From Hyaloperonospora brassicae (Eukaryota > Oomycota > Peronosporomycetes > Peronosporales > Peronosporaceae), in the NCBI GenBank assembly GCA_947650285.1, contig CANTFL010000389.1:434001-498000 (forward strand): a stretch of DNA of 64,000 nucleotides, given 5' to 3'. The notes beneath the pieces were generated by a model. That model saw only the letters and a program-made list of their open reading frames with translations, was not told the origin of the DNA and made no database searches. The first letter of the stretch is position 1; each line of letters starts with the position of its first letter. Below are positions 1 through 64,000 of this stretch, in pieces. Both the position numbers and the translations under genes were made by a program.

Positions 1-299
1 TAACTGACTAGGTAGCAAGAGGGTCGGAGGCTGAAGGCTGAGGCGCAGCACGACCCGAGGAGGGACGTAGAGCGAAGGCTTGCAGGCGAACGAACATAGA
101 AAGAGCAAGCGTGGGCTTATCTCTGTCCACTTGTGCGGCAGCTCGCAAATTGAGGAGTGTAAAGAAGTTTGAGCGTGCGCCTTGGTCGATGCGTCGTCGC
201 CCTTTTTACCTCTTTATTATTGCATTGATGCAATTCATATGCGCTTGTCGGGCCTCTATCTGTCAGCTTGCGTTGCTTTCATGGACTCGGTTTGTTTCT

Positions 300-1990
300 G
301 TTTAGCAACACCATTGCGATACTTTGCAGCTGCCGCAGCTTCTTCTGCAAACTTTTAAGCATTAGCTTGAGCCGCCTCTGTTCGAGTCTTTTTGACTTGC
401 GTAAGATTCTTGGCCGCCACATCGGGTGCGACGAGCTTGCGGATTGCAGTCAATTGAATGCTAGAGTGCGGAATCGATGGAACAACTTTCAGAATAGGCG
501 CATCGACAGGAATAGGCATTTCAATGGCTCGTATTTTTTCGCGTCTGCGGCAGGTGCGTCCACAACAGAGCGTTCTCAACGAAAATACTTTGTGCTGAGA
601 CACGCCGTGTAAGGCAGTCCAGGCAGTCGACTGGATGATGTAGGTAGTGTAAAGAAACACGACCGAAGTATGATCATCAACCGATACACTCAACTGCCGT
701 TCGACACGAAAACCGGTGGAGATTCAACGGTGTCAAAAGTGATAATCCAGCGGTGAGGTCCAAAGTCAATCACAGTAGAATCTCGTGGTGTGATCTTGAC
801 GATGGAAGCGTTCTGCCGCCATGCTGACCCACTGTCGCACAGTATCTGCGTCCAAGTCGAAGCGATTTAGTACATACATCTGATACAACAGGGACAATCC
901 TACAGCATCGTAGTCGTTCGACGCCCACTTCTGTGCGAGTGAGTCAGACGCTTTTAGCTTTGTATAAACACGTCCAAACCGAAACGACTGGTTAGTCGTG
1001 CGGTCAAGCTGCTTGAAATGTGTAAATGCGAATTTTGCTATTGGAGAACGCGCAGAACAAACAATTTGTTGAGCGCTGCTAGCAATATCTTTACTCGAGC
1101 TGCAAATCGTCGTCGATATTGGCAGCTAGTTAGGTCCGACAGAAATGGAGCCGGGTTTAGCTTCAAGTAGCACGAACCCAGTAGGCAGGAAGGCGTATAA
1201 ACGGTAACTAAGCTTATTGCGTTCAATGTTTCACATAACGTCCTACTCAGCACCAGTATGCGTCATCGTGATTAAGCGGGGGGACTCCGTCAAATGGATG
1301 CGCTGAGTCGACCATAAGTGCAGCGTTCGGTGTTTGAACGGAGTGAGCATTCGCTGGAATTCGTCAAGGCGCAAGTAATACGAGCGACGCGCGCATCGAT
1401 ACTATTCGCTATATCGAACCTCGTCTCTATAAATCGTCTTTGCCGTTGAAGCACCGGGATTCGTAGGTAAATCGCCAGCCAAGTTGGACTTAAGACGGCT
1501 TACTCCGTCGGTGGACCAAACTGACGGCTGAGGCAGATCAGTTGTAGGCGACCGAGGAGATGGATGAACCGTAGGAGCAACAGGTGGGGCCGTGCTAGAG
1601 GTAGACACGGCCTGAGCTGATGCTGGCTGCGAAGGTGGCGTTCGTGGTGGTTGCGCTTATCTCATATCCCCGTCAGGATCGGTACTGGTCGCGTCCCCCA
1701 TGAAATCCATACGATTGTCCCAAAGAGTCGCAAAAACGAGAAGGACCGCGTCCCGATCTTGATCGTTCGTAAACAAGCACACTTCCAAGGTGCCCAAATC
1801 GATCGAAGAGTTGCTTGTGCGGTCGGCCGCAAATCAGGATGTGCGGCACCTCTTCTTTGTATCTCAGCTGCAGTTGCTGTCGCCTCGCTAATGACATGTA
1901 TTACGAGCAGAACGTCGCCACAATTGCGACTGCATACGTCCTATGTGACTTGCTACTGGCACGTATTGCCTATATTCTTACTCGAAGCAC
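300..1990 (-). pseudogene. decayed protein-coding remnant, unidentified
   Basis: No intact gene is present, but the minus strand reads as protein over long stretches joined by stops and frame changes. Readable pieces lie at about 355-690 (ends in a basic Ala/Lys/Arg-rich stretch), 780-1030 (contains LYQMYVLNRFDLD), 1040-1370, 1402-1608 (Pro/Ser/Thr-rich) and 1673-1897 (contains HILICGRPHKQ). Several pieces look like globular protein with plausible amino-acid composition, and all lie on the same strand in a consistent order, which favours one dead host gene over chance ORFs. I could not name the family. A decayed transposon protein is the main alternative. Bases 1-300 hold nothing I recognise. 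Confidence 0.4.
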
Positions 1991-2195
1991 TGGCCGCTGA
2001 CGTTGATTGATGACATTTTCTCCTCCGTAAAGTCATGTTTTTTTGCCATGGTTCGAGCGGTTTATGCATTTGTCGGAGACGGAGTAGCGAGCGAAAGTCG
2101 ACGCCAAACGGTCTTTTGTTGAGCAGCTCAGTAAGCGAGTCGATGAGTTTGCAATATCAGAGTCAAGTGATAGATACACTGGTAATTGCGTGTAT

Positions 2196-3421
2196 CGAAA
2201 GATGGCAGTGCTCAATTGCATCCGATTCATTAGGCCTGTGCAGCTGGCAACTTGAGTGCAGTAAGGGCGTTGGTGCTGCAACTCGGCGTCGATGTGAACA
2301 CGTGCGATGCACGAAAACATCGCTCGCCGTTGCTCGTGGCCACGCAGGACGGACATCCGCTAGTTGTGCTGTTTTGCGTGCGAAACGGAGCTGATGTGAC
2401 GCTCGTGGACGTGGATGGAGGAGATACGGCTGTGCATTGGGCTCGAAAAGCGTAAGCTGTGCGATGCAGCGTCGAACATTGCGGCCTTTATGTGGTGGTG
2501 TGTGTGATGCAGGTAGCCGGGCGCCATACCACTTCACAGTGCTCAATGCGGTGATTATCTCGCTCTTGTATCTGTTTGTTGTGCTGCCAGCTATGCCAGA
2601 CAGACGCAATGTGATGGTGCCGCACCTGGTGTGGAATGCCGTGACGTGGTACTTTTTCTACCGCGCTGTGACCACCAGACCTGGAAGTGCTTGTGACGAC
2701 GATGAGAAGTATGCGATAGCGTACAATGAGGTCACAGAAGCCCTAATTCGCGGAAACGATGACGACGAAGAGGAAGACAAATGCGGAGAAAGTGTGAGCG
2801 TTCGTGCTCAGCGGGAATGCATCGAGCGCCCGCTGTGTCACACGTGCCACATTCAGCGACCGTTGCGCTCCAAGCACTGCCGGATTTGCAAGACATGTGT
2901 TCCCATTTTCGATCATCAGTGAGTAATGAGTAAATTGCCATTGCTGGAATGACTGACAAGTGCGATTGACGAAGCTGTGACTTGTATTCATGTAGCTGCC
3001 CATTTGTAAACAATTGCGTGGGTCGCGATAACTACGCAGCATTCCTGATCTTCGTCACTTTCCTAGCCGTGGACCTAGTTGGAATGGAGTACGTGCTGTA
3101 TCTACTTTGGCGTTATCATCAAGAGATGCGCGTCTTCGCAGTCTTGAGCATGATGTACCTCCTGCTGGTGCTGCTTCCAGTGGCTCAGCTGATGGTATTC
3201 ACATCTACCTCACGATCCGCAACAGCACCACAAACGAGTTGCTCGATGCAGATCGCTACCGTTTCTAGCGTGGTGGCGAAGTGCGCTCGTACGACCGCGG
3301 CCTGATCAAGAATGAGGACAAGCGCTGCTTTGGGCTTGCGAACGAACTGATAGATGATGATGATGACGCAGAGGCAAAAGTCAAGCTGATTGAAAAGCAG
3401 AGCAGCTCTCTTATCGTGTAG
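2196..3421 (+). pseudogene. ankyrin-DHHC palmitoyltransferase, left-arm broken copy
   Basis: This is the left copy of the ankyrin-repeat DHHC S-acyltransferase that is nearly intact at 40014-41912. Homology becomes clear at about 2196 in the ankyrin region; the N-terminal part is missing or beyond recognition. After an ankyrin repeat ending in AVHWA near 2443 about 245 bp present in the other copy are deleted, removing the last ankyrin repeats. The transmembrane pair, the Cys-rich domain (CHTCHIQRPLRSKHC at about 2836-2880) and the intron with its GTGAGT donor near 2921 are kept; splicing at the TAG acceptor near 2996 would regenerate DHHC. A missing T near 3199 (GTATTC against GTATTTC in the right copy) shifts the last exon. 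The stop codon is tail to tail with the M13 gene, about 52 bp away. It is almost certainly non-functional. Confidence 0.85.
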
Positions 3422-3473
3422 AACTAGCAGAAAGACCTACGGAACGACTCTCATCGTCTATACCGAAGAAAAT

Positions 3474-5834
3474 CTACCACAGCTGACACTTTGTCGTCGG
3501 GTTCATGCGTGAACCAGCAGGGCACGAGAAGACGCGTGCAAAGTCGTGTGAGTTGCTTGCAACACCATTGATGCGCCACTGGGCGGGCGAGTGCGGATCT
3601 GTCGCCAAGCTTCGAATCATGCTGGCGTCGCTCTCCTTTGAGCAAAACTCCTGGGCGAACGAGATGAAGAAGAGCTTGTCAGCCACGTCGGCAGGTAAAT
3701 CAGACTCGGTCTGGCTTCCTAAAACGGGTGTCGCTTCGCCTTTGTTGTTGACCTTGCTCAGTTTCTTGGCTTGCTTGGCGATGTAGGTTTGATACGCATG
3801 AAAGGACAGCTTCACGCCACCGTTGTCCGCAATATTCTCGCCCAAAGTGAAATTGCCGTTGACGTGACCCAGCACTTTGTCCTGATCCGCACCGCTGTTC
3901 ACTGCAAACGCATTGTACTGCTTCACGAGGCAGTCGGTCCGCTGTAAGAACTCCGTTGCTGTGCCATTGCTCCACCAGTCCTGCAAATTGCCGTCACCAT
4001 CGAAGAACCTTCCAGACGAATCGAAACCATGTGTGAGTTCGTGTCCCATGACGCTGCCAATCGCCCCAAAATTGCGTGCCGGGTGTTGCTCGCGGGAAAA
4101 AGATGGAGGTTGAAGAATGCCAGCAGGAAAGACGATCTGGTTAGTCGTTCGCTGGTAGTACGCGTTCACAGCAGCGCCCGTCATGGCCCATTCGTTGCGG
4201 TCTACCGGGCCACCGATCCGTGCCACAGCTCGATCAAATTCGTGCTCCCAGATGATCCGCACGTTTTCAACGAGTGGTGCCTCGCCGTGTAGTTCGTATG
4301 GAAAATGTTTGGACAGATTCGAGCACCCGATGCGGTTGGTCATGCTGCCCAACTTTTCGAGAGCACCTTGTCGAGTGGGTTCGTCCAGCCAGTCCACATG
4401 CATGAGACTTTTCTGCAGCGACGCTTGAATCTGTGTCACAAGCTGGTTGGCGAGTTGCTCACTAGCCTTATCGAAACGAAGAAGCGCGAAGTACTTGCCG
4501 GCCAAATCAGGAAAGTTGTCGATAATGCGCTGAAGACACACTTTCCATCGTGGAGCACGTGTCTTCTGACCCCGGAGCGTTTGCGCAAAGAAGGTAAAAG
4601 ACGCCTGGACGAAGGGCTCACTCAAGATGCTTGCATACGTGCTGATGTATTGATACGTAAGCACGGCTTTCAGAGTGTCGAGCGTCACCGAATCTCGAGT
4701 CACGAGCTCCTCAACACGCTGAAAGAACGAAGGCGTTCGGACAATCATACTAGCGTCCCGTGATACAAGGTCCTTCAGCATCCCCGTTCCATCCACGAAC
4801 TGTGCGAATAGTAACGGATACTCCTCAGCGGCTTGTGCCACACTCATGCGGTTGTACGATGCTACCGGATCCTGCAGCTTTTCTTTCGCTACGAACAACG
4901 GTGCAAGTGCTTGTTCAAACGCAATCACCAAGGAAGCTTGCGACGCTGCTTTATGCGACTTCCATCCGATCAGCGAAAACAATTCCACGACGTACGCATG
5001 GAAGGCGTCGCTAATCGAGTCAAACCGTTCGTGGTCCATGTAATACTGCGGGTCGGGCAGCGTAAGACCCGTCTGGGACGCGTACAATGCATACGTGGTC
5101 GCATCTTTAGCATCCGCCGCCACACCGAGCTGTGTCAAAAAAGACGTCCCTGCTCTCGACAAGTTGCCCGCCAGCTGAAACATTTCGCTTTTGCTCGTCG
5201 CAGCTGCGATCTGTTGGATCGCTGGCGACAAGAAAGCCACCGATACCGCGTCTACTGTCGCGCTGCTCGTGTTGCTGAAGTTCACGCACGAGTCGTACAG
5301 CTCGCCGACGAGGGGCCACCCTTGCTCCATCACTTCTCTCAGGACCTTCTCGTTCTCGTCGTGCACAGTGGAGAAGAATAGAGACATACTCGACTTTTGG
5401 TCGGGTATGTCGGTCTGTTGCAGCCACGATCCGCAACTAAAGGCGTAGAGATCGTCGCACGGGTCCACTTGCGTGTCCATATGGCTCACAACGTCTTGTG
5501 GCAGAAGCTGAATCCAATCGGCCGCGTCGGTGGTCGCGTCTCGCTCCTTCGTTTTTAAGGCCTGCACAGTGCCACCTCTGATGACGACGAAAACGACGGC
5601 GAGGAACAACATCCCCAGACTCCCGACGGCCCAGGCCGCTACGGGCTTTTGCTGCATGAAAAACGGCGGTGGGGTAGCAGCTGTACCGATCGGCTCGTCC
5701 TTCACCTCTTTGCGTTGTGAGAGTAGCTGCTCCTTGTCGTTTGGTGCCTGATGTTGCGCCAATGCGGCCTCATCGACGCCCACCGGAGCGTCTGCATCGT
5801 CTTCGCCGCGAACTTTCGTCCACTTCCACGCCAT
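3474..5834 (-). CDS. M13-family (neprilysin-like) membrane zinc metallopeptidase
   Basis: An intact 786-residue ORF. It encodes a type II membrane endopeptidase of the M13/neprilysin family, which cleaves peptides outside the cell or in the secretory lumen. A cytosolic N-terminus of about 65 residues is followed by one membrane segment (about 67-88) and the M13 N-terminal domain, starting near VDPCDDLYAFSCGSW. The substrate-binding motif is NAYYQ. The zinc site HELTH lies at 598-602 with its third ligand in GENIADNGG near 665-673. The C-terminus ends in the family's CxxW signature (CQLW). Length fits the family (700-790). No intron is needed. The gene faces the broken DHHC copy tail to tail. 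A second, damaged copy lies inverted at 37.8-39.96 kb, so this is probably the working copy. Confidence 0.93.
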   Translation of the reverse strand: MAWKWTKVRGEDDADAPVGVDEAALAQHQAPNDKEQLLSQRKEVKDEPIGTAATPPPFFMQQKPVAAWAVGSLGMLFLAVVFVVIRGGTVQALKTKERDATTDAADWIQLLPQDVVSHMDTQVDPCDDLYAFSCGSWLQQTDIPDQKSSMSLFFSTVHDENEKVLREVMEQGWPLVGELYDSCVNFSNTSSATVDAVSVAFLSPAIQQIAAATSKSEMFQLAGNLSRAGTSFLTQLGVAADAKDATTYALYASQTGLTLPDPQYYMDHERFDSISDAFHAYVVELFSLIGWKSHKAASQASLVIAFEQALAPLFVAKEKLQDPVASYNRMSVAQAAEEYPLLFAQFVDGTGMLKDLVSRDASMIVRTPSFFQRVEELVTRDSVTLDTLKAVLTYQYISTYASILSEPFVQASFTFFAQTLRGQKTRAPRWKVCLQRIIDNFPDLAGKYFALLRFDKASEQLANQLVTQIQASLQKSLMHVDWLDEPTRQGALEKLGSMTNRIGCSNLSKHFPYELHGEAPLVENVRIIWEHEFDRAVARIGGPVDRNEWAMTGAAVNAYYQRTTNQIVFPAGILQPPSFSREQHPARNFGAIGSVMGHELTHGFDSSGRFFDGDGNLQDWWSNGTATEFLQRTDCLVKQYNAFAVNSGADQDKVLGHVNGNFTLGENIADNGGVKLSFHAYQTYIAKQAKKLSKVNNKGEATPVLGSQTESDLPADVADKLFFISFAQEFCSKESDASMIRSLATDPHSPAQWRINGVASNSHDFARVFSCPAGSRMNPTTKCQLW

Positions 5835-7587
5835 TGAGACTAAGCAAATTTTGACAGGGGCTGATCACATGATCGGCGAAATCGATTTGATGCGACCAGT
5901 TTTTCCCCCTATTACAGTGAACTTCACCAGGTAGACCACAACTTGATGTTTCGAAAAGATTAGCCGCAATGATGCACAACTTCTAATTAAATTTGATCCC
6001 CTCTTATCGGTTATCAATTGCAAATGGAGGTTTCTAATTTAGCAATGGCTCTCAAAATCTTTAGGGAGCCGCTATTCACGGGAGAGGCGAAATACACTGG
6101 GCATTATTGCTAAATACACCACAGCATCAACCCATGAAACTTAATATTTTAATGACAGAGCAGTGTCACATTAAGACCACGTTAATTCGAATGTTACAAA
6201 ATCAACTAAGTAGAAATGCATTTGTAAGATAGCCACGTCAATTCAAAAAAAATCGTTCGTTGCCTAATGCATAATGATGAGCCCTTCATCCACCTCCACT
6301 ACTGCTGCTGCCACGGCCGTTGATGCTGATACTAATCCAGTCGTCGCTAAACAATCAGGCTACATTTCAAGTTGATGCTGTCCAGAACCCTGCCGCCGCT
6401 GATCTCTCGTGTATCTGTGAAGAATCTCCACCGGTCGGGCCTTTTGACAGTCAAAAGACGGCTGTGGAAGCTTTAAAGCAGTAGGCCGTACGCCAAGGCG
6501 CTTTGCTATAAATGTATCCCGCAGCCGTTTGATTGGTCCCAAGCGCAGTTTTTTCACATGTTAGCAGGAAAACATTTTAGGAGATCGCACAGTCGGCATT
6601 CAACAATGCGACACCGCAAAACAAAAAGGCCAGCTGTTCATACAAACTCGTGATCATTTCTGACAAACACGCCTTTGAAAGAATTGCTTGGTCAATGTTT
6701 CTTGTGGATACTGATACACCGGTCATTCCTCTTTGTATCAGCAAGACCATGCTCTCAGCGCCACCGGCGGCGCGACGTGCGACGCGAGAACTGACGATAT
6801 GAATTCTAAGGTCGTCCAGATGCATCAAGATGGAGATGCTCCACGAGTATGTGTGCGTGTTGAAGTCATATACAGCAGGCATTATCTATTTTTTTTGTCT
6901 ATATGTGATTATTATAGGTTATTGTTGACCAGTTTAAAAACGGGGGTGTCGTAATAAATGCAAAGGATGTCCATAATATCGTCCAGAAGGCAAGCAGAAA
7001 GGCAAGCAGAAAGGCATTTGTGGAAACTCACACACGGAAGCTCTGCTGCAGCACATGAAGGACTAGCATTATATATACTATTTCAGTGAACAAAAACGAT
7101 CGCGTTCGACACCTAGTTAAAATCTGACCAAGCACTTAACAAACAGTCGTCACGAGTTGGATGTGGGAGTAGAGCTTATCATTATGCAGTAGACAACGAA
7201 CGATTTTTTTGAATTGATGCGGCTATGTTACAGGTGCATTTCTACTTAGCTTATCCTGTAAGATTCGAATTGACGTGGCTGAACTTGATACCACTGTTTT
7301 CATATAAATAGGAAGTATAATGGATAGGAGCTGGTGAATTTAACAATGATGCCTGGTGTATTTAGCCTCTTCCGTTATTCACCACTCACTGTTCGCAAAC
7401 CCTACCACTCACCCTTCATTTAAAAAAAATTGTGATTGGCTGGTCAAATACTTAGAATTTAACAGGCTAACATTGATCTCGCTCGAGTTAAATAAGCGCT
7501 CTGTAGTATTACGCAAACACCACGTTTCTAACACTATATGCATCAGCGTGAACCTATTGCTTCACACTGGTCGTTGGTGCAGCCTCC
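5835..7587. other. gene-poor interval
   Basis: No gene is recognised. The only ORFs are about 100 codons or shorter, on both strands, without domain signatures. Composition is AT-richer than the flanking M13 gene. The stretch directly upstream of the M13 start (5835-5990) must hold its promoter; I see TCAAAATTTGC close to the start codon but no clear oomycete initiator match. Confidence 0.5.
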
Positions 7588-7868
7588 TTGGTAATAGGTA
7601 ATGTATGTAGCACCCCCACATCAATCAAGGAAACAGTGAAGTGTGGCCAAGAAAATGTCGAAGAGGAAATTTCATACAAACTGCGAGTTGTCCTTGATCA
7701 CCTAGATATGCTACTGGCAATGAAAGCTTTCAAGTCCAATGTCCGGGAAGGCCTCGGGCGTTCTATTGGTGATCTTGGACATCACCTGCTAGAAGCCAAT
7801 CGTATGGTTCTACTCAACGGGATTTATCGCCCTTTAACCGTTGTGATGAGTTTTTTGCGGCCTGAACG

Positions 7869-7873
7869 CCGAA
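7869..7873. repeat. target-site duplication CCGAA, left
   Basis: CCGAA directly precedes the solo LTR and is repeated exactly at 8319-8323 after it. The 5-bp length matches Ty3/gypsy insertion and fixes both LTR borders. Confidence 0.8.
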
Positions 7874-8318
7874 TATAGCGGTTTGCCCTTACACGAAAGT
7901 TACCATTGTGCGAAATGGTAATAAAGAATATTATGTGGAACATTCTTTTAGCAATACCACTAATTGTCGTGATATTGTTGAGAAGACCTAAAGGTCTACT
8001 TATTGGTTGATATTGTGATTATATCAACCCACCAATTGCTGCTAGTCGCGCGTAATGGGTGGTGAGTAATCGTCATCATACATGGTTTGGTATTAGTATA
8101 GTTAAGGCAAGACAAGACAAGAAGTAAGTAAGAGAACCATAACACTTACTATATCAATACAGTTTCACTTTTCCCCTCTACTAAACTAAGTTGTTTGGTT
8201 CTAGTCTTCCTCTTAGCGATACTATGTGCGCATGTTAACAAGAGCACTAGTCCACACTGCTTTTAGTGAGAACTTACTACACACTTCTACCAGTGTGTAA
8301 TTCCAGTTCTTCTTTACA
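7874..8318 (+). mobile_element. old solo LTR (Ty3/gypsy type)
   Basis: 445 bp related to the LTRs of the full element at 10776-18757, but heavily diverged. It starts TATAGCGG and ends TTTACA, eroded forms of TGTAACGG and CGTTACA. It keeps the landmarks AAAGAAT..ATTCTT, TTGGTTGATAT..ATATCAACCCACCAAT and a CGCG-AATG-GGTGGTGA block in the same order. A perfect CCGAA duplication flanks it. A hairpin with stem TTACCATT / AATGGTAA sits where the full element has a different hairpin. The internal region has been lost by LTR-LTR recombination. Confidence 0.8.
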
Positions 8319-8427
8319 CCGAAGCAGTAAGTGCAGGAAGCAGGACGCGAGGAAAGACGTGTCGTTTATTTTTTCAGTTCCCGCAGTGACTTCATTGCAT
8401 TTTATGCACTTGGTCGTAAGGACAAAT

Positions 8428-10066
8428 TGATGCACTTCGGTTTAAAAATGAATGGCCAGTCCCTGGACATGGTAGCGCTTGCGGAGAGTCAAACATAATT
8501 TAGTAAAACAAAAGCGCGTTTACATAAATGTCTATTTCTTGAACGATTCAATAAATCCGCGTAAAAGTTGCGCTTTTTTAATACAATATCTTTTATATAT
8601 ACATCAAGCCCATCGCAGCGCGAAATTATTATGTAGGTTTTTTTATAAAATGGAGGGTGAGCGGGAGTTAGCAAAAAGTGAGTGGTGAATTGCGACTCCC
8701 AAATTAATACGATACGTTTATTCACCTGACAAATTCAGCCTACATGTTAAATTAGGTTATGAAATCATTTGTTCCTGTCATTCTTTTACCCGTCAACTCG
8801 TTCTCAGTCGAAGCCTTTAGAATACGGAACGGCTTGTCATATCCGAAATTTATGTTCGTATTGAATATATCCCTGATAGTTTCGATTGCAATTGTAAATG
8901 CGCTACGCATCTAGCAAACAAGTTTCGATCCAAAAAATGTTTTCATTACGTGTTGTAAGGGAATTTGCACATTTACAAGAATAGGAGCAACAAGCGGCTG
9001 AGAGCACCATTTATATCCTGGTAAATGATCCGGTGAAATGTAGGGACTGCAATCAACCTTTCAATCGGTAGGGAGGCGTACAGGGTGAGAATAGTATGAA
9101 GCATCTTACTGATGAAGGCCGTGTGTACCGAGGTACTTCTGTGCCATGATCTTATCATACATTGGATTCGATAGTGAGGAATGTCACGTTAAATGTTACT
9201 CTTAGAACATTACAAAATACAGTAGTTATCTTTACTTACCGAAATTTCTACTCCTTCTTTGATGCAGAAAATGTTATCAAACGATTGGTCGCTGCACGAC
9301 ATGCGCATTGTGTGGCGAGAAGACGTCATATTTCAAGTTATCATAGTACATAATAAAATCAGGTCTAATCAATACAAGAGATCTATCAAATTTCGTTCAG
9401 TTTTACTTTTACTAATAAGTTCTATAGTTTATCCGGTTTGTAATTCTCTCTGTTTCGTGTACGTTAAATACCAAGCTACTGACCAATCTTGTTTTCTCGT
9501 AGACTTTGATCCGTAATGTTGTCATTACGTAGCCATCAGTACCCCTTTCAACCGTGCTGAGGACTCCATCATTACGTTTTTGTCTACCATCGGTAGGAGA
9601 ACATGATGATATAATCCTATATACCACTGAGCCCTTACATTTAAACAAGTAAGAGATACCTGAGGTATTCGCCAACATGGCACAGGCGCCGCCATCCATC
9701 TATTATGTAAGAGCCCGTGACATCTCTGGCCGAGGTCGTGGCCTCTCCCTCCCACGACCGATGTACGGACGTGAATGGTAGGAACCTCAACATGTTTATG
9801 GAACAGATTGTTTGCATTGAGCTCAAAGAAGCGTCATAGTTGAAAATAATCGAGGCCGAGCGGCCCCGACGCGCAACGGGGAGTAGTAAATTCACCTCTC
9901 CGCTCGGCCGTAACCAATGTAACGATGGACTGATGCATATGGATGCGCTAATATGCCTGAGCATCGAGGGGTTCAGTGGTGTACCAAGTGTAGAAACAAG
10001 CAAGGCAGCGTCCAACAGCATCCCCATAGAAAGAAACTTGTGTCGAAATGCTTGTTCCGTAATACG
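8428..10066. other. gene-poor interval
   Basis: Short ORFs only (longest 128 codons, minus strand, 9641-10027), no domain recognised. Bases 8430-9640 are AT-rich; 9640-10066 are more GC-rich and may be part of the DNA into which the next solo LTR inserted. Confidence 0.5.
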
Positions 10067-10525
10067 TCACGTGTAACGGGGTGATCCCGTTTCATAGAAA
10101 TTGATATTTTCGTATCAATTTTTGAACATTATCGATTTAGGTAATGTTCAATTGACATTACCCGTAAGGAGTAAGGTTGGAGGTTAATTGCCTCCAAAGG
10201 TAATATTTCTTTAATGGGTTGCTCCACCTGATGGTTGGTGTTCACGGTGCATCCACCAGATTAACCAACAATCGCTGCTGGACGCGCGCAATGGATGGTG
10301 ATCAAGAAACCCACATAAAAGATTGAAAGTTTGATATAGTTAGCTCAAGACAAAAGATGGTTTATTAACAAATATAACTATATTAAATACAGCTCTACTT
10401 CTTCCCTTAGACAGAGCTTTCGAGTTCTGCCTGCTTCGCTGAGCTTTCTCATGCCACGTTTATGTGACGTCGGGTGCGCACAACTTTGTGTTGAATTGAC
10501 ACAAGGCGTGCTCCGTTACATCACG
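10067..10525 (+). mobile_element. solo LTR (449 bp) with TCACG target duplication
   Basis: The LTR body is 10072-10520 and is flanked on both sides by TCACG (10067-10071 and 10521-10525). It begins TGTAACGGGG and ends CTCCGTTACA, the terminal inverted repeat of the full element nearby. Internal sequence is only loosely similar to the 391-bp LTRs, so it belongs to a sister family. It carries its own strong hairpins: AAATTGATA / TATCAATTT (10098-10121), GAACATTA / TAATGTTC and TTGGAGG / CCTCCAA. Confidence 0.85.
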
Positions 10526-10770
10526 TCGTAACCGTGACAAGGCTTTGCAGTGCAGCAGACGACGAATCATGAACAGCAGACGGCAGGGACTATGTATCAA
10601 GTGCTGGCGCCGCGTCAACGGGATTAGAATATCACAAAGTATGACGGTAGCGAGTACTATCATCGACTCGGCTTCGTTTGCCTCGATTGAAAACGATTGT
10701 TTTCCCTGCAGACTAATACTGTACAGAACACGTGCGGTTTTTCGGTACAAAAAAGTTTCGTGTGATTACT
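10526..10770. other. short spacer between solo LTR and full element
   Basis: About 245 bp of non-LTR DNA. A plus-strand ORF of 75 codons (10545-10772) ends at the Ty3 insertion site. Its frame does not identify a protein. Together with DNA right of 18763 it is the pre-insertion locus of the Ty3 element. Confidence 0.4.
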
Positions 10771-10775
10771 AGGAT
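10771..10775. repeat. target-site duplication AGGAT, left
   Basis: AGGAT directly before the 5' LTR, repeated exactly at 18758-18762 after the 3' LTR. This proves a single insertion event with both ends intact. Confidence 0.95.
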
Positions 10776-11166
10776 TGTAACGGGGCAGCCCGTTACATGG
10801 AATTGTCACTTTAAAGAAAGTGACAATAAAGAATATGAAGTGGAATATTCTTTGAACAATATCACCAAAGTGGTGATATTGCAGGGTCGACCAAAGAGTC
10901 TGTTCATTGGTTGATATCTTGATGATATCAACCCACCAATCGCCGCAAGACGCGCGCAATGAGTGGTGACGAGACGTCACCATACACTCAGTTATATTAG
11001 TATAATTAAGTTAAGTCAAACAGAGAGACAGTAGTTAAAAGACTTAATTATATTAATATAACAGTTCTGCTTTTACCTTACCTACGCTTCCTCGCTTGCG
11101 TTGTGTACGTCTGTCGGGGCACCGAAACCCTTGCGTTAAGTTCACGCAAGGGTGTGCCCCGTTACA
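10776..11166 (+). repeat. 5' LTR, 391 bp
   Basis: Starts TGTAACGGGGCA and ends with its reverse complement TGCCCCGTTACA, an unusually long 12-bp terminal inverted repeat. The first 22 bases themselves fold (TGTAACGGG, loop GCAG, CCCGTTACA). Further perfect stems follow: TTGTCACTTT (10803-10826), AATATCACCA with a 3-nt loop, GGTTGATATC, GGTGACG and CCCTTGCGT. A TATA-like AT-rich stretch lies near 10990-11060. Confidence 0.95.
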
Positions 11167-11168
11167 CC

Positions 11169-11180
11169 TGGTAGCACTTT
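11169..11180 (+). promoter_or_regulatory. primer binding site
   Basis: TGGTAGCAC begins two bases after the 5' LTR. It matches the start of the usual initiator-tRNA-Met primer site (TGGTAGCAG), so minus-strand DNA synthesis is probably primed by tRNA-iMet; the last base of that core differs. Confidence 0.65.
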
Positions 11181-11300
11181 GTAGTCCTTCCAAGGACCAC
11201 AACATCCAACATGAACATGTTGGATGATGAAGAGAACTTTCACGCCACGCGTGAAGGGTTTACCCATTTGAGTGACATCGAATGAGGTTCGGTAGAACGA

Positions 11301-12364
11301 ATGAGTTCTACCGTAGGCGAGTTCGCCATTAGCGCCATGTTGAAGTCTCTAGACAGAGACCAACAGCATGCCGCTATAGCCAAGTTCATTCAAAATGAAC
11401 TTGTCTGCGAAAGGGAGAAGGTAGCCTTGCTTCACCAGCAAGGCTCTCAACAGGCCGAGCAGTTGAGAGAACTCGGTGCTCAACAGACAGAGCTGTTGAG
11501 ACAGCAGCAATTCAATGCTGCTGTGGGCGGGACGGCACATGCGCGTCGTCCAGAAGTCATGAAAGTTGACATCTCCAAATACAGTGGAGTCCCGGAAGAC
11601 TTCCTCTTACTGTGGCTTGTCGAAATCGACAGAGCCTTAAGGTCTCGTCGCGTCGAAGATGAGCAAATGAAACTCACATTTGCTCAGACCCACTTGGCAG
11701 GGCGTGCAAAACTTAGTCCCTGGGACTCGAGAGTAGCGACCCAAATGTGTTTAGGTCGCTAGATGACTTCAAGTTCCGGCTCAGATAAACGTTTGAGCCG
11801 CCACAGGCTGAGTTCAGGGCTCGTTCAGAGCTCCTGAAACTCAAGCAGGGTAAGCGTGATGTGCACGCTTACGCACAACATATACGACTCCTTGCGAGTA
11901 GTATAACTGCTAACCCAGTACATGAACACACGTTGATTAAGGTGTTCATGCAAGAGCTCGCGGAAGGGCCCGTCAGGATCCACCTGTTCCGCCTTGAGCT
12001 GAATACGCTGATAGATGCGATATCAGCCGCGGAAGAGGAAGACGTTAGCATGATACCGGCTCATGCTAGCTCAAACTCTTATCGTCCACCAAGACGACAA
12101 GAGATCGGAGGTCCAGAACCAATGGACCTCTACTATGTTGAGAGCGAGAGACCTCGCTCTTCAAACAACAAGCGATTGCAGAAGTGCAATCGCTGTCAGA
12201 AGTTAGGGCACTACGCATACGAGTGTAGTGCTCCACGCCCAGTACCAAACAGTACTGAGAGAAATGGACGACCATTTGCCAGAAAGGGCAATGGGCGTGG
12301 GTCCAGCGCTGTTGCGAAGCCGCAACAGCGAGACGGACCATCAAAAAATGGTTGGGGTCAGTAG
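11301..12364 (+). pseudogene. Ty3 gag, broken
   Basis: Gag of the Ty3 element. The capsid-like part begins at ATG 11301 and includes a long helical, Gln/Glu-rich segment. The first frame closes near 11762; the continuation in another frame (11861-12364) shows a frameshift around 11700-11750 plus a TAA near 11789. The nucleocapsid zinc knuckle is intact: CNRCQKLGHYAYEC, spacing CX2CX4HX4C, at about 12187-12228, followed by an Arg/Gly-rich tail. The gag stop TAG (12362-12364) lies in the stem of an 8-bp hairpin, and pol resumes in another frame. Start choice is supported by distance from the primer site; the ATG sits in a hairpin loop. Confidence 0.85.
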
Positions 12365-12414
12365 GGGCGGAGCGCCCTACTGATCCAGCAACCTCAAGAT
12401 AATTTGCAAATCTC

Positions 12415-15400
12415 TTGACGAAAGTTGCTCCAGATACAAAATCATTGTGTGTCTCTGCACCTGATGATGACGTTTCGCTCATCACCTTGAAGTTGGAAGC
12501 GACAAATGATTTGTCCCTTTGCGCCCTAGTAGACTGTGGGGCGTCGAACAACTTTGTTCGTCGCCAGTCACTGGAGGGTCGTAGGCTCAAGTTCGTTGAG
12601 CGCGACATTCCCCCTCACGAGGATGACGGTGCGCCTTGCAACTGGCGCATCGATTACCGTTGAGAAACGTGTCGTAGGAATCCACTACACGTCAAAAGGC
12701 GAACAGTACGATGATGACTTCATCGTACTAGATCTGGATGACAAATTTGATGTCGTCCTGGGATTACCTAGGCTCAGAAAGTACGAGCCAAGGGTGAGCT
12801 GGCAGCATCGATCCGTGAAGATGCATTCCGCTTCTTCATCAGATGGCCGTCTGATGAACTTCTTGGGGCGTCCACAAGCGTGTGTATGTTCTTTGAGTGA
12901 GTGCGATGGCCTCAATTGCGGTACGGTCGTTAGCACGACTGCACAAGATCACAGTGTAGTTGATCACTACACTGTGGAGCAAGCTCCCGGCGGCTGTACA
13001 GAAGTACAGGCTGCGCCGAAGGCCCACCACTCGAATGAGTCGAGTGGACCGGGACATGGATGCATGCGTAGTGGGTAGCATATTAGACCGAAGAAACCTA
13101 TTGCCTCCAAAGAACAACATGAAAATCCTAGGTCGACTGGAAAGTCGGCCGTAGAGGGTCGGTGCCTGACTGTGGTTGCACAGCCACAGTCGGAAGACGT
13201 CGTGGGAATAAGTCCCAACATACTTGAGGAAGGAATTCCTCAAGAGTCATCTGCTGAGGGATCAGGCCCTCAGCAACCTGTAGAAGCAAGTTCCCAGGAA
13301 GAAACCGAGACTTTGAACGTCTTGGTTAATGACGGATCAAGCGTAGGCGCTTATACGCTTGATCTGATTGTGCCTCCAAAGTTAAATTTGGAGATAACTC
13401 AATTGCCAACGTTAGAACCTAAACGGTTCTTGCGTGATCTGCGTAGTGGCAAAGTCAAGCAGATCTGCATACTCGTCACAGAGGATGGGTATGTGGCCGA
13501 TATTCGGTCGGCTACAGTATTTGCTGAGAACGAACGGGTTCTCAGCAGCTCATCGATGGACGAAAGTGTCATCGATGAGAAGACTCGGATTGAGCGATAC
13601 ACGTCTCGATCCTGGGAGTCGCTTCAGGCAAATCCTTTGTATAAGGATTTGATCGAATTCAAGAATGTGTTCCCTGAATCCTTACCTTGCGAGTTGACTG
13701 AGGACAAAGGCACTCGACACGAGATTGAGCTCAAACCGGGCTCGAAGTACTGTGTCATGAAGCAGTGGCCACTGTCTCGTGAACAAGTACTAGCGATCGA
13801 CAAGTTCTTTGCCGATCACTTAGCAGCGGGCCATGTGAGGGAATCAACATCCCCTCACAGCTCTCCGACCTTCTGTGTGCCAAAGGCCACAGGAGGATGG
13901 CGGATAGTGCACGCATTCAACAAATTGAATGCTGCAACGGTACCGGCTCAGACGCCGATACCGAGAAAGGACGTCATCATAGATGGTATGTCAAAGAGTA
14001 CCATCTTTTCGCTCATGGATCTGATAGACGGATTCTATCAGATCCTTATGCGTGAACGGGACATCCCGTAAACAGCAGTGAGCACCCACAGCGGTATGCT
14101 GTGGGCGTAGCTAGCGATGGTACAGAGGCTGAGCAATGCCCCTGCAACGTCCAACAGATGTGTTACAAATCTGTTGAGACCGGTGCGAGACTTCGCACCG
14201 AGTTACTTCGACGATGTGTTCGTCCATAGCCGGGCTATGGACGTAAAGACGGACGTTGAAGTTCACAGAACTCACGTTCGTCAGGTTCTTCAACTTATGC
14301 GCAAGCATAAGTTGTACGCCAACCTCAAGAAGTGTATATTCGCGGCTAGCGAAATACCACTTCTTGGGTGCATCGTGGGTAAACACGGCGTACGCCCTGA
14401 TCCCGAAAAGATCAAGGCGATCACCGACTGGCCAGTGCCAGTCGATGTCAAGGAACTAAGAAAGTTCCTTGGTCTTGCGGAGTACTTGCACAAGTACTCG
14501 CGCAACTACGCTGAGATGACTGTTCATCTTTCTTGCTTGCTCTAGAAAAATGTCAAGTGGTCATGGAACGATGACTGTCAGCGTTCCTTTGAAGGTATCA
14601 AGCAAAGCTTGATGCAGTCGCCGATCTTGGCGATTGCAGATCAGGACAGACCATTTCATGTGGTCTGTGACGCCAGCGACTTTGCTATCGGCTGTGCGTT
14701 AATGCAGTTCGATGCAGATGGCGCGGAGCGCGTCATCTGTTATCAGTCGCGTCAGCTGCAAGCAGCTGAGCGTAATTACCCAGTGCATGACAAGGAACTC
14801 CTTGCCATGAAATACGCACTGGCTAAGTTTCGCGTCTATCTCTTGGGAGATAGACCTTTTGTTGTCTATACGGACAATGCGTCATTACGCACGGTCGTAA
14901 ACAGCCCACACCTCTCGCAAAGAATGGCGATGTGGCTGTCTTTCTTCGCGGAGTATAACTGCTCCGTGGAGTATAAACCAGGACGACTCAATGTCGTCGC
15001 TGATGCGCTTTCGCGCCGGCCCGATTTCGAGCCGGACGCACAAATCAACGGTGAGGATAAGCCCACTGTTGCGACACTGTCAGTCAGTGTACCGTCGTCA
15101 AGTTTACTTGACGACGTACGAAAGGCATACGCGGAAGATAAGGATCTTCTGCGATTGATGGATCATCTGGTGAATCCATCCAGTAAATCCATGAGGGATT
15201 TACCGGCTTTGTACCGATCCTCCTCGGATCGATATAGTACACGCAACGGATTGCTGTACTATACAGCTGTTGCCGACGACACGCCTCGTGTCGTCGTACC
15301 CGCTCATCATCGTTTGCGTTTACGCATCATGTATGAGTGTCACGATGCCCCAACAAGCGGCCATCGTAGTAGAGGAAAGACTCACCTCACGACAAGTCGT

Positions 15401-17259
15401 GACTTTTACTGGCCACGCCAGTATCAGTTTGTCCGCAAGTACATACGTGCTTGTGAGGTTTGTCAACGAGTAAAGCCTAGTCCTTCATCCCGTGCGCCAT
15501 TGCAGCCTCTGCCTGTTCCGACAGAGTGCTGGCAGTCCGTTTCAATGGACTTCGTCTTCGGTTTTCCCGAAGACGCTCACAAGAATAACGGTATTCTTGT
15601 GTTTGTTGACCGATTCAGCAAGATGGTCCATATTGATGCAGTCCCTGAGTCGATCAAGGCTCAAGGTTGTGCTCGTGTCTTTGTCGACACGGTCTTTAGA
15701 CTCCACGGGTTACACCGTGAACTCGTATCCGACCGTGACCCTCGGTTCACGGCGGCATTTTGTCAAAGCGTGTTCCGTACTCTCGGAACACGACTGAAGA
15801 TGTCTACTTCTGACCATCCCGAAAGAGATGGTCAGACGGAACGTGCGAACCGTGTCCTCGAAGAGATCCTTCGAGGATATGTCCACTCGTTTTCGAGTTG
15901 GAGCGAATTCATACCCATGGTGGAATTCGCCATCAATAATTCGGTGCATGCTTCCACACAGCACACACCGTTTTACGTGAATGGCCTACGCCATCCACGT
16001 GTGCTTACCCTTCTAGAGTGTCACTCTTGGTTAAGGGGGGAGGGACTCGCTCGAGCAAAAACCGTTCTGGCTCTTGCTCATCACGTGTCGACGCTAACGT
16101 CGTCACGTATGATGCCGATGTCGATCAAGTCGACATCGATGAAGAAAATCGCCTCAATAATAGCGATGACGCTATTATTGACTCGGATGATGATGACGAT
16201 GCTGGTATATTCAGCATCGCCAACGATTATGTCAGCGAGGAAGAAGACAACCTCGCTGAAAAAGAGAGTAATCTCTTAGCAGTGCGCACGAAGCGCACTG
16301 AAAGACAAAACAAAGAGTCAGCAGAGAATTTCCTGCTGACTCGAGAAGCGGTAGTCCGTTTCGTTCAGGACTCCATCGCAAATGCGGTGAACCGTCAGAA
16401 ACGGAACGCAGAAAAGAATGGAAGAGCAAATGTTCTTTCATTTAAAGTTAATGACCTAGTACTACTGTCTACGGTAAACTTACCTGGAGATGCAGTCACT
16501 AGTGTCGAAAGTAGTAAACTACTGCCGAAATACATTGAGCCATTTCGAGTGTTGCATCGCAAGGGCAATGCATACAAACTCGAATTGTCACGTAAGATGC
16601 GCACGCATCCTACGCTTTACGTGGGGAGGCTCAGGCCGTACTGTCAGTACGAGACTTCTTCTTCCGATGAAGATAGCCCCCACGTTCAAGAACATCCATC
16701 AAGTTCTTCCGCTCGCGCTCCAGACGATCTGTCTGGTTGCGCAGATATGATACCTCGGAACTCAACCGAGATATCTCCCCGCGAGCTGTCGCCAGCTCGC
16801 CGTAAAGAGAGCGGAAATCCCGCTCGACCTGAAGCTGCGCTGTGGCATAATCGGCGCGATCCCTCGCCCGATCGGCCTCGTGACCCTTGCGGTTCTTCTG
16901 CACGGTATCGGTCAAAGCGTAGCGCCGGTCGCGCTCGTGCTTCAAGTCATCGCGCAATTCATCGATTGCGCGATCCATCTCGTAAGGGTCGAGATGGTGA
17001 GCCGAATCATCTGGAGGAGGTCTTTACTCCTCCACCACATCCTTTGGTGGATGCTCACGGTGTTCAACGCTTTCTAGTGGAGCGTATCTTGAATCACCGT
17101 GACGATTCAGGATCAAGGACGAGCTACCTCGTCCAGTGGCGGGGGTATCCATCTTCTTAGAACATCTGGGAGCCCCGCTCTCAGCTGATGATGGATGTGC
17201 CTGGTCTCGTCCGTCAGTATGACGAGACCCATCCGATGAGTCCTGTGGCCCATCGGTAA
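12415..17259 (+). pseudogene. Ty3 pol (protease-RT-RNase H-integrase-chromodomain), broken
   Basis: Polyprotein of the Ty3 element. Protease: ALVDCGASNNF near 12523-12555, with DCGA where DTGA or DSGA is usual. Reverse transcriptase: about 13650-14545 with YFDD near 14200. RNase H: HVVCDASDF, a YPVHDKELLAM segment and a YTDNASLR segment (14650-15010). Integrase: an H2C2 zinc finger (CEVCQ near 15450) and DDE core with MDFVF, SDRDPRF and DGQTERAN (15545-15855), then a GPY/F-like module (LYVGRLRPY near 16616). The chromodomain (FLVERIL..YLVQWRGY) spans about 17065-17230. Breaks: a frameshift near 12620, stops at 13076, 14069, near 14108, 14543 and 17158 (inside the chromodomain), and a frameshift at the G6 run 16035-16040. 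A copy without these breaks would be needed for movement in trans. Confidence 0.9.
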
Positions 17260-18235
17260 ACATGCGCTTTTGGCGCTTGTAGACGTACTGCAAGTTTGCA
17301 ATCGCGTCACGCATCTCAGCCGAGATGTGTGCCCTCCCCCAGGGCGAATCTAGGGAATACACGTCCCTATGTGCACGCTGCGAGTTGTCAGCACAACTCG
17401 CACAAGGGTCTCCCCATGTGAGGCAAGGAATGCCTGCCTCACTTGATAAACAGTGCAACCGGTACCTAGCACCGGTTGGCGTTCGCTTTTCGAACCTGAG
17501 GCGTGTCGCCTCAAGTTTCTTGAGCCACCCTTCTCGTCCAAATTTATTTACTTTTTGGATAAACGCGTTCCACGCAGCCAAAAGCGATGCTTTGTCACGC
17601 TTTTGGTTGCTATTGTACCATCGATGTCTAAGAAAGACATCGAGATAAAATTCTTCCTCAGCGCGAAAGTTGCTAGCTCTGGGATCCAAGCCGTGAAGCT
17701 CAGTCGCATCAAATAAGGGTATTCGATGGTGTTGGCTTGCCTCATGAGACAAGCTATTGATGAGCCGTTCGGGCAAACGCCACGGCTTCAGATCATCACG
17801 CTTCACAGTGGTACCCTTGTCGGTACCACGGTTGTCAGTATGACGATGGGTTGAACCATCGTTAAGTCGCTCGTGCGAAGGAGCACGAGCTAATTGCGGT
17901 GATGAGCAAACATAATCATCATCCGATTCGTCATCGATGCCGAACAGAATGTGTTGCAACTCACGAGTCCGTTCGTTTGGCAGTGGCCTTGGCGAACACT
18001 GAGGCGTCGCCGGTGAGCGAGACGCCTCTGGCGCATTGCCCGAGTCAGACACGTCTGACTCGCCAGAATAGATGACCTCTACGTCGAGGTCATCATGTGC
18101 ACGCGGTGAGGTGCCGCGTGCACCTGAAGCACCTGTTGCTGCAGGCGAAGAAGGAGCAGCAGAAGACGAATCGTCTGCCGCAGAGGCTGGCACAGCACCG
18201 GGCTGTGTGGGTCTTGAGTCACCTCGCATAGACAT
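16631..18235 (-). CDS. antisense ORF between pol and 3' LTR, with coiled-coil extension
   Basis: An intact 403-codon ORF runs on the minus strand from ATG 18235 to TAA 17024. The same frame stays open after that stop to 16631, giving about 535 codons interrupted once. The N-terminal 120 residues are Ser/Ala/Pro and acid-rich. The middle (about 150-300) looks globular, with a WNAFIQKVNKFGREGWLKKLE helix, a RFEKRTPTGARYRLHCL segment and a small Cys cluster (CLTWGDPCASC). The part past the stop is a strongly charged heptad-like helix (ERDRRYALTD through RLERERKNL), a likely coiled coil. It overlaps the sense chromodomain and the linker before it. The function is unknown. Capsid-like, regulatory or chance antisense ORF are all possible; its length and helix quality argue against chance. 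Confidence 0.6.
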
Positions 18236-18354
18236 GTTAACTATGCGAGGTCAAGCGGGAAGTGAATGGAACGGACCCAACAAGTGCTCCCTGTCCCAAT
18301 GGAGACCAACGGGTTGCCGCCATAATTTCGATAGTCACACGGTGACTATCCGTT

Positions 18355-18363
18355 AAGGGGGGG
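18355..18363 (+). promoter_or_regulatory. polypurine tract
   Basis: AAGGGGGGG ends three bases before the 3' LTR. It is the expected primer for plus-strand synthesis and lies just after a 9-bp hairpin (18330-18350). Confidence 0.8.
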
Positions 18364-18366
18364 TGA

Positions 18367-18757
18367 TGTAACGGGGCAGCCCGTTACATGGAATTGTCAC
18401 TTTAAGGAAAGTGACAATAAAGAATATGAAGTGGAATATTCTTTGAACAATATCACCAAAGTGGTGATATTGATGGGTCGATCAAAGAGTCTGTTCATTG
18501 GTTGATATCTTGATGATATCAACCCACCAATCGCCGCAAGACGCGCACAATGAGTGGTGACGAGACGCCACCATACACTCAGTTATATTAGCATAATTAA
18601 GTTAAGTCAAACAGAGAGACAGTAGTTAAAAGTCTTAGTTATATTAATATAACAGTTCTGCTTTTACCTTACCTACGCTTCCTCGCTTGCGTTGTGTACG
18701 TCTGTCGGGGCACCGAAACCCTTGCGTTAAGTTCAAGCAAGGGTGTGCCCCGTTACA
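18367..18757 (+). repeat. 3' LTR, 391 bp
   Basis: Same length and ends as the 5' LTR. About 10 substitutions separate the two by hand alignment; one falls in the loop of the second hairpin (aaag against aagg) and leaves its stem intact. The AGGAT duplication follows at 18758-18762. Confidence 0.95.
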
Positions 18758-18762
18758 AGGAT

Positions 18763-21700
18763 AGTTTTCAAGCAACACCGCCGAATTGTAACAAGCAGTT
18801 GAAGATATGGTGGATGCGACTATCAACGCTTGGCCACGTCGTTAAAAGAATCCTGGAGACGTTTAAGTCCACGACCACGGTGTCGCAGTCAATCAAGCTC
18901 GTCACGGCGCGCAAGAACCCACATAAAATTGATTTCGGCACAACATTTACTTAGTTGCCGTCAGAGACGCATGTGGCGGTGAGGATGAACGACAACATCG
19001 TGGCGTCATCAACATTGAGCCCAGTGCTTATGGCCAAGTATGACACTAGAGGTTCGACTATTTGAGTCGAGACGGGCTGCCCGCCCACTTTGCGCAGTCT
19101 GGGGATATTCCGTCGCGTAAGGTTCGTGCGATAGGTCGGGGACTTGATCTCGTCGACGAGAAATTAAAAGCGAGGGAGAGAGACCTTGTTTCGAATACGG
19201 AGCCCGGCCACATCAAGGCCGAATTTTGAATTAAGGTCATACGATCTACGGTGGAAGTCGCCAAGGAGGTGTTGCAGATCCTATTCTGTCGGTACACATA
19301 GCGGAGGCTAGGAAAAGAAGTATTTATCTAAGAAAAGAACGTGGATCCGGCGTATGCTGTCGAAGACGCGCATGACGAAAAAGACGAGTATGGTTTGGGT
19401 GGTGGATAGTTGACACCCCTGGTTCCCTGAGGTTGCGGTGCAGTAGGCTATTCTCTAAGATGATGACTGCCGGTTTAATCCCCTCACTGTGTACAATAAT
19501 CCCTGAGGGTGACAATCGCAGTACGAATCCCACAGTAGCTGAAAAACCTGCCACTACCTCTCAAAAAAGATGGTTGGAATATACCGGATATAGTGGGTCG
19601 TTTGCGTACCCGAATATATCTCACTAAACCAACCAACCAACACCCTGCAAAGATAATAGCCTATTACCTGGAGCAAAGAAACGCAATCACGAGTGCAACA
19701 CGCCGACTAGATAAGCATCATCCCTGCCCAGAGTGTGAATAGTGCAATTATGCGTGATGGTAAGTGGCAAGTAGTAGACGTTCACACTTATCAATGGTCA
19801 CCTTATAACTCACTTGAGCGCAACTATATAGCATGTAAAAACAGAACTGAAGTGTTACGTATTGATTGACGACGGAGCAATACGTGCGCTATCCAATCGA
19901 AGCAACAGGAAAATGGGTCTTAACATAAAGATGGAAAACGACGTGATCTGCGTCCTAGGCATGACAAATTTGCATGCAAAGGTTACATTAGTTGACTTCC
20001 TCATGGATTTTCTGACGAGCGGGGGAATTATTGACTCATCTTCGTGCATACAAAGAAGAACGCTGATGCATTTTCAGTATCCACCCGGACACTTGTCGTA
20101 CGACACGGTAAAAAACGGTGAAGGGTCCTGCGTCGCAATTTAAGCTTACCGACCAGCGTAGACCCTCGTGTCTGTCATAAGCTGAAGTGAAGCAGACGAA
20201 GGACGCCCAATCGCAATAGGACATCGACATGCACTTAATTATCTACAAGATTGGTGGTGTCATCTATTCGGATCTGAGTGGCATCATGACGCTCAGGTAG
20301 AGGCATGAAAACAGATATATTGTTTATCATAATTCAAGCTACTGCTGAGTGTCTGGCCCCGCTCAAGGTTGGACCAGTGAGGAAGTCGAAAGCGTTATGG
20401 TATTCCGAGAACCGCGTTGACAGTCGATCCCACGTGCTACAAAAGGACGGTAGCGGCGAGTACCAGAATGTTAATCGGTACCACAAGAGCGCTTGCGCCA
20501 AGCATCAAGTCTTAGGAGAAAAAAGAAAAAATCGAAGAGAGAATGCATCAAGCCATACTCAACATGGTGCGATTTATAATCTTGGCAAGCCGCCTATCAA
20601 TGATAAATTGGGCCGATGCCGTCTAATGCGCGTTATGCATCTTCACTCGGAGCTCGAAGAGAGAAGATCTGCGATGCGGGTCACCGTTACAGGTGCTCAA
20701 AAAATTGCCACCGGCCTACGCAAAATCGTGGTTTGCTTAATTTTTTGCTCAAGTTTTACGGTCTATCGAGAACCGTGCAACTGTTTGCTTGTACAACGAG
20801 CACAAGCCAGTATTATCGTCGGGAAGAGCGACGGCACCAAGTCATATCGAGTCTTCTTGCAGTAGGGCAACGTCGTAGTCGTCACGCAGCACGTGGTAAA
20901 AATGGAGACGTTCAGCGACGAGCAAAACAGCCAGCCTCATCATGCACTCAATTCCAATGGCCAAGCTGCTCCACCCGCAGATGACAGAATGTATTCCTCT
21001 ACAGCTCCGACGGTACATTGTGCGTCATTAGAAGATACGATGCAGAAAGAATCAGGTTTGCGTAGCGGATGACATAGTAAGAAGTCAAGAATCGTTCTTT
21101 GCATCGCACGCGTGGCGCATTAAAGCGCTCGCCAGACGTCACGTGCTGGAAATCCAACGAACAGCACGAGTTTCGTCAACCTCTTGTGTGAGTGTGGTCC
21201 GTGATGAAGCGGAAAAGCAATGCAAAGCCTGAAACGAAAAGATCCGAAGAGTGCAATGCGCTAAAATTCGTAACTCTTGAGAACAACGACGTCTGGCGCG
21301 TGATCAAACATGCAAGCAGCTGAAATGTACTAAACACGAAGTTGTTGTACCAGACAGAAACTGCTGTTAATAAACACATCGAGTATGAAATAGCGACTTG
21401 TGGCGTTTGGAAATGCGAAAAGGTTTGAAGTCGACTATGTCCCCATATTTGATGCATTAATTAACAAGTCGACTGTATTTATTACTGGCTGCTGCGGCTA
21501 TGCGGTAGTTGAGGCAAAAAAGGCAACGTCCCAATGTCTACGATAAGGCCGACATACGAAATTGCCTAGGATTCCTACATGTGTCAAGGGGGATGGATGT
21601 GGATAGTGACAAGTTTAAGTCGCTGGAAAGAACGATCTCAAGTTCGATTACTTTTCGACTTCGCAAAAGCTTGTATGACCTCAAACAGTCGGTGCATTCA

Positions 21701-22830
21701 GTAAAGCCGCTTGCTACACGCTAGACTTCTTGATGCCGATTTCTAGCAGTTCCGGATATGTGACTATACTGCAAGAAGGGTTGAAGGACCTCGTGCATGT
21801 CGAGGCCTACGATGATGACATGCTTGCAACTAGCGCGACAAGTATCTGTCGATAGCTACTTCGCAAGTCTTGGCACACATTAAATTGAAGCCCAAGGCGC
21901 CGATGACAAGGCTTGGATATACGAGTGGTGTCTTGAGACAATGGAAACTACTTAAGTGACCAAGAAACGCCACTACCGATACTTTGAGGGGGAACCGGAT
22001 CTAACATGCGAACTCTACACGCACCCCTATCGGTGCGAAATGCTACGATATTATAACAGCGTACAACGCGCTGATTATTTCTGTAGACTCTCCAGCCCGG
22101 AGCGTATGTATATTTTATCGCAATCCGGCGGCCAATAAAGGGTGTAGCGCTATGCACGTCGAGACGTTGCGTTTGCCGTCCACAAGGCGACGCGTCACAT
22201 AAACAGTAAGTATTCTATGAATACAAGCTTACCAAGCGCATTTTGCGGTGCCTGAACGGTACCCGCAACTTCGAGTTGCGTATGTCGCCAGCAAAGAGTG
22301 CGCAGAAGGCAGTGTACCTTTATGCTGCTCTTACGCGGACTTTGCTGCAAATAAGATCACGAGGAAGTCGTTTACTAGTGTGTTTATCCTCTTGGGTGGA
22401 CTGGCGGTGGGATTGACGGACAAGAAACGAAGAGGCTCATTCTGCATTGTGGAAACCAACCTTGTTGCCGCGTTGGAATAGACGCGTGAGAATCCAGACG
22501 ATCTTGCGCGAAATTGATATGGCACACAAACTGCCAATGATTTTACATGTCGACAACCAAGCCGCTATTACCAGCTCGATGGCGACGCGTCCTCGCTAAA
22601 CGGGAAGAACATTGAAGTGCGGTTCCAATTTGTACGTTATTACTCACAACGTGAAATCAATCGGCGACGTACGTGAGAAAAGAAGCCCAGATTGCTTACC
22701 TGATGGCAAAGTCCATGGATGTGGTCAAGATTTCGCCTCTGTGTAAATCAAGAGCCTCATGTCGAGACAAAACCCAATAGATCCACAAAAGAATTCCGTC
22801 GGTGCTGCAGCCAAGAAGGAGTGATGAAAG
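18763..22830 (+). mobile_element. decayed Ty1/copia retrotransposon
   Basis: Plus-strand fragments in the order expected for copia: a gag-pre-integrase piece GHLSYDTVK at about 20087-20113; an integrase piece DGSGEYQNVNR at about 20445-20480; reverse transcriptase pieces KSLYDLKQS (about 21665-21692) and AYDDDML (about 21808-21828); RNase H-region pieces LNGTRNFELRM (22240-22284) and HVDNQAAI (22544-22570). The PPT-like AAGAAGGAGTGATGAA ends near 22828. Stops and frameshifts occur every few dozen codons, so it is long dead. Part 18763-19850 is less clear. Unlike the Ty3 element it shows no dense hairpins. Confidence 0.75.
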
Positions 22831-25800
22831 ATTACTCGCTTTTGGATGAGAAAAGTGGCATAATGCGACTGACGTCATTTGTTTTTACTAGTACCTGATC
22901 GTGTAGACTGTTCGTACTGCTACTACCAGATAGAAAGGTAGGAAATTACATGGTGGAGACTGCGTGAAGCATTTACCTGACTGAGGCTGTGCAAATGATT
23001 CTGTAACTTCATTTTTCCTACTGATAGTACGCAAAACGTAAAGATTGAACTCTTTTTACCACTCAGCTTTTTATTCTAAGCGACATCCACTTCCCCCTGT
23101 ACCCAGACTTGCCGAATCACGCAAGATGTACTATGAACCGTATGTGTGTTGCGGTCTGGTGCCCAACTTACGTCTCGTTTCGTTGTGCTGGCTTGGCAAA
23201 TTCGTAACAGACTTGGGAGATGTTGGCCTCCCATAGATTGTTGCTCGCTGTTAGGATAAATTAATGTAGCGATTTTGTAGCGCATCGGCCTTGACGACCC
23301 GGATATTCTGTCAGCCTTGATACGAGATCCTCTAAACTGTCTTGAATTTGTCTTTTTATGATTTTTCTGAAATATTGCCCAATGACCACTTGGAAAGACT
23401 TTCTATTACCATTTTGGTGTAAGCCAGATCGTTCTCTTACTATTTACTACTAAACCCAAGTAGCTTGTCAATTTCAGTAGTAGTAGAGTCTTGGTTTGAG
23501 TTGCAGTCAACACATCGTAGCCGAGTAATCTAGGGAAAAGTGCTTAGATATAGGCGTGGTCGAGCCTCTTGGTCTTTGGCAGGCCTACGATCCTTCTCAG
23601 AAAAGACGTCTGAGACGAACCCTACACAAATAGTGGAAAAACTATCACTATGTCGATACTACCCTGCATAACACAACGCATGTCGATATCATCTTCTTAA
23701 AGCTCTTCCCTTTGGCACTTGCATTGCGTAAAAAGTTTTGCCGACCTTCATACCATGTTCAGCTAAATGCAAACTTGTGCGAAAAAGTCTGAATGTCGTG
23801 TGGATGATAAAATAGTTGGTGCATGGTCTCATTTTTTGTAATTATATCTCAATATTGTTTTAATACTTATTGCTGTGCCAAATCTCGTACATTCGACTTT
23901 CTCGCGTAATTATAAAGGCCTGTCACTAGTTCTTTTGGTCCGAAAACGTGAGCAATTGTGGTCACCTTTCTTCTCAGATTACCATTAAATGTACGCGATT
24001 GCGTCACAGATAAACCATGACATCGAACGCTAATGACAAATACGTTCCATTTATCCCATTTTGTATATAAACCTACAATTTACCCTCGAAATGCTCAATG
24101 TAAGCTTCTTGCACATCCACTGGGGCATACGTAGGTCCTTGAATTGGGTATTGCAAATGTATGCAACCCTTTCGGACCCCAGGTTGGGGTTCAAATTATC
24201 AAACTTGGTACCAACGGGTTGAGATCGCAACCCCTCTATCTCTAACGGTGAAGTTTTGTCATGGGGTTGCGACGGGGCTTTATAGAATTGCGATAAGTAT
24301 CTCCCATAAGTGTCTCCGTAAGCATGTAAATACATACCGTGATTCTCTTAAGCCATACATAATCCACTATCCAAAAGCCGTTATGACAGATCGGTTACGA
24401 TAGATAAGGGCAACCGATCTCGCATGGAATTCATTCTGTCTTGATCCTACCATCCATCGTAATTCAAACATGTGCTAATGTCCAAAAAGTATCAAATCCA
24501 TCAACCCATCCTTCGAAGTATCATGTTTTGTTATTTGTATGTATGAGTCCACGTGATGATTTCAACTTTATTAGGTCAATTTCTAGTCCCAGATTGGAAC
24601 AATTCTGCTTAGTTGCCACCTGTCGTCACACGATCGATTGTATAATCCTATAATTTCGATTTTTTGCGACATGAATCTGGTCCGCTTCCCGCATTAGGAT
24701 TGTAGCGTTTTACTTTCGATTTTCGTACAGGCTCACCACACAACATCAAACCTAACAAGCGTCACATGTAGATTAGAGTATCGAAAATAGGTATGTTCGA
24801 GATGGCATGAAGCGACAAGCTTTGTGCTAAATTATTTTCGATCTTAGCGTGAGGGGTCTGAAATTGCACTGAGATCAATCATGACTTTATCCGCCGTCTG
24901 TTTGCAATTATCGGATGGTTTACGAGTGCTCATTGATTATATATTCAACAATAAAGCCTAGAAATAAGTAGTTAAACACGCCATTAGACTTGATAAGCAC
25001 CTCACTCTCATAGATCTTTGTAACCTGTTTGACTTGTCTGCTGACCGGATGAACTCATACGTTCCGATTGTAACTTATATTTGAATGTTACTATTTCAGC
25101 TTAACTAGGTGATTATTAGATGGCATCAATGAAGTCCCTAATAATGCTGACGTCGATATTCGGAAAAAAGTCAAGTTACTTAGCTAGTTATGGATGCGAC
25201 ACGATGCCAAGACACAATATTTCGTCCGGTCTTTACGGCGTTTATAAATCCATTGAAATGGGGTGGGACTTTTACAGGTATTGAACACTCGATAGGGTCA
25301 ATTAAAAACAGGATTTAATTGATGATGACCATCCATATGCACCTTAATAAGTACCCATATGTAGGAATGTCACCATACAAGGCAATATTTAGCATCCCTC
25401 CATTTCATGATAAATGTAGAATATTGTATCATATAAGTAAACCACCGATCGGTGCATCACGCGCGTTCTATAGGTAGTAAGCGGGTGGCCCCATGTAGAT
25501 TTGTACGTAAGTATAGCAAAATCTATATTGAACGAAGTTTCACAGAGACATGCATATATATCGTATATTTTTAATCAATAGTCTCATTCTACTAAGCTTT
25601 GTCGTTAGAGGGACCAATTTTATCCGATCTACGTGCAGTTTACCGTAATTTGCGGCTCACCACCTACACTTTGTTATTGAGGGTAGCTTGTATTATGTCA
25701 GTACAAGCGGATACAGACCGTTGTAAGCAGGTCGGGTCAATATGCACAAACCGAACGGTCTATCTTTCGACAAAAGCTTTTTATTATCGCGTTCGAGCTG

Positions 25801-28800
25801 TATTTCAAGTTCTATGACATAGTTTTTCCTTTATACATTTAGTGTTGCAAAGATTATGGGATAAATAATTTTTATTGATAAATGTTATCTACCATCAAGA
25901 TATTATAGTTTATGAACAAGCCTAAATATATAACGAAAAATCAGTAATTCTGCAACCATATAATGCTAGCAGCCATATCTAAAACAACATATACTAGGCT
26001 GCAAAGAATGTTTGTAGAAGTAGAAGAAGATTTATGGTAACCCAGTCTCATATTATTACGCGCAAGATGTCTGAAATGTATCAGGATGCTAGTGCCGGGT
26101 TGGTACAACTTTTCGTGCGTGACCGCCAGATAACCAAGTGTCGTTTAACAAACTTGTATCAAATTAAGTAGAGCGAGAGGTTAGTACGGCTTTGTTTACC
26201 GCTGCATGTCCTGTCCTGCTCTTTCCTTCTGCGAAAGAGTTTGGGTAGATAAGTTTTGTACCTAAACTTATATAGACGCTGGTAGCTCAAAAAGTCATGC
26301 ATTTTTGAAGCATTAATGATTTGTATTCTGGTCACAAACATACTAAATCGAAGCGATTTTGCAATAAAACGATGCGTTTACCTTCAGTCTTTGCTGGTTT
26401 AGCGTTGTAAATCGTTAATAGCGTAGCATGGGACGCTGAGCAGGTATTGTTGTAGCCTAACTATCAGTACAGCAGCGTTTTCTTCGGATACAACTTGCCA
26501 GTCCTTTTCTCCATCAGAATATTACACAGGAGATTTCCCCCACCACTCTAACGACGATGATTTTATCCCAGAAAATGTGTGTAACTTCTGCTTGCACACT
26601 TTGCAGTGCACATTTGTATCACCGTATTTGTTAAATGAACAGCATTACATACACTAAGCTACTGGGACGCTATGTCATTACATGTCACGCTTATTGATCG
26701 TTTATTTTATTGGTGTTATCTCGTAGTCAGAAAGGCAGATCATGAAATAACACAGTATATCCAGAAGTACCGCTTCGTTAGGTCGGGTGAGAAGAGGCCG
26801 CAAGTCTAGGCTGATTCAGACGTTTTTGATGCTTAAATGGTTGATATGACTTTCAATGCTTACCCTGACGTTGTACACATATTTTAGCACAAATTCCGAA
26901 GATTATTGATTATTAAAATGCTTTATAACCAAATACGCCGCATCTTCTTCATAAATTAGGTGCTATGTGATTTTTGCTAGCTCAATTACTCAGGCTTACC
27001 GCCGAGAAATATTCTATGTGTTCCATACAATCTCTGCTAACGCTATTTTTTACCTTGTAATTAACTTATCTCGGTCACATCTTGTCCTGACAAATAAATC
27101 GGAGACGATTCGCTCCTACTAAACGGCAAACTGAAGTGGCGGCGCGTGACGTGACATGAGTTTAACTTGCCAACCTTAATGCTGAATAGTAATATGTAAA
27201 GACGCGGCAGCATGGGCCAGTCGAAGGATGCACAGAGTTGCGTGTGATGTGGGTAGCCTGTACAAAGATTATATATCGCCATTACATTATCGTCGGCATT
27301 TTTCATTTACGATGAAGACTTCGTATCTTGTATAGCTATAGTCGGCTGTATTTAAATCGCGTTAGCACCTTGACATTATGTATTTATATACTAAACAATT
27401 CACTAAAGTAGAAGTGTATCCGGACAAATTAATTACCTAGCTGGGGTATTGATGCATCATTTAGTCCATTAAATGGATGTGCTATTATACAACCCAGTTC
27501 TAGCCTTCCCACCAGCTAATTGGCAAACGAAGTAGCTTACCGGGTTGCGATGTCGAGCTAGCGTATATTATCATCTCTTGTTTGAAAGTGAGCGACACGA
27601 AGTCCTATCGGTAATATACCAACTAAATTGCGCAGACCTCCGTTTCGGTACAATTGCCACTGATTGTTCCGGGTATTGCGCGGTGCCAATTAAACGCAGC
27701 GAGCGTGCGCCCCTACAATTGAAACCCCACTAGGCTAAACTTCTTCTTCCGATACTTGCGTGAAATACCTTAATGCACTTTTGCCTGCTGAGCTTAAAAT
27801 GACAAAAATATGAGGTATGATATATCAACCCTTTCTACTGCGGTGAGCCAAACTTACGCAACAAACCTTGCGTTGGACATCTCATTTAGTATGGCGTGTG
27901 CACAAGACAATTTCTTGTACAACGTAGGTAGCTATATCTTGACAAACGACGGAACATCGTAAGTGGAAGCTACAATCGCGGTTTTTTGTAGAAAATGATA
28001 ACATAAAGAGCAAAATTCGATATAAAATTCGGTTACGCTTTTTGTTCCATATATGAATGTCTACGGATGTTACGGATGTAAATGCCTTATTTTAATCTAG
28101 CAAGTTATTGGCTCCACTTCGCTGCCCACTTATGCTTTCGTCTCGGCTGATTACAGCATTACATCTTCGCCTTATCCTTATAAATTCACACCGCTATGTT
28201 GAGTAAATAAACTTTATATATGTGGGTGTAAAGACACGATAGATCCCCAAGTTTGTGACAAGTTTGAGTGCTAAATTTAGTTGACCTGCCCGCCTACAAA
28301 GTAGTATCAATTGACGCGAATACAGTGTGCTTCGCTTTTGTAGCGCCAGGTACCGGGACAAGTGGCGCATGTCTAAATTATGCCAAAATTATGCCAAATG
28401 ATTATTATCAGAGGTGTCACTACTAACAGAGAAGCAGTAGTGCCATGGAACGCCTCGTCATATCTAGGATGGCACAAATTAGGAGTGTCTATCATTGACA
28501 ACGTACCCGCTCCGTCCTTCCAATATGAATATTTTTGATGATTTATTGTTTAACTTTAAAGTTGATACAGCGTCAGAGCATTAACACAAACACTTTATAC
28601 ACCAGTACAACGTCTTCAACAATCGACAAGAACCATGACATGACGATATCGTGCAATAATACGCACGGTCTCATGCGACGATGTTAGTTGTACTAGCACC
28701 ATCTATAATAGCGAAGAATACGGTTTTATACTAACTACTCCCCTAACTTCAGTATATAATTACTTTTGGTGGTAACCACTACCGCTGTGAAGCAAGCTTC

Positions 28801-31800
28801 TTAGCTAATCTCCTGCAATTGATCTGCAGCAGTGCTGTTGACCAGATTTGTCGAGTGCGACAACAAACAATACATTTATTCTTCAATGGGATTACCACTT
28901 CTTGGGGCAGAGACGGGCGTGTTCACTCCTTGTAAATTTACCCCCCCCATCATCACTGGGGGTAGCACGATTTAGGCTAATGATATCTTGTTATACCTCC
29001 TTTTCCTTAATATTTGCCATCAATGATTAGATGTCAATTTCGGATTGCAAATTAATCAATTTGGGGCAATGCGCGTAACCAAATGCAATAGGTTAAGCGG
29101 GAAAATACTCAATACGGTGGGCTTTTCTGAGCATAGATGACTCGTTCAACAAACCTTTGCTCGACAACGCAAATGTGCTTTAAAAGGCCTTCTCACGATT
29201 ATTTGAGATCGTAATCAGCGTTAACAGTCATCTGCTCGATTTTAACATCATCTTTGTCGGACTGTGACGCGCTCGAGGTGCTGACCTAATCAATAATTTG
29301 TGACCCAGAATATGCTCGGACGTGCCTGCATCTATCCATGGATAAAGAGTAAGAAACATCCACCTTTTCCCTCGCAAAGTACGATCAAAATCGTTCTGTC
29401 GTTGCCGGCCTCATTTGCGCAATGTTTTATGCCCGTTTACACTTTGCACTTTTAACAATCCATCTAAAAGAGACAATGCTCTCCACCCACTTTCATTACA
29501 TCTTACATGTCAAAAATTGTAAATAATAAAGTGCTCCTATTTTAGTTTAAATTGAGGTAGATCATCGGTCCTTTTTTATGTTGTATTCTTGAATCAGCGT
29601 CACTCATGTATTTAACGATTACCTTTTAAGTTCAATTATTGACTGAATCGAACGAAATGCTGCAAGATAAATTTGCTTAGCCCAATCATTCGGGACGTGA
29701 AGCGGTCAATGAGTCTGACCATAAAGCGACCTGTAGCATATTCTTCATTGCAACATTTCTAATGTATATACAACCTTCCATATGTCAAAAATGATATATT
29801 ACGTAATCGACAATTGAAAGCGTATGTTGTTTATCGTATTCTTTCCATCATGTTTTAAACTGGTAAACGGGATGACATCATCTATTCGTAGCGACCACGT
29901 AGATTTTAATATCGTTCAGGTAGGGATTATGGTCGACGATCGACGCACGAGACTTAACACACGGCGATCTTGTTCCAAGATTGGTCAATAACTTCCTGCA
30001 GATCCATATCCACTTGCTGTATTCTTGTATGCACTCGGAACGACCTTCTGACCATATAAGCCGTAATGCAATCTAGACCGTCTTTGCGATCATGTTTATC
30101 GATCTAGTTCGTTCTTCTTATACGATAAGATAGGCATGTGCACACATAAATTTTTGTACTCCGTCCACTTCCTCCTTCGCTGTTGCTCATACTGAACCAT
30201 CGGATCAATCTTGCAATCTCACTTGTGAGCGAGATTTGCCTTGCTGATCGTAGTTGTCCAGAACTTGCGTCTGAGTTCAATCGTAATTGAATGTTACTGG
30301 TGAGAGTATATGCTAATTATACGATTAGGCACTCCATAGATGTTGTTCTATTTGCACACAAATCGCGTATTATCGGCATTGAAAAAGTTAAACATATTTT
30401 AGTGCCGTTGCTGTACGAGTGAGATTACAACTTAGCGTATTGATAATCAAAATTGCCATTAGACCTGCAACTTTGCCCTTCTTATCTCATTGGACACTAT
30501 CTAAAGAGACAAAAGATATTGTGATACTTATATGTTTATACGACATTATATAACTCCGCTATCCTGTAACACTTGTCGATAGCCCGTGTATGTATCTTTA
30601 TATTGACACCAGTATTCTCATTTTCCATGCATTCAAAAGTTGGTATGTTCCTCGTTAGGTATCGATGTATTCTTATTTACTTTACACCGCAAATTTGACG
30701 TCATCCATCAGCAGCTTTGGCCTTAATTATACAAAGGATACATAATCAAATTAACATGAAGTTTACACAGTGTCATTAAAATGCTACAACCGCAATGATT
30801 CATCTTCTTTTGATTCTGTAGGTCCAGCCGGTACATTTAGCTCTATTAACGACCTGTAATTGTCCTTTTTGTGTTGAGCCAACACATCCCTGTCCGGTCG
30901 TGGTTATCGTCACACGGGACGGGCATCACCTATTGGCTTATTGGGTTGCGTGCCAGACCGAATAGTCCAACTTTTCTTTGTGGGGGTTTATTTTTCTTTG
31001 AGAATCCGAACTAGCTAGTACCGGGTTTCGGGGGATGGCACCAGTTTATCTGTTGTTTTGCACAAATCTTTTGTGAAACTTCGGCTGGTCTAATGGGTGA
31101 TCGAACCCGCGCTTCTTACTTGGCACGAGCGATGCTTACCCGACGCACAATAGGAATCAACAATTATCCACTTTCGATAGAAAACACGGTCGATCTCTTA
31201 CTCATATGTCGCCAAGTTGGGCATCGGTCAATTATTATCTTCGGACAAGTAATCTATATTTAACCAACAATATGTTTTGTATCCGTTATTTATCATCCAC
31301 CTTGGTGGTAACATACACGGATATCTTGTCAGCAGATGCCAAAAGGCCTACATTTGTCTTATTTTTTAAATCGATATACACAGTTCAAAGTCAATGCTCC
31401 TGCCACCAAATCATCCGAAACGATTCTTGATCCTTCTCATTCCACATATGCAAAAATGATTTAATTGTCATCGATACGCCCGACTGATGCACAATCATAC
31501 CACCATCGTTCCCTAACACTACAGCCATCGTCATATATCGATAAAAATCAGGTCGGTATACCGATCCAAATCTAGTCGATATCCGTCGATCATCGATTTC
31601 ATCTTTTCTTTATTCGGAAATACTGATCGCCTGATCAAACATGGGTATTTTGACACTTGGGTACCTTGACCATCTTAGTGGCGAAAATGGGCTGGTACGG
31701 TAATCTTCTCAGATCAAATATTAAATTTGAGGAATCCAAACGTCCCGGCTTGTTGCTGATCTCAGCCTCGTAGACAAAGGCCATTCACTGGCCCGGTCCA

Positions 31801-34800
31801 CATTATAGATCGAGTGAATCGAATCGATCCACTTGATCAAAGGTTAGGGCTACTAATAATCGTCAGGATAGGTCAGTATATTTTCCATGTTTACTTTATT
31901 AAACTTTCTGTACGTGATATAATCTACGATACAATTGTGTAGTTAGCCCTCGCATGCATACACAGCGAATGGACGTCTACATGTTATTTTTTTGGTGAGC
32001 TAAATGGGTAATCGATCATTAAATATTTGATCTTATGTTCTTCTTGCCATTAAACCCGTCACAGGATAAACTCTCCTGCGTAGTTTACACAGTTTCTCGT
32101 AGGATACACAAATCACTCTGCTATTTGAGAGGTCACTCCTTTTCAATATCCATAATGTATTTTCACCTTAGCAGACGCACCTTTACATATCTGCAGTAAT
32201 TCTCCTCCAATAAAACCTTGCCATTGATGTAGAAAGGTCTGTAAGAGATGCGATTTCGGTCCTACTCGTCTGTTGATGACCTAGACGAACCAGTGACAGG
32301 CTTCGCATATATTTATAATGTTTAAAGGAGAAGAATATGGTGGTGGGGAAACCTTATCGAAGTAATGACACGAGAAATATCAACTTCTCCTGACGGATAG
32401 TTGTGGTGAACAAGTTGAACAAGTCGAAGTGTGACATGAAGTCCTCCAATAATCTCGTGCTTCATTCTACCGACGGCCATGACGTCGCAAGTAGGGTGTC
32501 TGTCATGATAGTATAATTGCCATTAATCGATCTGTTTAAATCAATACTTTACAAAGAAAATGACGTATGGGCGGAATCACCGTGCTTACTAGCATACTTA
32601 TATACAAGACCTGAGTTTTTCTTCACTCGTGTCAGAGAAATGTGTTATGTAGACGCTTTACATCTCAGCCTACCGGGTTGAGGCTGATGTCTTTTAGCAG
32701 ACATTCAGGATCTGTGTACCCAGTTCTTAAATCAGCGTACTTTGTGTGTCATACGAAATATCGTTTGCAATAAGGGTTGGTAAGATATGGTAGCAATTTC
32801 GCCTCCTTCAAGTTTTACATCAACGCTTATCGACAAAATGCTTTAGCTTCCAGTAAGACTGTCGTGCTATAGCGTCGTTTTCAAGTGTTTTAGGTACGCT
32901 ATGTACAATTAGTTGCTGCTTTTGCTGACATCATAGATGAGGATAAAAAACTTAGCTTTTTTCAAATTATTTATCGGTCTGCTGGGTCGAAGCCAGTTCG
33001 TACATATCACTGGCTCAAAAAAGACTGTGTATGTCCTCAAAAATATCTAAAGGTGGATTTACATCCTCGTGTACATCTGTGAGGTCCGCTATATTACGGT
33101 AGAAATGCTTGCGCAGATAGTGTGCTTACTAAGTCTGATCGTTCGCTGATTGTCATACATTCTTATTATAGCAACCGAAACCTTTTTCAGATGACACATC
33201 ATTTGCTACTCATAGGGGCTTTGGGTAATTAAAAGAAGACGAAAGAACGTTGTAATGTTCAGTAGACGCGTAATCATATTAAGCAAATGATTTTTGCAAG
33301 GAAGCGACTTGCCTTGCTTCGGCGAAATTGTTCTACCCACAAGGGCCCCTCTTGATGGTTCGCCTCCCAATGAGCCAGTTTGAAACGTCTAGGACATGGA
33401 GGAGATTGTCTGAAAAGACGGATAGGCGAACAATGAAGCAACGTTACCTTTATAGTCTTCGCTGTACTTATTAATCGTCCTGTTGATCTGTAAGAGAGCA
33501 AGTATAGACTACCGAATGACGCTGGGCCGTACTCGCCAAGGACTATACATACATCCTGATACTTATCTCGTATGACGCTATTGTCAAAACATGTGCCATC
33601 GAGAGGAACTATATTTTCGCCTATTTACCCTTCGTTAAGTAAATCTGCATCACATTCCTATCGTGAGAGAGCAAGCTATGTTGTTCGGTCATCTGAATAA
33701 GAACGTGAATTTACTTTCGTACTTCAACCGCTTGGATATGTGGACCTGATGTTGGTGGAGGTTCGTCACATCCAATCCATGTGACTCACACCTAAGTAAA
33801 AATAACTCCCGGCACATAGGTTCATCTTGTAAAATTTGATAAATGGCAGTGTCCCCTCATGCAACGATGTAGACTCCATATTCGTATGACCAATCACGTA
33901 ATGGGGCTATAAGTCGGAAATCTCTGGAGATTTCGGACTGTTGAACATAATCGACGCTTTGTCGACTATATCTAATGATATCGACACTTGAAAAAAGATT
34001 AGTCGAAAAGATTCTATCCCTAGATCATTGTACAGTGGGGGTTTCGACAAATGTTCAGTTTTACTGCACATATTTGTCGATGCAGACTAAGATCGATGGC
34101 TAGGAGCTCATCAGATGGCCTAATATTCTAGCTATACTTTTCGCCACGTATGTGTTGGTATCGCGGATCTTGTTTACACCTAGTTTATTTTTATCTGCAT
34201 TTAATGATATGTTGTTGATCTTCAGTAAGTTGAACTAATGCAAATGTGTCAATGCGAATTCCTTCTGTGGTGCGTATGACTGCGGCCCTGCAAGATATTG
34301 TTCCATTTTATTATAGCAATGTATCTACAAATTAGGTTATGTGATTCTCCTCGTGTCATTGTTAAACTTCCTCGACTGACGTTCCATATAGCATATACCC
34401 GAAAATCGTGATCATATATGCAAAATACACGCGTCCGACCCGCATGTAGGATAACTTGCTTAATGCTGGTTACTATTATATTGCAATCTATCACTGGGGT
34501 TGATTACCTATTGTTTGGTCGGCTACTGAAGGTGAACTGCCATGTCCATGTGATTTACGATTGCTGTGTGCTATCACCTTGAGTAGAGCACTTTACGTTC
34601 CATTACACGCATATTGTAGCATTATTCGCTTGACATAGATCCTAATTTAAATTACATACTGTAGTGCTTTTTTGCTATGTTAAGTGGGAACATGTGGCTC
34701 ACTACTGGCATTGTAAGATCTTTAGAGCCGAGACAAACTAATCCTACGCTTGTCGGCTTGACTTAGCTTTCTTCTCCAGATAAATTTATTCCGTTGTCAG

Positions 34801-36895
34801 ACAAAACTATCTTATTTTGGATCCGACGAGTCGCTATTCATCAGATCAAAAAGTGGCCATGTTAATCGACGCCAAGGCTGTCTAAGTGCACCCGCGCTCT
34901 TTTTGGCCTTATAGAAAGAAACATCCCTGTATTGTGTATACATTATATTGTATTGATATTTTTAGTTTGCTCGGGAATTGTTACATCCACAAATCACTTT
35001 ATTGACTCAATAATTCTCGATCAGGGGATCGATGTAGGTTTCGACACAATGAAGCTCAGGCTGGCGCTTTTGTCAGCCAAATTTGTCGGGACTCGCCTCT
35101 CTCAAGCAGATCAGCTCTTTATCAACGAGTGAAGACTATCAAATTGGGTGTAACGACTTACTGAGCTGCACATTTTGCTGGGTGCTGAAAGTGAGGCGCT
35201 AGACCGCCGTACGTCGCGTTTCGCCATTAATGCAATGTGGTTTCGCTATTCCTCTATTACTCAACTTTCATATCCATAGCTTTTAAATTCCACGATCATT
35301 GAATTGATCGTCCATATATGGTCATATGTGCGCTGAATGAAGACCCGTATACCTTATTATAAATAATCACAACACGCCTTGCAAAAATGGTACACAGTCT
35401 GCTGAAAGGCAATTTTACGAAAAGTGAATATTGAAGAAGTCGAACAGTGGACTACTACCTTCGAGCTCAAATTATCTATAAATTGTGGGTTGATGGAAGA
35501 AAACCACGATAGTAGTTAACCTTTAGCAGGATAACGATCCACGGTCGTATCGACACGCTACATCCACTTTCTGCCAATCGGCTCTCTTGCCTCGTCCTTA
35601 CAGAACCTTGCTTGGTGTTATTATTGTTGTCCGAATATTCGACACTAATATTAATAATGCGCACGTCTATAAGAGCGATCCTGCAACCCGAAAAAATAAT
35701 AGTCATTGAACGATCGTTTTTAGTGGGTTTATGTAATTGTAAAAGTCGATTATGACTATATTGCATCATAGACATTCTGATCTTTGTCTATTCTGCTGAA
35801 ACATGATAGTTTCACATATACCCCGCGGAGTGTGCCGAAAAGTCGGCTGATGTTCGGCTACGATGACGCATTATCCGACTCTTCACTTCGACCAAATATG
35901 TTCATTAAAGCCGTAAACCCTCCTTGCTAGACAGTTCTGCTTTACATCGTGAAGCGTGAATCCGCAAGCTATGTGATATGAAATATAATAAAGATGACGT
36001 GCCACACAATTTTACCAAGGCGCAGACGAAGGCCAATTGTGGTGTAGCTGCAATATTCGCAAAGCGATACTGATGATAAGCTCCTACCTGTAAAACTCTG
36101 GGGTGTCGATCATGAGGCGAAGGACCGGGTCCTGACACACTTGCCTTTTCTGCCGAATTCGTAGCCGTGCTTTGCCGCACAATTTCCTCTTACTACATTC
36201 GAGTAGCTTAGCATAATTATGCTAATAGCGAGATCCATGTGAAGGCTCATATACGTCGTGTGTTGACGGTTGCTTATCGTTCCGCGAAGTCGACTAGATC
36301 GTACATCACGCATCTGTTAGTATTTAGAGACACCAACTGAAAAGCTTCGACAGAAAGAGAAAGGATAGCGGAAGAAGCTTTCTGATTACTGCTGGATGGT
36401 TGAATTAGCTCGCTATCTAATCTAGATGGTGCAGGGTTGTGAAGGATCTGTTGAGCTACCGAAACGATTCTCGCTCTTTCATCTGACTTTTTACTGCGTT
36501 CAATACCGCAGCAATAACAGCTTCCGCGATCGTCGAATCTCCGCCGCATGTTACTGATGCCTACGTGACGGGGTTATTGTGCAATTGGACGACCGACTCT
36601 TGCTCCCACGTTCGAGCCTCATGTGTAGAATGCCCATTCGTCAAGCACTCGATGAAGTAGCTTTGGTGATTTACACGGCCATTTCTACCGCATAAGCGAT
36701 GCCGAGCAACAGTCAACTACACGCTAAGTTGCAATGGCGTCAAGTAGACGAAACGTTGCTGCAAAACTGACGCGGACTGTCTGTTGGACTCCATGTTGGA
36801 AGTTGATCGTTTTGTGCAGCCTCTTTGGCGTCACAAAAGAGAGGCAAACGTGAATTTACATAGAGCAATAGCCGTCATTTCCGAGCGCTCGCCAA
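22831..36895. other. AT-rich gene desert
   Basis: 14 kb without an ORF above 100 codons and without any domain I recognise on either strand. Base composition is clearly AT-richer than both flanks. It probably consists of old, mutated transposons. A possible tRNA-derived SINE head lies near 31085-31150. No dense hairpins or satellite arrays were seen. Confidence 0.7.
30820..31150 (-). mobile_element. possible tRNA-derived SINE
   Basis: On the minus strand a B-box-like GGTTCGATC (complement of 31099-31107) lies about 45 bases after GTGCGTCGGGTAAGC, which is a weak A-box match. The arrangement is that of a tRNA head, followed by unrelated sequence, as in oomycete tRNA-derived SINEs. The fold is too degraded to call a tRNA gene. 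Ends and target duplication were not found. Confidence 0.3.
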
Positions 36896-37124
36896 GTCAA
36901 CACTGGCTGAGTTCAGATCGTTAAGTCAGGATTGCAAAGCCTGACTCGCTAAGTTCGGCTCACAAAGCCCGACTCGTTAAGTTCGGCTTACAAAGCCCGA
37001 CTCGCTAGGTTCGAATTACAAAGTTCGGATGGCTGAGTCTGAATGGCTAAGTTCGGATTGCTGAGTCTGCATGACTGAGTCAGCATGGCTGAGTCTGCAT
37101 GGCTGAGTCTGCATGGCTGAGTTA
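36896..37124. repeat. 14/28-bp tandem repeat
   Basis: A degenerate array. The left half has a 28-bp period (GCCCGACTCG, TTAAGTTCGG, CTTACAAA); the right half collapses to a 14-bp period (CTGAGTCTGCATGG). 28 is twice 14, and both share a GNCTRAGT core, so they look like one evolving minisatellite. It lies about 650 bp before the right duplication arm. Confidence 0.8.
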
Positions 37125-37769
37125 TGCTCTCTATTTTACTTCAACGTACTTTTTACTGTTGTAATAAAACCAGAACGTCGATAAAGCGGTCTCCAATCGA
37201 CAACATCGGTGTGCATCGACCTCGACTTCCTCCTCCTACTCCTCGCTGGCTCACTGTGCTAAGCTTAACCCTTTGGGCATCACGGCGGACACCCCGCAGC
37301 GGACACGTAAAATCGGGTATCCAGTCCGGGGTCCGGACAGGGCGCTGAAGTCGCGAAGAGCGCCGGATACCACTCGAATCAGCCCCGATGACCGCTGACG
37401 CCCCGATACGGGGCCGTTAACAATCACATTAGAGGCAAAGTCGCTCCGTGGGACCAGAAATCATGCACGGCGACCGGGCCGGCAACGAATAGGCTGACGT
37501 AAAATAGCCGGAAGTAGGTGGGGGACGACCGCTGACGATGTCATTGTCACCCCAAAGTATCGTTAAAGGTGCGCCCCTTTCGGTTTGCACGCCGCGCTGC
37601 CTCCCGTAGCGCACGCAGCGGCGAGAAGACCTCTTCCTCTTTCAATTTAGACGCACTAGTCAATAGTGCGGCATCGACGCAACATAAAGCAGCTCAAGAC
37701 AATGGAAAGCCACTTGTTAATGATAAGGAATCCGAAGGCTGGAAGAAGGCGCAGCGGGTTCTTCACCGC
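37125..37769. other. interval before right duplication arm
   Basis: No recognised gene. Homology to the left arm is not visible here; it begins near 37770 in the region encoding the M13 N-terminal membrane segment. Confidence 0.5.
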
Positions 37770-39961
37770 CGTCTCTCATGCACAAACCGTCGGGTGCAGC
37801 CTGAACAGTTGGTAGTCTGCGCATGCTGCTCTTTGCCGCCGTCATTGACTTTGTGGCTCGGTATGATGCTCTGTACGCCTCTGGAGAGCCTCGAGTCGCT
37901 ACCACCGGCGCGGCCGATTGGATACAGCTACGGCCTCAAGACGATGTGAGTCACATGGACGCTCAAGTGGATCCGTGTAACGATCTCTACGCTTTTCGTT
38001 GCGGATCGTGGCTGAAGCACACTGAGATCCATGCTGACATGTCGAGTGTGTCTCGATTCTTTTCCAATGTGCGCGACGACAAATGATAAAGTCCCGAGAG
38101 AAGTGAGGCACAAGGGCGGCCCTCGTCGGCGGGCTGTATGACTCGTACGTGAACTTTAGCAACACGAGCAGTGCGACAGCAGACGCAGTATCGGTGGCTT
38201 TCTTGTCGCCAGCGATCCAACAGATCGCAGCTGCGACGAGCAAAAGCGAAGTGTTTCAGCTGGCGGGCAACTTGTCGAGAGCAGGGACTTCTTTTTTGAC
38301 ACAGCTCGGTGTGGCGGCGGATGCTAAAGATGCGACCACGTATGCATTGTACGCGTCTCAGACGGGTCTTACGCTGCCCGACCCGCAGTATTACATGGAC
38401 CACAAACGGTTTGACTCGATTAGCGACGCCTTCCATGCGTACGTCGTGGAATTGTTTTCGCTGATCGGATGGAAGTCGCATAAAGCAGCGTCGCAAGCTT
38501 CCTTGGTGATTGCGTTTGAACAAGCACTTGCACCGTTGTTTGTAGCGAAAGAGAAGCTGCAGGATCCGGTAGCATCGTACAACCGCATGAGTGTGGCACA
38601 AGCCGCTGAGGAGTATCCGTTGCTATTCGCACAGTTCGTGGATGGAACGGGGATGCTGAAGGACCTTGTATCTCGGAACGCTAGTATGATTGTCCGAACG
38701 CCTTCGTTCTTTGAGCGTGTTGAGGAGCTCGTGACTGGAGATTCGGTGACGCTCGACACTCTGAAAGCCGTGCTTACGTATCAATACATCAGCACGTATG
38801 CAAGCACCCTGAGTGAGCCCTTCGTCCAGGCGTCTTTTACCTTCTTTGCGCAAACGCTCCGGGGTCAGAAGACACGTGCTCCACGATGGAAAGTGTGTCT
38901 TCAGCGCGTTATCGACAACTTTCCTGATTTGGCCGGCAAGTACTTTGCGCTTCTTCGTTTCGATGAGGCTAGTGAGCAACTCGCCAACCAGCTTGTGACA
39001 CAGATTCAAGCGTCGCTGCAGAAAAAGTCTCATGCATGTGGACTGGCTGGACGAACCCACTCGACAAGGTGCTCTCGAAAAGCTGGGCAACATGACTAAC
39101 CGCATTGGGTGCTCGAATCTGTCCAAACATTTTCCATACGAACTACACGGCGAGGCACCACTTGTTGAAAACGTGCGGATCATCTGGGAGCACGAATTTG
39201 ATCGAGCTGTGGCACGGATCGGTGGCCCGGTAGACCGCAACGAATGGGCCATGACGGGCGCTGCTGTGAACGCGTACTACCAGCGAACGACCAACCAGAT
39301 CGTCTTTCCTGCTGGCATTCTTCAGCCTCCGTCTTTTTCCCGCGAGCAACACCCGGCACGCAATTTTGGGGCGATTGGCAGCGTCATGGGACACGAACTC
39401 ACACATGGTTTCGATTCGTCTGGAAGGTTCTTCGATGGTGACGGCAATTTGCAGGACTGGTGGAGCAATGGCACAGCAGCGGAGTTCTTACAGCGGACCG
39501 ACTGCCTCGTGAAGCAGTACAATGCGTTTGCAGTGAACAGCGGTGCGGATCAGGACAAAGTGCTGGGTCACGTCAACGGCAATTACACTTTGGGCGAGAA
39601 TATTGCGGACAACGGTGGCGTGAAGTTGTCCTTTCATGCGTATCAAACCTACATCGCCAAGCAAACCACGGAACTGAGCAAGGTCAACAACAAAGGCGAA
39701 GCGACACCCGTTTTAGGAAGCCAGACCGAGTCTGATTTACCTGCCGACGTGGCTGACAAGCTCTTCTTCATCTCGTTCGCCCAGGAGTTTTGCTCAAAGG
39801 AGAGCGACGCCAGCATGATTCGAAGCTTGGCGACAGATCCGCACTCGCCCGCCCAGTGGCGCATCAATGGTGTTGCAAGCAACTCACACGACTTTGCACG
39901 CGTCTTCTCGTGCCCTGCTGGTTCACGCATGAACCCGACGACAAAGTGTCAGCTGTGGTAG
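37770..39961 (+). pseudogene. M13 metallopeptidase, right-arm broken copy
   Basis: The inverted partner of the intact gene at 3474-5834. The start codon region is missing or diverged. In the membrane segment a TGA stands where the intact copy has Trp (near 37800). A TGA follows the RFFSNVRDDK segment at about 38084, with two one-base deletions shortly after. From about 38140 onward the copy is nearly identical to the left one, including HELTH and GENIADNGG. A single extra A (five instead of four in GCAGAAAAAG, near 39022-39026) splits the rest into two frames. It could still make a fragment lacking its membrane anchor, but not a normal peptidase. The homopolymer A may be a sequence error; the upstream stops are not of that type. 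Confidence 0.88.
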
Positions 39962-40013
39962 ATTTGCTTCGGTATGCACGATGAGAGTCGGTCCGTGGGT
40001 CTTTCTGCTAGTT

Positions 40014-41912
40014 CTACACGATAAGAGAGCTGCTCTGCTTTTCAATCAGCTTGACTTTTGCCTCTGCGTCATCATCGTCATCTACGTTCGCAATCCCAAA
40101 GCAGCGCTCGCCCACATTCTTGATCAGGCCGCGGTCGTACGAACGCACTTCGCCGCCACGCTGAAAACGGTAGCGATCTGCATTGAGCAACTCGTTTGTG
40201 GTGCGGTTGCGAGCCGTGAGGTAGATGTGAAATACCATCAGCTGAGCCACCGGAAGCAGCACCAGCAGGAGGTAAATCATGCTCAAGACTGCATAGACGC
40301 GCATCTCGTGATGATAACGCCAAAGTAGATACAGCACGTACTCCATTCCAACTAGGTCCACGGCTAGGAAAGTGACGAAAGATCAGGAATGCTGCGTAGT
40401 TATCGCGACCCACGCAATTGTCTACAAATGGGCAGCTACATGAACACAAGTCACAGCTTCGTCAATCGCACTTGTCAGTCATTCCAGCAATGGCAATTTA
40501 CTCATCACTCACTGATGATCGAAAACGGGAACACATGTCTTGCAAATCCGGCAGTGCTTGGAGCGCAACGGTCGCTGAATGTGGCACGTGTGACACAGCG
40601 GGCGCTCGATGCATTCCCGCTGAGCACGAACGCTCACTCTTTCTCCGCGTTTGTCTTCCTCTTCGTCGTCATCGTTTCCGCGAATTAGGGCTTCTGTGAC
40701 CTCATTGTACGCTATTGCATACTTCTCATCGTCGTCACAAGCACTTCCAGGCCTGGTGGTCACAGCGCGGTAGAAAAAGTACCACGTCACGGCATTCCAC
40801 ACCAGGTGCGGCACCATCACATTGCGTCTGTCTGGCATAGCTGGCAGCACAACAAACAGATACAAGAGCGAGATAATCACCGCATTGAGCACTGTGAAGT
40901 GGTATGGCGCCCGGCTGCCTGCATCACACCACCACGTAAAGGCCGCAATGTTCGACGCCGCATCGCGCAGCTCACTCTGTTTAAGGTACCGCGCAACATC
41001 TCGAAAGTTTTTCAACTGCGCCAAATCTCTCGGCGTCCGTTTCTTTGCATCCAGTGCCTTGACATCCGCCTCCAACGTCTCAACGAGAAACTGCACTGTC
41101 TGCAACTCTCCTCGCATTGCTGCAAGATGCAGTGGCGTCTGGCCAAACTTGTCGGGCGCGTCGCACTTTACTTTTAGGTACTGGAACACAGCCACAATCT
41201 CCGTCGCGCCTTTGTACGCTGCCCAATGCACAGCCGTATCTCCATCCACGTCCACGAGCGTCACGTCAGCGCCGTTTCGCACGCAAAACAGCACAACTAG
41301 CGGATGTCCGTTCTGCGCGGCCACGAGCAACGGCGAGCGATGTTTTCGTGCATCGCACGTGTTCACATCGACGCCAAGTTGCAGCACCAACGCCTTTACT
41401 GCACTCAAGTTGCCAGCTGCACAGGCCCAATGAATCGGATGCAATTGAGCGCCGCCGTCTTCGCTTGGAGAATCGATCGGTGCACCGATAGAGTGCAAAT
41501 AGACCATAAATGCGCCACTAGCTCGCTGAGCTGCCCAATGAGCGATCGTATGGCCCTGAGCGTCTCGTCGTTCACGCGCAACTTCGTCGCCGTATTGAGC
41601 CACAAGCTGCACGAACTGCGGCAAATTGTTCTGCTTTGCACATAAGAATATCTGTTCAGTCAACGTCAGTGGCTGGGGCGCTGGAGCGGGAGATAGAGAG
41701 TCAGCAGAAGGACAGGTGTGGTTTGGACAGACGTGATCGTGGCGATGTTGTGCTTCTGACGCGCATTGTGTGCGCGGAGACGCAGCAGAAGTGGGTCCAA
41801 TCGAAAGAGGAGATACTAAGGAAGGAGATAGGACAGGTGGGGATGGAGCCGGATCGACAGGGGACGCGTGCGAGGGCGGAGAGATAGAGATGACGACGTC
41901 GCTGTGGTCCAT
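40014..41912 (-). CDS. ankyrin-repeat DHHC palmitoyltransferase (HIP14/Akr1-like), one frameshift
   Basis: An integral-membrane S-acyltransferase that attaches palmitate to cysteines, probably on Golgi or endosomal membranes. I chose ATG 41912 (context CACCATGG). It has a Pro/Ser-rich N-terminus (1-80), ankyrin repeats (about 118-310), membrane segments near 337-357 and 366-384, then the Cys-rich domain. Exon 1 ends at 40513. A 77-bp intron (40436-40512, GTGAGT..TAG) divides the catalytic motif: DH plus CA in exon 1 and C-TGC-CCA in exon 2 join to DHHCP. Two further membrane segments and a TTNE (TTxE) motif follow. One extra T near 40382-40385 (CTTTCG against CTTCG in the left copy) shifts exon 2. 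Corrected length is about 606 residues. The homopolymer change may be a sequencing error, so I keep it as a gene. Confidence 0.85.
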
Positions 41913-44900
41913 GGTGAGACTTTTGACGCACGACGTGGAATGGACCGAACGGCGTAAGGGGATTGGTGGAAATACAATACGGTTAAAGACGACACGAAAT
42001 TGTGAAAAGGGCTCTATCGCCAGTCTTTTGGGTTTTTTGACCGAGGACGTATCTACCTCCATGAAGTAATATATTTGTTTGCAAAGATTGTGGACTCGGA
42101 TTTTTCTCGCATACTTGGAGCAAAGCAAAGAAATTGTCGTCATCGAAAGCTGTGAGCGCAACAGTTTCAACGAATCTTGCAGCAGTCTTTCAACGTCAAT
42201 CGCTTAACCTAATGTTACTTGTTGTGCTGATGGTCTTTGTGACGAAAGGTTTGGCAGTTGTTGTCTGTGTCTTGACGAACATGACACCTTCAGCGCTTCG
42301 TATAAGTACTTGGAGGAGTTATGCACGCGCAATGTCCGGTACAACTCGCTGCATTGAACTCATCTTCCAGTGCGTGCACACACTTGGCAGGATCCACGGA
42401 TACCTCTCTCCAGGACTTTCGAAAAGAGATGGTTAAGCAGCATCTGGTCGTCATAATTGGTAGCGCTCGTCCGCAAAGGCCCTCGACGCGCTGTTTTGAC
42501 CCCGTTGGCATATATATTCAAGGTAGGGTGGTTGACTGGAAGCAGGCACGATTTACATCTGTCACATCTACAGTTTCCATATGGCATGCCTTACTGTGCG
42601 TGTGAGATTACTAGCAACTTCGCGCTCTGTTGTGCATCGGCACCATTTGCTGCCTTCGCCTGCTTCGATACAAGGTAGTAATGCTGGGGTGAAGGTGCGA
42701 TCCGTTAGCCGCGGATTGTACATCGATGTCGACGTGCTGACGGTGAGCGTAAAGGCATTTATAAAGCTCCACAAAATGTTTGTGATAACAAAACGCTTTG
42801 GTACCAGGTACACATCAGTGTTTGAATGTTGTAATTAGTTGGACCCCACAAATACCAGTAAATCCATTCGTTCGTTTTATGTGGATGGGGCGAATTGCGG
42901 AAGACGTGGGAAGGGCGTAACACAGGTTCCCGTTCAACATGACTATTTGTTGGTTGGCTCGACAAACGTGTTGCGACATCCTTTTAAAGAACAAAAATGC
43001 TATTTTACAAACTTCAACGTGATTCGTTTCGCTTGACAGATGTGAGGCAACTGGACACGTTCACATTAAAATAGCGTCGACAAAGATGGTTTAAGAAGTG
43101 ACAAAGTGAGTAAGTCGACATTGGCATGGAATCGATACGGTCCTAGCGTTCCAACACGCCAGTACGTTGCACAGTTGCAGATTCTATACCGAAGCGATTA
43201 AACTGCTTTTGCATGGGGTGCTCGATGTTTTATGTCTGTGGTGGACACTGCGCCACTGTCACGTGGAGCAGATATATACGATCTGTTGATCTTCGCTCAC
43301 GCATGACGTCAGCACACGGTAGCTCCGAATGGACGTGCTACAATGCATTTACTCTGTTTCTGCCTCATGTTATATGGTGGCGATAGAAAGGGTGATTCAT
43401 GAGTGGCAGCAATTACACTAGAAGATTGTTACGCACCAAGTGAATTACGTCTTTATCGCGATGTATCATCACAATCGTATCACACTGACCATTGCGGCTA
43501 GCGAAGCAATTGCATCTACCATGAGATACATTCTGCTGAACTATCGGGTGTCTACCACGACTGCGACTGACTGTGCAAAAAGGTAAACTTGCCATCAGTC
43601 GTAAATGCCTCCCCTTGCGGTCGGCAGTCAATGTCAAGCATATCGCAAAAGGTTGCTGTATCTTGCCGTCGTAGACAACGTTGGCTTTCTCGAAGCTAAA
43701 ATAGTATTGATACCTACTTGCGGGTACCTGCTACGGCATCGTTTTCTACGCACCGCAATCTCCACCGAGACATTGGCTTGCGTCGCTCACGGAAGGCTGA
43801 ATAATTGTTCAAACTGGTCAAGGTCATGACTGGTTGCTCACACCCTTTACCTCGCCATGCAATCCTGTATGTCGAGTGTAGCAGGACACTAGTGACGACA
43901 AAAGGGCCACCCCGTTACATCGACTCTTGGTGAATAGAAGCCCGCACAATTAAATCCACAGGTGCTGTCCAAACAAATTACGACAATTCCCCTTATATTT
44001 TACAAGCTTGGCCTTGTACCAAATTCGAATGCTCTTGGAGCCGTTTACATCTTTTGCTTCATCAGGCACCCCTGGCCCGAGTACTGTAGCAACTTTCAAT
44101 CTATGAGCGGCTATCCACATTTTGGCAATGACCTCGATAAGTTAGCTTTGTTGAGGAGGTACTGATGTTGCCGTCTAGTTTTGCTGAAAACGAGCGTACA
44201 TCGTACAGCAAAGTGTGACAGCTGGAATCGACAGTTGGCTCCACATAGGAGTAGATAAGGTACGGTAAGCCTCGTTCTGCATTAGACACAGTCTCGCCTT
44301 TACTCGGTCTCGCCCTGTCTCTCTTAGCAACGCCACATGGACCTAAAAGATCTTCTGCCAGCCATAAGCGTGTTTCTAGATTGCGCACTGTTATAGCATC
44401 CTTGTCATATATAATTTTGGCGCTCGAAAGTGCACCACAGTTTTGGATGGAATACCCCACCCTTGTCAGCGAAAATCCAATTACATCATCGTACTCGGGC
44501 CTCGCGTGCGATCCATCATCACCAGCTTATACAAATAACACCAGATAAACTAGCAGCCCTTGCTACAAATGCGATGAGGTTCTACGCTGGGTGAGACTTG
44601 TCTATAGCATGGTTTCGCAAAGTCCTGGAATATATCCGGATAAGTTTGGGCTTCTGGTATGCGAGAGGATGTATCATCTGACCGATGTCCTAGACTAATA
44701 ACGATATCAAACACAAGGAAGCGTGGAGATGGCACATGGAGGTGTGAACTCAGCCACGCTCGCAATCATTCGAGGCTCGCCTTGACCTAAATTTGTCGAT
44801 CTCAAGATGACGCTCTATGGTACCTTCGTTACAGCAGATATCTCAGGCTGAGCGTTTTTCTGACTACTTTGCGATCTCTTCGCCAACTAGTTTGATGATC

Positions 44901-47674
44901 GAGCCACCTCCTTTTGGCACAGTTGCACAGCTTCTGTATCTGTGTCATAGTTACCCTCGGTTTACACTCTAAAAATGATCAGCGGCACAAGGGAACGTCT
45001 AGTATTTTTTTCTGCTGAGATATGGTCCATGCGTATTAAAACTGAGGCCTGAATCTTATGAAACTAGTAATCATACCACACACTCGGATCAATTCAATCT
45101 AAAGAATACATGATTGTCGGTTAGCTTGACAATGTGCGATATGAGTGTCGTGGTACGAAGTTTACGTCCCAAAGACCGCAAAAGTACTTCTGATCAGGTA
45201 ACTCGTGTGCGAGCCGCCCGATTTGTATACGACGCCAAGTATCCGGCAGGTCCATGTAGATACATCGGTCGAGTCTACCACTGCAGTAGGCCAGATGGAC
45301 GCAAAAAGCACCACTTTTCTTTTCGATCTTGTCCAACTTTGTTGTTTGGCGATTGAAGGCGAGAGCCATTGGATACCATTTTTCTTTGTCCAGGCTGTTG
45401 CAAAGCACAAACCAGTACTCGATATCGATGAATCCAACACATCCGAAATAGACACATACAGTCACCCGTGTTATGTTTTGTACACATGCAAACTCCATAG
45501 GTCTATCATACCTTTTGATTTCGACATTTAACTTTGACGGCATCGATCCAAAACACGTGGAAGTCGTCTGACGATCCTGAATCACTGATCCCTCGTGCCT
45601 GTAATGGCCAAAGGGAGAACAAGACGATGAACGACACCCGACTAACTGTCGCGTTATCGGCGGTGATACATGAACTGACCGACCCGTACACCACCAATAG
45701 ACTTGAGCGATATGAAGATAGAGAGACCAGTGGCCGTGGAAAATGCAAGACTGTCCGTCATCACCACGTGTATTACACACATGACTGGCGAATACCAAGT
45801 CAAATATCTTCGCTAGTACTCATTGCTGCTACCAGAAAATTGACGCTGCTCATTTTTCTAGACGTGGTGAAAGTCTTTGAGCTTTTCGATTGGAACGACA
45901 AACTTCGTCGTTCAACTCTGACCACCAAGCTGCTTCCTTGCTTTCCCCCGCCATACTGTCTGATCCTGACCCTTGGGTAGTAGTAAAAAACATGGAACGA
46001 TCTCGTTAGTACGCTGATCTAGCCGACGCGGTATTTATAAGAAGCCATTTTCTTCTACAGAGTATGAGTGTTGTCGATCACTTCGATGGCAAAAGTCCCT
46101 AGGCTCAACATGTCGGTTATTGTGCCATGTTCACGGACTTCAAAGAAGCTAGTCATCCTGTGCACTTCGTACATTTAATAGCCTATCGTTGGAAGCATCG
46201 AGGTAGATCAGTGCTGTCCCTTCTCGGCCTCCATACACGTAGCTTTGCGCGAACGGTCGACACACGTGTCCTTCGTGAGATGTATCGCAGCGATTGTGCG
46301 AACGCACTGTCGTGGATCCTGATCGCCTCCAGAATGAAAGCGCATAGTACGTGTACGAGTCCATTGCCCCGCCAGCAGAACTCCACTAGACACCTTTGAC
46401 GCCAGATGCTACAGCAACGCGTCACAATGTTGACGACCGATCTTTAAACTGAATTGCAAGCACTTCACGCAATCGGCACAAACGCTCAAGGCCACCAAGC
46501 GCGCTGCACGTGATCCGTAAGAAGGTCTATTGCGGGTTAATGGGGCAGATAGTCGTCGCTCATTTTATCGATAATTTGGCGCTTCGTACTCGAGAATATG
46601 GTAGGCCAGCTCAACCAGATGTGCAAGCCATGTCAGGCGCGTTGTAGGGTACAATCCGTTTCACTTATTCAGCCATGTGAGTTCCGCTCGCATTTGTTCC
46701 AAGGAGAATCGAGAGTACAACTCTTTGGTCCGAGGTGCGTGTTCACGATGCTGCTGACCTGCAAGCTTGTACTTGGCGATCGATCCTTGTCTTCGGGTTG
46801 GTGTACAGACGAAATCCAGATCGGCCAGCAAGCTGCACTCTCGACGAAGTATTTCGCATTCGACATGCTTTCCTGGTTGAAGTCGTTCAAAATGGTAAGC
46901 CATCTTCGAGTGATGTTATAACTACGAAAGGAGATGCGACGGAGGTCCGTCGGACTGAAGTTTGTACGCAGCACTCACTGATGAAACCTCGCAGTCATCC
47001 AGATGTTGACGGGTTTGAGCTCTGTAACGCGATGGAGGAGCTAACGACGTATGGTAGCATGTTTCTTCGACAGAGAGTTATGGGAGCACTGCGCATCATG
47101 GAAAAACAGATCAGCGGGTTTGGTGCGCGAACCTCTCGGTGGTGGGATATTCTGTCCGGGATCGAACGCACCAAAACTGATGTGTACTCTTGCTGCATCA
47201 CCTGTCCGTAATGCAAGCGCCCACCACGATGCATGCGTTCGTCCATGTCATGTCTGCAAGTCTCGCATGCAGTAACAAATGATGATCGCAGCCATCAGAA
47301 ACAATCATTTGCAGCGAGTATCATCAAAGTTTGCATACTCACGACTTTTACTCTGACGACAAGCCCTCGACGTGTCATCTAGCCGTGATAGATAAGGGAA
47401 TCAAAGAAGTTGCTACGTGCGAATCGGCCTCGACAAAGCAAGGCTTTCATGTGTATAGCTTCGTGCAAATACGCTGAGCCACGGCCGAGGAAACTTACGA
47501 TACGACCAGACGGCAATCTGGTATGCCTTGCATGTACTCAACTGGTAGTAGCTTTACGTCGGCTTCCATACGTGGTCGGGGCTTACGATCAACCAAAGCG
47601 CTTACTGTCCACAACAGGAAGACTAGACTACGACTTGTCAAGATGGAGGAGTTTTATGATCGTCTATTTACATG
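41913..47674. other. TE-derived, gene-poor interval
   Basis: No intact gene. An LTR terminus CCCCGTTACA lies at 43910-43919 (read on the minus strand it starts TGTAACGGGG). Minus-strand fragments at 46150-46420 weakly resemble the end of a copia integrase (a segment ending RLLNVRS). The longest ORF (45121-45798, minus, 225 codons) has no recognisable domain. First bases 41913-42080 must contain the DHHC promoter; TTTTCACAATTTCG near 42000 resembles the oomycete initiator/flanking pair. Confidence 0.45.
43910..43919 (-). repeat. LTR terminus remnant
   Basis: CCCCGTTACA is the conserved terminal sequence of the local LTR families. The other end was not located, so the size of the remnant is unknown. 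Confidence 0.4.
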
Positions 47675-48340
47675 TTAAGATGTGCAAGATGTCTGAAAAG
47701 TCCTGAACCAGGATACGAGCGCCGGAACGGTTAGCTCATCGTGGCTGAAAGTCAGTGAAGCCTGGTGACCTGTAGGAACTTGGCTGATAATGTCCAGGCA
47801 GGCGTGAAGACGCGCCCCTCTGACCGCTGTAGCTGCGGACCGATGTTCTCGCATAGCGATTGCTTTCAACTGCCGCAGACCGCTTCGCCAGAATGCTAGG
47901 GCACTTTGAGCCGGAGAAGTGGTCTTCCCTCGAAAGATTACCGCATTGCGCTCCACCCAAAGATGCACCTGACACAAGGAGCATAACATAAGCCAGATCC
48001 GACGGTATTCGTCTGCCGCTGCCGTGTGATCACCCCCAAAACGATCAATTAGGAGCTGCAGCAAACGCGGTGGAAGCGGAGGCGCCCGTCGATGGGTGAA
48101 ATACCGAAAATGACCCGACACAGCGGATTCCTGAACCCCCTCACCAGACCAATGACAGAGCAATAGGCTCCAGCAGGCTATCGCAGTTGAACAATCCCAA
48201 TAAGATGAGTGACAGTCTCTTTGCGCCCCCTGCAGTGCTCGAGTTTCCGGCAACTGGGATCATCGGAGCGTCCGGCGTGATATAAATTGAGCTAATTGGT
48301 TGCGATCCGATAAGCCGTCCACACTTGGTACTCCGTAAGA
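47675..48340 (-). mobile_element. LINE 3' fragment (post-RT zinc-knuckle region)
   Basis: A minus-strand ORF of 192 codons reads as the C-terminal part of an L1-like reverse transcriptase polyprotein. A DPSCRKLEHC segment followed by ETVTHL and, after a one-base shift near 48205, WDCSTAIACW matches the CCHC region after the RT of plant and oomycete LINEs. The following PPRLLQLLIDRFG and LCSLCQVHLWVERNAVIFRG segments are typical of the tail. The RT itself is absent, consistent with 5'-truncation or decay. No poly-A tail or target duplication was identified. Confidence 0.7.
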
Positions 48341-51300
48341 CTGTCCGCGTGCCGCCAAATTTGAGCGGGGCTTTGGACTTGTCAAGATGATCGTGTGTGT
48401 TTTGCGACTGCGTTTCGCGTAATTCATGGTCTCGATTCCTCTTTCAAATCCCGCACTACCTTTACTTCGATAGAAGACAGAGGTGTGACGTCACAAGCAT
48501 CAAGACCGCGAGAAGCTGCGCAGCTGGAAGTACACACTGTCAAACGGTCTCGACACTTGCCAGACCATCCTTGATGCACGAAAATTGACGAAGCAGTCAC
48601 CGCAATCGTGTTTACGCGCTGATTTATCCTTTCGTGTGGACAGACAACTTGCAATAGAGAATTGCTCAGCTGTCCAATGCTTTCGCGAGCGTTCATGGTG
48701 AGTACAGAGAGAGAGGTGTGCACTCGAGAATGTGTGAGCCGGGCAGGTCAGTGTCAATGTTAGACGGTGCGACCTCGCTCTTTTATGACCTACATCGTTT
48801 ACGCTTTTCGGGCTGAGAAGACACCATTGCCACAAGCGTAGAATCAGCGGACCTGCTTTGTCGCTTCCGGAAGCGAGTACCCCTCTAGACCAACCAGGCG
48901 CCTCCCACGAGACTTGCCGTCGGAGATAATCATGCCGCTCTTTCTTACAGCTAAAGTCGTGGGTTCAGAGAAATCCAATAGCTAATCCTGCGAGTCAAGA
49001 GCATACAGCTTCCGTTCCAGAACGGCTGTCGCTCTGTTTATCGGCAGCAAAGACCGCACCAAGACGTAGCACCGCGCATCTTTCGTGTTCACTGTGATGG
49101 GCATGATGGGAGAATCATCGGACCATCATCAAGTGCAGTCGCGTAGCAATCTACATGCAGTACGCGTTGTGGTATTAATCTAGCGTTGTACACGGTGGAG
49201 ACCTCAAGAGGCTACGTAGGCCAGCACAAACGCCTAGTACAGTACGAGTGAATACTCGTTTGCGCAAGCGACCTCCGCTGCGAGAATCGATTAGTCACGT
49301 TGAAGCTACGGGAAAAACTGCTGACTTGCGTCACCGTAAGCAATGCAGACAGCTGGAAGCCTATCCACATTGAGTCAACACGTCGTTCGAACCCTACCGA
49401 TTTCCGCAGACGGCCCACCATCCCGTCGCCTTGTCACCTTTCACCGGATGGCACGCGCTCTTCGTCGGTTGTGGCGACGCCATGCGCTCGTAAGAGACTG
49501 CACGTGACTGAAACTTCAGTCACATGCTGCTGTCACGACCGACTTCGATCTCCTAACCCAAACGCTGACGAACCAGTCAAGCAGAGTGGTGTGTATTCGA
49601 AAGACTGTCGTTCAGCTGTAAACCACTGCGCTTGTCAAAGATCGCATCGCCCCACCCAGTTGGCTCCCAGCGGCTCCTTGCCACACAACGGCTCGAGCAT
49701 CGACAGAAAGGCCGCTCGCTGCCTGTCCGCGTGTTCTTCCCTCCCGGTTCATTGTCGCCATTCCAGAACCACTTTGGGTGAGACTTAGGATGGGGTTGGG
49801 CTCCAATGAACAGGTCGAAAGAAAGACCGCGAGCGTGCGATGATGCCGCCAAGATTGATCCACCACGCATAAACAATGAAGGGCACAGCACTTTCTGACG
49901 TCAATGGTGTCCACAGCAAACAGCCATGGAAATCGCATCGAACTTCCATGTCGCGATAACGTGCGCTGTATTCCGTTAGCGCGCTTGACTCTCTGCATCA
50001 CGTGAGCGAGTCAGCCTCAGTCTCTATCCTACTGACTCGTTGAGAGACTAACGCATGCGCCAGTCGCTGCTCGAGTCCTCTGACGCCAACAAAGTGGTCC
50101 GACTACTTGTTTTTCTTGCCCGATCTCTGTCCCCGCGAATTCGTACTCTGCACACGGACTTGCCCTCGATCGTGCGGTGTTGATGATGCAATTGCATCTG
50201 GCAAGCGGACTGCCTGGAATACGTGCCTGCATTCGCTGCGCCAGTAATCGGTAGTGGTCCGGCTGCAGCCCATCGCCTCATTTCTTGTGCTGGCAGCAGC
50301 TCAGTTTGAGCGCAGCAGCCATCGGTGAAGGAGAGCAATGTACACGCAGTGGGTGACGCACCTGCGTTCTCGCGCGCGGGACAGGTCCGACAAGGCGGCA
50401 AGCGGCAAATTTCGCGTTCGTCCCATCGCGAAGACATAAGGTCGAGCCATGTAGACCGCTCGTATCGCAACTGCGTCTTCGGAGACTCATCCATTGTATA
50501 TGTTGGTAGAGCTCGCCAAGTAGGATGGATATTAGTAACAAAGGCGAAGGCTACAGAGCAGAAACTCGCACGTTGTACGTCAGGTTAGACTCGCTCTCGA
50601 TGCCATAGTGGCGCAGCTCCAACAAAGTCTGCATTGATACTTGGCCGGGTCATCAGCACATGACGACGGCGTCTCTCATTAACGTTGCATCATGCAGCCA
50701 GCAAGAGTCAGCGCCATGACAGGACTACCTCTGGCAAACATGACGCGACGAAGTCGTTTGCTCGCCAGCGTTACCTGCATCAAGCCCGGCAACTGGATGG
50801 ACATGTACTGCAGCTTAGGCACTGCTTGTCTCATGCGATAGACAACAGCACCCGCTTCTACCAGCGACTAGGCTACTGCGTGTGATCCCCCTCTTTGCAA
50901 TTCGTGTCATGTCCAGGTTTGGGATTCCAAGCTGGTGATGCCGTACGACGCGTTTTGTGGATTTTCCTTGAACTTACACGTTTGCCGACAGCACGCTCGA
51001 GTCTGTCACAATTCCTGCGACGCTGAACCGAGATCTGGACTATGCGCTAGATGGACCACACGAGTCCGTGAAGAGAAATTTTCGCTGGCAGTTGTTCGCT
51101 CGACGCGCTGTCGCAGTGGAAGGATCACCGGGATCTATCCCATAGGTACCGACCGACCGACATGATTGAAGCGAGCGATGGGGTCAGTCGTTGTCTCATA
51201 AATGTTAGCGTGGGCAGCAAGTCGCCGCCAAGTCAGCTCGTCGGTCGTGCATCGCAGAGTGCGAACAGTAAAGAAGACAACATGGTGAAAGTGCCTGGCG

Positions 51301-51783
51301 ATGATGAAAGTGCCTGGCGATGATGAAAGTGTTTAGGCGTTCATTTGGTATCATCTGAGGTGCACGATGCGCTCTCCGGGTCTCGCGCGCCTCTGAAAAC
51401 GACCGCAGCCCGTGTGATCGACGACAAGAGGCGACCACGGCGTTTGAGCCAGGGATAAGCGCGGCAGGATTAGATGGGAAGGCGCGGCCTCCATGTGCAC
51501 ATTCTCTACAACCGCTAGATTTTGAGCGGAGTTTACGGCTGCAAAGCGATGGGCTCTGTCTGGTGCGTGCGAAGTGGCCGGTCGCCGTACTTGAGCCCGT
51601 GGGATGGGCCTTCGATGGTGGAGCTCCCAGCTGAGTATCCTGGTACCACTCCGAGCGCGAAGGTCGGTCGAGTGTCTCTGCCACTCGAGAGAGTCGATCG
51701 TGACATAGCTTTCATTCACGAATTTGCGGCCACGAGCTCCGGTCCACTCGACACGGCCACCAGTGAACAGCGCGAGGCACAGC
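48341..51783. other. gene-poor interval
   Basis: Only short ORFs, none recognised. One strong hairpin lies at 49504-49523 (GTGACTGAA, loop AC, TTCAGTCAC), and ACGAGT / ACTCGT lies near 49246. These hint at a remnant of the hairpin-rich Ty3 family but are too few to call. A 19-bp direct repeat (GATGATGAAAGTGCCTGGC) occurs about 2.5 times at 51285-51331. Confidence 0.4.
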
Positions 51784-51801
51784 GTCATTTCGACTTTTGC
51801 C
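51784..51801 (+). promoter_or_regulatory. oomycete core promoter (initiator + flanking element)
   Basis: GTCATTTCGACTTTTGCC fits the oomycete initiator TCAYTTY followed by the flanking CAWTTTNYY element with one mismatch. It lies 8-25 bases before ATG 51810, giving a 5' leader of about 20 nt. It decides the Myb start against two upstream in-frame ATGs (51549, 51615). Confidence 0.55.
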
Positions 51802-51809
51802 ACGACACA

Positions 51810-52493
51810 ATGAGCTTCGCATCGCCCACGCGTCAACCTCATCCTCAAAGCTCCACCAGCAAGTCCTCGCCCGTCGGCGTCGGCATGTGGACCGAAGAGG
51901 AGCACGCGCGTTTCCTCGATGGGGTCAAACTCTTTTCGAGTGGTCCCTGGAAACGCGTCGCGGCTTACGTCGGCACGCGCAACGTGCGCCAGACCATGAC
52001 GCACGCCCAAAAGTACCGTCTCAAAGCTGCACGGCGACTCCGTGAGGCACAGCGGAAGCAAGCGGCGGCTCGATATCGACTGCGGGCTGTCCACCTCAAC
52101 CGAACGATCGAGTCTTCACCTGGGCGACGACCGCCGCAGGACCTGTCGTTGAGCAAGGGGTCAGGCCTCGGGTCGTTGTCAAAGATGCGGTTGCCTTGCA
52201 GCTGCCTCGAGAAGCACTGCTTGCACACGACGGACGAGAGCAAAGTCTACATGTCCATTGCCGACGCTGTCGAGATCCTCGACTCGAAGGCCTCGCATTT
52301 CACAGGCTCCCCCGTCTCAACAGACGACGCGTTGAGCAACCCATGGCTGGACATGGGCAAGCTGGACCCGGTCGTGAGTCTCGAGGCCTTCGGCAGCGAC
52401 GACCTCGTTCCTCTCGACTCGACCGTGAAAGAGTCGGTGGCGTTTCCCACGCTCGAGGACTGTGCGAGCGAACTACTCGAGTTGCTGTTCTGA
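51810..52493 (+). CDS. single-repeat Myb-like (SHAQKYF-class) transcription factor
   Basis: A 227-residue protein with one Myb/SANT repeat at about 26-73: MWTEEEHARFL, then GPWKRVAAYVGTRN, ending in THAQKYR (64-70). The last motif is the oomycete-type variant of SHAQKYF, which marks this class of DNA-binding proteins. A basic, Arg/Ala-rich helix follows (71-95), suitable as a nuclear localisation signal. The C-terminal third is acidic with hydrophobic residues (ending CASELLELLF), a plausible activation or partner-binding region. No intron is needed. The ATG has A at -3 and sits just after a good core promoter. The frame is open further upstream but the extra part is unlike a domain. It likely regulates other genes in the nucleus; targets cannot be told from sequence. 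Confidence 0.82.
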   Translation: MSFASPTRQPHPQSSTSKSSPVGVGMWTEEEHARFLDGVKLFSSGPWKRVAAYVGTRNVRQTMTHAQKYRLKAARRLREAQRKQAAARYRLRAVHLNRTIESSPGRRPPQDLSLSKGSGLGSLSKMRLPCSCLEKHCLHTTDESKVYMSIADAVEILDSKASHFTGSPVSTDDALSNPWLDMGKLDPVVSLEAFGSDDLVPLDSTVKESVAFPTLEDCASELLELLF

Positions 52494-55400
52494 GTGAACT
52501 GCTTTACCACTGCACCATCGAGTACGAGCGCGTGGCGTCGAGAGGAAGGGGACGTTGACGCGCAACCACAACCACAACCACAGCATTACCACACGCACCC
52601 ACACGCACACCCACACACCACCCACACACGCACAACAACCGACCGGCCGACCCTGTATGTATCCAAGTTTGTCGTCTGCCTGATTGCATGCTAGTTTCCA
52701 GTCTGTACCAATGTAATGCAGTATCGATCATTGATCTCCTCCTCAGACCTCTTCCCACGTCCATTCGTCCTCCCATACAACGAACCATCCATCGAGGCAA
52801 CTGGAACGACGTGTCGCCGTGACTTTGTCGTCAAGTGTCGTTTTTGATGACGGCGGACGACACACTCTGTCTTTCTGGTTGTGCCTTTTCTTTGTGGTTT
52901 GGGCAAATTTTCCGCGGCCTGCATGTGGCGGACGCGGTCGGAAGAAAAAGGGCGATCCCTTCGGGCTGTCGAAGCTGCGGCATACACTGAGGCGCAAGGC
53001 CTTCTTCGGCCAACGAACGGGGGGGGGGGGCGAGTGCACGACGAGCAATTGTTTGAATACTGACCCTCTTGTCTTTCGTAATCATGTCCCACGCGAATGA
53101 AACGATGGTGAGATCTTCGGGCTGGGCTGATTACGCAAGCAGTAGCGTTCTCGCGCGCGAGCGGATCGAGCAGCTACGTGACGACCCGAACTGAGGCGCG
53201 ATCAGTGTCAGCTTGTCATCAACAGTCATCGATCACTGGCATTACTCGGCCTGACTTGGCCAAGGCGGTCGGTCAGCTATCTTCGTCTGAACACCACAAT
53301 GTCCCGCGCTGAGACTTTGGGTTGCTAGAGGCACCACGAGTCGTCAGTTGGTAGTAGCTTTTCAAAAAGGGGGGCACGGGGCACGGGGCAGTCACTGCAC
53401 CATACAATCGATGGGCAGTGGGAAACTCTCATGGGAAACTCCTCCTCTTTCGTTATCGACAGAGTTCGCGTCAGAGGGACCTCGTCCACTGGATATTTTG
53501 GAAGCACACTGCTAGTGGATGCCACTGCATACGTCCACGCCTACGCGATGCAGTCTGTGTACGTACGTTCGTCGGCAGACGAGGCACGCGACGTTCGGAC
53601 TACGTACGTGTGCGCTCGATGAGCGTTGGCGGGATGTGTAACCGAGCACGAAAGAAGGAATGGAGCCCAAGACGGCCGTGAACAGCGCGGAGTTTCTTGG
53701 TATTCCCGTGCAAAAGGAACGGGCACATGACGAGGAGTTTGCAATATGTTGTGGGGAGAGTGGAGCGAGCGCATGGGTGTGGCGGAGTTGGAGTGGCTTC
53801 CATGATGATGGCGTGCAAGATACAGCCAGCAAATACAATACAGTATGCGTAGTTCACCCGACGCAAGGACGTGTAGTTTTTGCTTCACAGGCATATCGGT
53901 ATTTCGAGGTGCAACGCTGACCTGGACAGAAGAAGTATCTCGTTTTGTAGGACGATAGCAACAGCTCTCGAAAGTCTGTAGGAGAACTCGCTGCAACGGG
54001 TCGCTTTTGTAGATCAATGGCGGGGCCGGGCCGCTTCCTGCCTCTACAGCGAACTCACACGTCCTTTGGCTTTTTAGTGCGTTGCTGGCTCAATGCTGCG
54101 GGTAGTGCGTTGCCATGAAGTGTAGTGACTTGCGGCGTTACAACAAACGCCAGCAGCAGTTTCGGCTTCACGACAACGAGCTCACGGAGTGGCAGTGCGA
54201 CAACAGATGCTATCGGCCCGTGAAAAAGTGTCACCACACGAGGTGTTGAAAGCTTCAACGCCGACGTGGCGCGAGCGAGACAATGGAACATATCTATTGG
54301 ACAAGTGCGTGCGCAAGAACTGCGGGCAGAAGCTCATCTCCCCTATGAACAGACACCTCGGCGGGCCGACACGAGGACACAACATGCACGACTGCTGGTT
54401 CTGCCGAAGCAGGATAGTCAGACAACATCAAGGATCGTTCCACTTGAGATGTGGTGCCCCTCGTTGCTGACCAGGCTCGGACACATCCGACGTCCTGCAA
54501 TCATCGAGATCTCCCCACAACAGTGGACATCCGTCCGCCTATCGCGTGTAAAGGATAGCGAAGAAGTGGTCCATCAGACAGCCCTCGTGCAAATCAAATC
54601 AGAGCCGCCTGACGTTGCGTCAAGGGCGGCCCACGGTAAAGCCGACTGCCCTTATGTCTGCACGAGGGCAGTTGCCCCCTCACGACCAGCTAATCCGGTG
54701 GACTAACGTCACCAGATGTCTCTCTCGAAAACGTGCCATCCGTGGAAGTGGTCCGAGCACTCTGCTCTTCTTCCTCCGCTCAGCACTCGCACGAGTACCG
54801 ACAGAGATTGGCTCGGGAAAGGGAAGACGCAGCGACTTGACAGTGGTCTGTGCAGCTGCAGCTCAGATGGTCCACAGCGTGCGCAACAACGACGAACTGG
54901 TCGCATTGACGCTGCGTTGCTGCACCATTCCCAAATTTTCACGGTTCAGCTCAAGCCAGTCCCATGACCCTTCGGGGCGGCCACGTCGGACGGAATCCTC
55001 CCCTCGGGGAGCCGACAGGGTCGAAGATCTGACACGGGCTCACTGCACTCGCTGTCTCGGGTGGGACCACAGGCGACCGACAGGTCGCGCAAGCGGCCGT
55101 GCAGGAGCGTTTTACGGACTGGAGGCGTACCCCGCGCCCCGTGTCGCCGCTGCATCGGGCGCACACTCCACGTCGAGGGGCCGCGCTAGCGGCTAAAGGG
55201 TTTTCCCTACGACATGTGTCGTCGCTTCGGCGATTGCACACTTTGTGGTCATCCGCCCGCTTGGGCGGCCGTGACAGATCACGAGCGATACACATTTGTT
55301 CCTTGGCGACAGCAGCCGAGTCAGACGACCCGAGAGCGCCACGTTCGGTGACGCATTCCGTACATCCACCGGACTCGAAGGAGCACCGGCGGTGTCTTTC

Positions 55401-56050
55401 GGCCTTAGGAACTTTTCAGACATCTCGCGACCTGAAACAGTTCAGAAGACGGTCCTTAATGGCAGCTGCTAAGAAGCACAACGTCTGTGACGTGTGTTGT
55501 CCATTGCAATAGTTCTCTTGTGTACCCACGCGCTCGACTTTGTACTCGATCTGGTGGGGTCAACAAGCAGTAAACGCGTTCGCGCCAAGTGCCACGTCCA
55601 CCTCTGATCGTACAATTTTTTGTCCCTATCTGCTAATGTGCCAATACGAATGCCGCGCACTTTTCGAGACTGCACGTTCGGCATCACATCGAAGCGAGGT
55701 CCGTACTCGCTCGTTGCTGCCGTATAGCTACTGACCTATACGGCTTGTATCGAATCGCCCGCGAGGTGATCGACCGTCGATAGTGACCTTCAACATCAGG
55801 AGACACGCTGTTCGTTGACCAATTATAATCGAACGCACATTCAACATCCCGTCTGCCGTAACGATCGCTCTATTCGGCAAAGATACGCAGCAACACAAGC
55901 CCCTGCAGCACCCAACCCCACCCTTGCCCTCTATTCACCACCACCCCTCCCTCCACCGCCCCCCCCGTCCTGTTGGAAAAAAGCAGAAAATAGCGTCGTC
56001 GTCGCCCCACGTCTCGAGCCCCCGCGTCGCGCTATTCGCTTCCCGCGACC
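52494..56050. other. interval with low-complexity tracts
   Basis: No gene recognised. 52566-52640 is CA-rich (repeated CCACA), in the likely 3' UTR of the Myb gene. A run of 12 G lies at 53019-53030. Bases 54000-55450 are GC-rich with overlapping long but featureless ORFs on both strands and some 6-bp hairpins. A C-rich pyrimidine tract (55905-55972, with a run of eight or nine C) lies 80 bases before the SulP start and is probably part of its promoter. Confidence 0.45.
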
Positions 56051-58845
56051 ATGGAGACCGCCGCCCTGCCCCTCGACCGCGGCAACGTCGCCATGACGTC
56101 CGTCGTGTCGCACCAGCGCTCGCCGGCCGCGCCGCCCCCGCACGTGCTCTCGGACGGCTCGCTCACGCCCAGCAACGACTCGGCGCTACGGCTCACGCGC
56201 CGCCGCCACAGCGTCCACGACCCGGCCACGCCCACGCGGGGAAGCGCCGTGCTTAAAAGCACTTTTTCACCTACGGCACGCCCGACGGCCCGACCCCGAT
56301 TTGCGCCCATCCTGTCCAACAGACTACCGCCGCCACGCGGCTACTGCGCCACCCTCTCGGCCCTGTCGAGGCCCCGTCGGCGCCGGCCGTCCCGCGCTGC
56401 CGCGCGCTCGCGCTCGAAGTGCTCGTGAACGGCACGTCGGGCGTCATCGCGTTCCTCCTGTCGTCGACGCTCGCCGTGTCGTGCGCCAGCGTCGTCGTGG
56501 GCCACGGCACGCCGCTCGCGTCGGTCATTGCGCCGTTCATCGACATGAACCTGCTCGGCACGGCCGTGCTGTCGGTCGTGTTGGCCTGGCAGAGCCGCGC
56601 GCCGTACACGTTGGGCTCGATCGACGTGTTCGTGGCGCCCGTGATGGCCGACATGGCCGACAAGATCTCGACGCACCTGCACGGCGACCTCGCGACGGTC
56701 GTGCCCACGACGGTGGTCATGATCGCCGCCACGTCGGTCGTGCTGGGCCTCGTGTTTGTCGCCATGGGCGCGTGCCGCGTGACGGCGATCGCCAACTACA
56801 TCCCGTACCCGGTGATCGCGGGCTTTCTCTCGGGCATTGGCGCCCAGTTGATGAAGAACGGCGTGCACATGGCCGCCAGCCGCGCGTTCTCGGCCGCGTT
56901 CTGGACCACGGACGTCCAAGTGCTGCTGCTGCCGGCCGTGGCGTTTGCCAGTCTGGCGCGCCTGGGGCAGTACCTCAAGTGCCCCGTCGCGCTGTCGTTC
57001 CCGTGCTTGCTCGCGCTGTCGCTCGTGGGGTTCCAACTGCTTGCCACGATCAGTGGCGCGAGCATGACGGCGCTCGGCAACGACGGGTGGGTCTTTGCGT
57101 GGGACCCGGTCGTCGTGGCCCAGACGCCCATGTGGCTGCCATGGGCCGAGATTGACTTTCGACAAGTGCACTGGCACACGCTCACGCACGAGTGCATGAA
57201 GTTTCTCGTGTCGCTGGTGATTCTCGGCGCGCTAAAGTACAGCGTAGCCACGACGTCGTTGTCGACGCTGTTTGGACGGGACATATCGCCCGACAATGAG
57301 ATGCGAGTGATTGGGCTCGCAAACGTAGCGAGCGGGTTGTTGGGGTGCTGTGGCGGGTGTCACTACTTATCGGCGATGGGCATCATGAAACAGTTTGAAG
57401 CCCACGAGAAAGTGCCAGCACTCGTGTGTGCGTTTCTCGTGATGCTGTTGTGGACAATGGGCATTCGCTTGCTGCAGTTTGTGCCTAAGTTTATCTTTGG
57501 CGGGCTCCTGCTGAGCGTCGGGCTCCACTTTCTCGAGGCGTACTTGGTCGCCCCGTTCCAGTTCCTCAAGCCTATCGAGAAAGTCACTGTTGTGCTCATC
57601 ACATCGAGCTTTCTCGTGATCGGTATGCTGGAAAGCGTAGCCATGGGCATCATCATCTCCATGATCGAGCTCATTTGGCGCATCCACGCCGTTGGCTGTG
57701 TCCACCATGAGACGACTGGGGCTCTCTCCCGTAGCGCGGTGGACCGCACTCCCGAACAAACTGCCTACCTTGACAGTGAAGGGAGTGCGATTTTCGTGCT
57801 GCGACTGCAAGGGTACTTGTTTTTTGGCACTTCGGTCAACATCTTGGAGCGGATCGAAACGCGCATCCACTCACTAGCTTTTCCCAAGCTGAGGTTTGTG
57901 ATCATTGACTTTGGCCTTGTCCCAAGCTTTGATGCTACCGCTCTGCTTAATTTCCGCAAGGTTTCGACATTTGCCGACATGTACATGTTTGACATTTACT
58001 TTTGCGGACTGAGACCGAAAATTGAAACTGCGCTTCGCCGGAACCATTACACTGAGCGGGTGCATTTACTTAGCAGCGATGTGGACATTGTGCTCGAAAT
58101 CTGCGAAAATGAACTGCTGCCTGCTGACATGTTTTCGAATCCAGAAACTCCGCGGCCAGGAAAGTCACTCAACGACTGGAAGCGTCTGAGTCAACTGGAG
58201 CTCTGGGAACACTTCATGGCTGTATCACCTGAGCACTTTGGGTCTGCTAGTTACCAGAAACTGCTTCCGCTGGCTGCGTATTTGGATATTGTCGTCGTGC
58301 CGAACGGAACCCAGCTCGTTCCAGAATGCTTGCGCAACGACACGTACTTCATTTGTTTTGGATACATGAACTTCATCATGGATTCCGAGTTTTCCAATGC
58401 ACACAACATTCCCGGCGTCCGTCTCGCTGATGATGATAGCAGTGAGGATGACGCTAGCACGCGATACAATGACAGCCGCGCGAACGAAGAGAAGGACTAT
58501 GAGCTGAGTAAACCCAGTAGAGTAAGGAAGGCGCGCACGCTATCGTACGTGGTCCCAGAGGAGCCGCAGTGGACACCCTTCACGACGGCAAAGTCACGGC
58601 TGCTTAAGATCGGACCGGGCTCCGTCATCACACTCAACGTTCCGGGCGTGGATCCCGAGTACAAATACTATGCTACGTCAGACTGCATGGTGCTGCGTTT
58701 ACGTGCAGTAGCGATGGAGATGTTGGAGGCACGTGCACCGCACACAGCGGTAGCAGTACTGAAGCTGATTAACTTTCGCTTGGCGTCACGCTTCCGCCAC
58801 TCAAGCAAGCGCGTGTCGCAGATGTCTTCGCTGCTGTACAAGTAG
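56051..58845 (+). CDS. SulP-family anion transporter with STAS and CNB-like domains (one apparent frameshift)
   Basis: A membrane anion transporter of the SulP (SLC26) family. The architecture, transporter core plus STAS plus a cyclic-nucleotide-binding-like tail, resembles the fungal vacuolar YGR125W type; sulfate as substrate is not certain. The best start is ATG 56051 (context CGACCATGG). Its frame meets the main frame at 56257-56267 only if one base is added in the run ACTTTTT, so a missing T is likely. Corrected length is about 931 residues: a Ser/Pro/Arg-rich N-terminus (1-85), about ten or more membrane segments (124-555), STAS near 575-690 (GSAIFVLRLQGYLFFG onwards), and a jelly-roll-like region to about 915. 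Third-position GC falls from about 95% to about 50% along the gene. The open main frame from 56257 has no early ATG, which supports the upstream start. Confidence 0.88.
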
Positions 58846-59222
58846 ATGGACGTCCTCCATGGCCACATTCAACACAAATGGCTATAACGTAGTAGTGCAC
58901 GTTGCAACGGTAACGAGTTTGTCCAAGAATCAAATTCTTTTCCATTCCGAACACCGCTTGATGGGGCTGTTGAATCTTTGCTGCTGGCCGCTGACCGAGT
59001 CGTCCCAAACTTGATGAGACGACTGAGCCCTCGCGCCAGGAACAAAGTCCAGTGCTGCATCCTGTACACATTGCTACTCGGAACATACATCAATGGCTGG
59101 CGTACCAACTTGAAGGCGCTGCATGAGGCAGACCATTGCTGTGGGCAGCAGCCAGCCAAGTTGCTACGTCTTCTTCAGCTTTTCCTCCGTCGCATCGACA
59201 CAGTTCCTCTGCTTTGTGTGTT
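58846..59222. other. convergent intergenic region
   Basis: 377 bp between the stop codons of the SulP gene (+) and homoserine O-acetyltransferase (-). It holds both 3' UTRs. I see no gene and no clear terminator structure. Confidence 0.6.
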
Positions 59223-60518
59223 TCACTCCACGTGCTCAGCAAGAAACCGTTTGATGTGCTCACTGATCTCCTTCTGGCCGAGCAAGAACCCATCGTGGCC
59301 GTGCAGCGACGACAGCGTGATGAACTGAGCGTTTGGCAGGCCCTTAGCAAGCTGCTGCTGTTCGCAAAGTGGATACAGCACGTCCGAGTCGATGCCAATA
59401 ACGAGTGCAGGCTGTGACACGGAAGCCAGCGCTTTTGCCACTCCGCCTCGATCCCGGCCAACGTCATGCGAGTCCATCATGTGCAACAGCGTCAAGTACG
59501 AGTTGACGTCAAAGCGAGCGAGGAACTTTGCGCCCTGATAGTCGAGATACGACTGCACGAGAAAACGTCCGTCTTTGCTCGCACCTGTCGTCGTTGTCTT
59601 CGGGTCCGTGTCGTTGGCTTCAACGTGTTCCCGGGATCGTCCAAACTTTTCATTGTACGCCGCATGCGACCGGTAGCTCACCATAGCAATTCGACGAGCG
59701 AGAGCAAGTCCTGCCTCGGGACGAGCATCGGACTGGTAGTAGCCATTGCCGAAGTGGGGATCGAGATATATCGCTTGGCGCTGGAGCTCACTCATCCCGA
59801 TCTGCCACGCCGAGTGCTGAGCACCGCAGGCAATAGCGACGACGCTCTGGACAAACTCTCGTCCCTGGAACATCCACTCGAGGGTCTGCATGCCGCCCAA
59901 GGAGCCCCCGACTACAGTGCGAACTTGACGGACGCCGAGTTTCTCCTGCAGCAGTCGACGCTGCAGTGCCACCGCGTCACGGATCGTCACGGCGGGAAAG
60001 TCGGGACCGTAGGGGCGTCCCGTCAATGGGTTCATCGACGTCGGACCTGTCGAGCCGTAGCACGAGCCCACGACGTTGCAACAGACGACAAAGTACTTGC
60101 GCGTCCACTCGGACGTGACCAGTGCGTCCCAGTAGTGGTGCACGAGCGAGTGGCCCGTGAGCGCGTGGCAGACGACAATCACATTGTCCCGCGCGGCATT
60201 CAGTGAGCCGTACGTGGTGTACGCAATGACTGGCGCCACGAGGGACTCGGAGCTCTCGAGCGCAAACGTTCCGGGAACTTGGAACGTGTCGGACGTTGCA
60301 CTCGCGTGCGTGTGGCTGTGGTACTCGTCGTCGATGGACAACGAGGAGCTGTGCGCGTGGCGACGACAGGTGGCGATGATGGACCAATTGGTTTGTCGAG
60401 CAGCACGAGCGGTTGTTTGACATGGAGACAGAGGGAACAGTGACGAGAACGATGCGACTGGTGATGAGGAGGCTCGAGACGCAGAGGATACGCGACGTCC
60501 GATGCGGTGCAAAAGCAT
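59223..60518 (-). CDS. homoserine O-acetyltransferase (MetX-type)
   Basis: Transfers acetyl from acetyl-CoA to L-homoserine, the committed step to methionine by sulfhydrylation. The alpha/beta-hydrolase signature is complete: CHALTGHS (118-125), nucleophile Ser206 in GGSLGGMQ, Asp379 in IDSDVLYP and His408 in HGHDGF. The PTSMNPLTGRPYG segment (159-171) is also typical. I place the start at ATG 60518, giving 431 residues. The frame is open for 62 more codons upstream, but these are encoded by a GAGT/GGGC simple repeat and are not credible protein. The first 85 residues are Ser/Arg/Ala-rich and not part of the enzyme fold; they may be a mitochondrial targeting sequence. No intron. A succinyl- or serine-specific relative is less likely. 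Confidence 0.92.
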   Translation of the reverse strand: MLLHRIGRRVSSASRASSSPVASFSSLFPLSPCQTTARAARQTNWSIIATCRRHAHSSSLSIDDEYHSHTHASATSDTFQVPGTFALESSESLVAPVIAYTTYGSLNAARDNVIVVCHALTGHSLVHHYWDALVTSEWTRKYFVVCCNVVGSCYGSTGPTSMNPLTGRPYGPDFPAVTIRDAVALQRRLLQEKLGVRQVRTVVGGSLGGMQTLEWMFQGREFVQSVVAIACGAQHSAWQIGMSELQRQAIYLDPHFGNGYYQSDARPEAGLALARRIAMVSYRSHAAYNEKFGRSREHVEANDTDPKTTTTGASKDGRFLVQSYLDYQGAKFLARFDVNSYLTLLHMMDSHDVGRDRGGVAKALASVSQPALVIGIDSDVLYPLCEQQQLAKGLPNAQFITLSSLHGHDGFLLGQKEISEHIKRFLAEHVE

Positions 60519-60559
60519 TTCGTGGGGAAGGGGTTTTGTAGTGATTGCAATGGTTCTGA

Positions 60560-60645
60560 TGGATGAGTGAGTGAGTGAGTGAGTGAGTGGATGGAGGAGC
60601 GGGCGGGCGGGCGGGCGGACGCGAGTGAGTGAGTGAGTGAGGGAT
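60560..60645. repeat. simple repeats (GAGT)n-(GGGC)n-(GAGT)n
   Basis: GAGT repeats flank four GGGC units at 60601-60616. The G-rich strand is plus, so the methionine-gene transcript carries the C-rich version. The GGGCGGGCGGGCGGG core fits a canonical G-quadruplex motif. It lies about 45-125 bases upstream of the homoserine O-acetyltransferase start, in its 5' UTR or promoter. Confidence 0.85.
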
Positions 60646-62028
60646 TGCAAGGCAGTACGTGGAGATGGGTCGTAGCTGATACTTTGGACTGTGTGTGTCA
60701 GCATTGGCGAAGAGCTCTTTTTCCGAGGACGACGATGGGTTTACGAGTGAGGTTTTAGAAGCAGATGCGCTGGGTGCTCGCGTGCCCGACTGCGTTAGTG
60801 GAAGACATTTTTTTCGTGGGAATGTCAAATATAATACTCGATGACTGCGGAGATGCTGTGATTGTCTGCGAAGGTTTAGTGTCTTGTGCTCGTTGTTTTG
60901 ACCTTACAAAACAGGCTGTTTTGCTGGTTGTCAATGCGGACGGTAATTTATGAGAGGGAGTCAATGTGGGCGGTATTTTACCGTATGAGTGAAAGTTGTG
61001 CTGCGAGTAGGAGCAAAGTAGCGAATGTGATCATGGCGAGTGTCGTCTTTTACAGTCGCATGTGCCAAAGTTTGATAGTCTTTGCTTTGCATATGACGAG
61101 AGCATGGCTTCTTTTCCCATTCTTTGCGAGCTAAGATTCGATACTTTGACCTACAAAACCAAGACTTAGGCTGACCTAGCGCGGCTACTTGATGTACCGT
61201 TTAACAACACTCTCGAGTTTGCATATGTCTACAAATTCCTTGCTGTACTGATGTGAACCAGTCGGGTGACAAGCGATGACTCCTCAAGCTGAAAAAGTCC
61301 GATGAACAGCATCGTCTCCACTATGAGAAGAAACTATAGCAGGAGATGATGAAATCTGCTTCATCAAGCGCTAGGTCAGCTAGACGACGTATAACTATGG
61401 TCCACCGTACTCGGCCAATTCGTTCAACTAACGACACAATTGCATTTCTTGCTATGCTCTAGTTTTGCTGCTGAAGAACTCTTAGCATATTTGTCGACCA
61501 TCTCGCCAATTATGCTTGAACAGTCTAAGTGACATGGCCATCAACTGCTCATTGCATGTCAAGCAACCAGAACGAGGCAGACAGGTGGTGGCATTCATTC
61601 TGACCGCACGATCACCAGCATATCTTCTGCAGATCATCCGTCGCTGTTGCGTGCGGAGGTCGATTGCATGCACAGATGCGAAGAGCAACACGTTTTCGAT
61701 CACAATGATACCATGTGTGGAAACTCGACCAGGTAGCCACCACATTCGACTTACACCATTGTTTACGCCCCAAGACGCTGCATCTTCCACACGTTAGGCA
61801 CGCAGTCCGGCACTACATCACCAGGTACAACATCCTCTACCTCGTGTACTTCAGCGAGTAGGTCCTTCGTCGATCGGTTGTCGCTGCAACCACTAGTCGA
61901 AAGCTCGATACCATCGCAGGTGACACAACGCCATCCAGAACCCGCCCCTCATCCGTATCTGAATCCATCCCCGAAAGCCATATAAATCGACTCCTCATCG
62001 ATCCCTCCACATCGTCGCAACACCGCAA
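60646..62028. other. intergenic region
   Basis: About 1.4 kb between the divergent ends of two minus-strand genes. ORFs are below 105 codons on both strands and lack domains. It should hold the promoter of homoserine O-acetyltransferase at its left and the 3' UTR of the next gene at its right. Confidence 0.55.
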
Positions 62029-62790
62029 TCACATACAATGCCGATCGCCTTTCTTCTTCGCTCGGATGTCCAGTAGATCCTCCCGACTCCGTTCCACATC
62101 TGTATCCTACACGCAGCACCCATTACAAGCAAACAGTCCGTCAAGTGCCCCTCTCCAGTACCACTCCGCATTCGGCCCCTCTCTCCTACCACTTACTTCC
62201 TTGACAATGGCATAGCCACCGTAGGCGCCGCTCTTTTTGACGCGATAGGTCAACTGTCCCCCGACTTCGGTGCCCCCCGCATACGTTCCAAACGCCGTCT
62301 CCTCGTCCTTTTTGCGCTTCTTTGTGCGCTCGGCCTGTTGTTGTCCCACTTGCGTTGCGTCGTCGTCCGGGGGCGCTCGAATGTAGTAAAAAGGGGTCGA
62401 CGACACTAAATCGGAGCTGAACGCCGAGCTGACACTGGCCGACACGTCACTAAGTACCATCCGCACAATGCGCGTCTCGTCCACGAGGGACGTGGGGTGC
62501 TGAATCACGAGCGCGTCGCCCACTTGGAGCTCCTGGAGAAACTTTGTACCCACTTGGCCCATTAACGTCGTGCCAGAGCTTAATAGGCGACCGGAACCTC
62601 TGAGTTTGACCAGATGCAAAGCGCTCGAGACGGTCGGGACGGCCGCCTTTGACGCAAGGGCCGACCCATTGGGACTGTGGTCGGCCGTTGGTCGTTTCTT
62701 CCTGTGCTTGCGCTTCTTTGATGACGCGAGAGGGGCAGTGCCCTTGAGCGTTAATTTGCCGCCAACTGTCTTGCGGTACGAGGATGACAT
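62029..62790 (-). CDS. conserved basic protein, two exons, function unknown
   Basis: Exon 1 is 62197-62790 and exon 2 is 62029-62106. The 90-bp intron (62107-62196) has GTAAGT and TAG borders and phase 0. Unspliced translation leaves the conserved reading after AIVKE, whereas splicing adds SREDLLDIRAKKKGDRHC, which ends the protein at 223 residues. The N-terminus is short and basic (GGKLTLKG, then KKRKHRKKR, a nuclear-localisation-like cluster, about 10-35). The centre (about 55-140) looks like a beta-rich globular domain (ELQVGDALVIQHP; SSDLVSSTPFYYIR). A second Lys-rich patch precedes YRVKKSGAYGGYAIVKE. GGKLTLKG recalls the FAM32A start, but the rest differs. I cannot assign a role; nuclear location is inference. 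Confidence 0.8.
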
Positions 62791-62844
62791 TGGGAAGTGA
62801 GGAGGGGCTACTGCTACTTTTGTAGGAAAGCGACTTGCGAAGAT

Positions 62845-62853
62845 GGAAAATTG
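62845..62853 (-). promoter_or_regulatory. oomycete flanking promoter element
   Basis: On the minus strand CAATTTTCC matches CAWTTTNYY exactly, directly after TCACATTGTCACG, about 55 bases before ATG 62790. It probably marks the transcription start of the two-exon gene. Confidence 0.45.
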
Positions 62854-63620
62854 CGTGACAATGTGACGAAAGGTAACGAATGGGTTCGGCTTTGGTGGGG
62901 TTTACGATAAACAACAGCACATACGGATGGCTGCGGTAACCGCCATCGCCTGATTGATATGTGCTTGATATGACCCGTTTTTCAGCTCTAGTTATCGGGT
63001 AGTGTATACCTTTGCTGTGCATACCTCAAGTAAAATATGGGTAGCACCCGTCACTCAGCGAGTGTTGACTTTGTCACTACGCGTAAGTAAGTGACTGTGC
63101 GGTCAGCAATGCAAGAAACGAAACACACCAAACACTTTTCTCCCACTGGGCAAGGGAGGAATGAGGAGGGAAAACCTTCAAGCATCCAACTCCTTCTGTT
63201 AGCACAACGACTGTTCACGATACGCCAAGGGGCGTGTATTGTAACTGTAATTGTACCAACTGGCCCTGCGCGTTACAGATACCACACTAGAACCAGATAC
63301 ACGATATGTTCTACTTCTTCGGACTTGGCAAGTGCTTACTCAGTGAGTGGTAGCACAGCAAGTGATTCAATAGATAATATGGACCCAGCAAGTGGCGACT
63401 CAGCGGGGCAGCTCAGTGAGTGGTGACTCAGCGAGATCAACTCGTCGAGTGTAGACTCGTTACGCGCTCGGGAATGATGGTCTGGCATTGATCGTAACTT
63501 TATGATTTTTTTGTGACGCGGAGAATGTAAAAAGTTACTGTTTCTGACAAGAAACAAGGTCCTGTAGTTCGAGTGCAAGACCCGTCACAGGTTCGTTTCG
63601 ACATCACCTGATCGGTTGAT
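62854..63620. other. terminal interval
   Basis: No gene recognised. TGTAACTGTAATTGTACC at 63238-63256 resembles an LTR start but no partner end was found. Around 63330-63440 short GTGAGTGGT/ACTCAGC motifs recur irregularly. Confidence 0.35.
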
Positions 63621-63741
63621 ATGTGACAGGTTGACATATGGGACGAAGAGAGAGGGATGCCATGTGACAGATTGAAACATGGGACGAAGAGAGGGATGCC
63701 ATGTGACAGATTGACAAATGGTACAGGGAGAGACGGAGACC
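63621..63741. repeat. 39-41 bp tandem repeat, three copies
   Basis: Units at 63621-63661, 63662-63700 and 63701-63741 each start ATGTGACAG and contain GGGACGAAGAGAG or a variant. A fourth copy is only started (ATGTGCAAC at 63742). Confidence 0.85.
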
Positions 63742-64000
63742 ATGTGCAACTTGATGTGGTCTAGTTGCAGTTCTGTGGTGGAGTGGTGATCGATCGTTTC
63801 GCGAGACGACCCCGACTCTCCACTCGCGCCCGGACGACCGACTAAAGGACAGGGTACCCCGATTACGTAATCTGTGTTTTGTTGCTCACCTTGTGTACCC
63901 GTCGGTGGGGTGGGTTGCACTCTTCTTGGTGGACTTGAGCTGAGGCTGAACTTAATCGTTTTAGGGATAGGGTTTGATCGGATGGAAATTCTTCACCCGG
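63742..64000. other. window end
   Basis: No gene or known repeat seen. ORF 63585-63920 on the minus strand is largely the translated tandem repeat and is not credible. Confidence 0.5.

Follow-up and report, generated by a model that had tools for sequence, protein, structure and literature searches.

A Ty3/gypsy retrotransposon of Hyaloperonospora brassicae carries a chain of short perfect hairpins possibly shaped by selection

The window, that is, the whole 64,000-nucleotide stretch of Hyaloperonospora brassicae DNA that was analysed, contains an LTR retrotransposon at 10776-18757 that carries the hairpin chain. Its features are as follows.

10771..10775, no strand: target-site duplication AGGAT, 5 bp, left copy (flank read)
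10776..18757, forward strand: Ty3/gypsy element; its hairpin chain comprises 90 perfect inverted repeats with stems of 8-12 bp and loops of 2-13 nt
10776..11166, forward strand: 5′ LTR, 391 bp, TGTAACGGGG...CCCCGTTACA, 7 hairpins (97.4% identity to 18367-18757)
11861..12364, forward strand: gag fragment with CCHC zinc knuckle (domain scores under the families' cut-offs)
14609..16279, forward strand: pol fragment with RNase H, integrase H2C2 and rve (rve just under the cut-off)
16018..17160, forward strand: pol C-terminal fragment with Tf2-1-like SH3 and the first half of a chromodomain
17024..18235, reverse strand: antisense ORF, 403 aa, without a Pfam match
18367..18757, forward strand: 3′ LTR, 391 bp, 5 hairpins wholly within (LTR comparison and hairpin scan)
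18758..18762, no strand: target-site duplication AGGAT, right copy (flank read)

The initial annotation had called the element Ty3, and this identification is borne out by the TG...CA ends of the LTRs (TGTAACGGGG...CCCCGTTACA), the AGGAT duplication on both sides and the domain order protease – reverse transcriptase – RNase H – integrase, which was read from the frame of a younger copy, L074, in three pieces (RVP_2; RVT_1 and RNase H; H2C2 and rve). A chromodomain follows the integrase at the end of 16018-17160 (PF00385 positions 2-28 of 53, above the cut-off); it is absent from the L074 pieces scanned, which stop upstream of its place. The element belongs to the chromodomain branch of Ty3/gypsy. 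A 1-kb probe of it revealed at least 39 further copies in the genome with 96-98% identity. The pol fragment at 14609..16279 has relatives in Peronospora and Phytophthora, and a search of viral contigs for relatives found none. Substitutions in the antisense ORF fall mostly at its third codon positions.

An inverted-repeat scan (stem of at least 8 bp, loop of 2-15 nt) detected 90 perfect inverted repeats in 10776-18757, all with loops of 13 nt or less, compared with a mean of 1.2 in 10 mononucleotide shuffles, so the excess first announced (more than 60 against an expected 1-2) is real and larger than initially thought. With stems of at least 9 bp the element contained 59 (0.5 in shuffles), and with stems of at least 10 bp 32 (0.0 in shuffles). 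Of the hairpins, 46 are in pol, 17 in the leader and gag, 14 in the 3′ part that includes the antisense ORF, 7 in the 5′ LTR and 5 in the 3′ LTR, while one straddles the edge of the 3′ LTR; these counts confirm the proposal that the chain extends through the LTRs as well as the coding frames. Their density is about one per 70-90 bases, and in L074 33% of the sequence lies within perfect hairpins. The rest of the window is sparse, with nine hairpins in 20001-64000 and one in 1-7800; a few occur in 7900-10000, one of them inside a related LTR fragment. Short direct repeats were not enriched in the element (6, compared with 4 in each of two control stretches). All 14 hairpins named initially exist, but four of them are longer than first stated (16154-16181, 12 bp; 12950-12976, 15093-15116 and 18221-18251, 11 bp). 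Individual hairpins, for which no strand is given, are the following.

10802..10827, LTR hairpin, 11-bp stem, 4-nt loop (inverted-repeat scan)
10857..10881, LTR hairpin, 11-bp stem, 3-nt loop (inverted-repeat scan)
11203..11226, leader hairpin, 11-bp stem, 2-nt loop (inverted-repeat scan)
11381..11403, gag hairpin, 10-bp stem, 3-nt loop; compensated changes at the site in family C (L071)
12171..12194, 10-bp stem, 4-nt loop
12307..12330, 10-bp stem, 4-nt loop
12705..12729, 10-bp stem, 5-nt loop
12950..12976, 11-bp stem, 5-nt loop
13335..13364, 11-bp stem, 8-nt loop
14017..14045, 12-bp stem, 5-nt loop
14291..14314, 10-bp stem, 4-nt loop
14480..14499, 9-bp stem, 2-nt loop; in the window copy alone among 31, one substitution having perfected an imperfect stem
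15093..15116, 11-bp stem, 2-nt loop
15274..15296, 10-bp stem, 3-nt loop
15578..15601, 10-bp stem, 4-nt loop
16154..16181, pol hairpin, 12-bp stem, 4-nt loop; four compensated pairs in families B and C (manual alignment count)
16315..16342, 10-bp stem, 8-nt loop
18041..18062, 10-bp stem, 2-nt loop
18097..18123, 10-bp stem, 7-nt loop
18221..18251, 11-bp stem, 9-nt loop

Fixed spacing or phase was rejected, the centre spacing in the window copy being close to random (CV 0.87), and so was a codon-register bias, as the 24/23/8 distribution seen in L074 did not recur in family Z, L078, L077 or L079.

The pol frame of L074 (1339 codons) contains 55 hairpins, whereas 300 protein-preserving codon shuffles gave 1.23 ± 1.12 with a maximum of 4. 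Such shuffles had been named initially as a way of refuting the claim, which stands, and so does the statement that synonymous choice accommodates the hairpins. No hairpin was found in 3 kb of each of two copia elements taken from other parts of the genome; the earlier remark that copia and host genes lack them thus holds for these two elements and for the rest of the window. The probability that chance, composition, codon use or an assembly artefact makes the hairpins is negligible, since the mononucleotide and protein-preserving shuffles refute the first three, and, as regards an artefact, the chain is consistent across 31 copies on many contigs and is missing from the two copia elements and the remaining window of the same assembly. 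In L074 a strong excess reaches loop lengths of about 17 nt and a smaller one about 60 nt; with most of it at loops no longer than about 17 nt, the excess does not indicate long-range structure.

Many hairpins are common by position to related families of the element. L074 keeps 40/64 of the hairpins of family C, 40/61 of B, 18/30 of D and 21/29 of E (60-72%), while a neutral simulation at the branch length predicts a retention of about 22-30% for C and B and 13-21% for D and E. Since stems taken from L074 alone bias conservation upward, they were replaced by a union definition, by stems of a third family or by neutral simulation, and the weaker figures are given. Third codon positions change 0.5-0.7 times as often in stems as outside. 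Between L074 and C, with stems defined by other families, they differ at 18/118 positions in stems, 204/729 outside and 15/41 in loops; between family Z and its subfamily L078, at 58/314 in stems and 169/631 elsewhere (p=0.005; two-sided stem definition). Against two close copies of Z the stem difference was not significant (18/315 vs 37/632 and 15/316 vs 45/631). Z and its two close copies differ mainly by changes since insertion. Double changes in stems of L074 restored pairing in 33/48 cases relative to C, 24/33 to B, 23/40 to D and 21/50 to E. Among the 31 copies of family A, under the unbiased union definition, stems were only mildly less variable (0.024 vs 0.038 at frequency 4+; singletons, 0.155 in stems vs 0.182). 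Family B retains 40/108 of the A hairpins, compared with 22-33% under neutrality, while D and E kept 18/108 and 21/108, near the neutral rate, although their coding frames were still constrained; the chain is therefore not essential.

Predicted folding is equally strong on both strands. In 200-nt windows of L074 the mean folding z was -7.2 for the sense and -7.1 for the antisense strand, with a mean energy of -83.7 kcal/mol against -56.7 in shuffles, i.e. 48% more; family C gave a z of -4.7, family Z -2.4, and copia and host sequences about 0. If RNA is the selected object, G-U pairs should be tolerated, and the observed counts speak against this: single stem changes gave G-U 244 times and A-C 230 times, one-mismatch stems contained 50 G-U and 74 A-C, and stems with one G-U were without excess in family Z (12 vs 14 expected); the 9-bp stems of L074 showed a mild G-U lean (38 vs 23). 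Loop composition suggests opposite strands, family A being purine-rich and family Z T-rich, with family D unlike A. A pure sense-RNA structure is not supported, as the wobble test was negative or weak and the antisense strand folds equally well. Thus, of the initially suggested selection for a structured genome RNA, the selection fits the retention beyond neutral decay and the conserved third positions of stems, but the plain sense RNA as its object is not supported. Because G-U is not clearly above A-C and the strands fold equally, both strands or the DNA may be the selected object.

The breadth of the trait beyond the window element is visible only from other Ty3 families and not from the window; the DNA-level comparison covers one genome. 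More distant Ty3 families of this genome have chains at other places and with other stem lengths. Family Z contains 5-bp stems with 3-nt loops (62 vs 6 expected), its commonest hairpin being 13 nt, and its closing pairs favour C-G inside (93/208) and G-C outside (91/208). A, Z and L077 have hairpins at matching places no more often than expected by chance. Since the distant families differ in places and geometry, the trait arose or was rebuilt several times.

As a mutational origin, a reverse transcriptase that perfects quasi-palindromes by template switching was proposed early on. In a fold-back form of this idea the enzyme would time and again use one arm of a near-palindrome as the template for the other, and perfect hairpins would arise by mutation pressure with protein tolerance as the limit. 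Such synthesis could account for stems that are perfect, strand-symmetric and abruptly ended, the flanking positions pairing no more often than chance would give (of the outer ends, 14 are G-U, 13 A-C and 62 other), for the hairpin-rich non-coding parts and, if the enzyme is clade-specific, for the clade-specific geometry; moreover, three single-copy changes at mismatch sites restore the pair. However, at each of 18 stem mismatch sites all but 0-2 of the 31 copies are still mismatched, so a general mismatch correction was not found among these copies. Nor was one arm seen to be replaced as a block: by manual alignment reading, the nine single-copy hairpins arose by one stem substitution (eight) or two (one). 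Changes are spread over the two arms at least as evenly as in control windows, perhaps more so, and single changes outnumber compensated pairs by 77 to 13 (L074 vs C, stems from D/E). We therefore regard this origin as distinctly unlikely.

Dispersed packaging or assembly signals, with Gag/nucleocapsid or the reverse transcriptase preferring one hairpin size as a family-specific shape tag, are unlikely, considering that G-U has no clear preference over A-C, that the antisense strand folds equally well, that the loops of D and Z lean the opposite way to those of A, and that no motif was found in the loops examined. Strand symmetry, the nearly strict Watson-Crick pairing and the closing pairs of Z would agree with selection on DNA, in which hairpins or cruciforms matter in the single-stranded cDNA or the integrated copy. 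Such elements are not known to need DNA hairpins, and the mismatch spectra fit DNA and double-strand-derived RNA (transcripts of either strand) alike; this explanation appears very unlikely.

We consider it an even call that selection has turned the entire element, both its LTRs and its coding frames, into a chain of short local hairpins, possibly against small-RNA silencing. The force would be selection on the element's own nucleic acids; a purpose such as anti-silencing is the most tentative part of this reading. The property kept would be the density of perfect Watson-Crick stems, whose length is specific to the family (8-10 bp in this one and 5 bp in Z), and not particular sequences or places, as hairpins turn over, loops vary freely and distant families place theirs elsewhere. 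Transcripts of either strand would fold on themselves at once and become locally paired in duplexes presumably too short for Dicer, which may leave fewer long sense-antisense duplexes and weaken the binding of small-RNA guides. Because sister families built chains of their own size, selection of nucleic-acid shape besides proteins seems to be present.

In Phytophthora infestans, Gypsy elements are matched along their length by small RNAs from both strands according to passages of PMC3522703, and those of PMC3804510 state that 25-nt small RNAs derive mainly from transposable elements. Against the silencing idea, the same sources, as far as these passages go, state that no other source of 21-nt small RNAs in P. 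infestans is as potent as inverted repeats (PMC3804510) and report more 21-nt than 25-nt RNAs from its LTR elements (PMC3522703). The hairpin span of L074 (24.5 ± 3.0 nt) is near the 25-nt class; nevertheless, a match to small-RNA size was rejected and is suggestive for family A at most, because the commonest Z hairpin is so much shorter and the fold effect in L074 rises steadily with window size without a peak at 21 or 25. A further version is doubtful: several Ty3 families may have independently evolved and kept their own hairpin code (a set stem and loop, strict Watson-Crick pairing, both strands alike), by which small RNAs of either strand or sense-antisense duplexes would fold on themselves and make poor guides, or which would serve as a shape-based mark of self.

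Sister families with other hairpin sizes and places represent a natural repeated experiment on the selection of nucleic-acid shape, and existing oomycete small-RNA data can be asked whether hairpin-armoured families escape silencing. The chain also bears on the neutrality of "synonymous" change in mobile elements and on insertion dating by such sites. If the hairpin code is true, retrotransposon sequences would be under a further, new kind of selection in addition to that on their proteins; if the cause is mutational, there would be a polymerase that writes palindromes.

Among the literature matches listed (titles and abstract openings, with subscription papers mostly outside the coverage), no such chain was described for a retrotransposon. 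Quasi-palindrome template switching yields perfect short inverted repeats that are strand-symmetric, but the one-arm block changes and mismatch repair expected from it were not found here. The dispersed packaging signals of ssRNA phages and viruses are likewise many short hairpins along a genome, but they have a common loop motif and tolerate G-U, neither of which was found in our element. The genomic RNA of yeast Ty3, also a Ty3/gypsy element with defined hairpins, was probed by SHAPE-MaP, and the passages of PMC11381356 deal with separate functional hairpins and with structure at the 5′ end, not with a chain of perfect hairpins; the words "synonymous", "z-score" and "GORS" are absent from its text. 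The chain may best be read as resembling GORS, a form of ordered RNA structure found in some RNA viruses, which according to passages of PMC3950689 is genome-wide including coding frames, is not conserved from one genus of a virus family to another, consists of short duplexes (mostly >8 bp, never over 11) and is tied to escape from innate sensing. The folding-energy excess over dinucleotide shuffles in 200-nt windows, about 48% in L074, 33% in L071 and 16% in L073, lies above the 3% GORS threshold given there, and the value of L074 compares with a panel top of 16.0% obtained under other settings (PMC3950689). Unlike GORS, the chain belongs to an LTR retrotransposon, and its pairing is nearly strictly Watson-Crick, strand-symmetric and local, with a stem length set by family.

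The Ty3/gypsy element occupies 10776-18757 of the window and is flanked by a 5-bp target duplication, AGGAT. Its LTR ends (TGTAACGGGG...CCCCGTTACA) form a 10-bp inverted repeat, far longer than TG...CA.

10776-11166 and 18367-18757: LTRs, 391 bp each, mutual identity 97.4%

Some 2.7 kb upstream, at 7920-8122, lies a piece of a related LTR (~78% identical). The element holds a gag with a CCHC knuckle, which scored slightly below the family cut-off, and fragments of RNase H, integrase and chromodomain, while its reading frames are broken. At least 39 further genomic copies of 96-98% identity were found with a 1-kb probe (40 of 1985 candidates scored). L074, a younger copy of this family (family A), has an intact pol frame of 1339 codons in the order protease, reverse transcriptase, RNase H, integrase. 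The nearest named proteins to those of the element come from Peronospora effusa (81%), then from Phytophthora and Globisporangium, which makes the host an oomycete.

The initial annotation had described the element as a chain of short perfect hairpins, and all 14 hairpins that it named are present, four of them longer than it had stated. Altogether, 90 perfect inverted repeats (stem 8-12 bp, loop 2-13 nt) were counted against 1.2 in shuffles. The window copy is decayed, with 42 hairpins in a 4-kb stretch compared with 47-54 in the same 4 kb of nine other copies. L074 carries 108 over 7.9 kb, and 33% of its sequence lies within them. The excess also withstood the codon-preserving shuffling proposed there as a check, since the L074 pol frame contains 55 hairpins versus 1.23 ± 1.12 in 300 protein-preserving shuffles (maximum 4). 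In L074 the excess is local and is strong for loops up to ~17 nt. Elsewhere in the genome hairpins were scarce: 9 per 44 kb at window 20001-64000, at or near background; 3 stems of at least 8 bp versus ~1.5 (loops 2-9) at 24001-36000 taken separately, near background; and 0 per 3 kb in each of two copia elements from outside the window. Third-to-third pairing is avoided in the codon register of L074 pol (8 of 55 versus 23 and 24 in the other registers), as if synonymous sites were used to fit constrained ones; this bias was not repeated in the distant Ty3 copies L073 (family Z), L078, L077 or L079.

Four close families, C (L071), B, D and E, are 76-83% identical to two A copies and contain 64, 61, 30 and 29 hairpins, respectively; 48, 46, 23 and 24 of these share their positions with hairpins of L074. 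At greater distance, L077 (61% identical to A in protein) carries 17 hairpins per 3 kb and L079 (59%) carries 12, with stems of 8-10 bp in both. Family Z (L073 and its subfamily L078; 54-59% identity to A) nearly lacks stems of at least 8 bp (2 in 7.9 kb) and has 157 stems of exactly 5 bp (loops 2-9) versus 39 expected. The design of a 5-bp stem with a 3-nt loop (5/3) occurs 62 times in Z versus 6 expected; in the frames, 36 were counted in Z versus 5.4 in 100 codon shuffles (maximum 11), and 33 versus 2.8 in L078. Stem extension in Z appears to drop past 5 bp roughly like chance pairing, and in A the drop appears to start only past 10 bp. When hairpins were counted in protein columns common to A, Z, L078, L077 and L079, the positions of A, Z and L077 overlapped at chance frequency only, and therefore the trait evolved or was rebuilt separately, so that among the families sampled each such origin or rebuilding has its own geometry. 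Positions were shared between Z and L078 (48 versus 12.3 expected) and between L077 and L079 (3 versus 0.6), and sharing of L079 with A (3 versus 1.4), Z (5 versus 2.3) and L078 (5 versus 2.5) was above expectation without being significant.

A neutral simulation at the branch length of A predicted that ~22-30% of the hairpins would survive for C and B and 13-21% for D and E, while L074 retains 40/64 (C), 40/61 (B), 18/30 (D) and 21/29 (E). In the reverse direction, C and B each retain 40/108 of the L074 hairpins (13-21% and 22-33% expected), and D (18/108) and E (21/108) are at about the neutral rate. Protein constraint acted on the coding frames along branches A and C, with dN/dS ~0.2 (B 0.38, D 0.42, E 0.53). 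With unbiased stem sets, taken from third families and not from the pair compared, the share of differing third codon positions between L074 and C (stems from D/E) was 18/118 within stems against 204/729 outside them, with 15/41 for loops, and between L074 and D (stems from B/C) it was 42/255, 203/773 and 32/87; D versus E showed little contrast (86/345 versus 216/765). A two-sided measure gave 58/314 in stems versus 169/631 elsewhere for Z against L078 (p=0.005) and no significant effect for Z against two close copies (18/315 versus 37/632; 15/316 versus 45/631), whose differences were taken as mainly post-insertion. Of 41 family A loci, 31 were kept after removal of six that gave no match, two duplicates and two with identity below 90%; among these 31 copies the contrast at unbiased stems was weak: 0.155 versus 0.182 for singletons and, at frequency 4+, 0.024 versus 0.038, with 0.066 in loops. 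Double changes restored pairing in L074 stems in 33/48 (C), 24/33 (B), 23/40 (D) and 21/50 (E) cases, counts to be read with the caveat that paired transitions restore pairing by themselves; four compensated pairs in the 12-bp stem 16154-16181 distinguish B and C from A.

A fold-back enzyme, the disfavoured source of the chain, would mend mismatches and swap whole arms as blocks. However, 18 mismatched stem positions were unchanged in all but 0-2 of the 31 copies, single-copy restorations at mismatched positions numbered three, one stem substitution suffices for eight of the nine single-copy hairpins and two for the ninth, and arm differences were as balanced as in control windows, if anything more so. 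As neither general mismatch repair nor block exchange of arms was seen, we prefer selection over mutation.

Folding of 200-nt windows gave nearly equal mean z values for the sense and antisense strands: -7.2 and -7.1 in L074, -4.7 and -4.8 in C, -2.4 and -2.6 in Z, -1.3 to -1.9 in L077 and L079, and ~0 in copia and host sequences. G-U pairs made up 5-6% of pairs in L074 folds versus 13% in the host. Single stem changes yielded G-U 244 and A-C 230 times (sum of five comparisons, all sharing L074), one-mismatch stems over six related copies 50 and 74, and one-mismatch 9-bp windows in L074 38 and 23. One-mismatch 5/3 stems in Z showed scant excess (G-U 12 versus 14, A-C 9 versus 10, other 54 versus 45). 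A selected sense RNA would predict a clear G-U preference, which was not observed. Sense-strand loops are purine-rich in L074 (0.578 versus 0.511); this does not hold for D (0.456) or L079 (0.493), and Z loops are T-rich. Read most simply, what matters is Watson-Crick pairing on both strands.

Antisense open frames occur at similar places in families A and Z:

17024-18235, minus strand: antisense ORF, 403 aa
L073 938-2248, plus strand (antisense to the element): open frame of family Z, 437 codons

The former had no Pfam match, and no similarity was found between the two. Its L074 counterpart is a 492-codon open frame, 83.5% identical over 401 aa; substitutions by codon position (0.074/0.084/0.153) are concentrated at the third, and the ORF therefore looks like a genuine antisense gene, which makes antisense transcripts plausible, at least at the 3' end of the element. 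L071 moved recently (LTRs 99.5% identical); its frames are broken and protein constraint persists on its branch (dN/dS ~0.22), and the proteins of a relative have perhaps moved it.

In Phytophthora, two reports describe Gypsy elements matched along their length by small RNAs of both strands (PMC3522703) and transposable elements as the main source of 25-nt small RNAs (PMC3804510). A two-strand hairpin chain would impede sense-antisense annealing, and guides cut from either strand would self-fold; we infer that escape from silencing by these routes may be its function. Against this, perfect hairpins span only ~1/3 of the element, hairpins in D and E were lost at the neutral rate, those of Z are small, and inverted repeats of P. 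infestans are themselves described as strong sources of 21-nt small RNAs (PMC3804510), although these are taken to be much longer than the hairpins of the element. The main alternative to silencing escape is a family-specific packaging mark.

Among the literature matches listed, none described a hairpin chain in a retrotransposon. The nearest precedent is the genome-scale ordered RNA structure (GORS) of some RNA viruses, which is described as combining genome-wide structure, short duplexes and escape from sensing (PMC3950689). The level of structure in the hairpin-chain element is well above the value quoted there for viral GORS, with the settings differing between the two. The chain differs from GORS in the class of element, the strand symmetry and a stem length set by family.
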